Source: Neotamlana sedimentorum (GTDB taxonomy: Bacteria > Bacteroidota > Bacteroidia > Flavobacteriales > Flavobacteriaceae). From it: a DNA stretch of 64,000 nucleotides. A program made the translations under genes and the position numbers. Location: the NCBI RefSeq assembly GCF_000943565.1, contig NZ_JTDW01000003.1, positions 62,001 through 126,000 on the forward strand, read 5' to 3'. Of the stretch, positions 1-64,000 are shown piece after piece; within the stretch, counting starts at the first letter, position 1; every line of letters begins with the position of its first letter. A model generated the notes under the pieces. The model was not told the DNA's origin and did not search any database. It saw only the letters and a program-made list of their open reading frames with translations.

Positions 1-806
1 ATGGGACTAGTAAAATTATTGATGGGTGTGGCACCAGTTATGCAGCTCCCAATGTAGCAAAAACTTTGGCCAGTTTAGATGCGTCAATTGAAGGGGCTGT
101 CTCAAGAGAGACACTAATTGCCTTAGGCGTTCATAATGCAACGTTACCAAATTCTTTAGATAATAAAGATTTATCGAGTGTCGCAAAGGACTTAATAGGC
201 TTTGGTATTCCAAATGGTTCAGAGGAAATACTTGAGGGAGACCCATCTTCAATTACTTTAGTTTTTGCGAATAGAATAATCAATAGGCATAAGATGAGTT
301 TTAAATTCAGCTGGCCTTCGACCCTTGTGAAAAATGGAAAATGTACGGGTAAGGCTAAATTGACCATAGTTAGTACTCCGGATTTTGATTATAAATATGG
401 GAGTGAGTTTGTGAGAATTAATATAGATGCCTATTTACGACAACAAAATCGAGATGGTAAATATGTTGGACGTCTTAAGTCAATATACACTCCAGATGAT
501 GGAGAGAGTAGTTTGTACGAAAAAGACCAAATACAACATTCCTTCAAATGGAGTCCAGTAAAAGTTTATGAAAAGACTTTCCCTAAAGGAGTGGGTCCAA
601 CTACTGATTGGTCATTAGATGTGGAATATTTGGCTAGAGATGGTGCTAAACTCCCGAAAAAGGGTGTTCCTTTTACCGCGATTTTAACTATCTCAGACCC
701 TAAAAAAGAAGAACCCGTATTTAATGATATGAGACAGACATTACAATCATTAGGAGTTAATACAGTGGATATCAAAACAGCAACTAGAATCATACCTAGA
801 GTTTAA
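1..806 (+). CDS. S8 (subtilisin-like) serine peptidase, C-terminal part, 5' end outside window
   Basis: The reading frame is open from base 3, well upstream of the first ATG at 66, so the gene enters from the left edge. The first visible residues include GCGTSYAAP (about residues 9-17 of the fragment). This matches the subtilase serine motif GTSxAAP, so the catalytic Ser is present and the Asp and His lie outside the window. About 250 residues follow the Ser. They contain beta-rich segments and no membrane segment that I can see, and I do not recognise a named domain there. A DUF2188 gene starts 18 bases downstream on the same strand, so the two are probably cotranscribed. Subtilases paired with an AAA ATPase form the IetAS anti-phage system, and the gene to the left would decide that. 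The family call is firm, but the defence role is inference. Confidence 0.85.
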   Translation, partial: GTSKIIDGCGTSYAAPNVAKTLASLDASIEGAVSRETLIALGVHNATLPNSLDNKDLSSVAKDLIGFGIPNGSEEILEGDPSSITLVFANRIINRHKMSFKFSWPSTLVKNGKCTGKAKLTIVSTPDFDYKYGSEFVRINIDAYLRQQNRDGKYVGRLKSIYTPDDGESSLYEKDQIQHSFKWSPVKVYEKTFPKGVGPTTDWSLDVEYLARDGAKLPKKGVPFTAILTISDPKKEEPVFNDMRQTLQSLGVNTVDIKTATRIIPRV

Positions 807-824
807 AATTAAAAATAATATCTT

Positions 825-1070
825 ATGGCAAATTATCACGTAACGCAAAAAAAAGGACAAAAAAACTGGAATGTAAAAAAAGCTGGAGGCCAAAATGCTT
901 CGGCAACAGCACGGACTCAAAAAGAGGCAGAGAAGATAGCGAAACAATTTTCCTCTAACAGCGGTGGTGGTGAGGTAAGAATTCATAAACCAAATGGAGG
1001 GCCTATTAGAGATAGTGATACAGTAAAACCTGGAAATGACCCGAGGTCCATTAAGGATAAGAAGTATTAA
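825..1070 (+). CDS. DUF2188 domain protein
   Basis: This is an 81-residue basic protein. Its N-terminal half has the DUF2188 pattern: a 'HVTQKKGQKNWNVKK' strand, then 'ATARTQKEAEKIAKQ', and a terminal GGEVRIHKPNG segment. Members of this family are small proteins of unknown function, often next to defence or mobile genes. It has no signal peptide or membrane segment, so it is probably cytoplasmic. It starts 18 bases after the S8 peptidase stop, which suggests one operon. The C-terminal tail (DSDTVKPGNDPRS) is polar and probably flexible. No function is assigned beyond the family. Confidence 0.75.
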   Translation: MANYHVTQKKGQKNWNVKKAGGQNASATARTQKEAEKIAKQFSSNSGGGEVRIHKPNGGPIRDSDTVKPGNDPRSIKDKKY

Positions 1071-1078
1071 TTCTAAAA

Positions 1079-1741
1079 TCATTTCCTCTTATCTCCAGCA
1101 CCTTTATCAAAAGCAATAAGATTAAATAACTCTCGCATTCTGCTTCGAACACGATTGCCATAACGTTCCTCTAATTCTTCAGCATTGAGATTTGTGGTAG
1201 CGTGAGTTTTTATTTTACGTTTAGTATTTAGGTAGAGCTCGTATCGTGATAAGAGCACTTCGCCCATTACATTCAAATCTTTGCCGTAGAAACGACCTGC
1301 TGGTTCAACACCTAAATCATCAAAGCAATAAAATTTGGTGTTGCCGTATTCTTCAACGGTTTTGAAGCCTAAATGGTTAAAGCTGAAGGTTACATTCCGG
1401 CAAGGAATCATTTCGTAAGGTCGTTGCATTGGTACGATATGCCGAAGCAATTTCATTAAACTTGTCTTGCCACAGCCTACTGGTCCGGAAAGCAGGATGC
1501 CCTTTTCAACATCAATTTCATAGCGTTCACAATTTTCTTTGTCCCGAATGAAGTATGAACATAGTCCTAATAGGATATCCTTATCCTCTTCATAAATCCT
1601 GAATTTCTTTCCAAAGAGCAATTTGCCTTTGGCATTCAGATAAATCAAAATTTTTGGGAAGTCGTACAGAACGCTTTTCCCATCAAATTTTCCCAGCGAA
1701 TATTCTACGCCACCTTCGATAATTTTAGAGGGGTTGTCCAT
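1079..1741 (-). CDS. DnaC/IstB-like AAA ATPase of the mobile element
   Basis: A cytoplasmic P-loop ATPase resembling DnaC-type helicase loaders. With the start at the ATG at 1741 it is 220 residues long. Walker A is GPVGCGKTS (residues 86-94) and Walker B is FYCFDDLG (137-144). An Arg-rich segment near the C-terminus (YGNRVRSRMRE) is typical of the arginine-finger region. A longer frame to 1972 exists but only reads through the upstream gene in another phase, so I chose 1741, which overlaps the upstream gene by 17 bases. That overlap implies translational coupling with the replication protein. Pairs like this are common in the replication module of Bacteroidota integrative elements. The helicase-loading role is inferred from the fold and context. 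Confidence 0.75.
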   Translation of the reverse strand: MDNPSKIIEGGVEYSLGKFDGKSVLYDFPKILIYLNAKGKLLFGKKFRIYEEDKDILLGLCSYFIRDKENCERYEIDVEKGILLSGPVGCGKTSLMKLLRHIVPMQRPYEMIPCRNVTFSFNHLGFKTVEEYGNTKFYCFDDLGVEPAGRFYGKDLNVMGEVLLSRYELYLNTKRKIKTHATTNLNAEELEERYGNRVRSRMRELFNLIAFDKGAGDKRK

Positions 1742-2477
1742 AGTCCTTGTTTTTAGTGGTCCGTAAGTTGTCCTTGATTTGGGACACTTCTTTTTTGTTT
1801 GATTTGTTTTCTTCTTCGAAAAGTTCCGTCCTGTCCATCCAGTTTGTAGCCAAGGCGCGCCAATCCCGTATCGGCTTTTTGTCGCTCGTTTGCCATTCTC
1901 GGTCGGCATAATGCTCGTAGAATTTTTTTCCTTCATCAGCATCAAAACCTTTTTCTTCAAAAAATAAAACAACGGCCTGCCTGCCCTTTGGTTGTTTTAT
2001 ATTGTTTTCTTGTTTTATATTGTTTGTATTAGATACCAATGCTTGTCCATCTATGGGACGGTGTTGGTACAAAGCCTGTCCATTTTTAGGATGGTGGTGT
2101 CCCTCAAGCGGTACACCTCTGGAATGGTACTGTTCCGCAAGCTGTTCTAAAATGGGATTGTAATGTCCCACAACTGGTCCATCACTTGTTCCAATAATGA
2201 CCATCTTGATTTTACTGCCTTTGTAAGGGTTCTTAGATGGGAAGTAAGATAGGTACTGCCAGGAATCTAATTCCACAATGCATCTATGGTATGTTGATTT
2301 TGAACCAATCTTGGCAACGCGCATCAGTTCCCGTCGGTTTACATAGAATTCGTTCATAAACCGAGAGCTGTTCCATTCTTGAAACAGCGCCATATATAAA
2401 CTGATATGGGTAGGATTTAGGCGGTCATCAAAATAGAACCTTTCAAAAGCCGCATTAAGTAGCTTTATATAGTTCAT
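1725..2477 (-). CDS. Replication-initiation/DnaD-like helix-turn-helix protein of the element
   Basis: This is a 250-residue cytoplasmic protein. The N-terminal 110 residues look like a winged helix (LNPTHISLYMALFQEW, then RRELMRVAKIGSKSTYHRCI). A low-complexity linker follows (about 110-165, with NTNNIKQENNIKQ). The C-terminal region has VVLFFEEKGFDADEGKKFYEHY and DWRALATNWM, which resembles the small helical domain of DnaD/primosomal-type replication proteins. It lies 3 bases after the HTH gene and overlaps the ATPase gene, so the three form one operon. It is likely to act in element replication or as a plasmid-type initiator. I recognise the architecture rather than a named gene. Confidence 0.6.
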   Translation of the reverse strand: MNYIKLLNAAFERFYFDDRLNPTHISLYMALFQEWNSSRFMNEFYVNRRELMRVAKIGSKSTYHRCIVELDSWQYLSYFPSKNPYKGSKIKMVIIGTSDGPVVGHYNPILEQLAEQYHSRGVPLEGHHHPKNGQALYQHRPIDGQALVSNTNNIKQENNIKQPKGRQAVVLFFEEKGFDADEGKKFYEHYADREWQTSDKKPIRDWRALATNWMDRTELFEEENKSNKKEVSQIKDNLRTTKNKDYGQPL

Positions 2478-2480
2478 CGC

Positions 2481-2765
2481 TTAAGAGTTTACACCGTGGT
2501 CTACACGGTTGGCTGTCATCACATTTTGAATTTCTTCTGCATCGTAATAGATAATGCCACCAACCTTTGTGTATGGTAATGTTCCATTGATGCGAAGATT
2601 TTGCAAAGTGCCCGGACTTACTTGAAGTAAATCCATAACCTCTGAAGATTTGAGGTACTTTTTTAGTTTTCCTTTTGACTGATTGGTAAGTAGTTTTTTA
2701 ATGTCATCGAGCAATTCCATTTTGAATTCCCGAAGGTCGTCTATGGTGATAATACTTGTCGGCAT
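2481..2765 (-). CDS. Helix-turn-helix (HTH_17) protein, excisionase-like
   Basis: This is a 94-residue DNA-binding protein. Residues 40-85 fit the MerR/excisionase-type HTH_17 domain: LKSSEVMDLLQVSPGTLQNL, then the wing region 'GTLPYTKVGGIIYYDAEEI'. The N-terminal 35 residues form an amphipathic helix. In Bacteroidota conjugative and mobilisable elements this family stands at the head of the excision/replication operon (the Xis2c/Xis2d type in CTnDOT). Here it also heads a three-gene operon. Upstream are a leader hairpin and two related dyads that could be operators. The excision role is inferred from family and context. Confidence 0.75.
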   Translation of the reverse strand: MPTSIITIDDLREFKMELLDDIKKLLTNQSKGKLKKYLKSSEVMDLLQVSPGTLQNLRINGTLPYTKVGGIIYYDAEEIQNVMTANRVDHGVNS

Positions 2766-2784
2766 AATAGAACGGTTTTAAAGA

Positions 2785-2820
2785 AAAGGACTGTCAGAAA
2801 TTTTAAATTGATAGTCCTTT
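2785..2820 (-). promoter_or_regulatory. Leader hairpin upstream of the excisionase-like operon
   Basis: AAAGGACTGTC at 2785-2795 pairs with GATAGTCCTTT at 2810-2820, an 11-base-pair stem with one G-T wobble and a 14-base loop. It lies 20 bases before the ATG at 2765 in the 5' leader of the minus-strand operon. It could act as an attenuator, or mask the start region. The pairing is seen; the role is inferred. Confidence 0.4.
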
Positions 2821-2882
2821 ACCTGATTTGACTTTCGTTCTACAAATATGAATAGGATTGTTGGTTTTTATTCACAAGCTTA

Positions 2883-2895
2883 ACCCAAGTTGGGT
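2883..2895. promoter_or_regulatory. Dyad ACCCAAGTTGGGT, candidate operator (copy 1)
   Basis: A perfect palindrome around a central G. It lies about 45 bases upstream of a -7-like CATATTTG on the minus strand (complement of 2841-2848) for the HTH operon, a place suited to an activator. The same core occurs in reverse orientation at 3010-3021. RteC of CTnDOT is known to activate the excision operon through an inverted repeat upstream of it, so this is a candidate RteC-type site. Confidence 0.45.
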
Positions 2896-3009
2896 GTTTT
2901 TATTACCTCATTTCCAATGGTTTAAAATGGGTTAGATTAGGGCGTGCGCTATAATATACCAACACTAAATTATATTAACTAAAATTAATTTTATTTTTTC
3001 CCAAGTAAT

Positions 3010-3021
3010 ACCCAACTTGGG
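3010..3021. promoter_or_regulatory. Dyad ACCCAACTTGGG, candidate operator (copy 2)
   Basis: The core CCCAACTTGGG is the reverse complement of the core of copy 1, 127 bases away. It is preceded at 3000-3005 by another half-site, CCCAAG. It lies between the rteC stop codon and the excisionase-like operon promoter region. A paired arrangement suggests cooperative binding or looping. I found no coding frame in 2766-3053; this stretch is regulatory. Confidence 0.4.
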
Positions 3022-3053
3022 AAAAAATTTAACAGTTTTTGAAACTAAAAGCG

Positions 3054-3905
3054 TTAACCGTCCGTTTCTTCCATTCTTCTTAAAAGATTTGTTTTCAATC
3101 TATCGATAAACTTTGTCTGGTCGATTTTCCGCTCTCTTATTTCGAGGAAAGTTCTGTAAACATTGCCAAGATTAAGTTCAAAAATGTATTCACAAGCAGA
3201 AGCCATCTCCTTAATTCCTGCAGTACCACTTTTTATAGCTCCCGAAGCCTGTAAAGCATATATCAATTCAATTAGGTCTGTTTTTGAGGCTGTCCAACTA
3301 AGTCGTTCATCATTGGGTAATAGGTTAACTTTTTTTGATTTACCTAGAGATAGTTTTCTGAGTCGGATTAGTTCAATAGAATATTGGTTTATTAAGAGGT
3401 CATAAGCAATAATTTTGGCTACGGAATTGTCGTGGCTAGTAGAAAATTCAGCATCGGTATAAAAGTGTGATGTGTCAGAAACCAAACCAATATTGTCCTT
3501 GCCTCTTAAAAAATAGAATTCATCTAAAACGGTAGCATTTTCTCTATAGTACTTAACAAAATCAAGATTACGTAGATTCTTTTTTTGAAGCTTTTTTATT
3601 TTAGAATCTATAAATTTACGTTGAATTTTTATACTTCCTTCAGGTTTTTGAATAAGGTAATGATACCATTTTGCGTAGAATTTTAATCGAGCATAAATGC
3701 AAGGTTTTTGTTCTTTAAAGAATTTGATTTCCTGTGCTTGATTCTCAAACTTATTTTCCCTTAGGCATACGCGTAGTTTTTGAAGGCATTTCCGCGAAAT
3801 TGAGATTCCTTTCTCAACATTATTGAAATCATTAACGTTTGCTCTCTCAACCTCCAAAATGTCACTTCTGTACGAATTTAATATGTCGGTTATTAAATGT
3901 TGCAA
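3054..3905 (-). CDS. rteC: RteC-family regulator of element excision
   Basis: A 283-residue protein matching the RteC family. The N-terminal half is helical and rich in Lys and Phe (RENKFENQAQEIKFFKEQKP, then ARLKFYAKWYHYL). The C-terminal domain contains 'WTASKTDLIELIYALQASG' and ends in IRERKIDQTKFIDRLKTNL, the usual RteC signature. In CTnDOT-type elements RteC activates the xis operon that triggers excision. The frame has no ATG near its 5' end and reads from a TTG at 3905, with an in-frame stop three codons upstream, so a TTG start is likely. The gene lies upstream of the excisionase-like gene in the same orientation, with two dyads between them. Confidence 0.85.
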   Translation of the reverse strand: MQHLITDILNSYRSDILEVERANVNDFNNVEKGISISRKCLQKLRVCLRENKFENQAQEIKFFKEQKPCIYARLKFYAKWYHYLIQKPEGSIKIQRKFIDSKIKKLQKKNLRNLDFVKYYRENATVLDEFYFLRGKDNIGLVSDTSHFYTDAEFSTSHDNSVAKIIAYDLLINQYSIELIRLRKLSLGKSKKVNLLPNDERLSWTASKTDLIELIYALQASGAIKSGTAGIKEMASACEYIFELNLGNVYRTFLEIRERKIDQTKFIDRLKTNLLRRMEETDG

Positions 3906-4028
3906 TTCTATTTAATATTTTATTATACACCTCTATATTCAAGTCTCTTGTTTTTGCTTTTTAATAAAATTTTAGCTCAGTTATTATGGTCTTACGACTG
4001 TTCATATTTAATTCACGGGACAAAATTT

Positions 4029-4748
4029 TCATTCTGAAGTCAATTCCTTGACCAATTCTCCGCTTTGATTTAAAATTTGAAATCTGGGCTCATTGTTTTT
4101 ATCGATGAAAATTTTAATCCGTGGATTACCCAATTCATCTTTTATAAACACACCAACTTCCTCGTCATAATTCTTGCCTGTAAATAGTCTTTGTGCTGAA
4201 ATTGGTTTGCCGCCGTTCATTCGTTTTAAAGTATCGATTATGGACTTCCTAGGAACTCCTTGTTTTTTTAATGAATCAAGAGTGGTTATTAGGTGAGGGA
4301 GTGTATAGGTGTGCGATCGATCCCATACATTTAAACCATATTGTTGTTTGCCCTCTGCGTTTCGTTGATACTGTATCTGTACTACCTGGTCATTTTTATA
4401 TTGATCAAGTGATAAGGCCATACCAGCACCTTCTTTTTCGTTCCCGTAATAGATCAATCCTCCAACTTCATCTTGTTCTTCATTAAAGAAGATAACCCCA
4501 GGAGGTCTCACACGTTCTTCTAATACCTCACCATCAAACATTCCCGGATGTTGCTTTTTTGAATTGCTTATAACCATAACCAATGTACCGTCAGGTTCCA
4601 CCACATTTATTCGTTCCACAGTAATCTCTTTGAATTCATTAGAAGTTACATCGGAGGTAAATCCAGATAAAATGATGTAACCCAAAATAAAGGTCAATGA
4701 TATTGCGTAGAGTTTTAGGATGAAACTATTAGTAGGCATAATTGTCAT
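4029..4748 (-). CDS. Membrane-anchored hypothetical protein
   Basis: This is a 239-residue protein with one N-terminal membrane helix (about residues 8-28, FILKLYAISLTFILGYIIL). The remaining 200 residues are polar and probably periplasmic. They contain two copies of a short beta motif, INVVEPDGTLVMVISN near residue 50 and FIKDELGNPRIKIFIDKNNE near residue 205, which looks like an internal repeat. A GGLIYYGNEKEGAG segment lies between them. I know similar uncharacterised proteins from flavobacteria but no function. It stands alone in the element's cargo, with 123 bases to rteC and 140 to the next small gene. An alternative start is the ATG three codons in (4739). Confidence 0.7.
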   Translation of the reverse strand: MTIMPTNSFILKLYAISLTFILGYIILSGFTSDVTSNEFKEITVERINVVEPDGTLVMVISNSKKQHPGMFDGEVLEERVRPPGVIFFNEEQDEVGGLIYYGNEKEGAGMALSLDQYKNDQVVQIQYQRNAEGKQQYGLNVWDRSHTYTLPHLITTLDSLKKQGVPRKSIIDTLKRMNGGKPISAQRLFTGKNYDEEVGVFIKDELGNPRIKIFIDKNNEPRFQILNQSGELVKELTSE

Positions 4749-4888
4749 TTAAAATTATAGTTGAATAAATTTTTGTTTACCGATGAAACTATCTGACTAT
4801 TATTTGTAATCATTTATTATGTGTTTTTGTCCACAGTTTAAGAATCAATGTTGTATGTATTAACTAATAATTAAGTTCATTACTTTTA

Positions 4889-5095
4889 TTAATCACCTAA
4901 CCATTCGATTTTATGTTCTGTTAAAACACTTATTACTAAGGATATATCGATGTAGTTATTTTCTAATCTTAGAATATTGTCACAATCTTCCAAATCAAAG
5001 TTTATTTTGTAATCGGGAAATAAATTCTCTAATTTCCTTTTGACCTTTTTCGCTTCTTTTTCCGTTGATATGTCTGTTTTAAAAATTTCAACCAT
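4889..5095 (-). CDS. Small ferredoxin-like-fold hypothetical protein
   Basis: This is a 68-residue cytoplasmic protein with a beta-alpha-beta-beta-alpha pattern (MVEIFKTDI, STEKEAKKVKRKLENLF, YKINFDLED, NYIDISLVISVLTEH). This resembles the heavy-metal-associated (HMA/copper chaperone-like) fold, but the metal-binding CxxC is missing. Small proteins like this are widespread in Bacteroidota next to oxidoreductase or regulator genes, and their role is not known. The ATG at 5095 is the only good start. It lies 44 bases downstream of the epoxide hydrolase gene. Confidence 0.6.
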   Translation of the reverse strand: MVEIFKTDISTEKEAKKVKRKLENLFPDYKINFDLEDCDNILRLENNYIDISLVISVLTEHKIEWLGD

Positions 5096-5139
5096 ATTTG
5101 TATCAAAGCTCGTTCACTAAAGGGTTTAGAGAAATCTGA

Positions 5140-6303
5140 TTAATTTAATAATGTGATTACTTTGAGTCCGAAAAAGAACGATGTAATTTCTTTTGTCCAG
5201 AACTCTGGAACTTCCATTGCTGCAAAATGGCCACCTTTGGATGGATAACTTAATTTTTTCAAATTTACTTTTCTTTCCATCCATTCTTTAGGAACTGGCG
5301 CTTCGCCAGGAAAGCCAGAAACACCAGTTGGAACTTCAACATATTCAGAAGATTTTAAGCCTCCTGAATAACTTGCCATTGCAACGTTCTTGTAAGTTCT
5401 TATAGAACTATTTATGGTCTCTGTAACCCAATAAATCATTATGTTGGTCAACAGTTCATTTTTGGTAAAACAATTCTCAATGTTTCCATTACTATCGCTC
5501 CAAGAATTGAATTTTTCTATAATCCAAGCTGCCAAGCCCACCGGTGAATCATTAAGCCCATAAGCTAATGTTTGCGGCTTTGTGGATTGAACCATATTAA
5601 ATGCTCCTTCGGTGTAAAACCATTGTTGAATATGTTGTCCAAACTTTTGTTCAGCTTCTGACATTTGTGACCAGTCCTCACTACCGTTCGGGTAGCCAAC
5701 ATCAGTAAGATGGATGGCCTTTACGGCATCAGGAAATTGATTTGCAAGCGACTTTGTGATATTTGCTCCCATATCCCCTCCAGCGGCAAAATATTCTTTA
5801 TATCCTAAAATATCTGTCATTAGGGAGTTCCATATTTTAGCGGTTCGGTCATCATCCAAAGCAGTTTTATCCGAAAACCCAAACCCTGGAATGGATGGAA
5901 TGATAACATCGAAGCTAAAGTCAGATGGATTGTTGCTTTCTTTGGATTCTGTCAACATAGGGATTGCTTTGTAGAATCTATAAAAGCTATCTGGCCATCC
6001 GTGTGTCAAAATAAGGGGTTTTGAGTTTTTCCCTTTCCCTTTTATGTAAACAAAATGAATTCCAACTCCATCAACAGTCTCTTTAAACTGAGGGTATTGG
6101 TTAAGGTGTTTTTCATTGGCTCTCCAATCATATTGGTTCTGCCAGAAGTGTACCAGTTCCTTTAAGTATTCAAGGTTGGTTCCATAGCTCCAATTTGCAT
6201 TTTCAGGTTCATCGGGCCATCTGGTCAATGATAGTCTGGTCTGTAAATCATTCAGGACTTTATCGGAAATTTGGATTTTGAAAGGTGTAAGGTTTGATTT
6301 CAT
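5140..6303 (-). CDS. Epoxide hydrolase (alpha/beta hydrolase with EHN domain)
   Basis: A 387-residue alpha/beta hydrolase that should open epoxides to diols. The N-terminal EHN domain (residues 5-110) has LQTRLSLTRWPDEPENANW. The oxyanion motif is HGWPDSF (101-107). The nucleophile elbow is GGDMGAN, with Asp177 as nucleophile. The catalytic His is probably His359 in GGHFAAMEVPE. The length is normal for microsomal-type epoxide hydrolases of bacteria. No signal peptide is visible, so it is likely cytoplasmic. It stands as single-gene cargo in the mobile element, and the natural substrate cannot be told from sequence. Confidence 0.85.
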   Translation of the reverse strand: MKSNLTPFKIQISDKVLNDLQTRLSLTRWPDEPENANWSYGTNLEYLKELVHFWQNQYDWRANEKHLNQYPQFKETVDGVGIHFVYIKGKGKNSKPLILTHGWPDSFYRFYKAIPMLTESKESNNPSDFSFDVIIPSIPGFGFSDKTALDDDRTAKIWNSLMTDILGYKEYFAAGGDMGANITKSLANQFPDAVKAIHLTDVGYPNGSEDWSQMSEAEQKFGQHIQQWFYTEGAFNMVQSTKPQTLAYGLNDSPVGLAAWIIEKFNSWSDSNGNIENCFTKNELLTNIMIYWVTETINSSIRTYKNVAMASYSGGLKSSEYVEVPTGVSGFPGEAPVPKEWMERKVNLKKLSYPSKGGHFAAMEVPEFWTKEITSFFFGLKVITLLN

Positions 6304-6439
6304 TTTTGGAATTGTTTATTATTAAAGTATAGTTCAAATATGCACATATCTGAAATTCTATTCTAGGGCAACAATTCTGTATAAATGGTACTTTTTTCCG
6401 TTTGTGTGATAGTTGAGTTGCGAGACGCTTTACTGAAGA

Positions 6440-7495
6440 TTAATGATTGATAAAGTAAGAATATCTATCTTCAATTTCTTTTATTAAGGGAAGGTTCAAT
6501 TTATTTTTAGAACCGAAATAATCAATTATTATTTCTTTATTTTTTATACTTTTTCTCCATATTCCTATAACTTTTCCATTAGCAATCAATGTTGGCTTGA
6601 AAATTCCGTTGCGGGTAAAAATTTTTCCTTTGTCCTCATTTTCGACCATCAATGACCTGTCTTTATAACTGATTAAATATTCATCAAAAGCAGGCAACAA
6701 ATGGATAGTTTCTCTTTTTACAATATGCTTATGAAGCAAGCTTCTATTGAACCAATATTTTTGAGCTTCTAAATAAACGAAAGTTAGCTCTTTACTCAAC
6801 TCAATGCCCTTTCTTGCATCTTTAATTGTCAATCCGGACCACCACGCAAAATCATACACAGTAGCAGGACCTCGACTATTAAAATAGATTTGAGCCAAAG
6901 TCATCAAAGACTCGTCTCTAGACAAAGATTTGGTTTTTGGCACAATCTCATCCAAAAGACCATATAGCATTTCCTTTCCTTTATTACCGGCACTACAGAT
7001 AAGCCCATCTAATTCGGCATCCATTAATAAAAAACCTAGTCTTTCATCATCACAATTGATATGGTCTTTCTCAAAATTCTTTTTTAATTCAGAGCGAGTT
7101 TGGAACCGTTTTCCAGACAGAGCTCTTTGAATTGATTTCTTACTTCTTTTCAATATTTCGTAATCTATTCCCAATCTTTGATGATGATTTTTGTTTCCAG
7201 CTTTTATTCTAACAGCAGTCAAAGCCAACATCCATCGAATATCTTGGGGTGCAACAAAATGCCAAGTAGGTCTTAATATGTGTGTTCTTAGGATTTTGTT
7301 AGAATTAAAATCTTCTTCAATTTTTAAATAGGTAGCGTTAACCAGCCTAGAACCTATAGCCCATTTTGCCATTGTGTAGTTTTGAGCCTGTATGGCCCCG
7401 AAATACCGCACAATTTCTTGTGTACTTTGCCCTTTGTTATTGGGGCACAACAAATGGTTTTTGAATCGATATTCTAGTAATTCTTGCTGTGTCAT
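6440..7495 (-). CDS. Winged-helix HTH_42 protein, AlkZ/AlkX-like DNA glycosylase candidate
   Basis: A 351-residue protein of the HTH_42 (formerly DUF1006) family, built of tandem winged helices. The family includes the DNA glycosylases AlkZ and AlkX (YcaQ), which unhook interstrand crosslinks. In AlkZ a Gln-x-Gln motif is catalytic. Here FGAIQAQNYTMAKWAIGSR places QAQ at residues 36-38, matching the AlkZ type rather than the QxD of AlkX. Other family blocks are 'RPTWHFVAPQDIRWMLAL' and LLPAFDEYLISYKDRS. There is no signal peptide, as expected for a cytoplasmic protein. It is single cargo between the epoxide hydrolase and the BtrH gene. The family is firm; glycosylase activity is inferred from the motif. 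Confidence 0.8.
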   Translation of the reverse strand: MTQQELLEYRFKNHLLCPNNKGQSTQEIVRYFGAIQAQNYTMAKWAIGSRLVNATYLKIEEDFNSNKILRTHILRPTWHFVAPQDIRWMLALTAVRIKAGNKNHHQRLGIDYEILKRSKKSIQRALSGKRFQTRSELKKNFEKDHINCDDERLGFLLMDAELDGLICSAGNKGKEMLYGLLDEIVPKTKSLSRDESLMTLAQIYFNSRGPATVYDFAWWSGLTIKDARKGIELSKELTFVYLEAQKYWFNRSLLHKHIVKRETIHLLPAFDEYLISYKDRSLMVENEDKGKIFTRNGIFKPTLIANGKVIGIWRKSIKNKEIIIDYFGSKNKLNLPLIKEIEDRYSYFINH

Positions 7496-7611
7496 TCTTT
7501 TATACGTTATTCATTCAACCGTATATTAAGTGCTATGCTTTACTATTTTCTTAGGATTCTATTATTTCTCACTTACTTGAATAAATTGTTTGCATTTTCT
7601 TTAATTCTTTG

Positions 7612-8598
7612 CTACATACAGGCTTTTTCCAGCTTCACCATCTGCATCCTTTCATTTTCAGATAATTTTGATAAAATGTTGGACGCTTCATTCACATATT
7701 TAATGTTCTTTGTTGTTCCTGCCTGATAAAATAAGTCTGAAACAGTTTTCCATTGTTCTGCAATTTTTGAATATTCCAGATAGGCCTCTTCAATTTCAGC
7801 TGATTTCAATAATTCGGCACTTTCTTTTAAGAAATCCCGATATAGATTTCTGAATAATGAACCTCCAGTTCCAGCGTTTTCCATTAGGCTTGCAGACATT
7901 TGAAATTCATCCTTCACATTATTACTGTTTTGAAACCATTTTTTGATTTCCGAACTTGTTTTCAGAATTCCTTTGTAACCGATATTTTTGATTGGTGGAT
8001 TGAGAAATTCAGTAGCATTATTTTTTATCGCTTGTTTTACGGCTTTTTTCAAGTCGGTCATCGGCTCTTTTTTTTGAATTGTATAGCTTCTGTTTTTTGA
8101 GGACATTGGGCCTTTTTCATTTCTCGCCAATTGAAGGCTTTTTAAAGTCGTTTTGACTTTTCCGCCTTGTTGGTTAGTGTCAATCAAATAGGCAAATTCT
8201 TTATCATAGCCGTAAAACGCAACATAATGACCTGCAAAATGAAATTTGCTTGTGAAATATTCTAAATGGTAACAGTCCAATTTTAGTCCGACAGTATTGC
8301 CTTGGTCGATATGTTTTTTAACATTTTCCCAGGCTTTCGTTTTCGAGGAAGTTTCTTCAACCTCCAAATGTAGGTTTAAGTTCTTGCAGATATTTTCTGT
8401 CACTAGATCCGTTTTAATACGACCGCCAATAAAGGGAAAATCCAACGTTTTCATATTCCAAAAGATGAATCCAAGACCTTCGCCCAATCCAAAAAGCATA
8501 GGTTCGGAAAACTCTACTCCCATTTGCTTTAATAGCGTTCCGGTTGCGGTTGTCTCGCAATGTTGCCCTTTAAAATGTTTAAAATCCTCAACTTTCAT
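7612..8598 (-). CDS. BtrH-N/DUF4872 papain-fold protein
   Basis: A 328-residue cytoplasmic protein of the BtrH N-terminal domain family, a papain-like fold known from the butirosin acyltransferase BtrH, followed by a DUF4872-type helical region. The nucleophile is Cys14 in FKGQHCETTATG. The catalytic His is in FAGHYVAFYGYD, and the following DTNQQGG supplies an Asp. An ATG at 8664 would overlap the upstream gene and add a non-family sequence, so I chose the ATG at 8598, where the homologous MKVEDFKHFKG begins. It lies 34 bases after the aspartic-protease gene and is probably cotranscribed with it. Whether it is an acyltransferase or a peptidase cannot be told. Confidence 0.75.
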   Translation of the reverse strand: MKVEDFKHFKGQHCETTATGTLLKQMGVEFSEPMLFGLGEGLGFIFWNMKTLDFPFIGGRIKTDLVTENICKNLNLHLEVEETSSKTKAWENVKKHIDQGNTVGLKLDCYHLEYFTSKFHFAGHYVAFYGYDKEFAYLIDTNQQGGKVKTTLKSLQLARNEKGPMSSKNRSYTIQKKEPMTDLKKAVKQAIKNNATEFLNPPIKNIGYKGILKTSSEIKKWFQNSNNVKDEFQMSASLMENAGTGGSLFRNLYRDFLKESAELLKSAEIEEAYLEYSKIAEQWKTVSDLFYQAGTTKNIKYVNEASNILSKLSENERMQMVKLEKACM

Positions 8599-8632
8599 CC
8601 TTGTTTTGATATTTTTTTTAGCAATTGCATAA

Positions 8633-9892
8633 CTAATTTTTAAGTAGTAGATAATTATGTTCAAAACTTATAGTCACACTTTCATAATTTTTAAGTAAAT
8701 CTTGACCAATATTCCCATAAAATTCTTTTCCTAATATGTGGTCATTTTCTATATCTACTTCGACATTATTAAACTTTACATCCTTATCACCGAGGTTCAA
8801 TACGATGTTTTCCAACACAATTGCTTTGTATTCTCTACTTCCGCCTGCGCTCTCTAGCTTCCTATTTTCTGATTTTTCATTTCTTAAGGTGGTTTTAAAT
8901 GTCTCATAAAATTGCTTTGAAAATTGTGATTGTTGAGCACCTGTATCTAAAATAAAAGGAATTGTTTTTTGTTGGTAATTCATTAGAATGATAGGGTGTA
9001 GTGATTCTACGAATAGGTTTTTTCTAAGTTCACTTTTATTTTCCGCTCCTTTTGAAACAACAAGTCTATCAGAAAAAATCTCAATGGTGCCAAGTTCTTT
9101 TGCAATGGGAAATCCGATAATGCCGTTTATTTTGTACGCACCATTCGCAAATGTGAGGGCTTCATTTTTAAAAACCAGAAAAGGCACATTTTCAATTAGG
9201 ATTCCATTTATGATTAACTCTTTTGCCAATGCAATTTTAATGTCATTGTCAATGCCGTTAAATCCTTTTATTTTTATTCCTAAATCATCCATAAAAATCA
9301 TTTCCAATTCTATAGCGACACTTTCCTGAATACTCGAGATACCAGCTCCGGTATCAAAAACAAAATTCATTTTTTTTCCGTTTGATTCAATTTCGACATT
9401 GGGTAGTTGTGCCAAATCGCGAGTAACAGGTATGCTTGTTCTGTTAAATTGATGAACTTTTTGAGGTTTTTGCGCTTTTAAGGTTTTCCATATTTTTGCT
9501 GCATTTGCTTCATCATCTACATCCTCAGATTTTATAAATGAGCGGTATTTTGAGGTTAATTCGGTTGCGGTACTGTAAGCGTTTTGATAATCGAATAGTT
9601 TGATATAATTATCATTTCGTAACTTCACTATTTCGTAGGACAAACTATCTGGAATTTGATTTTCTTCTAATTGCAAGCTGTCGAGATACTGATTGGATTC
9701 TCTAGGTTTGTTGGTCACGTTTGAGAATACAGCTTTATAAAAATAATAAAGCGAAGAGTTTGGGTCGTTGTTTTCAGATTCTAGTCTCTGATACTGTTTC
9801 TTTTTAAATAGCAAAAGTAACTCTGAATTATGTACTTCGCTATTGCAGCACAATAAGAGCAAAACCGCGATACTGAAATAAAATTTATACAT
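8633..9892 (-). CDS. Lipoprotein with two retropepsin-like aspartic protease domains
   Basis: A 419-residue envelope protein. The N-terminus MYKFYFSIAVLLLLCCNSE is a lipoprotein signal with Cys15 or Cys16 as lipid anchor. Residues 20-150 are helical, perhaps TPR-like. Two aspartic-protease half-domains follow: FVFDTGAGISS (about 179-189) with a flap and IIGFPIAKELG, then PFILDTGAQQSQF (about 312-324) with 'GNIGQDLLKNY'. Each has the DTG catalytic triad, so two lobes in one chain could form a pepsin-like active site without dimerisation. It precedes the BtrH-like gene and may share an operon with it. The protease call is solid; the substrate is unknown. Confidence 0.8.
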   Translation of the reverse strand: MYKFYFSIAVLLLLCCNSEVHNSELLLLFKKKQYQRLESENNDPNSSLYYFYKAVFSNVTNKPRESNQYLDSLQLEENQIPDSLSYEIVKLRNDNYIKLFDYQNAYSTATELTSKYRSFIKSEDVDDEANAAKIWKTLKAQKPQKVHQFNRTSIPVTRDLAQLPNVEIESNGKKMNFVFDTGAGISSIQESVAIELEMIFMDDLGIKIKGFNGIDNDIKIALAKELIINGILIENVPFLVFKNEALTFANGAYKINGIIGFPIAKELGTIEIFSDRLVVSKGAENKSELRKNLFVESLHPIILMNYQQKTIPFILDTGAQQSQFSKQFYETFKTTLRNEKSENRKLESAGGSREYKAIVLENIVLNLGDKDVKFNNVEVDIENDHILGKEFYGNIGQDLLKNYESVTISFEHNYLLLKN

Positions 9893-9963
9893 ATAAATTT
9901 TGATTTGATTTTTTTATTATATAATCGGTTTTTGAACCTGAGAATGAATCTAAAAGGTGTTCT

Positions 9964-10386
9964 TTAGTTGGGTGAATAAGGTTTTAAATTTTCAATCATC
10001 TGGCTCAATGTTGAAATCGTAGTCTCATAAGCTTCATCATTAATGCCTTTCATTGCTGCAACCTTAATTTCTTCTTGAATTTTTAAAACCTCGGAATAGG
10101 CCATTTTCCCTTTTCGGGTAATTTGATAACCGCTGTTTACTGAAGAGATTAGCCCCTCATTTTCAAAATGTTCAATTAAAGTTTTGATTTCATTTTCTTT
10201 AGTGAAAAAGCTTAAAAAATCAGTGATTGCTGTTTCGGTGGTTATTTCGTTTTCTTTCAAATAATTTAGAAATTGCCATTCAAGTCTGTTGAAAGAACCA
10301 TAGTCTTTTGTGGTTCTTGTTAGGTTTGTAAATACATCATTCGTTATTTTTACCCAAGCTCCAATAGATTTTTGTGCTGTGTTCAT
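9964..10386 (-). CDS. MarR-like winged-helix protein
   Basis: This is a 140-residue protein with a winged-helix pattern: 'YGSFNRLEWQFLNYLKENE', ITDFLSFFTKENEIKTLIEHF (recognition region), then FENEGLISSVNSGYQITRKG (wing). C-terminal helices would allow dimerisation as in MarR proteins. It is likely to be a small transcriptional regulator of its neighbours, either the FMN reductase upstream or the aspartic-protease/BtrH pair downstream, all on the minus strand. The similarity to MarR is by pattern only, and the ligand is unknown. The start ATG at 10386 is unambiguous. Confidence 0.65.
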   Translation of the reverse strand: MNTAQKSIGAWVKITNDVFTNLTRTTKDYGSFNRLEWQFLNYLKENEITTETAITDFLSFFTKENEIKTLIEHFENEGLISSVNSGYQITRKGKMAYSEVLKIQEEIKVAAMKGINDEAYETTISTLSQMIENLKPYSPN

Positions 10387-10447
10387 AGCTCGTTTATTTA
10401 TTCAGATTAGTAATTGTCTACAAAGGTTAATTTTAAGAGTCGGCTTT

Positions 10448-11017
10448 CTATTTCTTTGTTTTCTCCAAAAGAAGTGTAGCTTCTTTTTTGGTTACAATGG
10501 CTTCTGAAAACCACAGGAATTCATCGATGAATTTCTTTGCATCCTTCGTGACAGAAGAGTTCAAGGAACTATAATCGTCAGAAAATGCGCTCTGTATTTC
10601 TGGCACCAGTAATTTTAAAGGCATAGGGTAAGCGCCCAAACTCAATATTAGTTGCTGTAAATGTGTGGACGCGTTGATGCCTGCCATTTTACCAGCAGAA
10701 GCAGTTGCTACCCCTATTGGTTTTTTATGAAATTCACGCCAGTAATAATCTAATAAATTTTTTAAAGCACCAGAATAACTGCCGTGATACTCAGGCGTCA
10801 CAAAAATGAGAGCTTCTGCTTTGGATATGACAGAACCTATATTTTCAACATTCGAAATATCGGTTCCTACCTGACCGTAAATAGGTAACGGGGTCAAAGT
10901 TAAATCAACAATCTTCGTGTCTTGCCCTAGTTCATTAAGCTTATTCCTTAAAAAATATGCAAGCCTGTGAGATTGTCTCTCTTGGCGCACGCTACCGAGT
11001 ATTATGGTTATATTCAT
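10448..11017 (-). CDS. NADPH-dependent FMN reductase family protein
   Basis: A 189-residue flavodoxin-like oxidoreductase. The FMN phosphate-binding loop is GSVRQERQSHRLA (residues 8-20). The family block TPEYHGSYSGALKNLLDYY is present, as is KPIGVATASAGKMAGI. It would reduce FMN or quinone-type substrates with NAD(P)H in the cytoplasm. The frame continues upstream to 11086, but that part is not family-like. The ATG at 11017 has an AAAGGA ribosome-binding site six bases upstream, so I chose it. It lies 62 bases before the MarR-like gene and 134 after the AraC gene. Links to regulation by either are plausible but not shown. Confidence 0.85.
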   Translation of the reverse strand: MNITIILGSVRQERQSHRLAYFLRNKLNELGQDTKIVDLTLTPLPIYGQVGTDISNVENIGSVISKAEALIFVTPEYHGSYSGALKNLLDYYWREFHKKPIGVATASAGKMAGINASTHLQQLILSLGAYPMPLKLLVPEIQSAFSDDYSSLNSSVTKDAKKFIDEFLWFSEAIVTKKEATLLLEKTKK

Positions 11018-11151
11018 CTGTTCCTTTGTTCTGGCTGGCATTCTTTTAAAAGCATAGCATTGCCAATTACAAATACAAAAGAACATTTATTTAAAGAAAC
11101 TCGTTATGTGGTTAACTCCGTAAAAATGGTAATTTTTGCGGTTCTCTAAAA

Positions 11152-12012
11152 TCACAATTTTCTATATGAAAGTGGGGTCATTCCTTCGTGCTTTTTGAAA
11201 GCTTTGGTAAAATAGGAAGTATCATCGTACCCTAGCCAAAAACAAATTTCTTGTACTGTCATACTCGTTTGGCGCAATAGACTCTTTGCTTCTAAAAAAA
11301 TATGTTGGAGGATGAGAGACTTTGCAGTATTTCCCGTTTCAGAAAGTAATACTTCACTTAAATATTTTGGACTTATGTTCAATTTATCTGCGTAAAAGGC
11401 TACCTCTTTATTTTCTTGAAAGTAAACAGGGATTAATTTTTTGAAATCAGAGGTCAGCTTTTCTTTTTGGGACGTATTTCGAAATTGGCTGTCATCAATC
11501 CGATGACAGCGTTTTACCAACATTAAAATTGAATAAATAATGCCTGGCACCAAGTCATCGTTATCACTCAAATCCTTAAGGGACTGAAATAATACTTTAA
11601 AATTTTCAACGTTTTGGTTTGATATATTTATTACGTGATTTCCTCCAGCATTGAAACACGACATCTCTTTTAAGAATGAAGGTTTTAAACCATCTTTAAA
11701 AAGTTCTTCTGTAAAATAAATCGTATCGTGGACTGCCTGATATTCTCCCTTCCATTGGCATACTATACCGGGTCCAATAGTAACTAGACTGCCAGTATCA
11801 GTATAATATTTCATACTGCCAATTTGAAATGGTCTTCTTTTGCCAGAGTATGTGATGCCAATTCCATACGCAAAGGTTCTAAATGGAAAGTTTATAGATG
11901 CTTGCTTATAAGTGTCTTGATTGGCAAGAAAATAAGGTGTACTCAAAGAATGGGCTCTTAATTCCTTTAAATGCTCATAAATATTGAATTTATTTAAATT
12001 TTGATTTTTCAT
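11152..12012 (-). CDS. AraC-family transcriptional regulator
   Basis: A 286-residue regulator. The N-terminal about 170 residues form a cupin-like sensing domain (FAYGIGITYSGKRRPFQIGS, VTIGPGIVCQWKGEY). The C-terminal AraC DNA-binding domain has two HTH motifs: VAFYADKLNISPKYLSEVLL, and 'VQEICFWLGYDDTSYFTKAF' with the terminal HEGMTPLSYRK signature. The arrangement with the FMN reductase gene downstream on the same strand resembles the many AraC/oxidoreductase pairs in which the regulator controls its neighbour. The inducer cannot be told. It lies 23 bases downstream of the integrase gene in the same orientation. Confidence 0.85.
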   Translation of the reverse strand: MKNQNLNKFNIYEHLKELRAHSLSTPYFLANQDTYKQASINFPFRTFAYGIGITYSGKRRPFQIGSMKYYTDTGSLVTIGPGIVCQWKGEYQAVHDTIYFTEELFKDGLKPSFLKEMSCFNAGGNHVINISNQNVENFKVLFQSLKDLSDNDDLVPGIIYSILMLVKRCHRIDDSQFRNTSQKEKLTSDFKKLIPVYFQENKEVAFYADKLNISPKYLSEVLLSETGNTAKSLILQHIFLEAKSLLRQTSMTVQEICFWLGYDDTSYFTKAFKKHEGMTPLSYRKL

Positions 12013-12035
12013 TTATTAAAAAAGTTGTTGTATGA

Positions 12036-13247
12036 TCAAAAATCAATAACACTATCCAAAGCATCATCAGCATCTTTGTGGATGAAATTAGCTTGGTATT
12101 TTATTGTGGTAGTGACGGATGAGTGTCTATAAAGCTTTTGAAGCATTTTAATCGGAATCTTATCTTCTGAAATGTGACCGAAGCTGTGCCTTGCAATATG
12201 CATAGTTACTTTTTTAGTAATTTTTGCTTTTTTCGCGACCTCTATCAAATATTTGTTGAATTTTTTTGTAGCTGTTTTGGTTTTTGCATAAACATCTTTT
12301 GCATCGTTGATATCCGCTTTTTTCATTTCGGGAAAAATAAAATCATCATTGTTCTGCTTTTCTGATTTGTAATTTTCCAAAATAGAGAAAACTTTTTCCG
12401 GTATTTTGAGGGAAAGTAATTTGGAATTCTTGTTCATACGGTAATGAAGCCTTCCGTCATAAATATCCGACCACCTAATTTTAAGAATATCAGCAGCTCT
12501 TATTCCAGCAAAATAGAAACTGAAAAGCCAAACGTTTCGGGCGTGAATTTCGTTTTTAGTAAGATTTGTTGTAGACTCGAATGACTTAATTTCCTTTTTT
12601 GTCAAACCAATTTTTTCTGTTTCGGGAAATTTTATTCTAATCTTACCAGATCCAAAGGGATAAAGCTTTCTATCAACAATTCCCGTTTTTATGGCCCTGT
12701 TGTAAATTGTTCTTATGACTACAAGATTATTAACTATAGACCTTTCTGAAAGATTTAATTTCTTGAGATAAATTTTGAATTTTCTCAAAAAGGCTTCGTC
12801 TATTTCTTGAAAGGTCAACTGCTTGGATTTGTAAAAGTTTATAACGTGATTAACACGAGCCTTATCTGCTGACAGTTGAGATAGTTTTTTATTTGATTCA
12901 AGCTCGGAAAGAATATCGTTTGCAACTTCGTAAAAGGTGTTTGCTTTAGTATCCGTGTAAAGAACTTCTTTAATCTGATTTGCGGAAAAGTCCTTTTTGT
13001 CAGACTGTAAATCTACAAGAGCTTTATTAGCCTCTAAAAGCTTTGTAGAAATCAAATTATTTAATCTGTCTGCATTATTATGGGATTTTCTAACTCGTAG
13101 GTTCTTCTCATCCCAATCTTTTAAATCGATATAATGACCAACATAATGATATGTTGACCGACGGTTTTTTGTAATACGGATTGCCAAAGGATAAAGGCCT
13201 TCTTTATTAGCTTTTTTTCTTATAACAACTTTTGCATTTGAGGCCAT
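12036..13247 (-). CDS. Tyrosine recombinase (integrase) of the mobile element
   Basis: A 403-residue site-specific recombinase of the Bacteroidota element type. The N-terminal arm-binding domain has VVIRKKANKEGLYPLAIRIT (7-26), and a SAM-like core-binding domain covers about 105-190. The catalytic residues are Arg250 (FAGIRAADILK), His350 and Arg353 (HIARH), His375 and the nucleophile Tyr384 (TIKYQ). All are present, so it should be active. It lies about 150 bases from a tRNA-Leu 3' fragment, its likely attachment scar. Upstream on its 5' side is an 11-base-period direct repeat that may be an arm or control site. The AraC gene follows after 23 bases. Confidence 0.95.
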   Translation of the reverse strand: MASNAKVVIRKKANKEGLYPLAIRITKNRRSTYHYVGHYIDLKDWDEKNLRVRKSHNNADRLNNLISTKLLEANKALVDLQSDKKDFSANQIKEVLYTDTKANTFYEVANDILSELESNKKLSQLSADKARVNHVINFYKSKQLTFQEIDEAFLRKFKIYLKKLNLSERSIVNNLVVIRTIYNRAIKTGIVDRKLYPFGSGKIRIKFPETEKIGLTKKEIKSFESTTNLTKNEIHARNVWLFSFYFAGIRAADILKIRWSDIYDGRLHYRMNKNSKLLSLKIPEKVFSILENYKSEKQNNDDFIFPEMKKADINDAKDVYAKTKTATKKFNKYLIEVAKKAKITKKVTMHIARHSFGHISEDKIPIKMLQKLYRHSSVTTTIKYQANFIHKDADDALDSVIDF

Positions 13248-13282
13248 ACCTTTAAATTTAGATTATAAAGATAATCATTTTT

Positions 13283-13303
13283 GGTACAACATAGGTACAA
13301 CAT
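13283..13303. repeat. Tandem GGTACAACAT repeat upstream of integrase
   Basis: GGTACAACAT at 13283-13292 and again at 13294-13303, an 11-base period that places both copies on the same face of the helix. It lies 36 bases upstream of the integrase ATG and about 100 bases from the attachment scar. It may be an integrase arm-type site or an operator for the integrase promoter. Confidence 0.4.
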
Positions 13304-13398
13304 TTATTGATTTTAAATCATATCAGATATAATAATATAATATTAAACATCTATTAAACAATTGATTATGAATGAATATGATAAAATGTATAGTCAAA

Positions 13399-13457
13399 TA
13401 CGCTGGATTCAAAATCCAGTTTCTTCGGAAGTGTGGGTTCGATTCCCACCTTGAGTA
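13399..13457 (+). tRNA. tRNA-Leu(CAA) 3' fragment, attachment-site remnant
   Basis: Anticodon stem CTGGA/TCCAG (13403-13407, 13415-13419) closes loop TTCAAAA with anticodon CAA at 13410-13412. A class-II variable arm follows, then the T-arm GTGGG-TTCGATT-CCCAC (13433-13449) and the acceptor 3' strand CTTGAGT plus discriminator A. The matching 5' acceptor strand ACTCAAG and the D-arm are absent upstream, so this is a partial tRNA. It borders the integrase gene. This is the expected chromosomal remnant when an element inserts in a tRNA, and the complete gene should lie at the other end, left of this window. CCA is not encoded. Confidence 0.85.
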
Positions 13458-13475
13458 CATATTTTTTATTAAAAC

Positions 13476-13510
13476 ACCCTATTTTCAAGGATTTTGAGAG
13501 TAGGGTTTTT
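13476..13510 (+). terminator. Intrinsic terminator of the original tRNA-Leu gene
   Basis: ACCCTA (13476-13481) pairs with TAGGGT (13501-13506) around an inner AT-rich stem, followed by a run of T. It lies 19 bases after the tRNA fragment, so it probably terminated the intact tRNA transcript before insertion of the element. Confidence 0.55.
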
Positions 13511-13899
13511 ATTTGTGCCAACAAAGTGTACTACATTTGTTAAAAACCTTACTAATAGACTATGTTAAAAGCCCATAATAAATTGGGGTGAAGCTTTAAA
13601 GTGTTATAAATTAAAAGATAAAAACGAATCCTTTTGAAAATAACTAATTTTTATAGTTACCTTTTATGCTTAAATTTATAATAATTGAGAATAGATTAAA
13701 GTGCTATTCACAATAGAAACAAAATTAAATAAACAGTTAAATTTAAACTAAGATGATATTTCTGTGGTATATGATTTACAGTTAAAATAAAGATATAAAA
13801 TGGCAGTGATATATAATTTCTGTGCCGTTTTTATTATTAAATTTAAGTTGATTCCAATTACTAAACCGTCAGATAAATTAATATTAATATCTTCGAAAA
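13511..13899. other. Non-coding region between element scar and fructan regulator
   Basis: An AT-rich stretch of about 390 bases without a convincing gene. It should hold the promoter of the hybrid regulator. A hairpin at 13797-13831 is listed separately. I see no insertion sequence or long repeat here. Confidence 0.6.
13797..13831 (+). terminator. Terminator-like hairpin in the leader of the hybrid regulator gene
   Basis: AAAATGGCA (13797-13805) pairs with TGCCGTTTT (13823-13831) with one wobble, followed by TTATTATT. It lies about 70 bases before the regulator ATG. It is either the end of a lost upstream transcript or a leader element. The stem is visible; its function is not. Confidence 0.35.
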
Positions 13900-16635
13900 A
13901 TGTCTAGAATAAAAAAATATACCACATATAATTACTTCATTTTATTAATATTTTTTGTCTTATTTGGGTGTAATGATAATGAAACGAAATTATATAAGAT
14001 AGGTTTTTCGCAATGCATTAGTAAAGATGATTGGAGAAAAGCAATGGATCATGAAATGCAAGTTGAAGCATCATTGCATACGGATATAAATTTAACTGTT
14101 TTTCAGGCGAATGAAAATATAGAGCTTCAAAAAAAACATATTGAATTCATGATAAATAATGGATTTGACGTTATTGTAATTTCGCCATTACGTCCAGAGC
14201 CATTGGTTCCTTTAGTAGAAAAAGCTTATGATAAAGGGATTCCTGTTATTATTGTTGATCGTAAAATTAATTCAGAAAAATTTACTGCTTTTGTTGGGGC
14301 AAATAACATAGATGTTGGTCGAAATGCTGCAAATTATATTGCTTCTCTAAACGAAAAAAAAGCCAATATTTTAGAAATTAAGGGAAGTGATAATTCTTCG
14401 CCAGTTATTGAACGCCATTTAGGGTTTCATAAAATTGTAAAAAGCGAAGCAAGTTTATCTGTTGTTCGTAGTGTTAAAGATGAAGAAATTGAACAACGAA
14501 TGCCTCAAATCTTAGATTCGTTAAGTGTGAAACCAATAAATTTTGTGTTTGCATTTAATGACGATATTGCCTACAATGCTTGGAAAATAGCAAAATCTAA
14601 AGGGCTAGAAAAAACCATTAAATTTATTGGCGTAGATGGCTTAAACGGCTCAAATAATGGTATAGATTTAGTGCAAAATGGAGTGTTATCGGCAACCATA
14701 CTATATCCAACAGGTGGTCATGAAGCCATAAAAATTGCAATGAAAATTTTGCGAAATGAAAATGTTCCAAAAAACAATAAGTTAAATACCACGATCATTG
14801 ATTATAGAAATGCCGAAATAATGAAAAACCAGTATGATAGAATCAATAAACATCAGAATGACATAGAAATACAACAAGATAGAATTAAAAAACAGGAACA
14901 AACCTATTCAACTCAAAGTAATATTTTAAAAGTACTCTTGGGGTTATTAATTATTAGTGTGCTTTTGGCAGCATTTAGTATTTATTCAGCATATAATATA
15001 AAAAAGAAAAAACGTGAGTTGGAAATCCGTAATAAAAAAATAACGGTTCAACGTAACCAAATTAAGAAAATAGCAAAAGAGGTTAAAATTAGTAACGACG
15101 CCAGAGTTAATTTTTTTACAGGATTGTCCCATGAGTTTAAAACACCTATTACATTAATTTTATCTTCAATAGAATCATTAGCAGAAAACAAAGCAATAAA
15201 GGATAGTAAGCTTTTAAGCGAAGTGGGGTTAATATTTAATAACTCTAAACGATTGTTGCGATTGATTAACCAACTGCTTGATTTTAGAAAGGTTGAAGAT
15301 CGTAAGTTTATATTAAGAGCGTCAAAAACAAATTTGTATCAATTTTCAAATATCATTTTCAAAGATTTTGAACGCGAAGCACAAAGGCGTAACATTAATT
15401 TCACACTAAGCACCAATAATGAAGATTTATCGGTTTATATAGATAGAAATTTAATGGATAAGGTGTATTTTAATTTACTGTCCAATGCTTTTAAATTCAC
15501 CCCTAATAATGGGGAAATCTCAATAGAAATTCAAGATAAACCAGATAGTAATTTTGTCAAAATTCATTTTAAGGATTCTGGAATTGGCATTCCTAAGAAG
15601 GAAATGGATAATGTGTTTCTTGCTTTTTTTCAAGGTTCAAACAATAATAAAGCAAGCTCTGGAATAGGTTTGCATTTATCGAAAGAATTTATCGAAATGC
15701 ATAAAGGTTCAATTGAGGTTATCTCAAAACATGGAGCAGAATTTATAATTTCCCTATATAAGGATAAAGCCCATTTGAGTTCCGATGAAATTATTTATGA
15801 GGCCGATATGGTCGATAGTTCACTTTTAAATTCTAATTTAGATTATGAAGACGACAGTTTTACCGAACCATTAGTTGTGAATGATGAAGATAACTATTCG
15901 GTTTTAGTAATTGAAGATAACCTCGATTTAGTGAAATTTTTGAGAACAAAGTTATCGGCAGAGTATACGGTGCACTTTTCAGATGGCACAAACGCTATTG
16001 AAAAGGCGCTTGAAATTATACCCGACATTATTTTATGCGATATAAACTTACCCGAAAAAAGTGGCTTTGATATTTGTGAGATTTTGAAGAAAGATTTAAG
16101 AACGTCCCACATTCCCACAATCATTTTAACAGCTTTAAATAATAAAGAATCTTATATTAAAGGTTTGGAATCTGGAGCAGATTTATTCCTAACCAAACCA
16201 TTTAGCTTTGCCATTTTAGCACAGTCTATAAAAACGCTTATTTATAATCGAGAAAAACTTAGATACTACTTTGTAAATAACGTTCATAGTATAGACGATT
16301 CAAGCAGTTTTGGATCTATGGAACAACAATTTGTTTCTGATTTGAATAAAATAATAAATAAGAACATAGACAATTCTAAATTTTCTGTTGAAAATTTAGC
16401 AAACGATCTAAATATATCTCGAATTCAGCTTTACAGAAAAATGAAAGCCATAATGGGTGTAAACATTAGCGACTATATTCAAAATATTCGATTGGAAAAA
16501 GCAAAAAACATGCTAATCAATACGCCATTAACAATATCGGAAATAGCCTATGCTACCGGATTTTCTTCTCCAAATTACTTTTCCACAAGCTTCAAAAACA
16601 AATTCAATAAATCGCCTAAAGCTTTTAGAGGATAA
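13900..16635 (+). CDS. Hybrid two-component regulator with periplasmic sugar-binding sensor (fructan locus)
   Basis: A 911-residue inner-membrane sensor-regulator. After an N-terminal signal/anchor (FILLIFFVLFGC), residues about 30-310 form a LacI/ribose-binding-protein-like sensor (GFSQCISKDDWRKAM, FDVIVISPLRPEPLVPLVEK, VDRKINSEKFTAFVGA). A membrane helix lies near 345-370. The kinase has its phosphorylated His411 in GLSHEFKTP, with ATP-binding motifs NLLSNAFKF and DSGIGIP. The receiver has Asp714 in ILCDINLP. An AraC-type DNA-binding domain ends the chain. This is the BT1754 type of Bacteroides, whose sensor binds free fructose. The genes downstream (porter, GH32, SusCD, fructokinase) fit fructose or fructan sensing. 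The role is inferred by homology and neighbourhood. Confidence 0.9.
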   Translation: MSRIKKYTTYNYFILLIFFVLFGCNDNETKLYKIGFSQCISKDDWRKAMDHEMQVEASLHTDINLTVFQANENIELQKKHIEFMINNGFDVIVISPLRPEPLVPLVEKAYDKGIPVIIVDRKINSEKFTAFVGANNIDVGRNAANYIASLNEKKANILEIKGSDNSSPVIERHLGFHKIVKSEASLSVVRSVKDEEIEQRMPQILDSLSVKPINFVFAFNDDIAYNAWKIAKSKGLEKTIKFIGVDGLNGSNNGIDLVQNGVLSATILYPTGGHEAIKIAMKILRNENVPKNNKLNTTIIDYRNAEIMKNQYDRINKHQNDIEIQQDRIKKQEQTYSTQSNILKVLLGLLIISVLLAAFSIYSAYNIKKKKRELEIRNKKITVQRNQIKKIAKEVKISNDARVNFFTGLSHEFKTPITLILSSIESLAENKAIKDSKLLSEVGLIFNNSKRLLRLINQLLDFRKVEDRKFILRASKTNLYQFSNIIFKDFEREAQRRNINFTLSTNNEDLSVYIDRNLMDKVYFNLLSNAFKFTPNNGEISIEIQDKPDSNFVKIHFKDSGIGIPKKEMDNVFLAFFQGSNNNKASSGIGLHLSKEFIEMHKGSIEVISKHGAEFIISLYKDKAHLSSDEIIYEADMVDSSLLNSNLDYEDDSFTEPLVVNDEDNYSVLVIEDNLDLVKFLRTKLSAEYTVHFSDGTNAIEKALEIIPDIILCDINLPEKSGFDICEILKKDLRTSHIPTIILTALNNKESYIKGLESGADLFLTKPFSFAILAQSIKTLIYNREKLRYYFVNNVHSIDDSSSFGSMEQQFVSDLNKIINKNIDNSKFSVENLANDLNISRIQLYRKMKAIMGVNISDYIQNIRLEKAKNMLINTPLTISEIAYATGFSSPNYFSTSFKNKFNKSPKAFRG

Positions 16636-16792
16636 CTAGAGGCAGCTTTTATCTTATTATTACAGTGCATAATAATAAAAAACACATATATATTTTTGTG
16701 ATTTTATCATTTTTATAGTCAATTAATAGTCTTATTGTTGATTATTATGGGTGTTTTTTATGAAATTCACAACTTTTTTAGTTAATTATAGG

Positions 16793-16828
16793 TAACATTT
16801 TTGAACATAGTATGTAACAATTTTGAAT
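16793..16828 (+). promoter_or_regulatory. Direct repeat pair, candidate regulator operator
   Basis: TAACATTTTTGAAC (16793-16806) and TAACAATTTTGAAT (16815-16828) are 22 bases apart start to start, two helical turns, as AraC-type proteins prefer. An exact copy of the second is at 16907-16920. The repeats are seen; binding by the upstream hybrid regulator is inferred. Confidence 0.5.
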
Positions 16829-16906
16829 CTCTTAATTATTTGTTAAAACTTAAAAAATACTTAAATAACTGATAACGAGTATATTATGTTAATTTAGATG
16901 ATTACT

Positions 16907-16920
16907 TAACAATTTTGAAT
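16907..16920 (+). promoter_or_regulatory. Third TAACAATTTTGAAT copy next to the promoter
   Basis: An exact 14-base copy of the repeat at 16815-16828. It ends 3 bases before the -33-like TTTG, a position suited to an activator that touches RNA polymerase. Confidence 0.5.
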
Positions 16921-16923
16921 TCA

Positions 16924-16953
16924 TTTGATACATATCTAAAAGCCATATCTGTG
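16924..16953 (+). promoter_or_regulatory. Candidate fructan operon promoter
   Basis: TTTG at 16924-16927 and TATCTGTG at 16946-16953 (one mismatch to TANNTTTG) are separated by 18 bases, fitting the Bacteroidota -33/-7 consensus. The porter ATG follows after 45 bases. Confidence 0.45.
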
Positions 16954-16998
16954 CTTTCAATCTAAATTGCAACTAGCTAAACTAAATACCACCACCAC

Positions 16999-18315
16999 AT
17001 GAACAAAAAAATACTAATATGGTCCATTACTGCAGCTTTGGCTGGTTTTCTTTTTGGATTTGATACTGTAGTCATCTCGGGTGCAGAAAAGAAGTTACAA
17101 TTATTATGGGGGTCTTCAGATATGTTCCATGGTGTAGTTGTAATAGGTATGGCATTATGGGGTACGGTAATTGGTGCTTTTTTTGGAGGTATACCTACTA
17201 ATAAATTAGGACGTAAAAATACTTTAATATGGATTGGTGTTTTATATACCATTTCCGCAATAGGATCTGCTCTTTCTAATGATCCCATAACTTTTGCAGT
17301 ATTCAGATTTATAGGCGGCTTGGGGGTTGGAGCGTCAACCATTGCAGCTCCGGCTTATATCTCAGAAATAGCGCCCGCAAAAGACCGAGGCAAATTAGTT
17401 GGTTTATACCAGTTCAATATTGTATTTGGTATCCTTATTGCTTTTTTATCGAATTACTTATTAAACAATATAGGTGAAAATGCATGGCGATGGATGGTTG
17501 GTATTGAAGCCGTTCCTGCGGCAATCTATACAGTCTTTGCTTGTACAATACCTAAAAGTCCAAGATGGTTGTTAACTAAATTTAGAAATAGTGAAGCCAT
17601 AGGTGTATTAAAAATTATAAATCCCGATCAAGATCCAGAAAAACTCATGTTAGAGATTAAGGACGAGATGGAAAACACCATACCTAATGAAAATATATTT
17701 TTAAAGAAGTATAGGTTTCCTTTAGTGCTTGCATTTTTAATTGCTTTTTTTAATCAATTATCAGGAATCAATGCATTACTTTATTATGCTCCTAGAATTT
17801 TAACAGAAGCAGGTCTTGCCGAAAGTTCAGCACTTTTAAGCAGCATAGGTGTAGGTGTTACGAACTTAATTTTCACACTCTTAGGGATTTTTCTAATTGA
17901 TAGATTAGGAAGAAAACAGCTTATGTACATTTGTTCATTTGGTTATATAATCTCATTGAGTTTAGTTTCCGCTGCTTTCTTTTTTAGTTGGGAAGGTAGC
18001 TTAATGCCCATATTTCTGTTCATGTTTATAGCCGCACATGCTATAGGTCAAGGTACAGTGATATGGGTGTTTATTTCAGAAATTTTCCCCAATCATTTAA
18101 GAGGCTCGGGGCAATCCTTTGGCAGTTCGGTACATTGGGTATTGGCAGCGGTTGTACCTTCTTTAGTCCCTGTACTATTTTCTACAATAGGGGCAGGTAT
18201 GGTTTTTCTCTTTTTTGCCATCATGATGGGATTCCAGTTACTCTTTGTAATATTTATGATGCCAGAAACGAAAGGGATTACTTTAGAAGAATTAAGTAAA
18301 AAACTAATTAAATAA
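16999..18315 (+). CDS. Sugar porter of the major facilitator superfamily (fructose uptake)
   Basis: A 438-residue inner-membrane protein with 12 predicted helices. It has the sugar-porter signatures NKLGRKNTL in loop 2-3, 'FRFIGGLGVGASTIAAPAYI' with following SEIAPAKDRGKLVG, DRLGRKQ in loop 8-9, and the terminal PETKGITLEEL. The family (SP, TC 2.A.1.1) moves monosaccharides with protons. In the comparable Bacteroides locus the transporter carries fructose. The gene heads an operon in which GH32 begins 10 bases later and SusC 12 bases after that. I infer import of fructose released in the periplasm. Confidence 0.88.
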   Translation: MNKKILIWSITAALAGFLFGFDTVVISGAEKKLQLLWGSSDMFHGVVVIGMALWGTVIGAFFGGIPTNKLGRKNTLIWIGVLYTISAIGSALSNDPITFAVFRFIGGLGVGASTIAAPAYISEIAPAKDRGKLVGLYQFNIVFGILIAFLSNYLLNNIGENAWRWMVGIEAVPAAIYTVFACTIPKSPRWLLTKFRNSEAIGVLKIINPDQDPEKLMLEIKDEMENTIPNENIFLKKYRFPLVLAFLIAFFNQLSGINALLYYAPRILTEAGLAESSALLSSIGVGVTNLIFTLLGIFLIDRLGRKQLMYICSFGYIISLSLVSAAFFFSWEGSLMPIFLFMFIAAHAIGQGTVIWVFISEIFPNHLRGSGQSFGSSVHWVLAAVVPSLVPVLFSTIGAGMVFLFFAIMMGFQLLFVIFMMPETKGITLEELSKKLIK

Positions 18316-18325
18316 GATATATAAA

Positions 18326-19933
18326 ATGAAAACCTTAATCAAATCCAATTTAGTTGTAATGCTTATGGTTGTATCCTTTCTTATAGGATGTAAAGGTAAA
18401 GCAGAAAAGAATCAAAATATTGATAAAGTAGAGCAGGTATCATATTCGGAAGAAGAACTATACCGTCCAAACTTTCATTTCACTCCAAAAAAAGCGTGGA
18501 TGAATGACCCAAACGGTATGTTTTATTATAACGGTTACTATCATTTATACTTTCAATACCATCCAGAAAGTAGCGTTTGGGGGCCTATGCATTGGGGACA
18601 TGCAACTAGTACCGATATGATTACTTGGAATGAGCAACCTATAGCCATTTACCCAGATGAATTAGGGACTATTTTTTCAGGAAGTGCGGTAGTTGATATA
18701 GGCAATACCTCCGGTTTTGGTAAAGTAAGCAAAGCTGCACCAATTGTAGCCATTTATACAAGCTCAAAAAAATTGGAAGGCAATGATAACTGGAAACAAA
18801 CCCAAAGCATAGCCTATAGTCATGATGAAGGCAAAACCTTTACTAAATATGATAACAACCCGGTTATAGATAATTCTAATATCAAAGATTTTAGAGATCC
18901 AAAAGTAATGTGGGATGAAGAACGCAATAAATGGGTAATGGTTCTTGCTGCTGGAGATAAAATTATGTTTTACGATTCTAAAGATTTAAAAAACTGGAAT
19001 TTGCTGTCTGATTTCGGACAAGGAATTGGCGGGCACGGTGGCGTTTGGGAATGTCCGGATTTATTCAAATTACCTGTTCTGGGAACAGAAGAATCTAAAT
19101 GGGTACTTTTTGTAAGTATAAATCCTGGAGGCCCTAATGGAGGTAGTGCTACCCAATATTTTATTGGAGATTTTGATGGAACAAAGTTTACTATGGATAA
19201 AGAATTTGAAACCGCACTAAACAAAGAACATAATTATTGGATAGATTTTGGTAGAGATAATTATGCAGGGGTGTCATGGTCCAATGCCACTAGAAAAGAT
19301 GGTAGCAAACTTATACTAGGCTGGATGTCAAATTGGGATTATGCTCAAGTTGTTCCTACCGAAACTTGGCGAAGTGCCATGACCATAGCTAGAAAAGTAC
19401 AGCTGCAAAAAAATGATAATGGTTATAGGTTGTTAATTAACCCCGTAGAAGAATTAACAAATTATCGTAGCACAAAGTATAAAAAGGAAAATATAGTTGT
19501 TAAAAACGATACAAAAATTATAGATTCTAAAACCATTGATTTGGCTAGCGCTGAAATTCAATTTAATATTTCAAATTTAAAAGAAGAAGGATTCACTTTT
19601 AACCTTACCAATAAACAAGGAGATACATTGTCCTTTGGATATAACCATACAGATAAAAACTTTTTTATAGACAGAAGAAAATCCGGAAAACGAGATTTTT
19701 CAGAGAAGTTTGCTAATCATGTTTCCATTGCCAAAAGAACTTCGATTAGTGCGGACTTAAAAGGCACAATCATTCTTGATAAAACCTCTATAGAAATATT
19801 TTTTGATAACGGAGAAACCGTAATGACAGAAATATTTTTTCCAAATGCACCTTTTAATAAACTAAGTATTAAACCAAACCATCAAGAATTCGTTCTTGAT
19901 AATATTGAAGCAAATAAACTAAATTTTAACTAA
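18326..19933 (+). CDS. GH32 fructanase/levanase-type lipoprotein
   Basis: A 535-residue glycoside hydrolase family 32 enzyme that cleaves beta-fructosyl bonds of levan, inulin or sucrose. The N-terminal MLMVVSFLIGCKGK is a lipoprotein signal, so it is anchored to a membrane in the envelope. The five-blade propeller carries the nucleophile Asp61 in WMNDPNG, the stabiliser Asp191 in FRDPKV and the acid/base Glu242 in WECPDLF. A C-terminal beta-sandwich ends the chain. The length fits exo-acting members, but exo versus endo action and linkage cannot be read reliably. It is the only GH32 in the locus. Confidence 0.93.
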   Translation: MKTLIKSNLVVMLMVVSFLIGCKGKAEKNQNIDKVEQVSYSEEELYRPNFHFTPKKAWMNDPNGMFYYNGYYHLYFQYHPESSVWGPMHWGHATSTDMITWNEQPIAIYPDELGTIFSGSAVVDIGNTSGFGKVSKAAPIVAIYTSSKKLEGNDNWKQTQSIAYSHDEGKTFTKYDNNPVIDNSNIKDFRDPKVMWDEERNKWVMVLAAGDKIMFYDSKDLKNWNLLSDFGQGIGGHGGVWECPDLFKLPVLGTEESKWVLFVSINPGGPNGGSATQYFIGDFDGTKFTMDKEFETALNKEHNYWIDFGRDNYAGVSWSNATRKDGSKLILGWMSNWDYAQVVPTETWRSAMTIARKVQLQKNDNGYRLLINPVEELTNYRSTKYKKENIVVKNDTKIIDSKTIDLASAEIQFNISNLKEEGFTFNLTNKQGDTLSFGYNHTDKNFFIDRRKSGKRDFSEKFANHVSIAKRTSISADLKGTIILDKTSIEIFFDNGETVMTEIFFPNAPFNKLSIKPNHQEFVLDNIEANKLNFN

Positions 19934-19945
19934 AACTAAATTATT

Positions 19946-22900
19946 ATGAAATGTAAAAAACTCTTTTTATTAACGCTGTTTGCGCTATTGAGCATTGTTG
20001 TTCAAGCTCAAATTAGTGGTACCGTTACAGACCAAGCCGATGGTATGCCACTACCTGGAGTGTCCATTTTAGTATCTGGAACCACCCAAGGTACAGCAAC
20101 AGATTTTGACGGAAATTATACACTAGAAAATGTAAGTGGTAATGCCACTTTAGTGTTTAGTTATATAGGCTATAAAACTCAAGAAATACAAGTGAATAAC
20201 CGTTCTGTTATAGATATATCTTTGGTTGCTGATGCAGCACAACTTGAAGAAATAGTTGTAACAGGATATTCTAGAGAGCGTAAAGTAGATGTTACTGGGG
20301 CTATTACCGTGGTAGAACTTGGACCCACTGAGGGTGTTAGTATGAGTTCTGGTAGTGCTATTCAAGGGTTGCAAGGGCGTGTGCCAGGTGTTTTTATCGA
20401 AAAATCTGGAGATCCTACAGGAGCTAGTAGCAATATTTTAATTCGCGGAGCTACCACATTAGGAAATAATGATCCGTTGTTTGTTATAGACGGTGTTCCA
20501 ACAGTAAGACAAGATGTATTCTCAAGTATTAATCCCAGTACTATAGAGTCGGTTCAAGTACTTAAAGATGCATCGGCTTCTTCTCTTTATGGTGCTCGTG
20601 CAGGTAACGGGGTAATTATTGTTACTACTAAAAATAGTGCAAAGGCTGCTGGTGGCGAAAAATTCAAAGTAAGTATAAATTCTAATATATCGGTACTTTC
20701 TGAGAAGCAACAACGTTATGATATGCTTAATGCTCAACAAAGAGGGGAAGTGTTATGGCAAGCTTCGGTAAACGACAATTCAGATCCTAATTCAGGATAT
20801 GGTGAAATATATAATTTTGACTGGAACGGAGATTTTAATAACCCTGTTTTAAACAGTGTTACCGTACAGCCATTTGTTGGAGGAGATACTAATGTTCCTG
20901 CAGGTGATACAGATTGGCAAGATGAAACTTATCAAACAGGTTATGTATATAACAACGAAATATCTGTTTCTGGAGGTACAGATAATTCTTTCCATTTGCT
21001 AAACGTTGGACATTTAAGAAATACAGGTATTTTAAAATACACAGGGTATGAGAGAATTTCTGCAAAATTAAATTCTAATTTTAATTTATTTAATAATAGA
21101 TTAAGGGTTGGGGTTAATACGCAAATGTTCACATCCGACGAAACTTTGGCCTCTCCAGATGTTGGTAGTGCACCTACACCTGGTTTAGCAATTTCTTTAG
21201 CACCAACCTTACCAGTTTATGATGCTGATGGTAATTTTGCAGGCCCTTTAGGTTCGGGCTATTCTGATAGAAATAATTCTGTTTTAATGCAGTATATAAA
21301 CCGTTGGGATAACACCGATAGAACAACCTTTTTTGGAAATATATGGGGTGAATTTGATATAATTGAAAATTTAACTTTTAGAACAAGTTTAGGTTTAGAT
21401 TATAACGACTACCATAGAAAAGATATTGAAACAAAAGTTAGTAATGGATTCATTACAAGAAGTAACAATAGGCTGATACATGATACTAGTAAATTTACCA
21501 GTTTAGTTTTTACAAATACACTAAACTATCAACTGGATATTAATGACAAACATAAAATTGGTGTATTACTAGGAACAGAATCTATACAAGATGATTTTCA
21601 GAGTGTTAGTGCGCAAGCAGATGGTTTTGCGGTTGAGACTGAATCATTCTTTCAGTTAGATGCAGCCACTGGCGCTAGAACCAATTCAGGCTCATCAACA
21701 GGAAGTCGTTTATTGTCGCAATTTGGTAAAATTAATTATGGTTATGAAGACAGATATTTGGCTTCTTTTACATTGCGTCGCGATGGGTCTTCCAGATTTG
21801 GACCAGATAACAGATATGGTGTTTTTCCAGCAGCTACTGTTGGTTGGAGAATTAGTAACGAAGAATTTTGGAAAGATAATGATATTGTAAACTCATTAAA
21901 ATTTAGAGCCGGTTATGGTGAAGTAGGTAACCAAACCATAGGCGACGTAGCGCGTTTCGGATTGTTTGAATCTAGATATGGTGCAAATCAATTACAAGCT
22001 ACCGGAGATACATTCTTCTTTAATACATTTTATAATGTTGGTACAGCTTACGACTTAAACGGAAATAACACAGGTAATTTACCCTCCGGATTTGTGTCTA
22101 TTCAAGCAGCAAATTCTGGCTTAAAATGGGAGACTACTAAAGAAATTAACCTTGGTATTGATTTTACGTTGTTTAATAATGTAGTTGGGTCTTTTGACTA
22201 TTTTACAAGAGAAACATCAGATATTTTAACAATACCACCAATTGCATCAGCAATCGGTGAAGGCCAACTGCGAACATTAAATGGAGCTACAACCGAAGTG
22301 AAGGGTTGGGAGCTAGCATTAGGTTATTCAAAAACATTTGATAACGGTTTATCGCTTACCGTAGCAACCAATTTTGGTTCTTTTAAAGATGAAATTACCG
22401 AATTACCTGCTGAAGTTGTATCTGCTTTTCCAGGAACTGTAGATAATTCTATTATTGGTCATTCACAGTTTTCAATATTTGGCTATAAATCAGATGGTTT
22501 GTTTCAAAGTCAAGCCGATGTAGATTCAAGTCCAACACAAGTTCCTGCAGGACGACCAGGAGGAATTAAATTTAAAGATTTAGACGGTAACGGAAGTGTG
22601 GGTGTTGAAGATAGAGATTTCCTTGGAACAACTCTACCAGACCTTGAGTATGGTATTAGAATTGATTTAGCGTACAAAAATTTCGACTTGTCGTTATTTG
22701 GATCTGGGGTAACTGGAAGAATAGGGCAAGACCCGTATATATTTTGGAATAATTTTGTACAAGGCAGGGAAAATGCCGGACTTGGTGTACTAGATGCATG
22801 GACACCAACCAATACAAATACCGATGTTCCAGCATTGACACTTGCGAATAATGATAATAGGGTTTCAGATTATTTGTTTAGAAATAACTCTTATTTTAAA

Positions 22901-23107
22901 TTAAGAAACCTTCAATTAGGATATTCACTTTCAGAAGACTTAATAGAAAATTGGGCAGGTATGTCCAGCTGTAGAATTTATTTTCAAGGAGAAAATCTAT
23001 TCTGGTTTACTCCAAGCGATTACATAGGTGCAGATCCTGAGCGTACAGATGTAAATAGAATTCCGGTTCCTACAACGCTGTCTTTAGGTCTTAACATTAA
23101 CTTTTAA
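19946..23107 (+). CDS. susC: SusC-type TonB-dependent outer-membrane transporter (fructan locus)
   Basis: A 1053-residue outer-membrane transporter. A signal peptide (residues 1-22, ending VVQAQ) is followed by a carboxypeptidase-regulatory-like domain (ISGTVTDQADGMPLPGVSIL, about 23-100), a TonB box region (LEEIVVTGYS), the plug (LRGATTLGNNDP-type region, IESVQVLKDASASSLYGARA) and a long beta-barrel ending NINF. With the SusD partner 2 bases downstream it would import fructo-oligosaccharides cut at the cell surface, in a TonB-energised step. The gene lies 12 bases after GH32 in the same operon. The substrate is inferred from GH32, the fructokinase and the regulator. Confidence 0.93.
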   Translation: MKCKKLFLLTLFALLSIVVQAQISGTVTDQADGMPLPGVSILVSGTTQGTATDFDGNYTLENVSGNATLVFSYIGYKTQEIQVNNRSVIDISLVADAAQLEEIVVTGYSRERKVDVTGAITVVELGPTEGVSMSSGSAIQGLQGRVPGVFIEKSGDPTGASSNILIRGATTLGNNDPLFVIDGVPTVRQDVFSSINPSTIESVQVLKDASASSLYGARAGNGVIIVTTKNSAKAAGGEKFKVSINSNISVLSEKQQRYDMLNAQQRGEVLWQASVNDNSDPNSGYGEIYNFDWNGDFNNPVLNSVTVQPFVGGDTNVPAGDTDWQDETYQTGYVYNNEISVSGGTDNSFHLLNVGHLRNTGILKYTGYERISAKLNSNFNLFNNRLRVGVNTQMFTSDETLASPDVGSAPTPGLAISLAPTLPVYDADGNFAGPLGSGYSDRNNSVLMQYINRWDNTDRTTFFGNIWGEFDIIENLTFRTSLGLDYNDYHRKDIETKVSNGFITRSNNRLIHDTSKFTSLVFTNTLNYQLDINDKHKIGVLLGTESIQDDFQSVSAQADGFAVETESFFQLDAATGARTNSGSSTGSRLLSQFGKINYGYEDRYLASFTLRRDGSSRFGPDNRYGVFPAATVGWRISNEEFWKDNDIVNSLKFRAGYGEVGNQTIGDVARFGLFESRYGANQLQATGDTFFFNTFYNVGTAYDLNGNNTGNLPSGFVSIQAANSGLKWETTKEINLGIDFTLFNNVVGSFDYFTRETSDILTIPPIASAIGEGQLRTLNGATTEVKGWELALGYSKTFDNGLSLTVATNFGSFKDEITELPAEVVSAFPGTVDNSIIGHSQFSIFGYKSDGLFQSQADVDSSPTQVPAGRPGGIKFKDLDGNGSVGVEDRDFLGTTLPDLEYGIRIDLAYKNFDLSLFGSGVTGRIGQDPYIFWNNFVQGRENAGLGVLDAWTPTNTNTDVPALTLANNDNRVSDYLFRNNSYFKLRNLQLGYSLSEDLIENWAGMSSCRIYFQGENLFWFTPSDYIGADPERTDVNRIPVPTTLSLGLNINF

Positions 23108-23109
23108 AA

Positions 23110-24870
23110 ATGGTAAACATGAAAAAATATATAAAAACAGTATTAACAGGAATTATGGCAGCATCTGTATTGTTTGCTTGTTCCAAAGACTTTTTAGATT
23201 ACGAACCGGAAGGCGTATTATCTAACGAAAACGTAGCAACTGCAGAAAATGCTGAAGCCTTAGTAGTTGCAGCTTATGCTGGAATTGCCAATGATGATAT
23301 GGTAGGGCCTTTAACCAGTATGTGGGTATATGGTAGTGTACGTTCTGATGATGCCTATAAAGGCGGCGGTGGACGTGGAGATGTTGATGTTGTAGATAGA
23401 TATGAGCAATATAACTTAACTATTGCTGATGACCCATTAGATTGGATGGCACCAAGAACATGGACAAATTATTATGCGGCTATTTCTAGGGCAAACTTTG
23501 CTTTAGATGTTATCAATCAAATTCCAGATGCAGATTACGCAGATAAAACAACAAGACAAGCAGAACTTAGATTTTTAAGAGCGCATTCTCATTTTGTATT
23601 AAAACTATTATTTAAAAAGATTCCTTACATCACCGAAGGTTTAACTCAAGATGAAATTTTACAGATTTCAAATGTTATAGACAATAATGCTTTATGGGAT
23701 AAAATTGCAGATGATTTCTTATTTGCTTTTAATAATTTACCACAGGCACAAGATCAAGTTGGTAGAGCTGATAGAAATGCAGCAGCAGCTTATTTAGCAA
23801 AATTACGTTTATATCAAGCCTACGAGCAAAACGATACGCATCAAGTAACTAACATTAACGCTACTCGTTTACAGGAAGTGATAGATTATGCAGATGAAGT
23901 AACAGGAACATTAGAATCAGATTACGGAAATAATTTTTTAGTTGATTTTGATAATGGTGTAGAGTCTATTTGGGCAGCTCAATTTTCAATAAATGATGGA
24001 ACAACAGTTGGTAGAGTTAGCTTTGTTACTGGGTTAAATTCTCCTCACGGAACAGGTTTATATGGTTGTTGTGGCTTCCACTTAGCAAGTCACAATATGG
24101 TAAATGCGTTTAAAACAGATGTTGTTACTGGTTTACCATTATTAGATACATTTAATGATACTAATATATTTGACGTAGTTGATGCTAATGGAGAAACATC
24201 TCTAGCTCCGGGTATTACTTTAGATCCTAGAATTGACCATACTGTTGGAATCCCTGGTCGTCCTTTTAAATATCGTAATACTGTGAATGAAGCTGGTGAT
24301 ATGATTTATAACTTTAGTTGGGCAAGAGACCCAGGTGTTTATGGTTATTTTGGAAATATGAAAGAACAACAAGCACCAGATTGTTCATGTTATGTAAAAG
24401 AAGGACCGTTTGTAGGAACATCTAAAAATATAGAATTTATTAGATATGCCGATGTGCTTTTATTTAAAGCAGAAGCTTTAATACAAATGGGGCAAGTGGA
24501 TGCAGGTGTAACTATAATTAACGAAATTAGAGCTCGCGCAGCGGCTAGTACACAAAGACAGTTGGATGCTGGCGCGTCAGACTTATATAACGTGGGTATG
24601 TATCCTATGGGAATGTCTAAAGAAGAGGGTATAAAAGCCCTAATGTTTGAAAGACGTTTGGAGTTTGGTATGGAAGGGCCTAGGTTTTTTGATTTAGTAC
24701 GATGGGGCATAGCAGAGCAAGTGCTTAATGCTTATTTAGCTGTAGAGAAAACAAGAAAAGATTTTCTTTCTAATGCTCAGTTTACAGCAGGGAGAGATGA
24801 ATATTATCCAATTCCACAAAGAGAAATTGATTTTACAGGAGGATTGTATGAGCAAAACCCTGGGTACTAG
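23110..24870 (+). CDS. susD: SusD/RagB-family surface glycan-binding lipoprotein (fructan locus)
   Basis: A 586-residue lipoprotein that forms the lid of the SusC transporter. The lipobox is VLFACSKDF, and DFLDYEP after it is the common SusD N-terminus. Helical TPR-like segments include 'KTTRQAELRFLRAHSHFVLK', and the chain ends with the SusD C-terminal block 'FEMRRLEFG'-like LMFERRLEFGMEGPRFFDLV. The start is either 23110 (MVNMKK) or the ATG at 23119 (MKK), and the latter gives a more usual signal peptide. It begins 2 bases after SusC. A strong hairpin follows the stop codon and may set the dose of the downstream kinase. Confidence 0.93.
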   Translation: MVNMKKYIKTVLTGIMAASVLFACSKDFLDYEPEGVLSNENVATAENAEALVVAAYAGIANDDMVGPLTSMWVYGSVRSDDAYKGGGGRGDVDVVDRYEQYNLTIADDPLDWMAPRTWTNYYAAISRANFALDVINQIPDADYADKTTRQAELRFLRAHSHFVLKLLFKKIPYITEGLTQDEILQISNVIDNNALWDKIADDFLFAFNNLPQAQDQVGRADRNAAAAYLAKLRLYQAYEQNDTHQVTNINATRLQEVIDYADEVTGTLESDYGNNFLVDFDNGVESIWAAQFSINDGTTVGRVSFVTGLNSPHGTGLYGCCGFHLASHNMVNAFKTDVVTGLPLLDTFNDTNIFDVVDANGETSLAPGITLDPRIDHTVGIPGRPFKYRNTVNEAGDMIYNFSWARDPGVYGYFGNMKEQQAPDCSCYVKEGPFVGTSKNIEFIRYADVLLFKAEALIQMGQVDAGVTIINEIRARAAASTQRQLDAGASDLYNVGMYPMGMSKEEGIKALMFERRLEFGMEGPRFFDLVRWGIAEQVLNAYLAVEKTRKDFLSNAQFTAGRDEYYPIPQREIDFTGGLYEQNPGY

Positions 24871-24912
24871 TTTTAATAAAAAAATTAAGTTTGTTTTTTT
24901 AGTTTGTTGATA

Positions 24913-24954
24913 AACTCCAGGAGTATTTAAATTTTGTTAAGTGCTTCTGGAGTT
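24913..24954 (+). promoter_or_regulatory. Intercistronic hairpin between susD and fructokinase gene
   Basis: AACTCCAGGAG (24913-24923) pairs with CTTCTGGAGTT (24944-24954), 11 base pairs with one wobble and a 20-base loop. There is no long T run after it, so it may be an mRNA-stabilising or partial-termination element. A comparable hairpin follows susD of the second locus. Confidence 0.5.
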
Positions 24955-24970
24955 ATTTAAAAATAAAATA

Positions 24971-25855
24971 ATGGTAAAAATTACTTGTTTTGGAGAAATA
25001 TTATGGGATGTGTTTCCCACTCATAAAAAAATTGGAGGAGCTCCTTTAAATGTGGCGAGTAGATTACAATCATTCAATCAAAACGTGACTATGATTAGTG
25101 CTGTTGGAAAAGGAGAAAATGGAGTGAAAATTATGCAATATCTTAAAGATTGTGGTATTAATACAAGTTGTGTTCAGGTACATGATGAATATAAAACAGG
25201 AAAAGTAAAAGTGATGCTAAATGATAAAGGCTCGGCATCTTATGACATCAAATACCCAAGAGCTTGGGACAAAATCAGATTAACAGAAGTGAATAAAAAA
25301 GCTGTAAAAAGCTCGGATGCATTTGTTTTTGGGAGTTTAGTGGCAAGAGATGATAGTTCTAGAAACACCTTATACAGCCTCATAGAGTTAGCGAAATACA
25401 AAATATTCGATTTAAATTTAAGACCACCTTACTATACAAAAGACGTTTTGTTTCATTTAATGGATAAGGCCGATTTTATTAAGTTTAATGATGATGAACT
25501 TTTTGAGGTATGTAAATACATGGGTTCAAAATTTAATTCGCTGGAACAGAATCTTATGTTTATTTCTGAAAAAACAAATACAAAACACATCTGTATAACA
25601 AAAGGGTCGCATGGAGCTGTTTTGCTATACGATAATAAACTATATTACAATAGTGGTTTTCTTGTAAAAGTTATTGATACCGTAGGTGCAGGAGATTCAT
25701 TCTTGGGCACTTTAATCAGTCAATTATTAAATAATATAAACCCTCAAAAAGCAATAGATTTTGCTTGTGCTATAGGGGCATTGGTGGCACAAAGCGAAGG
25801 TGCAAATCCGGTTTTATCGAAATCTGAAATAGATGCTTTTATAAATCCATGTTAA
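24971..25855 (+). CDS. PfkB-family fructokinase
   Basis: A 294-residue cytoplasmic sugar kinase expected to phosphorylate fructose with ATP. The N-terminal ITCFGEILWDVFPTHKKIGG (3-22) contains the substrate-binding signature, and the C-terminal PfkB signature DTVGAGDSF (236-244) has Asp242 as catalytic base. An in-frame ATG ten codons upstream (24941) lies inside the intercistronic hairpin, and the MVKITCFGE start at 24971 matches the family, so I chose it. It is the last gene of the fructan operon. The same arrangement of PfkB kinase, porter, GH32 and sensor is known from the Bacteroides fructan locus. Confidence 0.9.
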   Translation: MVKITCFGEILWDVFPTHKKIGGAPLNVASRLQSFNQNVTMISAVGKGENGVKIMQYLKDCGINTSCVQVHDEYKTGKVKVMLNDKGSASYDIKYPRAWDKIRLTEVNKKAVKSSDAFVFGSLVARDDSSRNTLYSLIELAKYKIFDLNLRPPYYTKDVLFHLMDKADFIKFNDDELFEVCKYMGSKFNSLEQNLMFISEKTNTKHICITKGSHGAVLLYDNKLYYNSGFLVKVIDTVGAGDSFLGTLISQLLNNINPQKAIDFACAIGALVAQSEGANPVLSKSEIDAFINPC

Positions 25856-26048
25856 TCCCTAATCATGTTTCGAGCTAAATATTGTTATAAAAAGATCCAA
25901 TACAATATAAACTATATGAAATTCTACTAAATTAATTAAACTATTGTTAATAAAGGAATAATTAGGTGTTGGTGAAATTTAATATGCTTAAAAAATTCTT
26001 TAAAAACAGTGGTTTACTTATTTTTGGTTAGGTATACCTTGAGTACTT
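25856..26048. other. Untranslated stretch before the operon terminator
   Basis: About 190 AT-rich bases follow the kinase stop codon. Only a 16-codon frame from 25984 is visible, with no support for it. I see nothing else here. Confidence 0.5.
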
Positions 26049-26082
26049 AAGGCTTTAACAGGTTTGTTGAAGCCTTTTTTTA
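26049..26082 (+). terminator. Strong intrinsic terminator of the fructan operon
   Basis: AAGGCTTTAACA (26049-26060), loop GGTT, TGTTGAAGCCTT (26065-26076), a 12-base-pair stem with one wobble, followed by a T run. It separates the fructan locus from the beta-glucan regulator. Confidence 0.85.
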
Positions 26083-26230
26083 TGCTTTACTTTGGCCAAT
26101 AAAGTAATACTATAATTAAAAAAACAGGATTAACGCTCAAAAATTTATCAAGATTATTTAAGCTTAACTTTAAAACTTCTTAAATTGTATTTATGTAATA
26201 AACAACCAGCTTTTTTTGAGTGCCACTTTT

Positions 26231-29017
26231 ATGAAAATTCATTTAAAAACAATATTTACTTTTTTCATTTTTTTGCTAGTTAATACCAAGTTAATTGCAC
26301 AGGAATTACCACCTATTCAAAAATTTTCGCCAGTAGATTACAATGCAGATAGCCAAAACTGGATGCTTTCTCAAGCATCAAACAATTTTATATATGCTGC
26401 TAATAATAAAGGATTGCTTGAATATAACGGACATAATTGGGTTGTTTACCCATCTCCAAACAATACTATATTTAGATCGGTTAAGGCTATTAAAGACAAA
26501 GTTTATACGGGATGTTATTCTGATTTTGGATTTTGGTATAAAAATAAATTTGGAGTATTAGAATACAAGTCATTAGCGTCAAAACTTGACAACAAAGTGT
26601 TAATTGATGAGCAAATTTGGGATATTATTGAATTTAATGAATGGGTAACTTTTCAAGCCAGAAAACACATCTATTTTTACAACACAATTACCAAAGCGTT
26701 TAAAACAATAACCTCAAAAAATTTAATTTATAAAATTTTTAAAATTGATAATCGAATCTATTATCATGTAGCTAATGAAGGTTTATATACCATTGAAGAT
26801 GGCAAACCAAAACTATTAGTTAATGATGCCATTACATTAAGCGATAGGGTTATTAACGTTTTTGAAAATAATAAAAGCCTATTTCTTTTAACTAGAAAGT
26901 CTGGTTTTTACAGAATAGAAGCTAACTCATTAATTCCTTGGCGTATTCCGGCTTTAGATACCCTAAAAAATACAAGTGTGTTTAGTGCTATACAATTACA
27001 CGATAAAAGCTTTATGCTTGGGACTATTTCTAAAGGTATTTTGCATTTAACCAAAGATGGACACATTGATTATATAATAAATCAAAAAAAAGGACTTAGC
27101 AACAATACGGTATTATCTTTATTCGAAGACAGTAACCATAATGTTTGGGCTGGTTTAGACAATGGTTTAGATTGTATAAATGTAACATCGCCAATTAAAA
27201 CATTTATAGATTATGACGGTGTTTTAGGAACTGTTTATACAACAAAAGTATTTAAAGATTATTTGTATTTAGGTACAAACCAAGGGTTGTTTTATAGAAA
27301 ATTAGGAGCTTTAAATGATGATTTTAAATTTATAAAAGGTACTGCTGGACAAGTTTGGAGTCTATATAATTATAATGATGAATATTTACTATGTGGACAT
27401 CATCTTGGTGGGTTTTTAGTAACTAAAGACGAGGTTAAACAAATAAGCAAGCATTTTGGAGTCTGGAATTTCCAAAAGGTTCCAAACCAGGAGAATTTAT
27501 TGTTACAGGGTAATTACGACGGTATTTATGTTTTGGAAAATACAAACAACAACTGGAAATTAAGAAATAAAATAAAGGGCTTTAATAATTCTTCTAGGTA
27601 TTTTGAAATTACCAACTCCAATCAAATATGGGTAAATCATGAATACAAAGGCGTCTTTAAACTAACGTTAAATGACAGCTTAACCAAAGTAGTAAATGTA
27701 ACTAAAGAACAAACATTACCCAAAGGCAAAAATTCTAGTTTAATATCGTACAGAGATACTATTGTATATATGTCTAACAGTGGTGTTTTTAAACTTAACG
27801 ATAGTTTAGGGACCTTTAAAAAAGACTCAACACTAAGTAAACTGGCTGTAGAAAACCAATACATTTCTGGAAAAATGGTAGTCGATTTAAACAAAAAACT
27901 ATGGATGTTTTATAAAGAGAGTTTAAGTTTTATAGAAAACGATAATCTTACAAATAATGTTAAAATAACCAATTTACCGATACCTTCTAAATTTAGAAGA
28001 GGTGCTTTAGGATTTGAAAACATAGAAAATATTGCTCATAACAATTATATTTTAGGAACCACCAATGGCTATTTAAAACTGAATCTTGATAACACGTCTT
28101 ACAAAAATAATTACTATGTCCATTTAAACTCAATTTCAAATACCAATCTAAATCAAAATACAACAACAAGGATATCGCTTAAGGATTCAGGTGATTTTAA
28201 TTATAAATATGGTATACTAACATTCAATTTTTCGGTGCCAGAATATGAAAAATATTTAGATGTTAAATACCAATTTAAATTAAATGGAAATATGAATGAA
28301 TGGAGTGAATGGTCCAATAAAGCCGAAATAAGTTTCGAAAACCTACCATATGGAGATTACCATTTTGAAGTAAAAGCAAAAGTAGGCAACCAGCTATCTA
28401 GCAATATAGCGTCTTATAAATTTACTATAAATAAGCCTTGGTTTATATCTAATTTAGCTTGGTGTTTATACTTTTTACTACTTATTGCTATTGCTATTCT
28501 AACACATAGTATTTATAAAAATTATTATAATAAAATGCTTAAAAACAAAGAATTAGAAAATAAGCAGATTATTATGCAAATGAAAAATGAAAAATTAAAC
28601 CAAGATATTGAGAATAAAAACAGAGAATTAGCAATATCTACCATGAGCATTATTAAAAAAAATAGGGTTTTAAACAAAATAAAAAAAGAATTAAAGAAAA
28701 GTAAAAACGCTAATAATGCCGAAGCTATAAAACTTGTAGAAAGCAATTTAAACGACTCCAAAGATTGGTCCTTTTTTGAACAAGCATTTAATAATGCAGA
28801 TAAAGACTTTTTAGAAAAAATTAAACAGGTACACCCAGATTTAACACCAAACGATTTGCGTTTTTGTGCCTACTTGCGTCTCAATTTATCTTCAAAAGAA
28901 ATGGCACCTTTATTAAATATCTCGGTTAAAAGTGTTGAAACTAAACGTTACCGTTTAAGAAAAAAACTTGGTTTAGAGCACGACAATGGGCTTGTTAACT
29001 ATATCTTAAAGTTCTAG
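26231..29017 (+). CDS. Beta-propeller/Y_Y_Y sensor with LuxR-type DNA-binding domain (regulator of second PUL)
   Basis: A one-component membrane regulator of about 928 residues from the ATG at 26231; an ATG at 26216 would add five residues before the signal peptide. After the signal (MKIHLKTIFTFFIFLL) come propeller repeats (residues about 30-650, e.g. GLSNNTVLSLFEDSNHNVWA), then a Y_Y_Y domain (KYQFKLNGNMNEWSEWSN). A membrane helix (FISNLAWCLYFLLLIAIAIL, about 740-760) and a coiled coil follow. A C-terminal LuxR-type HTH ends the chain (LSSKEMAPLLNISVKSVETK). There is no kinase or receiver. Such proteins usually regulate an adjacent polysaccharide locus in flavobacteria. Here that is the SusC gene 300 bases downstream. 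Confidence 0.88.
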   Translation: MKIHLKTIFTFFIFLLVNTKLIAQELPPIQKFSPVDYNADSQNWMLSQASNNFIYAANNKGLLEYNGHNWVVYPSPNNTIFRSVKAIKDKVYTGCYSDFGFWYKNKFGVLEYKSLASKLDNKVLIDEQIWDIIEFNEWVTFQARKHIYFYNTITKAFKTITSKNLIYKIFKIDNRIYYHVANEGLYTIEDGKPKLLVNDAITLSDRVINVFENNKSLFLLTRKSGFYRIEANSLIPWRIPALDTLKNTSVFSAIQLHDKSFMLGTISKGILHLTKDGHIDYIINQKKGLSNNTVLSLFEDSNHNVWAGLDNGLDCINVTSPIKTFIDYDGVLGTVYTTKVFKDYLYLGTNQGLFYRKLGALNDDFKFIKGTAGQVWSLYNYNDEYLLCGHHLGGFLVTKDEVKQISKHFGVWNFQKVPNQENLLLQGNYDGIYVLENTNNNWKLRNKIKGFNNSSRYFEITNSNQIWVNHEYKGVFKLTLNDSLTKVVNVTKEQTLPKGKNSSLISYRDTIVYMSNSGVFKLNDSLGTFKKDSTLSKLAVENQYISGKMVVDLNKKLWMFYKESLSFIENDNLTNNVKITNLPIPSKFRRGALGFENIENIAHNNYILGTTNGYLKLNLDNTSYKNNYYVHLNSISNTNLNQNTTTRISLKDSGDFNYKYGILTFNFSVPEYEKYLDVKYQFKLNGNMNEWSEWSNKAEISFENLPYGDYHFEVKAKVGNQLSSNIASYKFTINKPWFISNLAWCLYFLLLIAIAILTHSIYKNYYNKMLKNKELENKQIIMQMKNEKLNQDIENKNRELAISTMSIIKKNRVLNKIKKELKKSKNANNAEAIKLVESNLNDSKDWSFFEQAFNNADKDFLEKIKQVHPDLTPNDLRFCAYLRLNLSSKEMAPLLNISVKSVETKRYRLRKKLGLEHDNGLVNYILKF

Positions 29018-29314
29018 TAACACTACAGGAGTATAATTTACCACGACATTACCACTACAAGCCCATAAACCCCTTTGTTTTTAAAGGCTTAAACTAAATT
29101 TTATGTTTTTTTTATCATATATAGTGTCTACTGGTATTTCGGCTGTTTTTTTTAAATTTTATACATTTTAAAATTACAATGTTCGTTTTTTATCGGCAGA
29201 ATAATTATTGAATTATCAGAGTCTGCGGGTAATTTTAACAAACAGTTAATTTTAAATATCTTCTTAAAATTCTATCAAACTATAATTTTGACACTAAACT
29301 AAAACAACCATTTT
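29018..29314. other. Control region of the second PUL
   Basis: Almost 300 AT-rich bases without a gene. A perfect -7-like TAATTTTG is at 29283-29290, with the ATG of susC 24 bases later. The repeat TAATTTTAA occurs at 29230 and 29247, 17 bases apart, and could be part of an operator. No clear terminator for the upstream regulator is visible. Confidence 0.5.
29283..29290 (+). promoter_or_regulatory. Candidate -7 element of the beta-glucan operon
   Basis: TAATTTTG matches TANNTTTG exactly and lies 24 bases before the susC ATG. No good -33 TTTG is at the usual distance, which would fit an activator-dependent promoter. Confidence 0.4.
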
Positions 29315-32300
29315 ATGAAATTTAAAATTTGTTATCAAAAAACTAAAGTACTGTTCTTTATATTGTGTTTTTCTATTTCATTAGGAACCTTTGCACAATC
29401 GGAACAAACAATAACAGGTACTGTGCTATCGGCATCAGATAACATGCCTTTACCAGGAGCAACAGTGCTTATTAAAGGAACTAGCAATGGCGTATCCACA
29501 GATTTCGACGGAAAATTTTCATTAACCTTAAACAATAACACAACGGTATTAGTTGTTTCGTATGTTGGTTATAAAACAAAGGAAACTCCAATAACTTCCA
29601 ACCAAATAACTATTCTATTAGAGCAAGATGAAAACATTCTAGACGAAGTTGTAGTGGTAGGTTACGGAACTCAAAGAAAAAGCGATATAGTAAATGCCGT
29701 TGCAGTAACCGATTTAGAAAAAGCAACACTTTCTCCAACCTCAGACGTGAATGAAATGTTGAGAGGTAGAATTGCCGGCCTTCAAGTTAATGTGGGCGGC
29801 GGTACATTAAGACCAGGTGGAACTTCAGACATAATTTTTAGAGGACAAGGTTCTATTGAAGGTAATGTAAGCGCCATTTATGTTGTTGATGGTATAATAA
29901 GAGACGATGGTATTGAGGATATAGATTCAGACGATATTGAGTCTATAGAATTTCTTAAAGATGCATCTGCACAAGCCATTTACGGATCTAGAGGGGCTAA
30001 CGGTGTAGTATTAATAACTACTAAACGTGGTAAAGCAGGTAAAGTAAGTGTAAACTACCACGGTTTTCTTACGTCCAAAACTATAGAGCGAAATTTTGAT
30101 GTTTACAGCGGTGAAGAATTTGCTCAATTAAGACGAGAAGCCGTTAGAACAAACAGAGCAGATGACTCTTACCCTAATGATGAAGATATTTTTTCTGAAA
30201 TAGAATTAGAAAACATAGCAAATGACAATTTTGTTGATTGGGAAGATGAATTAATGAGAAACGGATTTGTAAACAGTCAAGCTATAAGCGTTAGTGGCGG
30301 TACAGAATTAACTAAAGTATTTGGTAGTATTAACTATTTTAAAGAAGAAGGATTAATACCTACATCTAGTTATACAAGAAAAACTTTACGCTTAAACGTA
30401 GATCAAAAAATAAGTGATAAACTATCTGTTAATTTCGATTTAAACCTTTTAAATGATAATACAGACCTAGCTGCAAACGTAAACGTTATTACAACTTCAC
30501 CTTTAGGTAGCGCCTATAACGAAGACGGCAGTATTACGCGTTTTCCAAGTGGCGAGGAATTATCTGCAGTAAATCCACTTTGGAATTTAAATGAGCAAAT
30601 TAACGAAGAAACAGGAAATGACTTTGTAATTAACATTACTCCTATCTGGAAAATCACAAACAACTTAACCTACCAATTAAAAGCGAACATGACTAGGCGT
30701 ACTTCAGAAAGAGGACAGTACCAATCGTCTTTAAGTTCTGCCGGAGATGATGTAGGTGGCATTGCACGAATAGATAGCCGACTAAGAGAATCGTTTTTAG
30801 TAGAAAATATTTTAACCTATGACAAGGAGATAAATGTAAATAATAAGCTTAATGTTACGCTTGTTCAATCTGCACAAGAAGATGATGTAAGAAGAACTTT
30901 TACAGAAGGCCAAGGGTTTACAAACGAAGATAACGGTTATAATGGTATTGCAAGTGCTATTGGAAACATAAGTGTGGAGCGCGATTCAGATAAAATCAAT
31001 TATCTATCCTACATGGCCAGAGCACGATACACTTTAATGGATAAATATTTATTTACAGGAACAATGAGAGCAGATGGCTCATCATTAAACGGTGTAGGAA
31101 AAGAATGGAGCTATAACCCTGCAGGTTCTTTTGCTTGGAAAATGCATAATGAAAGCTTCTTAGAAAATGTAAATGCTATACAAGAATTAAAATTAAGATT
31201 AAGTTACGGGTCCTTAGTAAACGATTTAGGAATTCCTTATACATCGCTTTTCACTGCCGATCCAGAACCTTATATTTTTGATAGCGAGTCTGCATCTGGT
31301 TTTTCTCCTTCAACAATTTTACCTAATCCAGATTTAGAATTTGAAAGAATTACAACTGCAAATATTGGTTTAGATTTTTCTATGTTCAATAAATTGTTAA
31401 CCGGTAATATTAACTGGTACGATGCAAGAACCAAAAATCTTCTGTTAAAAAGAGCTGTGCCTTCTACAACAGGATATACCTTTACATACTTTAATGCAGG
31501 AGAACTACAAAACACAGGTATTGAGCTAGGTTTAACAGCTAATATTATAAATAACAACAATTTTAAATGGACGGTTTCTACAAACTGGTCTAATAATAAA
31601 AATAAACTTATTGAACTCTATACCGATGGTAATGGCGATCAAATAACTAAAGATGATACGTACAACTATTATGTTGGTCAGCCTGTAGGTGTAATTTATC
31701 AATATGCATTCGATGGGATTTGGCAAGAAGGCGACGATTTTGAAAATGCGGCACAAGCTAATCCAGAATCCTCACTTACTCAAGATAACTTAAGTCCAGG
31801 TGATATTAAAATTAAAGATGTTAACGGGGTCGATGATGAAGGAAATATAATATCTGGTCCAGATGGAAAAATTACTCCAGAAGACCGTGTGTTTATAGAT
31901 CCAAACCCAGATTGGTTCGGGTCGTTCTCAACAACTTTTGAGTATAAAGGTTTCGATTTGTTAGTAGATTTTTATGTTGTTGAAGGAGCTACAAAAATAA
32001 ACCCTTTTTTATCTGATTTTAATAATGGAGGCACAATATCTGGTAAACTTAATGGTGTTGAAGTAGATTATTACACACCAGAAAACCCTTCTAATTCGTT
32101 TCCTAGAGCAAATTTCGATTCTACACCATTATACTTAAATGCTTTAGCTGTTAAAGATGCTTCTTACGTACGATTAAGAACGTTAAGTTTAGGTTATACG
32201 GTACCAGAAATAGCCTCAAACAAGTTAAACTTAAACATGATTAGGTTTTATGTAACAGGAACAAACTTATTTACAAATACAGATTATATTGGCTATAGCC

Positions 32301-32392
32301 CAGAGGTAAATATAAGACCAACTTTTTCTAGTGCAGATACAGGGTATCCAGATGCAAAAAGTTTCACATTTGGGGTAAGAGTTAAATTTTAA
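29315..32392 (+). CDS. susC: SusC-type TonB-dependent transporter (beta-glucan locus)
   Basis: A 1025-residue outer-membrane transporter. The signal peptide ends near residue 28 (ISLGTFAQ). The carboxypeptidase-regulatory-like domain (ITGTVLSASDNMPLPGATVL) spans about 32-110, the TonB box region is ILDEVVVVGYGTQRKSD, and the plug contains IRDDGIEDIDSDDIESIEF and ASAQAIYGSRGANGV. The barrel ends in FGVRVKF. The SusD gene starts 11 bases downstream. It probably imports oligosaccharides of a beta-glucan, judged from the GH16 and GH3 enzymes in the same operon. It is only distantly similar to the fructan SusC, so the two are not a recent duplication. Confidence 0.93.
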   Translation: MKFKICYQKTKVLFFILCFSISLGTFAQSEQTITGTVLSASDNMPLPGATVLIKGTSNGVSTDFDGKFSLTLNNNTTVLVVSYVGYKTKETPITSNQITILLEQDENILDEVVVVGYGTQRKSDIVNAVAVTDLEKATLSPTSDVNEMLRGRIAGLQVNVGGGTLRPGGTSDIIFRGQGSIEGNVSAIYVVDGIIRDDGIEDIDSDDIESIEFLKDASAQAIYGSRGANGVVLITTKRGKAGKVSVNYHGFLTSKTIERNFDVYSGEEFAQLRREAVRTNRADDSYPNDEDIFSEIELENIANDNFVDWEDELMRNGFVNSQAISVSGGTELTKVFGSINYFKEEGLIPTSSYTRKTLRLNVDQKISDKLSVNFDLNLLNDNTDLAANVNVITTSPLGSAYNEDGSITRFPSGEELSAVNPLWNLNEQINEETGNDFVINITPIWKITNNLTYQLKANMTRRTSERGQYQSSLSSAGDDVGGIARIDSRLRESFLVENILTYDKEINVNNKLNVTLVQSAQEDDVRRTFTEGQGFTNEDNGYNGIASAIGNISVERDSDKINYLSYMARARYTLMDKYLFTGTMRADGSSLNGVGKEWSYNPAGSFAWKMHNESFLENVNAIQELKLRLSYGSLVNDLGIPYTSLFTADPEPYIFDSESASGFSPSTILPNPDLEFERITTANIGLDFSMFNKLLTGNINWYDARTKNLLLKRAVPSTTGYTFTYFNAGELQNTGIELGLTANIINNNNFKWTVSTNWSNNKNKLIELYTDGNGDQITKDDTYNYYVGQPVGVIYQYAFDGIWQEGDDFENAAQANPESSLTQDNLSPGDIKIKDVNGVDDEGNIISGPDGKITPEDRVFIDPNPDWFGSFSTTFEYKGFDLLVDFYVVEGATKINPFLSDFNNGGTISGKLNGVEVDYYTPENPSNSFPRANFDSTPLYLNALAVKDASYVRLRTLSLGYTVPEIASNKLNLNMIRFYVTGTNLFTNTDYIGYSPEVNIRPTFSSADTGYPDAKSFTFGVRVKF

Positions 32393-32403
32393 AAAAAGAA
32401 ATA

Positions 32404-34011
32404 ATGAATACAGAAAATTTATATAAAAAATTAAAAGGATCAGGTTTGCTTCTTATACTATTAATTTTTGCAGTTTCTTGCGAAGACTTTTTAGAAGAAA
32501 ACCCAAGCACATCAATTGATGCAGATTATATTTATACTACAGAAGAAGGTTTAAAATCTGGAGTTGTAAGCTTATATAAATTCGAACGAGATCGTTACCA
32601 AACAAGTACAGAAGATTTTATGGGTGCTGTTCTTATGTCTTCTAGAAGTGATTTAGCGTTTAGCAGAACAGGTTATACGGGTTTAATGGGTAGATACGAA
32701 AGAGGTGTTTCGCCAGTAGACCAAGGTGCTAACTTTGTTTCTTCACTTTTTTGGAAACACTTTTATAATATGACTAATAAAGCTACAGCTATTATAAATG
32801 CAGCAGAAATTATTGAAGACATTGATGAAGACGTGAAAAACCAAGTACTTGCCGAAGCTAAATATTTTAGAGCACATTCTTATTTTTATTTATATAGAAT
32901 GTTTAATAATATTTATATTAATACCGAAACTGTTACTGTTGAAAATGCATTTGATGTTGTAAACGACAAATCTTCTGAAGAAGACATTTTTGCCCTTATT
33001 AACAGTGATTTGGATTTTGCAGTAGAACATTTAGAATGGACAGATACCTTTGGACGCGTTACAAAAGGAACCGCTAAACATGTGAAAGCAAAGGTTGCCA
33101 TGTGGCAAGGAGATTGGACTGAAGCCAAAAATCAAGCTTTAGATGTTATTGAAGATCCAGACTCACCACACAGCTTAGTATCTAGCACATCGGAGGTTTT
33201 TGCTGGCGACAGAAACAACTCGGAATCTTTATTCGTAATTCAAGCCGAAGACGATTTATTGGGTGGTGGTAACACAACTATGATAAATGCTAACTACGTA
33301 ACTCAATACTTTCATATTTCTGGTATTGAAGCAAATATAGAACAAGGCGGCAGAGGTTTTTCCCGTATTTTACCTAACCTATATTTATTAAATCTTTTAG
33401 CTGAAGATCCTAATGACACTAGAGATGATGATACTTACTTCAGACTTAAATATTATTATACTTCTGGAGACAGAATTGGCGAAGAATTAGACGACTATGC
33501 ACCAATAACAGACTTAGATAACCCAAGCAGTAATTACACAACCTATTACCAAAGAATGCATCCATCATGCATAAAATTTGCCCAGGATGACGATAATCCA
33601 GACTCTTACTTAAATAGAAGTAATATTACAGTTTATAGATTAGCAGAAACATACTTAATTGCAGCCGAAGCTATAATGAGATCTACAGGAGATCCTTTAC
33701 CTTATATTAATGCAGTTAGAACTCGTGCCGGTGCCCAACCAGTATCATCTGTAGATCAACAAACTATTTTAGATGAACGCGCCAGAGAATTAGCCTTTGA
33801 AGGGCAGCGCTGGTTTACCTTAAAACGTATGGGACAAGAGGTTATAGACTTTCAAATAACAAATTACGCAGGCGACGGAGAATACTTTCCTGCTAATTTA
33901 GGCTCTAAAGATCCAAGAACAAATTGGCAACCACACTATATTAATTGGCCAATTGCCCAAATAGATTTAGATTTATTAGGTCCTAATTACCCTCAAAACG
34001 ATGGCTATTAA
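32404..34011 (+). CDS. susD: SusD/RagB-family lipoprotein (beta-glucan locus)
   Basis: A 535-residue surface lipoprotein, partner of the SusC gene 11 bases upstream. The lipobox is IFAVSCEDFLEENPS, with the Cys as lipid anchor. Helical repeats follow (VLAEAKYFRAHSYFYLYRMF), and the C-terminal family block is 'ILDERARELAFEGQRWFTLK'. It should capture glucan fragments at the surface. An almost perfect hairpin of 15 base pairs lies just after the stop codon, before the enzyme genes. Confidence 0.93.
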   Translation: MNTENLYKKLKGSGLLLILLIFAVSCEDFLEENPSTSIDADYIYTTEEGLKSGVVSLYKFERDRYQTSTEDFMGAVLMSSRSDLAFSRTGYTGLMGRYERGVSPVDQGANFVSSLFWKHFYNMTNKATAIINAAEIIEDIDEDVKNQVLAEAKYFRAHSYFYLYRMFNNIYINTETVTVENAFDVVNDKSSEEDIFALINSDLDFAVEHLEWTDTFGRVTKGTAKHVKAKVAMWQGDWTEAKNQALDVIEDPDSPHSLVSSTSEVFAGDRNNSESLFVIQAEDDLLGGGNTTMINANYVTQYFHISGIEANIEQGGRGFSRILPNLYLLNLLAEDPNDTRDDDTYFRLKYYYTSGDRIGEELDDYAPITDLDNPSSNYTTYYQRMHPSCIKFAQDDDNPDSYLNRSNITVYRLAETYLIAAEAIMRSTGDPLPYINAVRTRAGAQPVSSVDQQTILDERARELAFEGQRWFTLKRMGQEVIDFQITNYAGDGEYFPANLGSKDPRTNWQPHYINWPIAQIDLDLLGPNYPQNDGY

Positions 34012-34033
34012 ACCTTAACAACACCCTATTTAA

Positions 34034-34069
34034 AACACCTAAGGACAACTACAATTGTCCTTAGGTGTT
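34034..34069 (+). terminator. 15-bp perfect hairpin after susD (partial terminator or processing element)
   Basis: AACACCTAAGGACAA (34034-34048), loop CTACAA, TTGTCCTTAGGTGTT (34055-34069), with no mismatch. It is followed by an A/T-rich tract ending in six T (about 34085). It lies between susD and the enzyme genes. It could terminate part of the transcripts, so that SusCD is made in excess, or stabilise the susCD message. Confidence 0.65.
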
Positions 34070-34112
34070 ATAATTATTTATATTTTTTAAACTTATAATT
34101 CTGTATTTCTTT

Positions 34113-35702
34113 ATGAGCATTTGCAAAACCATATGTATTTCAACATTAATTTTTATAAGTCTTATGGCTTGTATGTCGAGCTCAAAAAAAAATATAGCGT
34201 TTGCTAATAATGTTGTAATTGCACACCGAGGTGCATGGAAAACTAATCAACTACCACAAAACTCTATTGCGGCACTAAAAAAAGCCATTCAGTTAGGTTG
34301 TACAGGATCAGAATTTGATGTTCGGATAACTAAAGATAGCGTGCTTGTTGTAACTCACGATAAAGAGTATAATTCTTTAGTTATTGAAGAATCTACGTAT
34401 GCCGAATTATCAAAATTTAAACTTTCAAATGGAGAAACCTTACCAACATTAAAAAACTACATTTCTGCCGGTATTAAAAATAACGATTCTACTGGTTTAG
34501 TTTGCGAATTAAAACCAGCAAAAACCAAAGAAAAAAATCTGCTTATAGCAGAACAAACTATAAAATTAGTAAAAGAACTTAAGGCCGAAAACCACATTCT
34601 ATCCTACATCAGCTTTAGTTATAGCATATTAAAAAAAATAAAGGAACTCGATCCTAATGCTAAAACACAGTATTTAGACGGGTCTAAATCACCTAGCCAA
34701 TTAAAAGAAGATGGAATTTCAGGGTTAGACTACTTAGTTTACAAATACAAAATACATCCAGAATGGATATCTAGTGCTAAAGAAAATAACTTAAAACTAA
34801 ATGCGTGGGTCGCCAATAAGGACCATGATATAAATTGGCTTTTAGCTAATAATTTTGATTATATCACAACAGATGAGCCAGAACTTACTTTTAAAAAAAT
34901 AAAAGAAAGTCCAACCAATAAAGGATACCAATTAGTTTGGAGCGACGAGTTTAATTATAAAGGCAAACCAGACAGTACCAAATGGGCTCATGATTATGGT
35001 TTTTTAAGCAATAGAGAAAAACAATACTATACAGACAGCTTAAAAAATGTTAGAGTTGATAATGGGCATTTAATTATTGAAGCGCATAAAGAAAAAATAG
35101 CAAACAAAGACTTTAACAACCCCGAAATTAAAAAGAAAAGTTGGATAAAATATATAACAGAAATTGATACTGCCCAATACACCTCGGCACGATTAAACAC
35201 CAAAGGATTAGCCTCATGGAAATATGGCAGAATAGAAGTTAAAGCTAAACTGCCAAAAGGTGTTGGCTTATGGCCCGCTATATGGATGTTAGGTAATAAC
35301 AGAAAAGAAGTGGGTTGGCCAGAATGCGGAGAAATAGACATTATGGAACATGTTGGTTTTAACCCAGATTCTATATTTGGCACTATACACACCAAAGCCT
35401 TCAATCATTTAAAAGGCACACAGCGGGGTAAAAAGATTTTTATTGATAAACCTTATAACAAATTCCATGTATTTGCAATAGAATGGACTCCCGAAAAAAT
35501 CGATTTCATCTTGGATGGTGTGGTATATAATCATATTGAAAACGAACATAAAACAACTGCAGAGTGGCCTTTTGATCAAGAATTTTATTTAATTCTAAAT
35601 GTTTCAGTAGGCGGTATGTTAGGCGGAAGAAAAGGCATTGACGATAGCGTTTTTCCGCAGCAAATGCTAATTGATTATGTTAGGATTTTTCAAAAAAAAT
35701 AG
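34113..35702 (+). CDS. Fusion of glycerophosphodiester phosphodiesterase domain and GH16 beta-glucanase
   Basis: A 529-residue two-enzyme envelope protein. The N-terminus (ISLMACMSSS) is a lipoprotein signal. Residues 33-265 form a GDPD domain with all key residues: HRG at 38-40, Glu67 and Asp69 in GSEFDVR, His82-Asp83 in THDK, and Glu132 in CELKP. Residues about 275-529 form a GH16 domain (YQLVWSDEFNYKGKPDSTKW) with the catalytic GEIDIMEH, Glu407 as nucleophile and Glu412 as acid/base, and WPAIWMLG before it. GH16 members with this motif cleave beta-1,3 or mixed beta-glucans. GDPD releases glycerol phosphate from diesters. The frame is continuous, so the fusion is real in this sequence. Action on a phosphoglycerol-bearing glucan is inference. 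Confidence 0.9.
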   Translation: MSICKTICISTLIFISLMACMSSSKKNIAFANNVVIAHRGAWKTNQLPQNSIAALKKAIQLGCTGSEFDVRITKDSVLVVTHDKEYNSLVIEESTYAELSKFKLSNGETLPTLKNYISAGIKNNDSTGLVCELKPAKTKEKNLLIAEQTIKLVKELKAENHILSYISFSYSILKKIKELDPNAKTQYLDGSKSPSQLKEDGISGLDYLVYKYKIHPEWISSAKENNLKLNAWVANKDHDINWLLANNFDYITTDEPELTFKKIKESPTNKGYQLVWSDEFNYKGKPDSTKWAHDYGFLSNREKQYYTDSLKNVRVDNGHLIIEAHKEKIANKDFNNPEIKKKSWIKYITEIDTAQYTSARLNTKGLASWKYGRIEVKAKLPKGVGLWPAIWMLGNNRKEVGWPECGEIDIMEHVGFNPDSIFGTIHTKAFNHLKGTQRGKKIFIDKPYNKFHVFAIEWTPEKIDFILDGVVYNHIENEHKTTAEWPFDQEFYLILNVSVGGMLGGRKGIDDSVFPQQMLIDYVRIFQKK

Positions 35703-35708
35703 AGTAAA

Positions 35709-36557
35709 ATGAAACATTATTTAAAAGTACTATGCATATCTGTTTTAGCTTTTTCTAGCTGTAAAACTGCAATAAAAAGTCAAAACCTTAGTGTAATGAC
35801 CTATAACATACGTTTAGATGTTGCCTCCGATGGTGAAAATGCATGGAAAAATAGAAGCCAATTTTTAAGTTCGCAAGTATTATTTTATAGCCCAGATATT
35901 TTAGGCGTTCAAGAAGCTCGCCCTAACCAAATGGCAGATTTAAAATCTTCGCTTTTAGATTATAAAGCCTTCGGAATTGGTCGCGATGGTGGAGAAAAAG
36001 GAGAGTTTTCATCTGTTTTTTACAACTCTAAAAAAGTTAAAGTAGAGCACGAAAACACGTTTTGGTTGTCTAAAACACCAAATAAAGTATCAAAAGGTTG
36101 GGATGCCGCCTACCCTAGAATTTGCACTTACGGCCTGTTTACCATACTTAGTAATAACCAAAAAATATGGGTGTTTAATACGCATTTAGATCATAAAGGA
36201 GCAGAAGCTCAAAAACAAGGTATGCAATTAATTCTTACTAAAGTAGCACAGCTTAATACTCAAAATTATCCGGTTATAATTATGGGAGATTTTAATGTGG
36301 AACCTAGTAGCGATTTAATTAAAGATATAAAGCTTACTATGCAGGACTCTAAGAACATTGCTAAAGTAACTTTTGGTCCCAACGGAACTTTTAATGGGTT
36401 TAAATTTGAAGCTCCTGTTACACGAAGAATTGATTATATAATGCTTTCAAAAAATTCTGGAATTCAGGTTGAAAAGTATGGCGTTTTATCTAGCAACGTT
36501 AATTTAAAATACCCTTCAGACCATTTCCCTGTATATGTTCAGCTTAGCTTAGAATAA
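35709..36557 (+). CDS. Endonuclease/exonuclease/phosphatase-fold lipoprotein of the PUL
   Basis: A 282-residue metal-dependent phosphoesterase. The N-terminal SVLAFSSCKTA is a lipoprotein signal. The fold motifs are all there: VMTYNIRLD (Asn), LGVQEARPNQM (Glu), FNTHLDHKG (His), IIMGDFNVEP (Asp and Asn), and the C-terminal SDHFPVY (Asp-His). Family members cleave phosphomonoesters or phosphodiesters of sugars, lipids or nucleic acid. As a lipoprotein starting 6 bases after the GDPD-GH16 gene, it probably acts on phosphate groups of the imported polymer. It could also be a phosphatase finishing the GDPD product. The precise substrate is unknown. Confidence 0.85.
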   Translation: MKHYLKVLCISVLAFSSCKTAIKSQNLSVMTYNIRLDVASDGENAWKNRSQFLSSQVLFYSPDILGVQEARPNQMADLKSSLLDYKAFGIGRDGGEKGEFSSVFYNSKKVKVEHENTFWLSKTPNKVSKGWDAAYPRICTYGLFTILSNNQKIWVFNTHLDHKGAEAQKQGMQLILTKVAQLNTQNYPVIIMGDFNVEPSSDLIKDIKLTMQDSKNIAKVTFGPNGTFNGFKFEAPVTRRIDYIMLSKNSGIQVEKYGVLSSNVNLKYPSDHFPVYVQLSLE

Positions 36558-36612
36558 ATACTGTTAAACAACCATTAAACACGCTTTAAAAGACCTATTT
36601 AACACATTTCAA

Positions 36613-38928
36613 ATGAAAAAAATCTTATTCTATATTCCCATAGTCTTGCTTGTTATATTTCTAACTAGTCTTAAAAACCCTAGTTTAAAAGAGACTTTAG
36701 CAACCTCAAACAATGATAAGATTATAGAACAAAAAGTAGATTCTGTTTTAGCATTAATGCATCTAAATGAAAAAATTGGTCAATTAGTACAATATAGCGG
36801 AAAATGGGATGCTACCGGACCTTCATCTTCAAATAACGACCAATTTAAACTAGAAAAACTAAAAAAAGGTGAAGTTGGGTCTATGTTAAATATTGTTTCT
36901 GCGGCCACTACGCGCGAAACTCAAAAAATTGTTATGGATAATTCACGACTCAAAATTCCTTTAATTTTTGGGTATGATGTTATTCATGGTTATAAAACCA
37001 TTTTCCCTATTCCTTTAGGAGAAACTGCTAGTTGGGATTTAAATATTATAAAAAAAACAGCAGAAATTGCTGCTAAAGAAACAGCTGCATCGGGTATACA
37101 CTGGACTTTTGCACCAATGATTGATGTTTCTAGAGATGCCCGTTGGGGAAGAATTATGGAAGGTGCTGGAGAAGATGTTTACTTAAACGAAGTGGTTGGA
37201 GTAGCACGTATAAAAGGGTTTCAAGGAAACAATTTATCCGACACAAATACCATAGCTGCCTGTGCTAAGCATTTTGCAGGTTACGGTTTCGCCGAAGCTG
37301 GACGAGATTATAACACGGTTAATGTTGGCGAATTTGAATTACACAATACCATTTTACCGCCATTTAAAGCAGCTGCTAAAGCAGGTGTTGCAACATTTAT
37401 GAATGCATTTAACGAAATTGATGGCATTCCTGCAACCGGACACAAAGTGCTACAACGCGATATTTTAAAAGGAGACTGGAATTGGGACGGATTTATAGTT
37501 TCAGATTGGGGTTCTATTGGAGAAATGAGAAATCATGGCTATGCTAAAGATAAAAAACATGCCTCTGAAATTGCAATGAATGCTGGTAGCGATATGGATA
37601 TGGAATCGTATGCCTATCAATCTAGTTTAGAAAGCTTACTAAAAGAAAACAAAATAACTTTAGCACAGTTAGATGAGGCCGTAAAAAGAGTGTTACGAGT
37701 AAAATTCAAATTGGGCTTATTTGATGACCCATATAAATACTGTAATGAGGAGCGTGAAAAAAACAATGTATTTACGAAATCCCATTTGGCTATTGCACGC
37801 GATGCTGCAAAAAAATCTATTGTACTGTTAAAAAATGAAACTAATATTTTGCCTTTATCAAAAAACATTAAAAGTATTGCAGTTATTGGTCCGTTAGCAA
37901 ACGATAAAGACACGCCACTAGGAAATTGGAGAGGAAAAGGAGAGCACAACTCAGCCGTTTCTTTTTTAGAAGGTATTAAAAACGCAGTAGGAAACAACAC
38001 TACAATATATTATGAAAAAGGTGTTGATTTAACAGTACCCAACATAAAACCAGGTAGCAATCAGTTTTTACATCCTCTAGAATTTAACAATACAGACCAA
38101 TCAGGAATTGCTGCTGCGGTTGAAGCTGCAAAAAAAGCAGACGTTATATTATTAGCAATTGGTGAAAATGCCTACCAAACTGGAGAAGGTAGAAGTCAAT
38201 CTAATATTGGTTTATTAGGGCTTCAAAACGAATTATTAAAAGCAATATACCAAGTGAATAAAAACGTGGTTATTGTTTTAATGAATGGTAGACCAATGGA
38301 TATTTCTTGGGCAGCAAACCACATACCTTCCATTTTAGAATGCTGGTTTTTAGGTTCTGAATCTGGAAATGCCATTGCCGATGTAATATTTGGAGATTAC
38401 AATCCTTCCGGGAAATTACCGGTTTCTTTCCCACATAACGTTGGTCAAGAACCATTATATTACAACCAAAAAATGACGGGAAGACCATCAAGCCCAAAAC
38501 ATGTTACATATTCGGGTTATCAAGATGCTCCTAAAACAGCTTTATATCCTTTTGGATATGGTTTAAGCTATACAACTTTCGAGTATAAAAACCTTATACT
38601 TGATAAAACCGAAATGCCAACTAATGGAGAAATAAAAGTATCGGTAGATGTAACCAATACAGGAAATAGAGATGGCGAAGAGGTTATTCAACTTTACATT
38701 AGAGACCTAATTGGTAGTATAACTCGACCTATAAAGGAGTTAAAAGGTTTTAAAAAAATAATGATTGCATCTGGTGAAACCAAAACAATTCATTTTACTA
38801 TTAACGCAGAAACTTTACAGTTTTACACTAGTAATAAAAAGTGGGAAGTAGAACCGGGTGATTTTAATGTATGGGTAGGTGGCGACTCCTCAACAACCTT
38901 AAAAACATTATTTACGGTTGTGGATTAA
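36613..38928 (+). CDS. bglX: GH3 beta-glucosidase, BglX type
   Basis: A 771-residue periplasmic beta-glucosidase that releases glucose from oligosaccharide ends. An N-terminal signal (FYIPIVLLVIFLTSL) exports it. The GH3 TIM barrel contains 'AACAKHFAGYGFAEAGRDYN' and the nucleophile Asp298 in IVSDWGSIGE. The second alpha/beta domain follows (VLLKNETNILPLS), then a fibronectin-III-like domain (TNTGNRDGEEVIQLYIRD). The length and order match BglX. It ends the operon, 55 bases after the phosphoesterase gene. No strong terminator is visible behind it. With GH16 it would complete breakdown of a beta-glucan. Confidence 0.92.
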   Translation: MKKILFYIPIVLLVIFLTSLKNPSLKETLATSNNDKIIEQKVDSVLALMHLNEKIGQLVQYSGKWDATGPSSSNNDQFKLEKLKKGEVGSMLNIVSAATTRETQKIVMDNSRLKIPLIFGYDVIHGYKTIFPIPLGETASWDLNIIKKTAEIAAKETAASGIHWTFAPMIDVSRDARWGRIMEGAGEDVYLNEVVGVARIKGFQGNNLSDTNTIAACAKHFAGYGFAEAGRDYNTVNVGEFELHNTILPPFKAAAKAGVATFMNAFNEIDGIPATGHKVLQRDILKGDWNWDGFIVSDWGSIGEMRNHGYAKDKKHASEIAMNAGSDMDMESYAYQSSLESLLKENKITLAQLDEAVKRVLRVKFKLGLFDDPYKYCNEEREKNNVFTKSHLAIARDAAKKSIVLLKNETNILPLSKNIKSIAVIGPLANDKDTPLGNWRGKGEHNSAVSFLEGIKNAVGNNTTIYYEKGVDLTVPNIKPGSNQFLHPLEFNNTDQSGIAAAVEAAKKADVILLAIGENAYQTGEGRSQSNIGLLGLQNELLKAIYQVNKNVVIVLMNGRPMDISWAANHIPSILECWFLGSESGNAIADVIFGDYNPSGKLPVSFPHNVGQEPLYYNQKMTGRPSSPKHVTYSGYQDAPKTALYPFGYGLSYTTFEYKNLILDKTEMPTNGEIKVSVDVTNTGNRDGEEVIQLYIRDLIGSITRPIKELKGFKKIMIASGETKTIHFTINAETLQFYTSNKKWEVEPGDFNVWVGGDSSTTLKTLFTVVD

Positions 38929-39130
38929 AGATGAGATACTGCTCAAAAAAAGCATAAATCAACTTTATTTAACCAAAATTGTTGGGGGAGTAGTTAGGCC
39001 TATCTTTAAAAACCAAAAATCACCAAATTAAATAGTATAGAAATAGGTTTCTGTTAAAACCGAGACAGCGCTAATTGTTTATATTTTTTAAAAGTTATAT
39101 GAATTTTTAGAAAAATAATTGGCTTTATGT

Positions 39131-40960
39131 TTATTCACTTTTTTCACCATGAATTTTGCGTTCCAATTCGGCTTGAAATTCTTCCATTACCGGGCGTACG
39201 GTGCTTTCTGGTAAATCGGCAATTTTAATATACATTAAACCATCAACAGAGTTGTTAAACAGCGGGTCAACATTAAATGCAACTAGTTTCGCATTTTGTT
39301 TTATATATTTTTTTAAGAGTACGGGTAAGCGTAATGCACCTGGTTCTATTTCATCAATAAACTTATCGAATTTATTTAAATCGGCTTCGGTTTCATCGAA
39401 AACAAAGTCTTTATCGGCATCTTTAAGTTTTACTTTAAATTCTTTTTTAGGGCGTACGTATTGTGCAATGTAGGGGTCGTAGTAATGCGATTTCATAAAC
39501 TCAATCATTAACGATTTTGAGAAGTTTGAAAACTGATTACTTATGCTAACACCACCAATTAAATAATTGTGTTCTGGGTAACGAAGCGTCGTGTGTACAA
39601 TACCTTTCCAAAGTAAAAATAAAGGCATTGGTTTTTGTTGGTATTCTTTAATAATGAAGGCTCTTCCTAATTCAATAGATTCGCTCATCATTTTATAAAG
39701 TTCGGGTTCAAAACGAAATAAATCTTGTAAATAAAAGCCGTTAATGCCGTAATTTTCGAAAATTTTATCGCCTAAGCCCATACGGTAAGCACCTGCGATA
39801 AGCTTTTGTTCGCTATCCCATAAAAACATATGGTGGTAGTAGGTGTCGAAGGTATCTAAATCTATAGCTTCGTTGGTGCCTTCTCCAACTTCTCTAAAGG
39901 TGATTTCTCGTAAGCGTCCTATTTCACGTAAAATATTTGGAATGTGTTGAGCTGGTGCTAAAAATACTTCGTAATTTTTACTTTTTAATAACCTAAAACC
40001 GTCTTTAAAAAGTGTTTCAACTTCGGTTTCCATTAATTGTGCATCAACCGGAGTTACAATACGTTTAGGTATTTTATGAGTTTTTAACGACGATGAAATA
40101 TTATCGAGTATTTTGGGTTTTTCTTCAAAAGAATTCGATAATAAATATGTTTTACGGCGTAAAAATTCGGTAAAATCTTTTAAGTCGGTATGTTCTTTTT
40201 GGTCTGCTACGGTAATAGGGCGACCAATTCTTACTTTAATTACACGGCGTTTTTGGGTTAGTAATTCTGAAGGTAGTTTTGCGGTTCTAAACGTATCGCT
40301 AATTTTGGAAAGCTTGTAAAACAATTTACTATTCTTAGCATGAAAGTAAATAGGAACAACAGGCACTTCGGCTTTTTTTACCAGTTTCATGGCAGCTTCT
40401 TCCCATGGTTTATCGACAACAAGTTTCCCATCGCGATAAGTTGATACTTCTCCAGCTGGAAAAATACCTAGAGGATGCCCTTCTTTTAAATGTAAAATCG
40501 AATTTTTAAAACCTGCAAGACTAGATTTAGCATCTTTTCTATCCTCGAAGGGGTTTACCGGCATAATATAAGGTTTTAATGGCTCAATACGATGCAGTAA
40601 AAAATTGGCAATAATTTTAAAATCACTACGCTGTTCTAGCATTAATTTTAATAATAAAATGCCATCAATTCCTCCTAGCGGATGGTTTGAAATGGTAATA
40701 TAAGCGCCATCTTTTGGTAAACGTTTTAAGTCTTTTTCTGGAATTTCGAATTTTATTTGAAAATCGTTTAATATGGCATTTAAAAAATCAAGATCAGAAA
40801 GGTGTTTGTTATTATTATAAACACGATTGAGTTTCGAAATTTTTAAAACTTTCATTAATATCCAACCAATAAAAGTGCCAATAAAACCGTATTTATCGAG
40901 TTGTATTGCTTTCGCGACTTCTTTGGCGGTTACCAATCCTGTGTCTTGTGGTTTAATCAT
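39131..40960 (-). CDS. Bifunctional OlsF/GlsF-like acyltransferase (PlsC domain plus OlsB-type GNAT domain)
   Basis: A 609-residue membrane-associated acyltransferase. The N-terminal half (about 70-270) is a PlsC-type O-acyltransferase with the block ITISNHPLGGIDG (His93, Asp99) and GIFPAGEVSTY. The C-terminal half (about 310-560) is an OlsB-like N-acyltransferase (RLREITFREVGEGTN, WDSEQKLIAGAYRMGLGDK, ELGRAFIIKEYQQKPMPLFL). Together the two domains could N-acylate and then O-acylate an amino acid to make ornithine or glycine lipids. The fused form is known as OlsF in Flavobacterium johnsoniae and Serratia. The amino acid used cannot be told. The gene is alone. Confidence 0.85.
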   Translation of the reverse strand: MIKPQDTGLVTAKEVAKAIQLDKYGFIGTFIGWILMKVLKISKLNRVYNNNKHLSDLDFLNAILNDFQIKFEIPEKDLKRLPKDGAYITISNHPLGGIDGILLLKLMLEQRSDFKIIANFLLHRIEPLKPYIMPVNPFEDRKDAKSSLAGFKNSILHLKEGHPLGIFPAGEVSTYRDGKLVVDKPWEEAAMKLVKKAEVPVVPIYFHAKNSKLFYKLSKISDTFRTAKLPSELLTQKRRVIKVRIGRPITVADQKEHTDLKDFTEFLRRKTYLLSNSFEEKPKILDNISSSLKTHKIPKRIVTPVDAQLMETEVETLFKDGFRLLKSKNYEVFLAPAQHIPNILREIGRLREITFREVGEGTNEAIDLDTFDTYYHHMFLWDSEQKLIAGAYRMGLGDKIFENYGINGFYLQDLFRFEPELYKMMSESIELGRAFIIKEYQQKPMPLFLLWKGIVHTTLRYPEHNYLIGGVSISNQFSNFSKSLMIEFMKSHYYDPYIAQYVRPKKEFKVKLKDADKDFVFDETEADLNKFDKFIDEIEPGALRLPVLLKKYIKQNAKLVAFNVDPLFNNSVDGLMYIKIADLPESTVRPVMEEFQAELERKIHGEKSE

Positions 40961-41119
40961 GACTGTAAAAGTACTAAATAAACTATTTAGTTACTACTAG
41001 AACGGTTTGTTGTATATATTGTTTTAAAAGTACAATGTTTAATAGTTTAACCTAAATCGAGCAGTTTTATTTAAATAAATCTTTGAATTTAATAGAGGTT
41101 AAAAGTCATTTCAATAATC

Positions 41120-41599
41120 TTAAATTTTAGAAAGATAATTTTTAATTCCTGCTTCGCTAAGTTGCACCACGTCCCAATCGCGCATAACGTTGGCACCTTT
41201 ACTTTCGTAAAATTTAATAGCGGGTTCGTTCCAATCTAAAACTTCCCAATTTATGCGTTTTACACCAATGCTATGGCCATATTTTACAACTTGGTTTAAA
41301 AGGGCAGTACCTAAGCCTTTACCTCGCATTTTCTGGCTTACAATTAAATCTTCTAGATGAATAATTTTGCCTTTCCAGGTGGAATAGCGATTGTAAATTA
41401 ACGCAATGCCTTCAATGCTATTATTAATTTCGGCAACAAAGCATAAAAAGGCGGGATTTTCGCCAAAACCGTCGTTTTCTAAGTCTTTTAATGTAACCTC
41501 TACGGCATCGGGTTCTTTTTCGTAAATGGCAAGTTCGTTAATTAAATCGAGTACCTGCGGCATGTCGGTTTTTACAGATTTTCTTATAGTATAATTCAT
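41120..41599 (-). CDS. GNAT acetyltransferase, SSAT/diamine type
   Basis: A 159-residue cytoplasmic N-acetyltransferase. The acetyl-CoA loop is QKMRGKGLGTALL (about 88-100). Upstream are FLCFVAEINNSIEGIALIYN and WKGKIIHLEDLIV, and 'VLDWNEPAIKFYESKGA' closes the domain. This pattern is typical of the spermidine/spermine or thialysine N-acetyltransferase group. It would acetylate a small amine, but the actual substrate is unknown. It lies 117 bases away from the divergent fructose-bisphosphatase gene. Confidence 0.85.
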   Translation of the reverse strand: MNYTIRKSVKTDMPQVLDLINELAIYEKEPDAVEVTLKDLENDGFGENPAFLCFVAEINNSIEGIALIYNRYSTWKGKIIHLEDLIVSQKMRGKGLGTALLNQVVKYGHSIGVKRINWEVLDWNEPAIKFYESKGANVMRDWDVVQLSEAGIKNYLSKI

Positions 41600-41716
41600 A
41601 TTTCTTAAAAATTACTTCAAATATAAGTTAAAGTAAAAAAATTACTTAATCTGAAGCGAAAACGTTGTAGTTTGTTAAAAAAAGGCGTTAATTTGTATAC
41701 ACGCAAATTAAATTTT

Positions 41717-42721
41717 ATGTCTTTAAAAAAACAAACTTTAGGAGAATTTATTATTGAGAATCAATCATCTTTTAAATATTCTTCTGGAGAATTGTCCAGT
41801 TTACTAAACTCTATAAGACTGGCCGCAAAAGTAGTAAATCACGAAGTTAATAAGGCTGGATTAGTAGATATTATTGGTGCCGCTGGTGATACAAATATTC
41901 AAGGTGAAGATCAGCAAAAACTAGACGTTTATGCTAACGAAAAATTTATTCAAACCTTAACTAAACGTAATATTGTTTGTGGTATTGCAAGTGAAGAAGA
42001 AGATGACTATATAACAATTAATAGTCAAGATGAACAACACCGAAATAAGTATGTGGTTTTGATAGATCCTTTAGATGGTTCGTCGAATATAGACGTAAAC
42101 GTATCGGTCGGAACTATTTTTTCTATTTACCGACGCGTAACACCAATTGGTACGCCTGTACAGCTTGAAGATTTTTTACAAAAAGGAAACCAACAAGTGG
42201 CAGCTGGTTATGTTGTTTATGGTACATCTACAATGCTTGTTTATACAACTGGTGATGGTGTAAATGGATTTACATTAAACCCAGCCATTGGGTCGTTTTA
42301 TTTGTCGCATCCAGATATGCAATTTCCCGAAGACGGATCGATTTACTCGGTAAACGAAGGGAATTATGTGCATTTCCCACAAGGTGTAAAAAATTATATT
42401 AAATATTGCCAACAAGAGGAAGGCGATCGCCCATATACTTCTAGATATATTGGTTCTTTAGTATCCGATTTTCATAGAAACATGATTAAAGGAGGTATTT
42501 ATATGTATCCTGAAACCTCTAAAAACCCAAAAGGAAAGTTACGTTTGTTATACGAATGTAACCCGATGGCTTTTTTAGCCGAACAAGCTAATGGTAAAGC
42601 AAGTGACGGGTTTACAAGAATTTTAGATTTAGAACCTACCGAATTACACCAAAGAGCACCATTAATTTGTGGTAGCCGAAATATGGTTGATAAGGCGGAA
42701 GAGTTTATGAAAAACGCATAA
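41717..42721 (+). CDS. fbp: Class 1 fructose-1,6-bisphosphatase
   Basis: A 334-residue cytoplasmic enzyme of gluconeogenesis that turns fructose 1,6-bisphosphate into fructose 6-phosphate. Metal-binding motifs are SEEEDDYI and the signature [20 protein letters not shown] (114-133 region). The active-site block is '[19 protein letters not shown]' near the C-terminus. I chose the ATG at 41717 ([11 protein letters not shown]), which matches the family; an upstream in-frame ATG at 41672 would add 15 unlikely residues. It is a single-gene unit with a strong terminator 24 bases after the stop. Confidence 0.95.
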
Positions 42722-42744
42722 AATACTTTACATAATTATATTAG

Positions 42745-42769
42745 AAAAGCGGGCCAAAAGCCCGCTTTT
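42745..42769 (+). terminator. Bidirectional terminator between fbp and the T9SS gene
   Basis: AAAAGCGGGC (42745-42754), loop CAAAA, GCCCGCTTTT (42760-42769), a perfect 10-base-pair stem. It serves fbp and, on the other strand, the secreted repeat protein. Confidence 0.85.
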
Positions 42770-42814
42770 ACAGTCCCTAAAAATTAACTTGCAATTTTTA
42801 ACTAAGTGACTAAC

Positions 42815-44023
42815 CTAGTTTTTTAGTATTTTGAAAGCAGCATCTCCCGCATCTGTGTGTAGTATAAGGATATACATGCCACTTTCTAAGTGTTTTAAAT
42901 TTAGTTTTGAATTGTTATTTAAGCTTTGGTAAACTTTTTGTCCGACGTTATTATAAATTTTGGTTTCCTTAATATTTATATGGTTGGGTATTTTAATGTT
43001 TAATTCATTCTTTACAGGATTTGGATATAATGAAACACTAGAAAGAATTGAATTTTTTGTGGATAGGGAAGCATCAATTGTGAACAAAGCGGAGTCATAA
43101 ATAGACCAATCTCCATTACTGTCTTGAACACGAATATAAAACATGTGTTCACCTTCTTCTAAATTATTAGTATTAATGGAAAGCATTTGCGTGCTTTCTG
43201 AAGGGTTAACGAAATTGAATGGGGTGCCATTTCCAATACCTAAATCCTCATCAATAAAATATTCAGCAGCAATAACTTCATCGGGTGTTAAGTTGTAATT
43301 TTTAATGTAAATTAATTTACGATCATATAAACTCCAATGATTGGCATTGTCTTGAGTTCTTAAATAAAAACTATTAAAACCATCTAATAATTCATCTGTT
43401 GGTATAGTGAATAGCTGTGTTAAATTACCATCATTATCGTTAATGCTAATAGCATTACCGTTACCAACACCAGGATCTGTATTAAAGAAGTATTCTGCCG
43501 CTTTAACGGTGTAATTATTTAATGATACAATGTAAAAGTTCTCTCGGTCGTATAAACTCCATTGGTTATCGCTGGTTTTAGTTCGAATGTAAAGACTATT
43601 AAAACCTACAGGTAAAGTTGTAATAGGTATGCTAAACGTTTGTGTTAATTCTCCTGTATTGGAGTTAACAGTTAAAGAAGAACCATTACCAATACCGAGA
43701 TCTTCGTTAAAAAAATATTCAGCTTCAACAATGTTGGCATTTAATATTTTTACCAAATAAAAATTCTTTCTGTCGTAAAGACTCCATTTGTTTTCGGAGT
43801 TTTGGGTTCTTATATACAAACTGTTGTGTCCTTCGTTCAACTCTGAGGTTGGGATACTAAAAGTTTGAGTTAGTATTCCAGAATTATTGTTAACCGTTAA
43901 GGTGTTACCATTGCCAATACCAGGGTCGTTGTTAAAAAAATATTCAGCTATCCCAATGCTTTGTGCTGATGACGCGAAAATACCACAACACAAAACGAAG
44001 TAAGCTATTAAGCTATTTTTCAT
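42815..44023 (-). CDS. Secreted four-repeat protein with type IX sorting domain
   Basis: A 402-residue protein from the ATG at 44023; a TTG at 44035 is in frame but overlaps the upstream gene. A signal peptide (MKNSLIAYFVLCCGIFASSA) is followed by four repeats of about 75 residues, each starting AEYFFNxDxGIGNG (near 26, 101, 176, 254) and holding NSLYIRTQ and WSLYDRKNFY. The last 75 residues are a T9SS type A sorting domain (LYPNPVKNELNIK, IYNNVGQKVY, LESGMYILIL). It should be exported and fixed at the cell surface. The function of the repeat is unknown to me. It lies 1 base after the beta-helix gene. Confidence 0.85.
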   Translation of the reverse strand: MKNSLIAYFVLCCGIFASSAQSIGIAEYFFNNDPGIGNGNTLTVNNNSGILTQTFSIPTSELNEGHNSLYIRTQNSENKWSLYDRKNFYLVKILNANIVEAEYFFNEDLGIGNGSSLTVNSNTGELTQTFSIPITTLPVGFNSLYIRTKTSDNQWSLYDRENFYIVSLNNYTVKAAEYFFNTDPGVGNGNAISINDNDGNLTQLFTIPTDELLDGFNSFYLRTQDNANHWSLYDRKLIYIKNYNLTPDEVIAAEYFIDEDLGIGNGTPFNFVNPSESTQMLSINTNNLEEGEHMFYIRVQDSNGDWSIYDSALFTIDASLSTKNSILSSVSLYPNPVKNELNIKIPNHINIKETKIYNNVGQKVYQSLNNNSKLNLKHLESGMYILILHTDAGDAAFKILKN

Positions 44024-44024
44024 A

Positions 44025-45053
44025 TTAGTTGGCAATTGTATTTATAGTAACACTTAAATTTGCTCCAGGAGCAATTCTGTCTGTAATATCTGTAATTTTA
44101 ACTGTAGGAATACCGTTTGTAAATCCGTAATTGTTAAAATTAAAAGTTCCGTCGTAAATCCCAATATCTACGCCCCCAGCACCACTACCAATGGCTGGTG
44201 AACCAGTTTGTAAGTGAAAATCGTCTGTTTGCGAATTGAAGCCTGCATTATCGGTATCTTCTATAAATAACGGGTTTTGATTATCTAAGTTGTTTGAGCC
44301 TAACAAGGTTGAGACATTGCCCGATCCTCTATTATAAGTCAAGCAATTTTCAAAAACAACATTAGTGCTGTTAGGATTGTATGTTGAGGTTGTACTGTAG
44401 TAAAAAATACAGTTTTGAATAGTAATATTTCCAGATCCAGCATTATCAATTGGGTCTGCACTATTTATTCCTAGAAAAATATTATTTTTTATAGTTATTG
44501 AGTCGTAGTTTTTAAAACCAATAACATCAGTAATTATATTATTTGTAATGATTGTATTAGTAAAATTATCGTAGCTTGTTGAGCTACTACCTTGCCCTAT
44601 ATTATAAATTAAATTACCTCTAACAATAACATTATCAACGGCACCACTATTGAAGACAAGATGATCTCTAATGTAGTTGTTTTCAATTGTAATATTAGTT
44701 AATGTTTCAGAATTATTTGCTGTGTATATGTCATCATATACATAAAATCCAGTGATTTTAGAATTAGAAGCACCATCGGCTAAAATAATGTCTTCAACCT
44801 GAGTTTTTTTCTCAGGATGTAAGTGGCCAAACCCAACTAATGTGATTTTTTTGTTAATAGAAACAGTTCCATAAGATGTAATGGAAGGGTGAACATATAT
44901 TGTGTCTCCTGCTGTAGCGGATGATAGAGCGCTAGCAATATCGCTATATTGGGCATTGGCTCCAACCGAGTTGTCGACGGTTAAAACGTTTTGAGCGTTT
45001 ACAATAATAATTGCAAATAAGGCTGTGACTAAAAAAGTGAATTTTGTTTTCAT
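44025..45053 (-). CDS. Secreted right-handed beta-helix protein
   Basis: A 342-residue secreted protein. The signal peptide is MKTKFTFLVTALFAIIIVNAQ. The first part (ANAQYSDIASALSSATAGDT) is the usual entry of parallel beta-helix proteins. Then come helix rungs rich in Asn (ITIENNYIRDHL, VIVRGNLIYNIG, TIITNNIITDVIG, ITIKNNIFLGI). A segment DDFHLQTGSPAIGSGAGGVD follows, typical of the end of such domains. It lacks its own sorting domain and lies directly before the T9SS-type gene, so the two may act together on the surface. Enzyme activity is not predictable, as no lyase residues are recognisable. Confidence 0.75.
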   Translation of the reverse strand: MKTKFTFLVTALFAIIIVNAQNVLTVDNSVGANAQYSDIASALSSATAGDTIYVHPSITSYGTVSINKKITLVGFGHLHPEKKTQVEDIILADGASNSKITGFYVYDDIYTANNSETLTNITIENNYIRDHLVFNSGAVDNVIVRGNLIYNIGQGSSSTSYDNFTNTIITNNIITDVIGFKNYDSITIKNNIFLGINSADPIDNAGSGNITIQNCIFYYSTTSTYNPNSTNVVFENCLTYNRGSGNVSTLLGSNNLDNQNPLFIEDTDNAGFNSQTDDFHLQTGSPAIGSGAGGVDIGIYDGTFNFNNYGFTNGIPTVKITDITDRIAPGANLSVTINTIAN

Positions 45054-45083
45054 AATTTTTTTGTTTTTATTTATTAATAGCTG

Positions 45084-45668
45084 TTATTTTAATTGTTCAA
45101 TAGTCTGTTTTAATAATGCCGCAATATTTCGAGCATTTTCAATATCGGTTGCTTGTATAGCAAGTTTATAGGAATAGCTTTTTATGTTGCCATCTTCGTA
45201 GGTTTTTATAATTTTTTCTAAATGATTGGTGTTTAGTTCCACCAAAGCCGATTTACCTGCTGTGGCAATACTTATGTTTTTTGGGTTTATATCGGCTAAA
45301 CCAAACTCAAAAATACCTTCTACACTTTTTTTAAGGTTAGAAAACACTTCGGTTAGTTTTACGGTATAAGGATTTGTACTAACAATTTCGAAAGTTTGAT
45401 CGAAGTTGTCGTCACCAATTTTAACAATAGTAATTTCCTTATTTAATGCCTCTAATCCAGATGAAACCGATGTAACGTTGGGTGTGCCTTGGTAATCTTC
45501 GCAATTTTTAGTTATGGTTTGCAAGGCTTCTTTTTCTGTTAAAGTGTCTTCAATATTTTCGGTATTAACATCGCTAAAATTAAACGAATATAAATTATCG
45601 GTTGATCCTTTTGGGTTGGTTTCTTTTACAATAATTTTAGAAACGCAATCGCCTTCTACACTTATTTT
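45084..45668 (-). CDS. Hypothetical repeat protein lacking an ATG start, probably 5'-truncated
   Basis: The frame is open from just after a stop at 45669-45671 to the stop at 45084, 194 codons without any ATG. The only common alternative start is TTG at 45522. However, the frame upstream of that TTG is protein-like (CVSKIIVKETNPKGSTDN, then FNFSDVNTENIED) and looks like a second copy of the downstream unit (FEFGLADINPKNISI). It therefore seems to be a fragment that lost its 5' end and signal peptide. The break lies only 3-8 bases from the stop codon of the preceding barrel gene, which suggests a deletion joined the two. It may be a pseudogene, or translated from the TTG (146 residues). I cannot name a family. 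Confidence 0.5.
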   Translation of the reverse strand, partial: KISVEGDCVSKIIVKETNPKGSTDNLYSFNFSDVNTENIEDTLTEKEALQTITKNCEDYQGTPNVTSVSSGLEALNKEITIVKIGDDNFDQTFEIVSTNPYTVKLTEVFSNLKKSVEGIFEFGLADINPKNISIATAGKSALVELNTNHLEKIIKTYEDGNIKSYSYKLAIQATDIENARNIAALLKQTIEQLK

Positions 45669-45674
45669 TTAAAA

Positions 45675-46178
45675 TTAAAAGTAGTAGTGTACGCCTATAC
45701 CAACGAAGGCTTTACGATAACTGCTGTAATAGCCAAAAGAACCACCAGTTCCATAACCAACTTCGGCATTTAATCCTAATTGCTCTAGGCCATCAAACGA
45801 ATATTCACCTCCGCCGCCTACACCAAAAGCTACCGAAGAGTATTTGTTACCACTATAATCGAATTTAACCGACCAGTAACCTAATTGTCCGAAACCATAT
45901 GTTTTTAGGTTTATACCATCTAAAAATAGAAAGTTATACAAGTAACGACCAGTTGCAGTAAACGAACTATAGTCGCTAGAATAACCATAATTGGCGCCAC
46001 CTACAATAAATTGCGCATTGTGTACATCGGTAATGTTGTATTTGGCACTAATACCGTAAAACAGCGTGTTAAATTGTGCTCCAATACCAATAGAGCCTCC
46101 GTCTAGCATTTGGGCGTTTGTTTTGGTTGAAAAAGTAAAAGCAAATAATGCACAGGTTAACAAAATTAATTTTTTCAT
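45675..46178 (-). CDS. Small outer-membrane beta-barrel protein
   Basis: A 167-residue barrel protein. The signal peptide is 'MKKLILLTCALFAFTFSTKT' with NAQ before the cut. Alternating hydrophobic and polar residues form about eight strands (GIGAQFNTLFYGISAKYNI, YSSVAFGVGGGGEYSF, AFVGIGVHYYF). The C-terminal aromatic residue Phe is the usual signal for insertion by the BAM machinery. Its function is unknown. The remnant gene follows 6 bases downstream. Confidence 0.75.
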   Translation of the reverse strand: MKKLILLTCALFAFTFSTKTNAQMLDGGSIGIGAQFNTLFYGISAKYNITDVHNAQFIVGGANYGYSSDYSSFTATGRYLYNFLFLDGINLKTYGFGQLGYWSVKFDYSGNKYSSVAFGVGGGGEYSFDGLEQLGLNAEVGYGTGGSFGYYSSYRKAFVGIGVHYYF

Positions 46179-46399
46179 GATTGTTTATTTAATTATTGGT
46201 TAATAGCTATACCATAATTAATTAAGTAAATAGTTAGATGTTCTGGGGAAAAGAACGTGAAAATAAAAAGGTACTTTTTATACATCGAATATAAAAATAA
46301 GAGGCTATGTTTGGCAATACGTAAATTCCCGTATTTTTCAGATTATCAGGTGTTTTTAATCGAATATTCTGTAATTTGGTAGAGCAATTGTATTTTTTA

Positions 46400-48415
46400 A
46401 TGAATCCACATCTTTACCTTTTATTCATTTTATTAAATGTTGTAATTTCATTTGGTCAAAACCAAAAGACCAAACAAAATTTACTTACGGTCGAAGGGTT
46501 AATTAAACAAGGTGATAGCTTAAAAAAAATAAATAAAGACGATGCTTTAAAAATTTTTAACAAAGCTTTAGCTATTTCTTTAGATAATAATTTGCTTGAA
46601 CAAGCAAGTATTCTTTTTAAAAAATCGGGTGTGATTTATCATACAAAACATGAATATATCATGGCCGAATATTTGTATAAAAAAGGAATTGCTTTGGATA
46701 GCTTATCTATTACATCGGCTGATTTGCTTTATAATATATCTTTAATAAAAAGTATAAAAAACCAACAGGATAGTGCGCTTTTTTATTTAGAAAATAGTAT
46801 TTCTAAATATGAAAAATTTAAACTAAACGAGGCAGCATTTAAAGCTTTTTTACGTGCAGGCATTTTATATAAAGACAGGCAAATATATGAACAAGCGTTA
46901 AACTATTCGATTAAAGCATATAAAGGTTTCGATAGTATTAATAATAAGCAAAAATTGGCCGATGCATGTACGGTAATTGGGAGTGTTCAAAACCATCTAA
47001 AAAATTATAACCAGTCGTTACAATATCATTTTGAAGCCTTAGAGCTTAATTCAATAGCAAATAATAATTATGGAAAGGCTGTTTGTTATACAAATATTGG
47101 TAATGTTTATAGTAATTTAAAAGAGACGGATTCAACGGTTTTAAATTATGAAAAAGCTCTAGCATTATTTAAACCAACAGCGCCACAATATGCCGTGCTT
47201 TTAAATAACTTAGGCAGTGCATATTTTAGTTTGAATGATTTTAATGCATCGAAAAATTATTATTTAGAGGCTATTAAATTAAATGAAAATTTAAAAGATA
47301 CTATTTCTTTAATGTATAGTTTTAATGGTATTACAAGTTTGTATTTAGAGCATAATAATTTAAAAAAGGCAAACGAATATTTAAACAAATCAAGTAAAAT
47401 TTTATCAACTATTATCGATAAAAATTTGGAGCTTGGTTACTACAGAAATAAAGCAAATTATTACGAAAAAACTAAAAATTACCAAAAAGCAATACAAAGC
47501 CAAAAACATTACAATGTGTTATATGAGAAAATTTATAATTTAGAAACTGCCAAAATAACTCAAAAATTACAAGCGCAATTTGATTATAATAAAAAAGAAA
47601 ATGAAATATTAAGACTTAAACTAAAAGATAACGAAAATCAATATTTATTAAAGGAAAAGACCAAAAATATTAGAGAAAAAAACTTAACTCTTATAGTCTT
47701 AGCCGTTATTCTATTACTATTAGTAGTAGTGTATTATTTGTTTTTACAAAGGCAAAAAACAATAACGCAAAAAATTAAAATTGAAAAGTTGGAAGCTATT
47801 TATAAAGGACAAGAAAGCATTAAAAAACGAATATCGAGAGATTTACATGACATAATTACAACAAATTTTGATGGTTTACGTTTGCGAGTTTTAGCGTTAA
47901 AACGGTCAGATAAAATCAGTGAAAAAGTTGATGAGATTGCAACTGATTTAAAAAAAATGAATAATCAAATTCGTACCGTTTCGCATCGTTTGTATCCATT
48001 AGAAATGTACATGGGAAAACAAAAATTTAACGACGTTATAATGTCTAGATTAACCGAATTTCAACTTTATGGCAAAGTGTTTGTTGAACTAGAAAATGAG
48101 TTGCCAGAACTGTTAAACAAGCAAAGTTTAACTGTACAAAATAACTTTTACGGTATTTTTTTAGAAGTACTTAATAATATTGAAAAACATGCCGTTGCAA
48201 CAAAACTAACTATTAAGAATAGTGTAGATAATATCAATAATTTACATTTTATTTTTGAAGATAATGGTATAGGTATTACCAAAGATCATAAAGAAGGTAT
48301 AGGGTTATTAAATATTAGACAACGTGCCGAAATACTAGAAGGCACCTGCAGCATAACAAATATTCAAATAGGTACGCGTGTTCATATTTATTTTCCAATA
48401 AGTAAAAACGGTTAA
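46400..48415 (+). CDS. TPR-containing sensor histidine kinase
   Basis: A 671-residue inner-membrane kinase. The frame also starts from a TTG at 46376, but the ATG at 46400 gives a clean signal (MNPHLYLLFILLNVVISFGQ). The periplasmic part (about 30-430) has TPR repeats such as ALNYSIKAYKGFDSI, 'AVCYTNIGNVYSNLKETDST' and LLNNLGSAYFSLNDF. A membrane helix is near 435-455. The HisKA_3 domain has the phosphorylated His483 in ISRDLHDII, and the ATP-binding region contains EVLNNIEKHA and DNGIGI. It pairs with the LuxR-type regulator whose ATG is 2 bases after its stop. Confidence 0.9.
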   Translation: MNPHLYLLFILLNVVISFGQNQKTKQNLLTVEGLIKQGDSLKKINKDDALKIFNKALAISLDNNLLEQASILFKKSGVIYHTKHEYIMAEYLYKKGIALDSLSITSADLLYNISLIKSIKNQQDSALFYLENSISKYEKFKLNEAAFKAFLRAGILYKDRQIYEQALNYSIKAYKGFDSINNKQKLADACTVIGSVQNHLKNYNQSLQYHFEALELNSIANNNYGKAVCYTNIGNVYSNLKETDSTVLNYEKALALFKPTAPQYAVLLNNLGSAYFSLNDFNASKNYYLEAIKLNENLKDTISLMYSFNGITSLYLEHNNLKKANEYLNKSSKILSTIIDKNLELGYYRNKANYYEKTKNYQKAIQSQKHYNVLYEKIYNLETAKITQKLQAQFDYNKKENEILRLKLKDNENQYLLKEKTKNIREKNLTLIVLAVILLLLVVVYYLFLQRQKTITQKIKIEKLEAIYKGQESIKKRISRDLHDIITTNFDGLRLRVLALKRSDKISEKVDEIATDLKKMNNQIRTVSHRLYPLEMYMGKQKFNDVIMSRLTEFQLYGKVFVELENELPELLNKQSLTVQNNFYGIFLEVLNNIEKHAVATKLTIKNSVDNINNLHFIFEDNGIGITKDHKEGIGLLNIRQRAEILEGTCSITNIQIGTRVHIYFPISKNG

Positions 48416-48416
48416 A

Positions 48417-49076
48417 ATGAATTTAAAAATTAATAAAGCAGATATTTTAATTGTAGACGATTCTGTAATATTTTCACAAGGTTTGGTGTCGCTTCTCGAA
48501 CAATACCCCGATTATGTCAGCAGTATTCAGGTGGCACATAACTACGAGCAAGCGCTTAAAATTTTGGCAACAGCAATGATTAATACATTAATTTTAGATT
48601 TAAATTTTGAATCGGACGATTACAACGGATTTATAATTGCTAAAAAGGTAAAAAGCCTATATCCGAAAATTAAAATAATAATTCTTACGCAAGAGGCAAA
48701 AATAGATAACTACGAAGTTTTATTTAAAGAAATAGATGTTGATGGATATTTAGACAAACAATTAGGAATAGAAGAAACCCTTGGCGCTTTAACAGCCATA
48801 ATGAATAACAAAAAATATATTGATAAAAATATAAAAGCTATGCTAGAGATAGGTAAATGGCTTAATATTTCACGACGAGAAAAAGATGTTATAAACTTGC
48901 TCTCACAAGGGCTTACTCAAAAAGAAATAGCATATAATTTAAACATTAGCAATCGCACTGTGGAAACCCATATAAAAAACTTGACTAAGAAAATGGAAGC
49001 AAGAAATACACCTCATTTAGTTTCCATTTACAGCCAATATAAAAACGGAAATCGAGAAAATGGCTATACTTTTTAA
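48417..49076 (+). CDS. NarL/LuxR-type response regulator
   Basis: A 219-residue DNA-binding regulator, partner of the TPR kinase immediately upstream. The receiver (1-130) has the acidic pair in VDDS (14-15), the phosphorylated Asp61 in LILDLNF, and Lys near 114 in GYLDKQLG. The LuxR/GerE domain (about 150-205) has SRREKDVINLLSQGLTQKEI and NISNRTVETHIKNLTKKM. The target genes are not known. The divergent barrel gene or the genes downstream are possible targets. Confidence 0.92.
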   Translation: MNLKINKADILIVDDSVIFSQGLVSLLEQYPDYVSSIQVAHNYEQALKILATAMINTLILDLNFESDDYNGFIIAKKVKSLYPKIKIIILTQEAKIDNYEVLFKEIDVDGYLDKQLGIEETLGALTAIMNNKKYIDKNIKAMLEIGKWLNISRREKDVINLLSQGLTQKEIAYNLNISNRTVETHIKNLTKKMEARNTPHLVSIYSQYKNGNRENGYTF

Positions 49077-49085
49077 ATTAAAAAA

Positions 49086-49120
49086 CCAACTATAAAAAGC
49101 GGTTAACTTTTTATAATTGG
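49086..49120 (+). terminator. AT-rich terminator behind the kinase/regulator pair
   Basis: CCAACTATAAAAAG (49086-49099), loop CGGTTAA, CTTTTTATAATTGG (49107-49120), with one mismatch in 14 pairs. It lies between convergent genes and could serve both strands. Confidence 0.5.
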
Positions 49121-49157
49121 CTAAAAATGTTATTGTAAATAATTACGAAACCGTTTT

Positions 49158-49658
49158 TTATAAGTTAAACGAAGCCCCGATGTTTAGAGTCACTTGGTTG
49201 TTTAATTTTTCAGCTGGATTAAGATTTTCATCATAAGTAGCTAAAGGAAAATTAAGTTCAGAATATACACCAAACCCGTCTGTAAAAAAGTAGCGCGCTC
49301 CAACATGACCACCAAAGTTTTTAAAACTAAAGCTTAATCCAGGATATAAATCAAAATTATCACTAACATTAATAACATTACCTAAATTAGCATTGAAACG
49401 TGCCTTTAGGTCAAAACGATCTCCAAAATCTACATCATATAAGTTATCTAAATCTTCATTTACACCTAAAAGGTAAGTTGTAGATAAACCAATAGAGATA
49501 TTTTCTCCAATACCATAATCATAGCTTAAATTTAAACCACTACCGTTATCTTGAGCATTTAAGCCAACTTGAAATTTAGTGTCGCCTTTACCCTCAAAAG
49601 CTTGAGCATTAATAAATAGAGTGCTTGTTAGTGCTAATAATAAAAATAAATTCTTCAT
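49158..49658 (-). CDS. Outer-membrane beta-barrel protein (DUF6646-like)
   Basis: A 166-residue barrel from the ATG at 49658; an upstream in-frame ATG at 49685 would put nine extra residues before the signal. The signal peptide is MKNLFLLLALTSTLFINAQ. The strands include FQVGLNAQDNGSGLNLSYDY, ISIGLSTTYLLGV, LYPGLSFSFKNFGGHVG and ARYFFTDGFGVYSEL, and the chain ends in Leu after NIGASFN. It resembles a small uncharacterised flavobacterial barrel family. Function unknown. Confidence 0.75.
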   Translation of the reverse strand: MKNLFLLLALTSTLFINAQAFEGKGDTKFQVGLNAQDNGSGLNLSYDYGIGENISIGLSTTYLLGVNEDLDNLYDVDFGDRFDLKARFNANLGNVINVSDNFDLYPGLSFSFKNFGGHVGARYFFTDGFGVYSELNFPLATYDENLNPAEKLNNQVTLNIGASFNL

Positions 49659-49713
49659 AATATCTTTTATAGATTTGAGGTGCAAATATAGCCAAATTTT
49701 ATACTATAAAAAT

Positions 49714-50580
49714 TTACCTACGAGTATTTTTATGGGTTCTTATAATAGCTTGCTCATTTTTCCAATCTATCCATTTTTGTCCTTTTAAACGGCGCATAAT
49801 ATTATCAAGATTTCGCATTATAAATACATTGTAAACTGCTTTACCAAGGTTTTTGGGGTTTCGGGCAATAGCACGTAAACTCATAGAGAAACCAGGTGTT
49901 TGGTAACGCATATAGTGCCAGTATCCTTCCGGAATATATAACATTTCACCGTGTTTTAGCTCGCAAACCCAACCTTGAGCTTTTTTTAATGCCGGCCATT
50001 TTTCGAAATCGGGATTATTAAAATCAATGTCTTCTCGCGTAATCAACGAATGCGGAATTTTGTATAAAACATCGTTTTGGTTTTGGTCGAATAGGATACA
50101 CTTTTTTTGCCCATCGAAATGAAAATGAAAAATATTTGCCAAATCAATATCAAAATGCATAAAAGTATGCGAGTTTGTACCGCCAAAAAATAGCATGGGG
50201 ATGCCTTTCATAAGGCGCAATCCAAAATCGGGAAAGGTAAAATCCTTTTGTAATTGAGGTATTTCTTTTAAAGCATTCCAAAGGAAAATACGAAATTTTG
50301 TAGGCTCGCGCTTAAGTAAATCAATGTATTCGGCAAGCTTCATTTTAGCATGTGGTTGGTTAAATCCATCCTCATGGTTTACTGGCCTATCGTCGTATAA
50401 TGGCACGGTTAAATCGCCTCCAACCGACTTTATATAACTTAAATTCCACTTTTTATATGCTGGCCAATCTTCAATAAATCGCTCAACAACCACAGGTTTT
50501 TGCGGTTTAAAATAGCGTTTTAAAAATTCCTGTTTAGTAATGGTTTTTACACGAGGAATACCTTGTAAGTTTAGCGACAA
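49714..50580 (-). CDS. Cupin-8/JmjC-like Fe(II) oxygenase-type protein
   Basis: A 288-residue cytoplasmic protein of the cupin-8 (FIH/JmjC-like) family. The iron ligands are His142 and Asp144 in FMHFDID and His222 in EGYWHYM. The N-terminal PQKPVVVERFIEDWPAYKKW is the usual family entry. Members hydroxylate proteins or small molecules with 2-oxoglutarate, and the target here is unknown. The frame has no ATG at its 5' end and begins at TTG 50580. Upstream in frame there is no ATG before a stop nine codons away. The homologous region begins about residue 10, so a TTG start is likely. Confidence 0.8.
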   Translation of the reverse strand: MSLNLQGIPRVKTITKQEFLKRYFKPQKPVVVERFIEDWPAYKKWNLSYIKSVGGDLTVPLYDDRPVNHEDGFNQPHAKMKLAEYIDLLKREPTKFRIFLWNALKEIPQLQKDFTFPDFGLRLMKGIPMLFFGGTNSHTFMHFDIDLANIFHFHFDGQKKCILFDQNQNDVLYKIPHSLITREDIDFNNPDFEKWPALKKAQGWVCELKHGEMLYIPEGYWHYMRYQTPGFSMSLRAIARNPKNLGKAVYNVFIMRNLDNIMRRLKGQKWIDWKNEQAIIRTHKNTRR

Positions 50581-50638
50581 TTTTATAAAATTAAGTGAGC
50601 AAAGTTAAGAAAACGTTATTAAAGTAAAAATAGTATTT

Positions 50639-50731
50639 GGGCGTTCCCAAAGCTTTGGGGCGGGCTTTACGCTCATAGTTTTGGCTCGATGCGCGCCTCG
50701 CCAAAAGCTAACCGCTGCAATCCCTAACGCG
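50639..50731. repeat. GC-rich dispersed intergenic repeat element
   Basis: A block of about 90 bases far richer in G+C than its surroundings, beginning GGGCGTTCCC and ending CCTAACGCG. It holds the palindrome CCCAAAGCTTTGGG (50647-50660), GGCGGGCTTTACGCTCAT, and a stem TTTTGGC/GCCAAAA (50679-50706). I recognise the GGGCGTT...CGGGCTTTACGCT...ATCCCTAACGC pattern from intergenic repeats in many flavobacterial genomes. No protein is encoded. Confidence 0.65.
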
Positions 50732-50761
50732 ATTTTTATTTGCTATGGCTTATAAAAGTAT

Positions 50762-50789
50762 AAAAGCCAGAGGTTTATCTGGCTTTTTA
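50762..50789 (-). terminator. Terminator of the TonB-dependent receptor gene
   Basis: AAAAGCCAGA (50762-50771) pairs with TCTGGCTTTT (50778-50787), a perfect 10-base-pair stem with T runs on both strands. It lies 20 bases behind the receptor stop codon on the minus strand. Confidence 0.8.
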
Positions 50790-50808
50790 TGGTTAAAGTA
50801 TGTAGTGT

Positions 50809-52638
50809 TTATTTAAAATTATATTGTAAGCCAAAAAGTACGTTGCTTGGTGGCATTGGTGTAAAACCAGATTCAATATAATCGGCATCAAAAATATTGC
50901 TTGCTGTAAAAGTAAAGACTAAACGTTTAAGGTTTAAAACAACCGATGCATCCCAAACATTGTAGCTGTCGCCTGTGGTACGTTCGGCATGTTTGTAAAT
51001 AATATTCTGACTTAAATTTTTAAACAACTTTGTGCTTAATCGTGTTGTAAAATGGTGTTTCAATGTATTTAGCGAGTAACGCGATAGTGCTTCGTTTTGG
51101 TCTATTATATCATCTTCTAAAAAACTATAACCAATGGCTAAGGTTTGGTTAAAATTATTTAATTTAAAATTGTACGAGGCATCAAATTCAAACCCTTTAG
51201 TATTTACTTCTGCAATATTGGTTGCTGTAAAAGATTCTTCAGTTGTATTTTGCCTCACATAATCAATAAGGTTCTTGGCATCTCTATTAAAAGCCGCCAA
51301 GGTTACAGAGAATTTTTGCGTGAAATATTTTAGTCCAACCTCTTGAGCAAAGGCTTCTTCGGGTTCTAAGTCTGGGTTTCCAATACTTCCGCCACCATTA
51401 TAGTATAAATCCGTATAGGTAGGAATTCTATAAGTATAGCCAATGTTTCCGTAGGCTTTTAAGTTGTTTGAAATATCAAATCCAACATCTAATCCTGGAA
51501 AAGCATTAAATTTAAAATCCGAAAAATATGTTATGGCAACACCAGGAGTAAAGTCTAATCGGTTATTTGCAAATTCAAATCTATGTTCTAAAAAAGCGGT
51601 AGCCATAAAACGCTCACGTTGCCCTAAATTGTTACTTTTTAAATAGGTTTTAGAAAGGTCTATACCAAAACCAGTTTCGCCTAAATTAGAGGTGTAAGAT
51701 GCATTAGCTTCTGTTCCAATTTTATTCGAAATATGAAAGTTTCTAAAAAAATTAGGGTCGTCGCGTTGTAATAGAAACATATCTTGGTTTCGTTTCCAAT
51801 ACACACGAGGTTGAATTTTAAAGTTATTAGTTTTAAATTTAGAAGTAAAAGCAATTAAACTATTTTGCGTTTCTTCATATTCATTAAATCCCCAACTGGT
51901 TGGTGTGTAGAAATTTTCGGCACCAAAATGCTTTTCGAAAAATGTTGCTATCATTTCAATAGGTTGTGCTTTTTTGTTGAATACACTCTTTAAAAAATAA
52001 TTAGAATTTTCATAATCAGTGTTATTTCGGTAGCCTTCAGAGGTCATTTTTCCGGCATGAAAAATATGTGTTGAGTTTTCTAAATCCGAACCAATGGTTA
52101 CAGCGCCGTTAAGTTGTCCGAAGGAACCCGTTTCAATATTTGTAGAAATAGCGTTTTTTAGGTTAGATTTTGTTACAATATTAATAGCTCCAGTAAAAGC
52201 ATTTTGCCCAAAAACACGGGCTGCAGGACCTTTAATTATTTCTATACGCTCTATAACTTCTAATGGTAAAGCGGCATTCATGGTGTGATGGCCCGTTTGC
52301 GCATCGTCCATTTTTATGCCATCAATTAATAAAAGTGTTTGGTCGAATCCGCCACCACGAATGTATAAATCGGCTTGACTACCACCTGTACCACGTCTTC
52401 TAATATCTACACCTGCCACTTGCTGTAATAAATCTGCCATGTTGGTCGCGGCACTTTTTTTAATGTCCTCAGAAGAAACCACCGTTATGGTTCGAGAGTT
52501 TTCCTTAAACGGTAAATCAATTCTTGTAGAAGTAATAACAACTTCTTGCAACGAATCGGTTTTAACGGTTTCTTCTTGAGCAGCGAGGTTGATAATAGTA
52601 AATAATATAAATGTAAAGAGTGAAAATTTAGTTTTCAT
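50809..52638 (-). CDS. TonB-dependent outer-membrane receptor, BtuB/cobalamin-receptor-like size
   Basis: A 609-residue outer-membrane receptor. The signal peptide is MKTKFSLFTFILFTIINLAAQ. The TonB box region is LQEVVITSTR, and the plug has MADLLQQVAGVDIRRRGTGG, DLYIRGGGFDQTLLLIDGIK and ERIEIIKGPAARVFG. The barrel ends FGLQYNFK. It has no SusC-type N-terminal domain and no SusD partner, so it belongs to the siderophore/vitamin type. Its length resembles BtuB, but no cobalamin riboswitch is visible in the short upstream region. A MocR regulator is transcribed divergently and may control it. The ligand is unknown. Confidence 0.88.
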   Translation of the reverse strand: MKTKFSLFTFILFTIINLAAQEETVKTDSLQEVVITSTRIDLPFKENSRTITVVSSEDIKKSAATNMADLLQQVAGVDIRRRGTGGSQADLYIRGGGFDQTLLLIDGIKMDDAQTGHHTMNAALPLEVIERIEIIKGPAARVFGQNAFTGAINIVTKSNLKNAISTNIETGSFGQLNGAVTIGSDLENSTHIFHAGKMTSEGYRNNTDYENSNYFLKSVFNKKAQPIEMIATFFEKHFGAENFYTPTSWGFNEYEETQNSLIAFTSKFKTNNFKIQPRVYWKRNQDMFLLQRDDPNFFRNFHISNKIGTEANASYTSNLGETGFGIDLSKTYLKSNNLGQRERFMATAFLEHRFEFANNRLDFTPGVAITYFSDFKFNAFPGLDVGFDISNNLKAYGNIGYTYRIPTYTDLYYNGGGSIGNPDLEPEEAFAQEVGLKYFTQKFSVTLAAFNRDAKNLIDYVRQNTTEESFTATNIAEVNTKGFEFDASYNFKLNNFNQTLAIGYSFLEDDIIDQNEALSRYSLNTLKHHFTTRLSTKLFKNLSQNIIYKHAERTTGDSYNVWDASVVLNLKRLVFTFTASNIFDADYIESGFTPMPPSNVLFGLQYNFK

Positions 52639-52677
52639 TAGTTTGTTTTAATTTGATGCTGCAAAAATCGTAACTTT

Positions 52678-52722
52678 CCGGACGATTAAACTAGTCCAGT
52701 TTTAAAACCATGAATAGTCCGG
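52678..52722. promoter_or_regulatory. Three GTCCGG-type half-sites between receptor and MocR genes
   Basis: CCGGAC (52678-52683), GTCCAG (52694-52699, one mismatch) and GTCCGG (52717-52722, just inside the MocR gene). They form an inverted pair plus a direct copy in the 71-base divergent intergenic region. MocR proteins bind such repeated half-sites. Binding is inferred. Confidence 0.4.
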
Positions 52723-54206
52723 TTAGCGATTTGTTAAAACAACTTATAAGTTTCGATAAAAGTTTATCGCAACCTGTATATATACAAGTGTCTCAGCAAA
52801 TTATAAATGCTATACAGCGTGGGTATTTATCGAAAGGTAATAAACTACCTGGTACACGTGTTTTAAGCGAATTGTTATTTGTACACAGAAATACGGCTGT
52901 TGCTATTTACGACGAGTTAGCATCGCAAGGTTGGGTAGAAATTATAGCTAATAAAGGCACTTTTGTATTGTTTCCGGAAGAGAATGCTACAAAAATAAAA
53001 GCTTCAGCAGCATCAATTAATAAAGCTTATCAATATTCTGAATCAACGGGATTTTCTTTTCAGAAATCGTTTCATTTATCGCCAACTACGCAATCTTCCG
53101 AAGCTAAATATAGCATTAACGATGGTAAACCCGATTTACGTTTACACCCAGTGCATCAATTTTCGCGCTGGTATAGCGCCGCAATGAAGCGCAATACTTT
53201 GGTTGGAAAATGGAATAAATCCAACGAATCGCAAAGTACATTGTTTAAAACCCAATTGTGTAATTTTTTAAATACTACGCGAGGGTTTCATATTAAGCCT
53301 AGCAATATTGTAAGTACACGAAGCACCGAAATGAGTTTGTACATAGTTTCGCAATTACTAATTAAACCCAATGATATTGTTTTAGTTGGACAATTAAGTA
53401 ACTATGCTGCAAACATGATTTTTCAGCAAGCCGGTGCCACTATAATAACTATTCCGGTTGATGAAAACGGACTGGATATTGAATATATAAAAACGCATTT
53501 TATTAAAAACCGCATTCGCTGCGTTTACATTTGTGCTAATCGCGATTATCCAACTACCGTTTCTTTAAGTACCGAAAGGCGTTTACAATTGATGCAATTA
53601 GCAAAAACTTATGGTTTCGCCATTATTGAAGACGATTACGATTACGATTTTCAGTTCGATGGTTCTGCTATGTTACCTATGGCAAGTGCCGATGCCAATG
53701 GCATGATAATTTATTTAGGAAAAATGGGGCAATCGCTGTTTCCTAGTTTTCAAACGGGGTTTGTTGTAGCTCCAGATAATTTAATTTCTGAAGCGAAAAA
53801 CTATTTGCAGTTACTAGACCAACAAGGCGATTTAATACAGGAGCAAATGCTTTTGGAATTAATTTACGAAGGCGAAATTTACAGACTCCTTAAAAAGAAT
53901 GTGGTAACCTACAAACAGCGTCGCGATGCGTTATGCAAACAATTGAACTTGCATTTAAAAGATATAGTAACGTACAATATACCTAGCGGCGGATTAGCAA
54001 TTTGGTTGCAGTTTAAAACTAAAGTTTCATTAATTAAACTCGCTAAAGTGGCCCAAGAGCATGATTTACTTTTGCCTAAAACCGTTTTATACCAAGATCA
54101 AAATAATTGTGCGATTCGTTTTGGTTTTGGGCATTTAAATGAAGATGAGATTGAAATTGTAGTAAAAAAATTAAAAGTTGTTTATGACTCGGTGTCAAAC
54201 TCATGA
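52710..54206 (+). CDS. MocR-type regulator (GntR HTH plus PLP aminotransferase domain)
   Basis: A 498-residue regulator. The N-terminal GntR winged helix has 'YIQVSQQIINAIQRGYLSKG' and 'LFVHRNTAVAIYDELASQGW' (about 20-85). The large domain is aminotransferase fold type I, with YICANRDYPTTVSLSTERR, IIEDDYDYDFQFDG and the PLP lysine Lys338 in IYLGKMGQSLFPSFQTG. MocR proteins (PdxR, GabR) sense pyridoxal phosphate or an amino compound and activate neighbours. It is divergent from the TonB receptor with 71 bases between. The inducer cannot be told. Its 3' end overlaps the convergent DUF2007 gene by 25 bases. Confidence 0.88.
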   Translation: MNSPVSDLLKQLISFDKSLSQPVYIQVSQQIINAIQRGYLSKGNKLPGTRVLSELLFVHRNTAVAIYDELASQGWVEIIANKGTFVLFPEENATKIKASAASINKAYQYSESTGFSFQKSFHLSPTTQSSEAKYSINDGKPDLRLHPVHQFSRWYSAAMKRNTLVGKWNKSNESQSTLFKTQLCNFLNTTRGFHIKPSNIVSTRSTEMSLYIVSQLLIKPNDIVLVGQLSNYAANMIFQQAGATIITIPVDENGLDIEYIKTHFIKNRIRCVYICANRDYPTTVSLSTERRLQLMQLAKTYGFAIIEDDYDYDFQFDGSAMLPMASADANGMIIYLGKMGQSLFPSFQTGFVVAPDNLISEAKNYLQLLDQQGDLIQEQMLLELIYEGEIYRLLKKNVVTYKQRRDALCKQLNLHLKDIVTYNIPSGGLAIWLQFKTKVSLIKLAKVAQEHDLLLPKTVLYQDQNNCAIRFGFGHLNEDEIEIVVKKLKVVYDSVSNS

Positions 54207-54610
54207 TTACAATCTTCACATTTATATAAATGTTTGGTGTAAACGGGTAAATTTAATACAAGTAAATTAGTTAAAAGCGAAAAAATAAACGCAAAAAAGG
54301 ATTTTAAGCTTTTAATGGTGGAAAACAATTCTACTTTTTCACTATTGCATTTTGGACATTTTATGTTATTACCCGCTTCGTCGGTAGAGTATTTTTTAAT
54401 GCTATTTAAAATGGTTAGGGCTTCATTAAATTGGGATGACAAAACTTTTAGTTTTACACCACCAATGGCGTTACTAACCAAAGGATCGGTGTCTATGGTA
54501 ATATTATCGAATAAAAATACATTTATACCCTCTGCTTCCAACCGGCCTTTTATAATTTGGGCTTCGGTGGAATATTGAAATCGGGCTAAGGTTTTAAACG
54601 TTTCACTCAT
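54182..54610 (-). CDS. DUF2007 protein with C-terminal zinc ribbon
   Basis: A 142-residue protein from the ATG at 54610; the longer frame starts with TTG and adds ten unlikely residues. The N-terminal DUF2007 domain (MSETFKTLARFQYSTEAQII, then GRLEAEGINVFLFDN) is a ferredoxin-like putative signal-transducing domain. Residues about 83-142 hold two CxxC pairs (IKCPKCNSE and YKCEDCNHEF), a zinc ribbon interrupted by a hydrophobic stretch FFAFIFSLLTNLLVLNL. It could be anchored at the membrane. No function is known. Confidence 0.78.
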   Translation of the reverse strand: MSETFKTLARFQYSTEAQIIKGRLEAEGINVFLFDNITIDTDPLVSNAIGGVKLKVLSSQFNEALTILNSIKKYSTDEAGNNIKCPKCNSEKVELFSTIKSLKSFFAFIFSLLTNLLVLNLPVYTKHLYKCEDCNHEFDTES

Positions 54611-54649
54611 ATGATATTGAAGATACTGAATTAATTTCAATTAAAATTA

Positions 54650-54677
54650 TTGTTTTTCGATAATTTTTTTATATTTG
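54650..54677 (+). promoter_or_regulatory. Promoter of the DUF2975/XRE pair
   Basis: TTG at 54650-54652 and a perfect -7 TATATTTG at 54670-54677, with a 17-base spacer, as in the Bacteroidota consensus. It lies 25 bases before the DUF2975 ATG. Confidence 0.55.
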
Positions 54678-54694
54678 TTATTGTTAAACAATAA
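54678..54694. promoter_or_regulatory. Operator-like dyad TTATTGTT-A-AACAATAA
   Basis: A perfect 8-base inverted repeat with one central base, directly behind the -7 box and over the likely transcription start. The XRE regulator encoded at the end of the same operon is the obvious candidate to bind it and repress its own operon. Confidence 0.55.
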
Positions 54695-54702
54695 TTTTAG
54701 TT

Positions 54703-55185
54703 ATGGATTCTGGTGTAATTAATAGTCAAAGGTTTTTTATATTAATGTTTTTGGTTATTGTTTTAGATATCGCTTTTTCTGATTATTTCCCTTGGGTAAA
54801 AGCACTCTATACAAGCGATAATTTAGAGGTTATAGCTTTAAACGAAAAAATTACAAATCAAAATTTTAGTAAATTATTAGTGGTAAAAACACTTCGATTT
54901 TTAAGTGTGGCTTTTTTAGTAGTGGCCTTTTACTTTTATCATAAATTTTTAAAAAATATAAAGTCAAACGTTTTGTTTAATAAAGACAACTATCGTTTAT
55001 TATTTCGGGTGTCAACCTTTTTAATTGTATATGCTATTATCCATTATATTTTAAATTATTTCGATGTTGAACGAGGTTATTTTAATAACGGTTATGTAGT
55101 GTTTATTGCGATTACGATTTATTCGTTTGGTGAAATATTTAAGTATGCTACTAAGGTTAAAAACGAAAACGATTTAACAATTTAA
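54703..55185 (+). CDS. DUF2975 membrane protein
   Basis: A 160-residue membrane protein with four predicted helices: FFILMFLVIVLDIAFSDYF, LRFLSVAFLVVAFYFYHKFL, 'FRVSTFLIVYAIIHYILNYF' and YVVFIAITIYSFGEIFKYA. It matches the DUF2975 family, which in Bacteroidota and Firmicutes typically stands next to a YozG-like XRE regulator, as here (2 bases between). The pair may form a membrane-regulated switch. Its function is unknown. Confidence 0.85.
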   Translation: MDSGVINSQRFFILMFLVIVLDIAFSDYFPWVKALYTSDNLEVIALNEKITNQNFSKLLVVKTLRFLSVAFLVVAFYFYHKFLKNIKSNVLFNKDNYRLLFRVSTFLIVYAIIHYILNYFDVERGYFNNGYVVFIAITIYSFGEIFKYATKVKNENDLTI

Positions 55186-55187
55186 TT

Positions 55188-55394
55188 ATGCCAATAGTAG
55201 TAAACTTAGATTTGATACTTGCTAGTAGAAATATGAAAAGCAAAGAATTGGCAGAAATTATTGGTATTACAGAGGCTAATCTTTCTATTTTAAAATCTGG
55301 AAAAGCTAAAGCTGTTAGGTTTTCAACGCTGGAAGCTATTTGTGAAGCACTTGAGTGTCAGCCTGCTGATATTTTAGAGTATCAACAAGAATAA
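55188..55394 (+). CDS. YozG-like XRE transcriptional regulator
   Basis: A 68-residue cytoplasmic protein consisting of one Cro/CI-type HTH (ASRNMKSKELAEIIGITEAN, then LSILKSGKAKAVRFSTLEAI) and the end block CEALECQPADILEY typical of the YozG group. It follows DUF2975 by 2 bases and would control the shared promoter through the dyad at 54678-54694. Confidence 0.88.
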   Translation: MPIVVNLDLILASRNMKSKELAEIIGITEANLSILKSGKAKAVRFSTLEAICEALECQPADILEYQQE

Positions 55395-55429
55395 AATTGT
55401 ATTTTTGAACGAAACCATATTTTAATTTT

Positions 55430-55876
55430 ATGAAGTCTTTAGTTTATATTTTTCTATTTTTTATTACCCTAACTGCATTTTCTCAAAACAACTACATTGT
55501 TAAAACCGAAGATGGTCGTCGTGTGTTACTTAAAGCCGATTTTACTTGGGAATATATCGATTTAGAAGCGCCAAAAAACCAAATTTCGGAAGTTAAACCT
55601 ATAAAAAACAATGAAAATGCATGCCATGTACAGCCAAACTTTATTGAACCAGAATTAGATAATAAAGTTCAAAATCAATTAAAAAAAGGACGCGCAACTT
55701 TAAAACATATTAAACAAAAAGTGGCTAAAGATTTTCAATGTCCTGTAGATCAAGTGGTTTTGCTGGCGGTAAAAGAAAATAAAAAAACAGGAACTTATAA
55801 GTTTTGTGCCAACGGTGAAAAAGTGACTTATAAGCGTATAGGCCATAGCGTTGCAAAGAAAATAGAAGTGTTTTAG
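55430..55876 (+). CDS. DUF3157 family secreted protein
   Basis: A 148-residue protein with signal peptide MKSLVYIFLFFITLTAFSQ. After it comes the DUF3157-type entry NYIVKTEDGRRVLLKADFTW, followed by a basic region with two Cys (ENACHVQPN and YKFCANGEK). It is likely to be periplasmic. Function unknown. It lies 35 bases behind the XRE gene and overlaps the convergent gene by 4 bases. Confidence 0.75.
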   Translation: MKSLVYIFLFFITLTAFSQNNYIVKTEDGRRVLLKADFTWEYIDLEAPKNQISEVKPIKNNENACHVQPNFIEPELDNKVQNQLKKGRATLKHIKQKVAKDFQCPVDQVVLLAVKENKKTGTYKFCANGEKVTYKRIGHSVAKKIEVF

Positions 55877-56415
55877 CTTTTATAAACAATTGTATTAGTT
55901 TTTTTCGATGCCGTTTTATCAACCCATTTATGATAACCTCTTTTTCGTGCATCGAGTAAATCAATATTTAATTTTTCTGAAAAAAACTGGCCTTGTTTAA
56001 TGGCTTCATCGGCATCTGTTAAAGCCGCAAGATTAAGATTATCGTTTTTATTAAACCACATGTTTATTTCGTAACCATTTTGTGTTTGAAAAACCGAGAT
56101 GTATTCTAAGTTTTTTAAGTCTTGCCAGCTTTCGTTGTAAGTAAGCATGCCGATAGAATAGCTGTGTTTAATTTTTAGTTTTGTAAAATTTAAATGAATG
56201 TTGTGTTGTGCTATTAAAGGAATAAGAAAAACAAATAACACACCAAAAAACCAAACAAAATAGGTGATTATTGACCATTTTTGTGCTGTGTTGTATTCCG
56301 TTGTTGTAAAAAAATGAATTAAATAAGTGAAGAAACCCGAAAATGCTGCAGCAACAAAAACTTTTACCAGCCAAGGTCGTTGAGGTTCTTTAATAGTAAA
56401 TTCAATGGTATACAT
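55873..56415 (-). CDS. Two-helix membrane protein, hypothetical
   Basis: A 180-residue protein with two membrane helices, VKVFVAAAFSGFFTYLIHFF (about 17-36) and IITYFVWFFGVLFVFLIPLI (about 49-68). They are followed by a cytoplasmic beta-rich domain of 100 residues (LNFTKLKIKHSYSIGMLTYN, YISVFQTQNGYEINMWFNK) resembling bacterial PH-like domains. I have no family name for it. It lies downstream of dinB, 26 bases away, in the same orientation, so it may be cotranscribed with the polymerase genes. Confidence 0.65.
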   Translation of the reverse strand: MYTIEFTIKEPQRPWLVKVFVAAAFSGFFTYLIHFFTTTEYNTAQKWSIITYFVWFFGVLFVFLIPLIAQHNIHLNFTKLKIKHSYSIGMLTYNESWQDLKNLEYISVFQTQNGYEINMWFNKNDNLNLAALTDADEAIKQGQFFSEKLNIDLLDARKRGYHKWVDKTASKKTNTIVYKS

Positions 56416-56441
56416 GCTGTAAATATAAAACAGAATTGTAT

Positions 56442-57659
56442 TTATTGCCGTCTGTTTGCTAAAAGTGGTGGTGGTTCGCCGTTAAACGGATTCCAACGGC
56501 TAATGCTTTTGGCATCCATTCCAGCAGCATTTATTACGGCTCTATCGCCATAACGTACACGCATTTTATCTATAGCTTCAATTAATCGCAGTTGTTTTTC
56601 GTTGTCTTCAAATAAATTAATTTGGTGTCCGCCTTCAACTAAATGACTAAATTTTACGCCTATTAGTCTTACCAGTAGTCGTCGGTTATAAAGTTTATTA
56701 TACAAATCTAAAACCACAGGAATTATGGTGTGATCCATAGCGCTGTACGGAATACGTTGTTGTTGTGTATAAGTTTGAAAATCGGAATAACGAATTTTAA
56801 ACGTTACGCAAGCGGTTAATTTATTACCACGCCGTAATTGATAGGCTAAATTTTCGGCCATAGCTATAATAATGCCTTTTAGTTTAGCAACATCGGTAGT
56901 GTCTTTATTAAAAGTGCGTTCGGTTGAAATAGATTTACGTTCGTGATATTGTATTACAGGGCTATTATCTATACCGTTGGCTTTTTTCCAAATACTTAAT
57001 CCGTTTTTACCAAGTACACGATGCATGAGTTCCATAGGCATATCTTGTACTGTTTTTATGCGTTTTACACCTAAGTCGCACAAAGCTTTGTAAGTAACAT
57101 TGCCCACCATAGGTATTTTTTTAACCGAAAGTGGTGCTAAAAAGGGTTTTTCGGTACCCGAAATAATGCGTATTTCGTTATTTGGTTTGGCTTCCCCAGT
57201 TGCTATTTTCGATACGGTTTTGTTAATAGATAAGCCAAACGAAATAGGTAAACCGGTTTCTTTAATAATACGTTGGCGTAATTCGGTAGCCAGTTTATGG
57301 CAACCAAAAAACTTATCCATTCCGGTTAAATCTATATAAAACTCATCGATTGATGTTTTTTCGTATAGTGGTACAGTGTCTTTAATAACTTCGGTAACAT
57401 TTTGCGAAAACTTGGTGTAAATTCCAGAGTTTCCTCTTAAAATTATGGCTTCGGGACATAACTGTTTTGCTAATCGCATGGGCATTGCAGAGTGTATGCC
57501 AAAACGCCGAGCTTCGTAACTGCATGAAGCTACAACACCTCTATCGGAAGTGCCACCAATAAGCACGGGTTTATTGTTAAGACGACTGTCTAGCAACCGT
57601 TCGCAAGACACAAAAAAAGTGTCTAGATCCATATGAACTATAGAACGCTGAAAACTCAT
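56442..57659 (-). CDS. dinB: Y-family DNA polymerase IV
   Basis: A 405-residue translesion DNA polymerase. The metal-binding motifs are MDLDTFF (Asp11, Asp13) and SIDEFY (Asp105, Glu106). The little-finger domain contains VKKIPMVGNVTYKALCDLG and KGIIIAMAENLAYQLRRGNK. The frame opens further to 57725, but that part reads through the end of the upstream gene. The ATG at 57659 gives MSFQRSIVHMD, the normal start. It lies 13 bases behind the DnaE2-like gene and forms an operon with it, the layout of an inducible mutasome in Bacteroidota. Confidence 0.93.
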   Translation of the reverse strand: MSFQRSIVHMDLDTFFVSCERLLDSRLNNKPVLIGGTSDRGVVASCSYEARRFGIHSAMPMRLAKQLCPEAIILRGNSGIYTKFSQNVTEVIKDTVPLYEKTSIDEFYIDLTGMDKFFGCHKLATELRQRIIKETGLPISFGLSINKTVSKIATGEAKPNNEIRIISGTEKPFLAPLSVKKIPMVGNVTYKALCDLGVKRIKTVQDMPMELMHRVLGKNGLSIWKKANGIDNSPVIQYHERKSISTERTFNKDTTDVAKLKGIIIAMAENLAYQLRRGNKLTACVTFKIRYSDFQTYTQQQRIPYSAMDHTIIPVVLDLYNKLYNRRLLVRLIGVKFSHLVEGGHQINLFEDNEKQLRLIEAIDKMRVRYGDRAVINAAGMDAKSISRWNPFNGEPPPLLANRRQ

Positions 57660-57672
57660 AAAAACACAAAAA

Positions 57673-60600
57673 TTAGATAGATTTTGGAGACATTGGCGAT
57701 AGCTGATTCGCCTTATGGGTTGCAAAGCTTTTTTTATTCTGAAACGTTTTGTTTATCGAGTTTACAGCGTAACGCGGATCTTCAATAATAGCCGAACGTT
57801 CCATAGCCGAAACCTCAATAGTTACACAGTCGAATTCTACCGTAATTTTTCCAGTAATACTGTAAATACCTTTGCCTCGAAATGGGTGTTTTGAAGCTAT
57901 AGGCGGAAAGTGAACCGTATCGATAAAATTACCATCATAATCTAAAAAGGTGCCAAAATGCATGGTTTTACCATTGGCTGTTCTGGTGTTTTTTACGGTA
58001 ACCAAATAGCCTTCAATAGTTATTATTTTATTTTCAAGCCTTATTAAATGTGTGGCTCGTAAAGGGTTGTTTGTTGGGTTTTGTAGTAAATGAAACGGGT
58101 TGCATAACGGGAAACCAAGAAGTTCCATTTCATCGAAAGCATGTTCTAAACCCGAACTAGATAATTGAGGTGTTTTATAGTTGATGCGTTGGGTTTTAAA
58201 AAGTGTTATAACGTGGTCTTTTATAACTGTTTTGCTTATTTTTAGGTGTGCTTCCCAGAGTAATTCTCGCTTGTTAATACCTGTAAATCTAAAAGCATTA
58301 ATTTTTATTAATATTGAAATTTGCTCAATAGAAATAGGTACACGCTCAATAAAATGATCTAAACTTTTAAAAATTCCATTTTTTTGGCGTTCATCAATAA
58401 TTCTAATACTAATTTTTTGTTCTAAAGCATGTAAAAACATAAACCCTAAAACAATAGTTTTCCCTTTAATTATGGTTTGGTTAAAACTTTGGTTTATGCA
58501 AGGTGCTTCAATAATACCTTGATGCATTCTGGCTTCGTGTACATACAATTCGGTACTATAAAATCCGCCAAAATTATTAATAGTCGCTACCATGTATTCC
58601 AATGGGAAATAAGCTTTTAAAAATAAACTTTGATAACTTTCTACAGCATACGAAGCCGAGTGTCCTTTGGCAAAGGCATAACCTGCAAAACTTTCTATTT
58701 GGCGCCAAATATCTTGTGTGGTAGCTTCGGCTTCACCTTTTTGTTTACAGTTATTAAAAAACAGTTGTTTAACTTGTAAAAACTCTTCGCGAGACCTAAA
58801 TTTTCCCGACATACCACGTCGTAACTTATCGGCTTCACCTAAAGTTAATCCGCCATAAATATGGGCTACTTTAATTACATCTTCTTGGTAAACCATAACG
58901 CCGTAAGTTTCGGGCATTATTTTAAGCAAAACAGGATGTGCTTTTTTAATGCGCTCGGGGTAGCGGTAGCGTAAAATATACTCGCGCATCATACCAGATT
59001 TTGCTACTCCAGGACGAATTATAGAACTAGCGGCTACCAAGCCCAAATAATTATCGACCTGCAGTTTTTTAAGCAGCATGCGCATGGCGGGAGATTCTAC
59101 GTAAAAACAACCAATAGCTTTAGCATTTTTTAGTAAATATTTAATGCGCTTGTCTTGTTTAAAACGTTTAATGTCATGAATATCTATAGGTGCTTTTTCT
59201 GGGTGATTGTATTTAACTATTTGTACGGCATCTTTAATTTTTCCTAAACCACGCTGACTTAAAATATCGAATTTATACAAGCCAATATCTTCGGCTACAA
59301 CCATATCGAAATGCGTAGTAGCGTAACCTTTTGGTGGCAAAAAGGTGGCGGTGTAGTAATGTATAGGCTTTTCTGAAATAATAATACCGCTAGCGTGAAT
59401 ACCTAAATAGTTGGGAAAGCCTTGAATGTATTCGCTGTATTTTATAACCAATTGCGAGAGTTTATCTAGGTTTTGTATTTGGTATTTGCCACGTGTAAGT
59501 TTGTCTATTTCGGTTTTAGGTAAGCCAAAAACTTTACCTAATTCGCGTACGGCAGCTTTAAACTTAAAAGTGTTATAAACGGTTATTAGCGCCGTGTTTT
59601 TAAAGGTTTTAAATATAAAATTGGTAACATCGTCGCGATCGGTCCACGAAAAATCAATGTCGAAATCGGGTGGGTTTTTACGATATAAATTTATAAAGCG
59701 CTCGAAATACAAATCGAGTTCTACGGGGTCTACATCGGTAATTCTAAGTAAATAAGCAACAATACTATTGGCGCCACTACCACGACCAACGTGGTAATAC
59801 CCTTTGCTGCGGGCATATTCTAAAATGCGCCAGTTAATAAGAAAGTACGATACAAAACCTTTCTCTTTTATAATATTAAGCTCCTTTTTTATACGTTCCC
59901 GAATAATAGTGGTAGAAGGAGTATAGCGGTAAGGCAAGCCTTCATAAGTTAGTTTTTTTAGCAATTCGAAATCGGATGCTTCAGTTTTAGTGTAAGATTT
60001 TTGATTGTTTGGTGTTTCTTGAGAAAAATTGAATTCAATTTGGCAACCTTCTAAAACCGACTTGGTGTTTTTTATAAGTTGTGGGAATTCGTTATAAGTA
60101 TCGCATAAATCATTATAAGGCAACATTATATCATTAGGTTGGCCTTCTTCGTTTTTCGAAAGTTTGCTTAATAGTGTATTATTATCGATAGCGCGTAATA
60201 AACGATGTGTGTTAAAGCCTTTTTTGTTTTGAAAAGAGACTGTTTTTAAAATAACTAGTTTGTGTTGTAGTTTATTCCATTTCGAGAATTTAAGCGCGTT
60301 GAGGTCTTGAGGCTTTATACCTAAAAATTCGTTATGCTTTAAATTGTAATTTACACCGTTTTTATACGGATAAATAACAAAAGTGTCGTTTAACTCTGGT
60401 GCGGTTTCGGGAATTTTTAAGGTGTCGTCGTGCAAAAATGTAGAGAGGTAGCTATTTATGTTTTTAAAACCATTGTTGTTTTTTGCTAATAATACAAATT
60501 GCTGTTGTGCGCCGTTTCTAAAATCGACACCAAGTACGGGTTTTATGTTGTGTTTTTCCGAAAGGCGAACAAAATCTAAACTTGCCGAGGTGTTATTTAT

Positions 60601-60711
60601 ATCGGTTAACGCCAAGGTATTAATGCCATTGGCAGAAGCTATGGCTAATAATTGCTTGGGAGCAATGGTGCCATAACGTAAGCTGTAATATGAATGACAA
60701 TTTAAATACAT
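57673..60711 (-). CDS. dnaE2: DnaE2-like error-prone DNA polymerase III alpha subunit
   Basis: A 1012-residue C-family polymerase. The N-terminal PHP domain starts MYLNCHSYYSLRYG. The palm has GRGSGANSIVAYLL and the catalytic PPDFDIDFSW near residues 346-352. Further on come ATTHFDMVVAEDIGLYKFDI, IIRPGVAKSGMM and FAKGHSASYAVESYQ. A C-terminal OB fold contains IITIEGYLVTVKNTRTANG. The frame extends to 60846, but that crosses the divergent repressor gene, so the ATG at 60711 is right. It is shorter than the replicative DnaE, and it sits with dinB and a LexA-like repressor, so I infer a damage-inducible translesion role rather than bulk replication. Confidence 0.9.
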   Translation of the reverse strand: MYLNCHSYYSLRYGTIAPKQLLAIASANGINTLALTDINNTSASLDFVRLSEKHNIKPVLGVDFRNGAQQQFVLLAKNNNGFKNINSYLSTFLHDDTLKIPETAPELNDTFVIYPYKNGVNYNLKHNEFLGIKPQDLNALKFSKWNKLQHKLVILKTVSFQNKKGFNTHRLLRAIDNNTLLSKLSKNEEGQPNDIMLPYNDLCDTYNEFPQLIKNTKSVLEGCQIEFNFSQETPNNQKSYTKTEASDFELLKKLTYEGLPYRYTPSTTIIRERIKKELNIIKEKGFVSYFLINWRILEYARSKGYYHVGRGSGANSIVAYLLRITDVDPVELDLYFERFINLYRKNPPDFDIDFSWTDRDDVTNFIFKTFKNTALITVYNTFKFKAAVRELGKVFGLPKTEIDKLTRGKYQIQNLDKLSQLVIKYSEYIQGFPNYLGIHASGIIISEKPIHYYTATFLPPKGYATTHFDMVVAEDIGLYKFDILSQRGLGKIKDAVQIVKYNHPEKAPIDIHDIKRFKQDKRIKYLLKNAKAIGCFYVESPAMRMLLKKLQVDNYLGLVAASSIIRPGVAKSGMMREYILRYRYPERIKKAHPVLLKIMPETYGVMVYQEDVIKVAHIYGGLTLGEADKLRRGMSGKFRSREEFLQVKQLFFNNCKQKGEAEATTQDIWRQIESFAGYAFAKGHSASYAVESYQSLFLKAYFPLEYMVATINNFGGFYSTELYVHEARMHQGIIEAPCINQSFNQTIIKGKTIVLGFMFLHALEQKISIRIIDERQKNGIFKSLDHFIERVPISIEQISILIKINAFRFTGINKRELLWEAHLKISKTVIKDHVITLFKTQRINYKTPQLSSSGLEHAFDEMELLGFPLCNPFHLLQNPTNNPLRATHLIRLENKIITIEGYLVTVKNTRTANGKTMHFGTFLDYDGNFIDTVHFPPIASKHPFRGKGIYSITGKITVEFDCVTIEVSAMERSAIIEDPRYAVNSINKTFQNKKSFATHKANQLSPMSPKSI

Positions 60712-60719
60712 AGGATTAA

Positions 60720-60727
60720 CAAAATTA
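60720..60727 (-). promoter_or_regulatory. -7 element of the dnaE2-dinB operon
   Basis: CAAAATTA on the plus strand reads TAATTTTG on the minus strand, a perfect TANNTTTG. It lies just before the dnaE2 ATG (60711). The operator-like site 1 begins one base beyond it. Confidence 0.5.
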
Positions 60728-60767
60728 GCTACTATTTGTAGTTTTTGTTGCTTATATTTGTAGCAAA
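60728..60767. promoter_or_regulatory. Double operator between dnaE2 and the S24 repressor gene
   Basis: Site 1 GCTACTATTTGTAGT (60728-60742) and site 2 TTGCTTATATTTGTAGCAA (around 60748-60766) share TATTTGTAG with a 22-base spacing (60733 and 60755), two helical turns. Each contains imperfect inverted arms GCTAC/GTAGC. Site 2 contains the perfect -7 TATATTTG (60753-60760) of the repressor gene, and site 1 abuts the -7 of dnaE2. This is the expected layout for autorepression and repression of the polymerase operon. Confidence 0.55.
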
Positions 60768-60789
60768 TAATGTTAAAGTTTATTTTAAG

Positions 60790-61554
60790 ATGAAGCATAT
60801 TCAGTTTAACATAAAGCATCTTCGTGGGCTTAAAAAGTTTTCGCAAGAACGTTTTGCAGAAGAATTAAAATGGACTCGTTCCATGGTGGGTTCGTACGAA
60901 GAAGGCCGTTCGGAACCTCCAATACATCGTTTAATAGAGCTTTCTAACTATTTCGATATTCCTATAGATATTTTAGTGAAAAACGATTTGCGTGCCGCTA
61001 AAGACACCTCGTTTATAGAAGTAGGGAATAAACGCGTATTGTTTCCTATTACAGTAAGCGAAGCCAACGAAGATTTAATAGAAATTGTACCAGCAAAAGC
61101 CTCAGCGGGTTATTTACAGGGTTATGCCGACCCTGAGTATATAGAGCAACTTCAAAAAATAAAATTACCATTTTTACCCACCGGAACACATCGCGCATTT
61201 CCAATTAGTGGCGATTCTATGTTGCCTGTAAAAAACGGCTCGTTTGTAGTTGCTAAATTTTTAGATGATATAAACGATGTAAAAAACGGCCGAACCTATA
61301 TTGTTTTAACTAAAAATGATGGTTTGGTGTATAAACGCGTTTACAATACTATAAAAGAAAAAGGAAGTTTAGAGCTGCATTCCGATAACAAAACCTACCA
61401 ACCTTACGAAGTAAAAACTGAAGATGTTATAGAACTTTGGGAGTTTACTTGCTGTATTAACACTCAAGAGTACGATAAAGACGAGTTAAAGTTAAGCAGT
61501 ATAATGAATATGTTTCAAGAACTAAAAGTAGAGTTAGAGTCTATTAAAAAATAA
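60790..61554 (+). CDS. LexA-like XRE repressor with S24 self-cleaving domain
   Basis: A 254-residue repressor. The XRE helix-turn-helix is at about 10-62 (KKFSQERFAEELKWTRSMVG). A cleavage site Ala106-Gly107 lies in AKASAGYLQ. The S24 catalytic dyad is Ser143 in ISGDSMLP and Lys182 in VYKRVY. The C-terminus is a short helix that may mediate dimerisation. On DNA damage such repressors cleave themselves with RecA, which releases the operon. The frame opens at 60745, but the ATG at 60790 is the natural start. It is divergent from dnaE2 with two operator-like sites between. It probably takes the place of LexA for this mutagenesis locus. Confidence 0.9.
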   Translation: MKHIQFNIKHLRGLKKFSQERFAEELKWTRSMVGSYEEGRSEPPIHRLIELSNYFDIPIDILVKNDLRAAKDTSFIEVGNKRVLFPITVSEANEDLIEIVPAKASAGYLQGYADPEYIEQLQKIKLPFLPTGTHRAFPISGDSMLPVKNGSFVVAKFLDDINDVKNGRTYIVLTKNDGLVYKRVYNTIKEKGSLELHSDNKTYQPYEVKTEDVIELWEFTCCINTQEYDKDELKLSSIMNMFQELKVELESIKK

Positions 61555-61709
61555 AGAAAACAGTTTGTAATGTTACTTGTAAATTAACGAATATTTGTGT
61601 TTGTAATAGGTTTGTTTCCTAAGTATTAAATAACTGTTAGTATTTGCTTTATGTCTGTTTTGTACGAATAAGAATTAATAACTTGGTGTATTAATCGAGT
61701 TATTTTCGT

Positions 61710-62768
61710 ATGAAAATTTTAGTAACAGGAGCTGCGGGATTTATTGGCTTTCATGTGGTTTCAAAACTGTTAAAAGCAGGTCATTTTGTAGTTGGTTTCG
61801 ATAATTTAAACAAATATTACAGTGCACAACTTAAATACGACCGTTTAGCACAAACTGGAATTTTAAAACATAAGGTTTTAAATAATGTTGAGGTTCAGTC
61901 CGAAACGCATTCTAATTACTTTTTTATTAAAATGGATTTATGTCAAAAGGAAGCTGTTATGCAACTTTTTGAAACTCATAAATTCGATATTGTTATTCAT
62001 CTGGCAGCTCAAGCGGGTGTTCGTTATAGCATACAAAACCCCGAAATATATTTAAAAAGTAATGTTGACGGATTTTTAAATATTCTTGAAGCTTGCAGGC
62101 AAAACCCTGTAAAACATCTAGTATATGCTTCAAGCTCTTCCGTTTATGGTAATCATAAAAAAGTGCCATTTTCTGTAAAACATAAAGTAGATACACCTAT
62201 AAGTTTATATGCTGCAACCAAAAAAAGCAATGAACTTATGGCGCATACATACAGTCATTTATTCAAAATACCAACTACAGGGTTACGTTTTTTTACGGTT
62301 TATGGGCCTTGGGGTAGGCCAGATATGGCACCGTCACTTTTTACCGATGCCATTATAAATAACAAACCCATTAAAATTTTTAATAACGGTAAAATGAAAC
62401 GCGATTTTACTTATGTAGATGATATTGTAAAAGGCATTATAGGAATAAGCAAACATCCGCCAGTTGTAAAAAATAAAAAACCACCCTATGTGTTACACAA
62501 TGTTGGAAATAGCAAGCCAATTAAACTTATGGCATTTATAAAAGCCTTAGAAAATAATTTAAATATAAAAGCCAAGAAAATGTTTTTGCCTATGCAACCT
62601 GGCGATGTTAAACGAACATTTGCGAATGTAACCAGCTTAAAAAAAGCAATTGGTTATAAACCAACAACGAGTTTAAACGATGGTGTTAAGGCATTTGTAG
62701 ATTGGTATGTCGATTATTTTGCTGAAAAAAACACCAAAAATTTAGAAAAAGAAATTCAAGAAAATTAA
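61710..62768 (+). CDS. NAD-dependent sugar-nucleotide epimerase, UDP-glucuronate 4-epimerase-like
   Basis: A 352-residue cytoplasmic short-chain dehydrogenase-type enzyme. The NAD loop is GAAGFIG (7-13). The catalytic region has YASSSSVYGNHKKVPF and SLYAATKKSNELMAH (YxxxK). The family block 'TGLRFFTVYGPWGRPDMAPS' and the segment AAQAGVRYSIQNPEIYLKSN match UDP-glucuronate 4-epimerases, which make UDP-galacturonate for envelope polysaccharide. It heads a cluster with a GT2 gene (9 bases) and a flippase-like gene, so a cell-envelope glycan is likely. The exact sugar is inferred. Confidence 0.87.
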   Translation: MKILVTGAAGFIGFHVVSKLLKAGHFVVGFDNLNKYYSAQLKYDRLAQTGILKHKVLNNVEVQSETHSNYFFIKMDLCQKEAVMQLFETHKFDIVIHLAAQAGVRYSIQNPEIYLKSNVDGFLNILEACRQNPVKHLVYASSSSVYGNHKKVPFSVKHKVDTPISLYAATKKSNELMAHTYSHLFKIPTTGLRFFTVYGPWGRPDMAPSLFTDAIINNKPIKIFNNGKMKRDFTYVDDIVKGIIGISKHPPVVKNKKPPYVLHNVGNSKPIKLMAFIKALENNLNIKAKKMFLPMQPGDVKRTFANVTSLKKAIGYKPTTSLNDGVKAFVDWYVDYFAEKNTKNLEKEIQEN

Positions 62769-62777
62769 AAATTTACA

Positions 62778-63752
62778 ATGAGCTCTAATACATATATATC
62801 TGTAGTAATACCTGTTTATAATGAAGAAGGTAACGTTGGGTTATTAACAAAATCTATTGAAGATGCTTTAAAATTGTATAAATATGAAATTATTTATGTT
62901 GATGATTTTTCAACAGATAAAACCAGACAAGAAATAAAAGATCTTGAGAACCCTAATGTGATACTTATTGAGCTTAAACGAAATTACGGACAAAGTTCTG
63001 CACTTGCTGCTGGTATAGAGTTTGCTCGTGGAAATTTTGTGGTTACTATGGATGGCGATATGCAAAACGACCCATCCGATATTCCAAACATGCTAGAGCT
63101 GGCTATTGCCGAAGATTGGGATTTGGTAACAGGAATTCGCGCTAAGAGAAAAGATAATATTATAAAAACTTTTCCGTCGAAAATAGCTAATTTTATAATT
63201 CGAAAAGCAACAAAACTTCATATTTCAGATGCTGGTTGTGCTTTAAAGGTAATGACTAGCGAAACGGCAAAAAATATTCCACTTTACGGCGAGTTACACC
63301 GTTTTATTGCGTTAAATGCTCATATTGATGGTGCCAGAATAACCGAAATACCAGTAAAACATCATCCGCGTAAGCATGGTGTTTCAAAATACGGTTTAGG
63401 AAGAACATTTAAGGTAATGAATGATTTGTTACTTATATTATTTCAGCGTAAATACCTTCAAAAACCCTTGTATTTATTTGGTAATATGGGAATGGTATTT
63501 TTTGGATTAGGCATGCTAATTAATTTATATTTATTATACATTAAATTTTTAGGTTCCGAAATTGGTACAAGACCTTTGTTATTACTAGGAATTTTATTAA
63601 TTTTGGTTGGTATTCAGTTGTTTACGATTGGAATTGTTGCCGATTTACTGATGCGTACCTACTACGAGTCCCAAAACAAAACACCTTATAACGTTAAAAA
63701 AATCACGAGTTTTGGAACAACGGACAAAAAAACAGCTTTACACGTATCTTAA
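62778..63752 (+). CDS. GT2 glycosyltransferase, polyprenyl-phosphate sugar type (GtrB/ArnC-like)
   Basis: A 324-residue membrane glycosyltransferase. The GT2 fold begins ISVVIPVYNEEGNVGLL. The sugar-nucleotide motif is TMDGDMQNDPSDIP, and the GtrB-like block is DAGCALKVM. A C-terminal pair of membrane helices follows (PLYLFGNMGMVFFGLGMLIN and LLLLGILLILVGIQLFTIGI). Such enzymes put a sugar on undecaprenyl phosphate. It lies between the epimerase and a flippase-like gene, with which it overlaps by about 40 bases. Confidence 0.9.
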   Translation: MSSNTYISVVIPVYNEEGNVGLLTKSIEDALKLYKYEIIYVDDFSTDKTRQEIKDLENPNVILIELKRNYGQSSALAAGIEFARGNFVVTMDGDMQNDPSDIPNMLELAIAEDWDLVTGIRAKRKDNIIKTFPSKIANFIIRKATKLHISDAGCALKVMTSETAKNIPLYGELHRFIALNAHIDGARITEIPVKHHPRKHGVSKYGLGRTFKVMNDLLLILFQRKYLQKPLYLFGNMGMVFFGLGMLINLYLLYIKFLGSEIGTRPLLLLGILLILVGIQLFTIGIVADLLMRTYYESQNKTPYNVKKITSFGTTDKKTALHVS

Positions 63753-64000
63753 AATAATAGTAACCGGAGTTTTATTAACTTTTGTTATTAAAAGTATCTC
63801 ATTTGCTCAAGTTTTAAATGCTTTAACCAGGGTAAATCCTAAATTTTTTGCTGTAGCACTACTTTGTTTCGTGTTGTCTCAAATTATTTCGGCAAGACGG
63901 CTTTTTGTTTTGTTTAGAAGTCAAGATTTTGGAATCTCCAGAATTAGCAATTACAAATTATACCTACTTGGTATGTTTTACAATTTTTTTATTCCTGGAG
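63712..64000 (+). CDS. Lysylphosphatidylglycerol-synthase-TM/flippase-like membrane protein, 3' end outside window
   Basis: The frame is open to the right edge. It starts from TTG at 63712, overlapping the end of the glycosyltransferase gene by 41 bases (the first likely start; no ATG is near). Visible residues include KIIVTGVLLTFVIKSISFAQ, PKFFAVALLCFVLSQIISAR and YLLGMFYNFFIPG. This matches the UPF0104/flippase-like domain of YbhN/AglD-type proteins, which follow GtrB-like transferases. It probably helps move a lipid-linked sugar or modify the envelope. It is partial, and about 95 codons are visible. Confidence 0.75.
   Translation, partial: MEQRTKKQLYTYLKIIVTGVLLTFVIKSISFAQVLNALTRVNPKFFAVALLCFVLSQIISARRLFVLFRSQDFGISRISNYKLYLLGMFYNFFIPG

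Follow-up and report, generated by a model that had tools for sequence, protein, structure and literature searches.

Within the window (the whole stretch of 64,000 nucleotides of Neotamlana sedimentorum DNA that was analysed), an operon on the forward strand runs from a regulator through a SusC/SusD pair to a GDPD-GH16 fusion, an EEP-family protein and a GH3 enzyme (Table 1). The SusC/SusD pair, the regulator and the carbohydrate-active enzymes on one strand mark it as a polysaccharide utilisation locus (PUL). The intergenic gaps are 11 bp (SusC-SusD), 101 bp (SusD-fusion), 6 bp (fusion-EEP) and 55 bp (EEP-GH3). A stem-loop lies in the second of these, and a stem run of at least 9 was present in the 130 bases 5' of the fusion gene in 34 of the 36 loci with both a fusion and SusC, a raw count without a shuffled control. 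A sigma-70 scan gave no signal (64 sites vs 60.2 expected). The earlier note had placed a GH3 beta-glucosidase downstream in the same SusCD operon, and the BglX equivalog match agrees with this; the nearest solved relatives of the GH3 enzyme are mixed and do not indicate its specificity. Nor did the nearest structure indicate a ligand for the SusD-like protein, which has no close solved relative (best 7e-21).

Table 1. Features of the operon, with positions in the window.
Feature	Position	Strand	Basis or remark
Y_Y_Y / LuxR-type regulator	26216..29017	+	933 aa from the listed TTG start; in-frame ATG 15 bases in
SusC/RagA TonB-linked outer-membrane transporter	29315..32392	+	TIGR04056, 771.8 bits (cut-off 368)
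SusD-like lipoprotein	32404..34011	+	PF07980, 101 bits (cut-off 23.1)
Stem-loop between SusD and fusion gene, 15-bp stem	34034..34069	+	Fold about -23 kcal/mol
GDPD-GH16 fusion, probable lipoprotein (C20)	34113..35702	+	Single uninterrupted ORF, 529 aa
GDPD domain, residues 38-257	34224..34883	+	Pfam match and invariant catalytic residues
GH16 laminarinase-type domain, residues 272-529	34926..35699	+	Pfam match, solved relatives, conserved residues
EEP-family phosphatase/phosphodiesterase (predicted)	35709..36557	+	Exo_endo_phos, 60.9 bits (cut-off 24.5)
GH3 beta-glucosidase, BglX type	36613..38928	+	NF011678 BglX equivalog, 769 bits (cut-off 666)

The fusion gene encodes one chain that matches both Pfam GDPD (PF03009; residues 38-257, 83.9 bits, cut-off 23.6, profile positions 1-243 of 244) and Pfam GH16 (residues 349-508, 83.6 bits, cut-off 22). 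The GDPD motifs are H38-R39-G40 (HRG), E67/D69 (ExD), H82-D83 (HD) and a later glutamate, E132, and the GH16 part carries GEIDIMEH with E407, D409 and E412 (the ExDxxE nucleophile/acid motif). The earlier claim of a single chain with both sites complete is thus borne out. We aligned the window protein with 31 of the 36 long matches L005-L040 (L006, L021, L029, L035 and L040 were left out). Residues H38, R39, E67, D69, H82, E132, E407, D409 and E412 were invariant in all 32 fusions, as was G40, while D83 and the lipoprotein-type cysteine C20 were each kept in at least 90%. By profile and active-site motif the first domain is therefore predicted to belong to the GDPD family, and the second, which matches the solved laminarinase 3iln at 1e-75, to the laminarinase-type GH16 enzymes. 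The GlpQ/UgpQ glycerophosphodiester phosphodiesterases share the GDPD family and catalytic residues with the fusion, and many relatives are linked to glycerol genes; however, the fusion falls far under the curated NCBIfam equivalog cut-offs (51 vs 264 bits and 29.7 vs 254 bits), is joined to GH16 and lies within a PUL.

The architecture as such is not new. The nearest solved relative, PDB 7ww4/7wwc (released 2023-02-15), is deposited as a multidomain beta-1,3(4)-glucanase and has the same GDPD-GH16 order, with 46-47% identity to the window fusion over about 505 columns and a TM-score of 0.87 by query and 0.96 by target; 7wwc contains laminaritriose. Our literature search met no paper describing 7ww4/7wwc, no report of the GDPD function, operon or glycerol link, and no paper on GDPD-GH16 fusions. 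The 7WWC entry does appear in a glycan-modelling paper (PMC12448869).

The gene that follows the fusion probably encodes an EEP-family phosphatase, judging from its Exo_endo_phos match and from residues conserved among 37 sequences. N33, E69, H159, D194, N196, D271 and H272, which we take to be the catalytic residues, were at least 95% conserved. By contrast, C18, the counterpart of C20 in the fusion, was present in only 23 of the 37, and the label 'lipoprotein' is therefore weaker for the EEP protein than for the fusion. Thus, of the 'EEP lipoprotein' of the earlier note, the family assignment stood and the lipoprotein status did so less firmly. The nearest solved EEP-family relatives include 4c1r (1.8e-43), deposited as a mannosyl-6-phosphatase and hence a sugar phosphatase. 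The 4c1r protein presumably stems from a Bacteroides yeast-mannan PUL; its operon differs from that of the window, and any such specificity of the window EEP is only putative.

We then compared gene neighbours across 100 loci, 50 of which carry a fused ORF (45 after removal of 5 duplicates); besides the duplicates, L041, L042, L146, L147, L148 and L158 were left out of the count since they have no GDPD anchor. The GH16-only comparison set comprised 40 loci (L043-L084 without L045, with L077 dropped for want of an anchor); this set is taxonomically mixed and a few loci are short (shortest 3.2 kb), and a taxon-matched set (n=15) was therefore added. For the unfused L029, L156 and L157, SusC flags rest on a distant gene within the locus. 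An EEP gene lies near 31 of the 45 fused loci but near none of the 40 GH16-only loci (Fisher p 1e-12). GlpF shows the same pattern (17/45 vs 0/40, Fisher p 4e-6), and GlpK is present in 16; the glp genes of the 17 GlpF-bearing loci are upstream in 14 and downstream in 3. No same-strand glpF lies within 11 kb in the remaining 28 fused loci, 5 of which are shorter than 18 kb. On the GDPD tree the glp trait needs a minimum of 9 changes, a rough figure from a quick search that left 31 of the 87 inner branches open and counted L032, which carries a second, unfused GDPD gene besides its fusion, as unfused. Among 397 genomes of the family, GlpK was found in 20 of the 28 with a fusion-query match (at 1e-75, a few being to the GH16 domain only) vs 131 of 369 others (p 4e-4), and 10 of these 20 pairs lie within 15 kb by listed positions. 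In the taxon-matched GH16-only loci from GlpK-bearing genomes, GlpK adjoins in 0 of 15.

Other neighbours were less specific. GH3 is near 23/45 fused vs 15/40 GH16-only loci (p 0.28) and does not set the fused loci apart, and a regulator homologue lies near 30 of the 45. A sulfatase-like gene lies near 9/45 fused vs 2/40 GH16-only loci (p 0.05), which counts against a glycerophosphorylated glucan as substrate, since no known glycerophosphoglucan explains a sulfatase. Both SusC and EEP are absent from eight fused loci (L031, L034, L036, L037, L039, L183, L201 and L203), and in L023, which lacks EEP, a calcineurin-like phosphoesterase follows the fusion. L153 keeps glpKF, regulator, SusCD, GDPD and EEP but lacks neighbouring GH16 and GH3 genes, and tblastn showed no remnant of GH16 there; GDPD and EEP can therefore act without a glucanase. 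L149 likewise has GDPD without GH16. In L176 a GDSL-type hydrolase lies beyond GH3. The database search that the earlier note had proposed thus found the fusion to recur, often with EEP and glpKF, although the architecture proved to be known already. Lipid-degradation genes as consistent neighbours, which that note would have held against its reading, were not seen among the neighbours typed with a limited query set, many ORFs being untyped.

A parallel arrangement exists on another backbone. Ten loci (L159, L160, L184-L186 and L188-L192) combine SusCD, as in the window operon, with GH144, and 9 of them carry GH3; the L188 GH144 protein has a solved endo-beta-1,2-glucanase as a match (5e-181). 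Their GDPD proteins are of the same subfamily as that of the window fusion (47-56% identity), but they are unfused, the backbone enzyme differs and there is no EEP. Seven of the ten also have an ORF of 233-237 aa, whose assignment as an alpha/beta hydrolase comes from L188 only. Among the 81 genomes of a second genus, GDPD occurs in 16 of 29 with GH144 vs 1 of the 52 that lack it (p 3e-8). Of the 18 GDPD matches in this genus, 14 are same-strand neighbours of GH144 at a distance of 3.4-4.1 kb; 13 of the 29 GH144-bearing genomes have no GDPD match at 1e-60.

Canonical laminarin PULs typically have a PKD protein between SusD and GH16, and no PKD gene is present from 29315 to 38928. The window genome has a separate laminarin-type locus, L217, which shares SusC/SusD, GH16 and GH3 with the window operon but has a PKD protein, a PKD-GH16 protein and a second GH16 (order PKD-GH16-GH3-GH16); the ORFs of L217 include neither GDPD nor EEP. 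Because of this second locus, and because EEP is linked to the fused loci, we reject a plain laminarin PUL as a sufficient reading. No glycerophosphodiester catabolic cluster was found in the window genome: GlpF, GlpK and GlpD were found neither nearby nor elsewhere, the sole MIP channel found is AqpZ, the best GlpK match is 26% identical, and there is no GlpD match. Glycerol use by that route is therefore unlikely, and the organism, as far as gene content indicates, probably cannot use glycerol via GlpF/GlpK/GlpD.

How, then, might a predicted phosphodiesterase have come to be joined to a laminarinase-type domain? The operon might serve laminarin degradation and, at the same time, the salvage of glycerophosphodiesters set free when algae lyse (head groups of lipids, for example glycerophosphoethanolamine or glycerophosphoglycerol); on this view the domains are fused since their substrates co-appear and not because both bonds sit on one molecule. 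The GH16 domain is indeed closest to laminarinases, 7wwc holds laminaritriose, the glpKF link suits any glycerophosphodiester, and L153 and L149 retain GDPD without GH16. Nevertheless, the presence of a laminarin-type PUL elsewhere in the window genome, the intact state of both active sites in the fusions, the pairing of the same GDPD subfamily with an endo-beta-1,2-glucanase, and the lack of a lipase in the window operon (other loci were typed with a limited query set, and L176 has the GDSL-type hydrolase) make this unlikely in our estimation. That the fusion is a laminarinase whose GDPD domain has no more than a binding or structural role is hardly credible: although the PDB title of the homologue speaks only of a multidomain glucanase, six residues of the GDPD active site show no variation across 32/32 fusions, which led us to reject a dead module, and EEP accompanies most fused loci.

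The nature of the phosphodiester also has to be weighed. Beta-1,3/1,6-glucan with phosphocholine or phosphoethanolamine is of the Bradyrhizobium type, and GDPD-fold enzymes accept several head groups, so that GDPD could free the amino alcohol or its phosphate from such side groups. Phosphoethanolamine is also a known substituent of E. coli OPG (passages of PMC10514313). However, the recurrent partners among the typed neighbours, glpF, glpK and glpD, handle glycerol, and we consider this reading quite improbable. That the target is teichoic acid or another glycerophosphate polymer, from which GH16 and GH3 would take off glucose decorations or a linked glucan, seems very improbable: GlpQ, another GDPD, does degrade wall teichoic acid starting at the free end (PMC7086022), but GH16 and GH144 enzymes cut glucan backbones as endo-beta-glucanases and the window operon contains no peptidoglycan enzyme.

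Collectively, the association with EEP and glpKF, the GDPD-GH144 loci and the separate laminarin-type PUL support, by comparison of gene content, a partnership in which GDPD, an endo-beta-glucanase and a phosphatase would act together on a glycerol-yielding substrate. Such substrates occur in bacteria: glycerol-phosphorylated beta-1,3-glucan is a known product of P. aeruginosa PA14 (passages of PMC2997053), cyclic beta-(1,2)-glucan carries glycerophosphoryl groups at C6 (PMC7569799), and E. coli OPG carries phosphoglycerol (PMC10514313). We lean, if by no means firmly, towards reading the operon as a SusCD locus for the use of glycerophosphorylated beta-(1,3)-glucan, the glucan most likely being bacterial (the NdvB-like or periplasmic-glucan kind).

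From the observed anatomy of the locus, its conserved active sites and its gene associations, we infer the substrate, the order of steps and the cell location. The GH16 domain would cut the beta-1,3 chain while the GDPD domain joined to it would cleave the phosphodiester of the glycerophosphoryl side groups. EEP would then hydrolyse the leftover phosphomonoester, whether this sits on glycerol phosphate or at position 6 of glucose, and GH3 would complete breakdown of the gluco-oligosaccharide, leaving glucose, glycerol and phosphate as products. Many relatives could take the glycerol up through GlpF and metabolise it with GlpK and GlpD. Side groups derived from phosphatidylglycerol would be sn-1-glycerophosphate, which GlpD is not known to use; were the groups of this origin, a phosphatase with GlpF/GlpK, and not a glycerol-3-phosphate transporter, would be the expected set. 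The earlier note had proposed the same division of labour among GDPD, GH16, EEP and GH3; its partnership and glycerol link agree with the comparisons above, but GlpK, GlpD and GlpF were not found in the window genome itself.

Where marine bacteria carry loci for beta-1,3-glucan, these are usually taken to serve the breakdown of laminarin. We tentatively suggest that Bacteroidota, marine and other, may possess a dedicated, widespread pathway for eating glycerophosphorylated bacterial beta-glucans, in which one GDPD subfamily is paired or fused with a backbone-matched endo-glucanase (GH16 for beta-1,3; GH144 for beta-1,2) together with SusCD, a phosphatase and a glycerol branch. Biofilm beta-1,3-glucans bind aminoglycosides, according to passages of PMC2997053, and such a pathway, if true, would be a source of enzymes that remove glycerophosphate from bacterial glucans, including these. 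It would also mean that bacterial glucan, and not only algal laminarin, serves as food, in a separate flow of carbon and phosphorus with a countable gene signature.

The fusion is a single chain of 529 residues that contains both GDPD and GH16, as the earlier note had claimed together with a full GDPD site. The protein resembles solved laminarinases from residue 272 onward, and AlphaFold returned a confident model (mean pLDDT 90.5, pTM 0.85). Genes for EEP (a phosphatase/phosphodiesterase) and GH3 follow at short distances, again in agreement with that note, while a regulator, SusC and SusD lie upstream on the same strand. Between SusD and the fusion gene lies a strong stem-loop of 15 bp; the 130 bases 5′ of the fusion fold with a stem run of at least 9 in 34 of 36 fused SusC-bearing loci, a count made with no shuffled control. 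The stem-loop might act as an attenuator or be a site of processing, keeping expression of the enzymes lower than that of SusCD.

Features of the fusion locus and its surroundings (nucleotide positions refer to the window)
Feature	Position	Strand	Description
Fusion gene	34113-35702	+	GDPD and GH16 in one ORF
GDPD domain	residues 38-257 of fusion	+	complete, over curated cut-off
GH16 domain	residues 349-508 of fusion	+	Pfam, over curated cut-off
EEP gene	35709-36557	+	6 bp 3′ of fusion gene
GH3 gene	36613-38928	+	55 bp 3′ of EEP gene
Stem-loop	34034-34069		between SusD and fusion gene
Upstream locus	13900-25855		hybrid two-component regulator with periplasmic sugar-binding domain, SusC, SusD, PfkB kinase
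Tyrosine integrase with arm-binding domain	12036-13247	-	~650 bp before the probable fructan locus

The separate utilisation locus directly upstream is probably for fructan; inspection by eye adds an MFS-like transporter and a GH32-like enzyme to its genes. Further left of the integrase, in L218, are genes that by eye resemble conjugation genes, hence a mobile element may end near the integrase.

The GDPD-GH16 fusion is not unique to the window. Among the best 80 of 344 relatives retained from a genome-contig scan, 36 (L005-L040) matched most of the protein. In 32 aligned fusions (the window and 31 of these loci), no variation occurs at six residues of GDPD or at three acidic residues of GH16, so selection acts on both active sites. 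GDPD and GH16 occupy separate ORFs in L029, L035 and L040; a frame change splits the L040 gene between domains (9965-11573) and a stop interrupts the GH16 part in L035 (9953-11485), and either break may be genuine or reflect a sequencing error. L032 (9974-12432) encodes a fusion directly followed by a second, separate GDPD, which is 54% identical to the window GDPD versus 45% for the fused copy. The architecture is already known from the PDB, where a homologous fusion was deposited as a multidomain beta-1,3(4)-glucanase (7ww4, and 7wwc in complex with laminaritriose). A literature search, limited for subscription journals, found no paper on the fusion or its role; its coupling to a phosphatase, to glycerol genes and to a parallel beta-1,2-glucan system appears to be new.

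The architecture search and neighbour list that the earlier note had proposed were carried out on 100 loci around GDPD or fusion matches (39 named and 61 further). Fifty contained a fused ORF, 45 once duplicates were removed. Counting same-strand genes within 11 kb, EEP was near 31 of the 45 fused loci versus none of 40 GH16-only named loci (p 1e-12), and GlpF near 17 versus none (p 4e-6). SusC was present in 37, a regulator in 30, GlpK in 16 and a phosphatase other than EEP in one. GH3, unlike EEP and glpF, is unspecific for fused loci (23/45 versus 15/40, p 0.28). A sulfatase-like gene was near 9/45 versus 2/40. Loci in which a sulfatase adjoins the fusion, EEP or GH3 are L007, L008, L009, L013, L019, L033, L040, L140 and L155. 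Since the L007 sulfatase (11221-12699) is closest to kappa/iota-carrageenan S1 sulfatases, the substrate may also be sulfated.

Where glpF accompanies the fusion (17 loci), glpD-glpK-glpF precedes the operon in 14 and follows it in three; glpD was found in only four because several stretches stop at glpK. The basis for these names is the set of NCBIfam matches in L007, where GlpK exceeds its cut-off, the channel exceeds the general MIP cut-off only, and GlpD best matches a glycerol-3-phosphate dehydrogenase model under its cut-off (302 versus 360 bits). Across 397 family genomes, a fusion-query match (1e-75) occurred in 28, GlpK in 151 and both in 20, with the two at most 15 kb apart in 10 of these 20; GH16-only loci in nine GlpK-bearing genomes were adjacent to GlpK in 0 of 15 cases. 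Relatives L165, L166, L171-L173 and L177-L180 have a conserved chromosomal glpKF site; judged by flanking ORF sizes, this site seems to hold GDPD and GH16 after glpKF in L151, and GDPD in L029, L156 and L157.

In a second genus, the fusion's GDPD subfamily, mostly unfused, lies ~4 kb from PF10091/GH144, an endo-beta-1,2-glucanase family (the L188 protein matches solved 5gzh at 5e-181). GDPD was found in 16 of 29 genomes with GH144 but in only 1 of the 52 that lack it; 14 of 18 GDPD matches are 3.4-4.1 kb from GH144, and 13 GH144-bearing genomes had no GDPD at the threshold used. Of 10 annotated GH144 loci, 7 carry an ORF of 233-237 residues, typed as an alpha/beta hydrolase in L188 only; it might act as an esterase that removes succinyl groups from beta-1,2-glucans. 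Bacterial beta-1,2-glucans are described as bearing glycerophosphoryl and succinyl groups (PMC7569799; PMC10514313), and glycerol-phosphorylated beta-1,3-glucans are also known bacterial products (P. aeruginosa PA14, PMC2997053). Such reports are the main reason why we prefer a glycerophosphorylated bacterial glucan over laminarin as the likely substrate.

The window genome holds another beta-glucan locus, L217 (SusC, SusD, a PKD protein, PKD-GH16, GH3 and a second GH16), whose layout we take to be that of laminarin loci; the window locus is thus a second, different one. GDPD and EEP are present in the window locus, whereas neither is among the genes of L217.

We infer an order of steps in which SusCD would capture and import the glucan, GH16 cut its chain, GDPD on the same lipoprotein open the phosphodiester, EEP remove the monoester left behind, and GH3 finish degradation. 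Solved relatives of EEP include one deposited as mannosyl-6-phosphatase. A need for a phosphatase step would fit L023, which has a calcineurin-like phosphoesterase where EEP would be, and the more distant loci L206, L207 and L211-L213, in which GDPD-SusC-SusD is followed by a phosphoesterase of a different type (MetallophosN/C by Pfam, typed in L207 only). The operon of these five loci, with its calcineurin-like phosphoesterase, is from another family of the order and perhaps a glycerophosphodiester importer without glucanases. L153, which falls within the fused loci in the tree, keeps glpKF, SusCD, GDPD and EEP with neither GH16 nor GH3 in the locus, hence the phosphodiester half can stand alone; the rival reading of general glycerophosphodiester scavenging is consistent with this too. 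In L204 (6663-11254, minus strand), the neighbours of GDPD are an EEP-like gene and one for a phosphodiester glycosidase (NAGPA).

We favour utilisation of a glycerophosphorylated beta-glucan. Speaking against the glycerol link, a search of the window genome found none of glpF, glpK and glpD, which makes the glycerol branch optional; the sensitivity for GlpK is shown by the 151 other genomes, but the search for GlpD lacked a positive control. No GlpT over cut-off was found in this genome either. The species that carries the window may use GDPD and EEP solely to strip the glucan of its side groups or as a means of obtaining phosphate.
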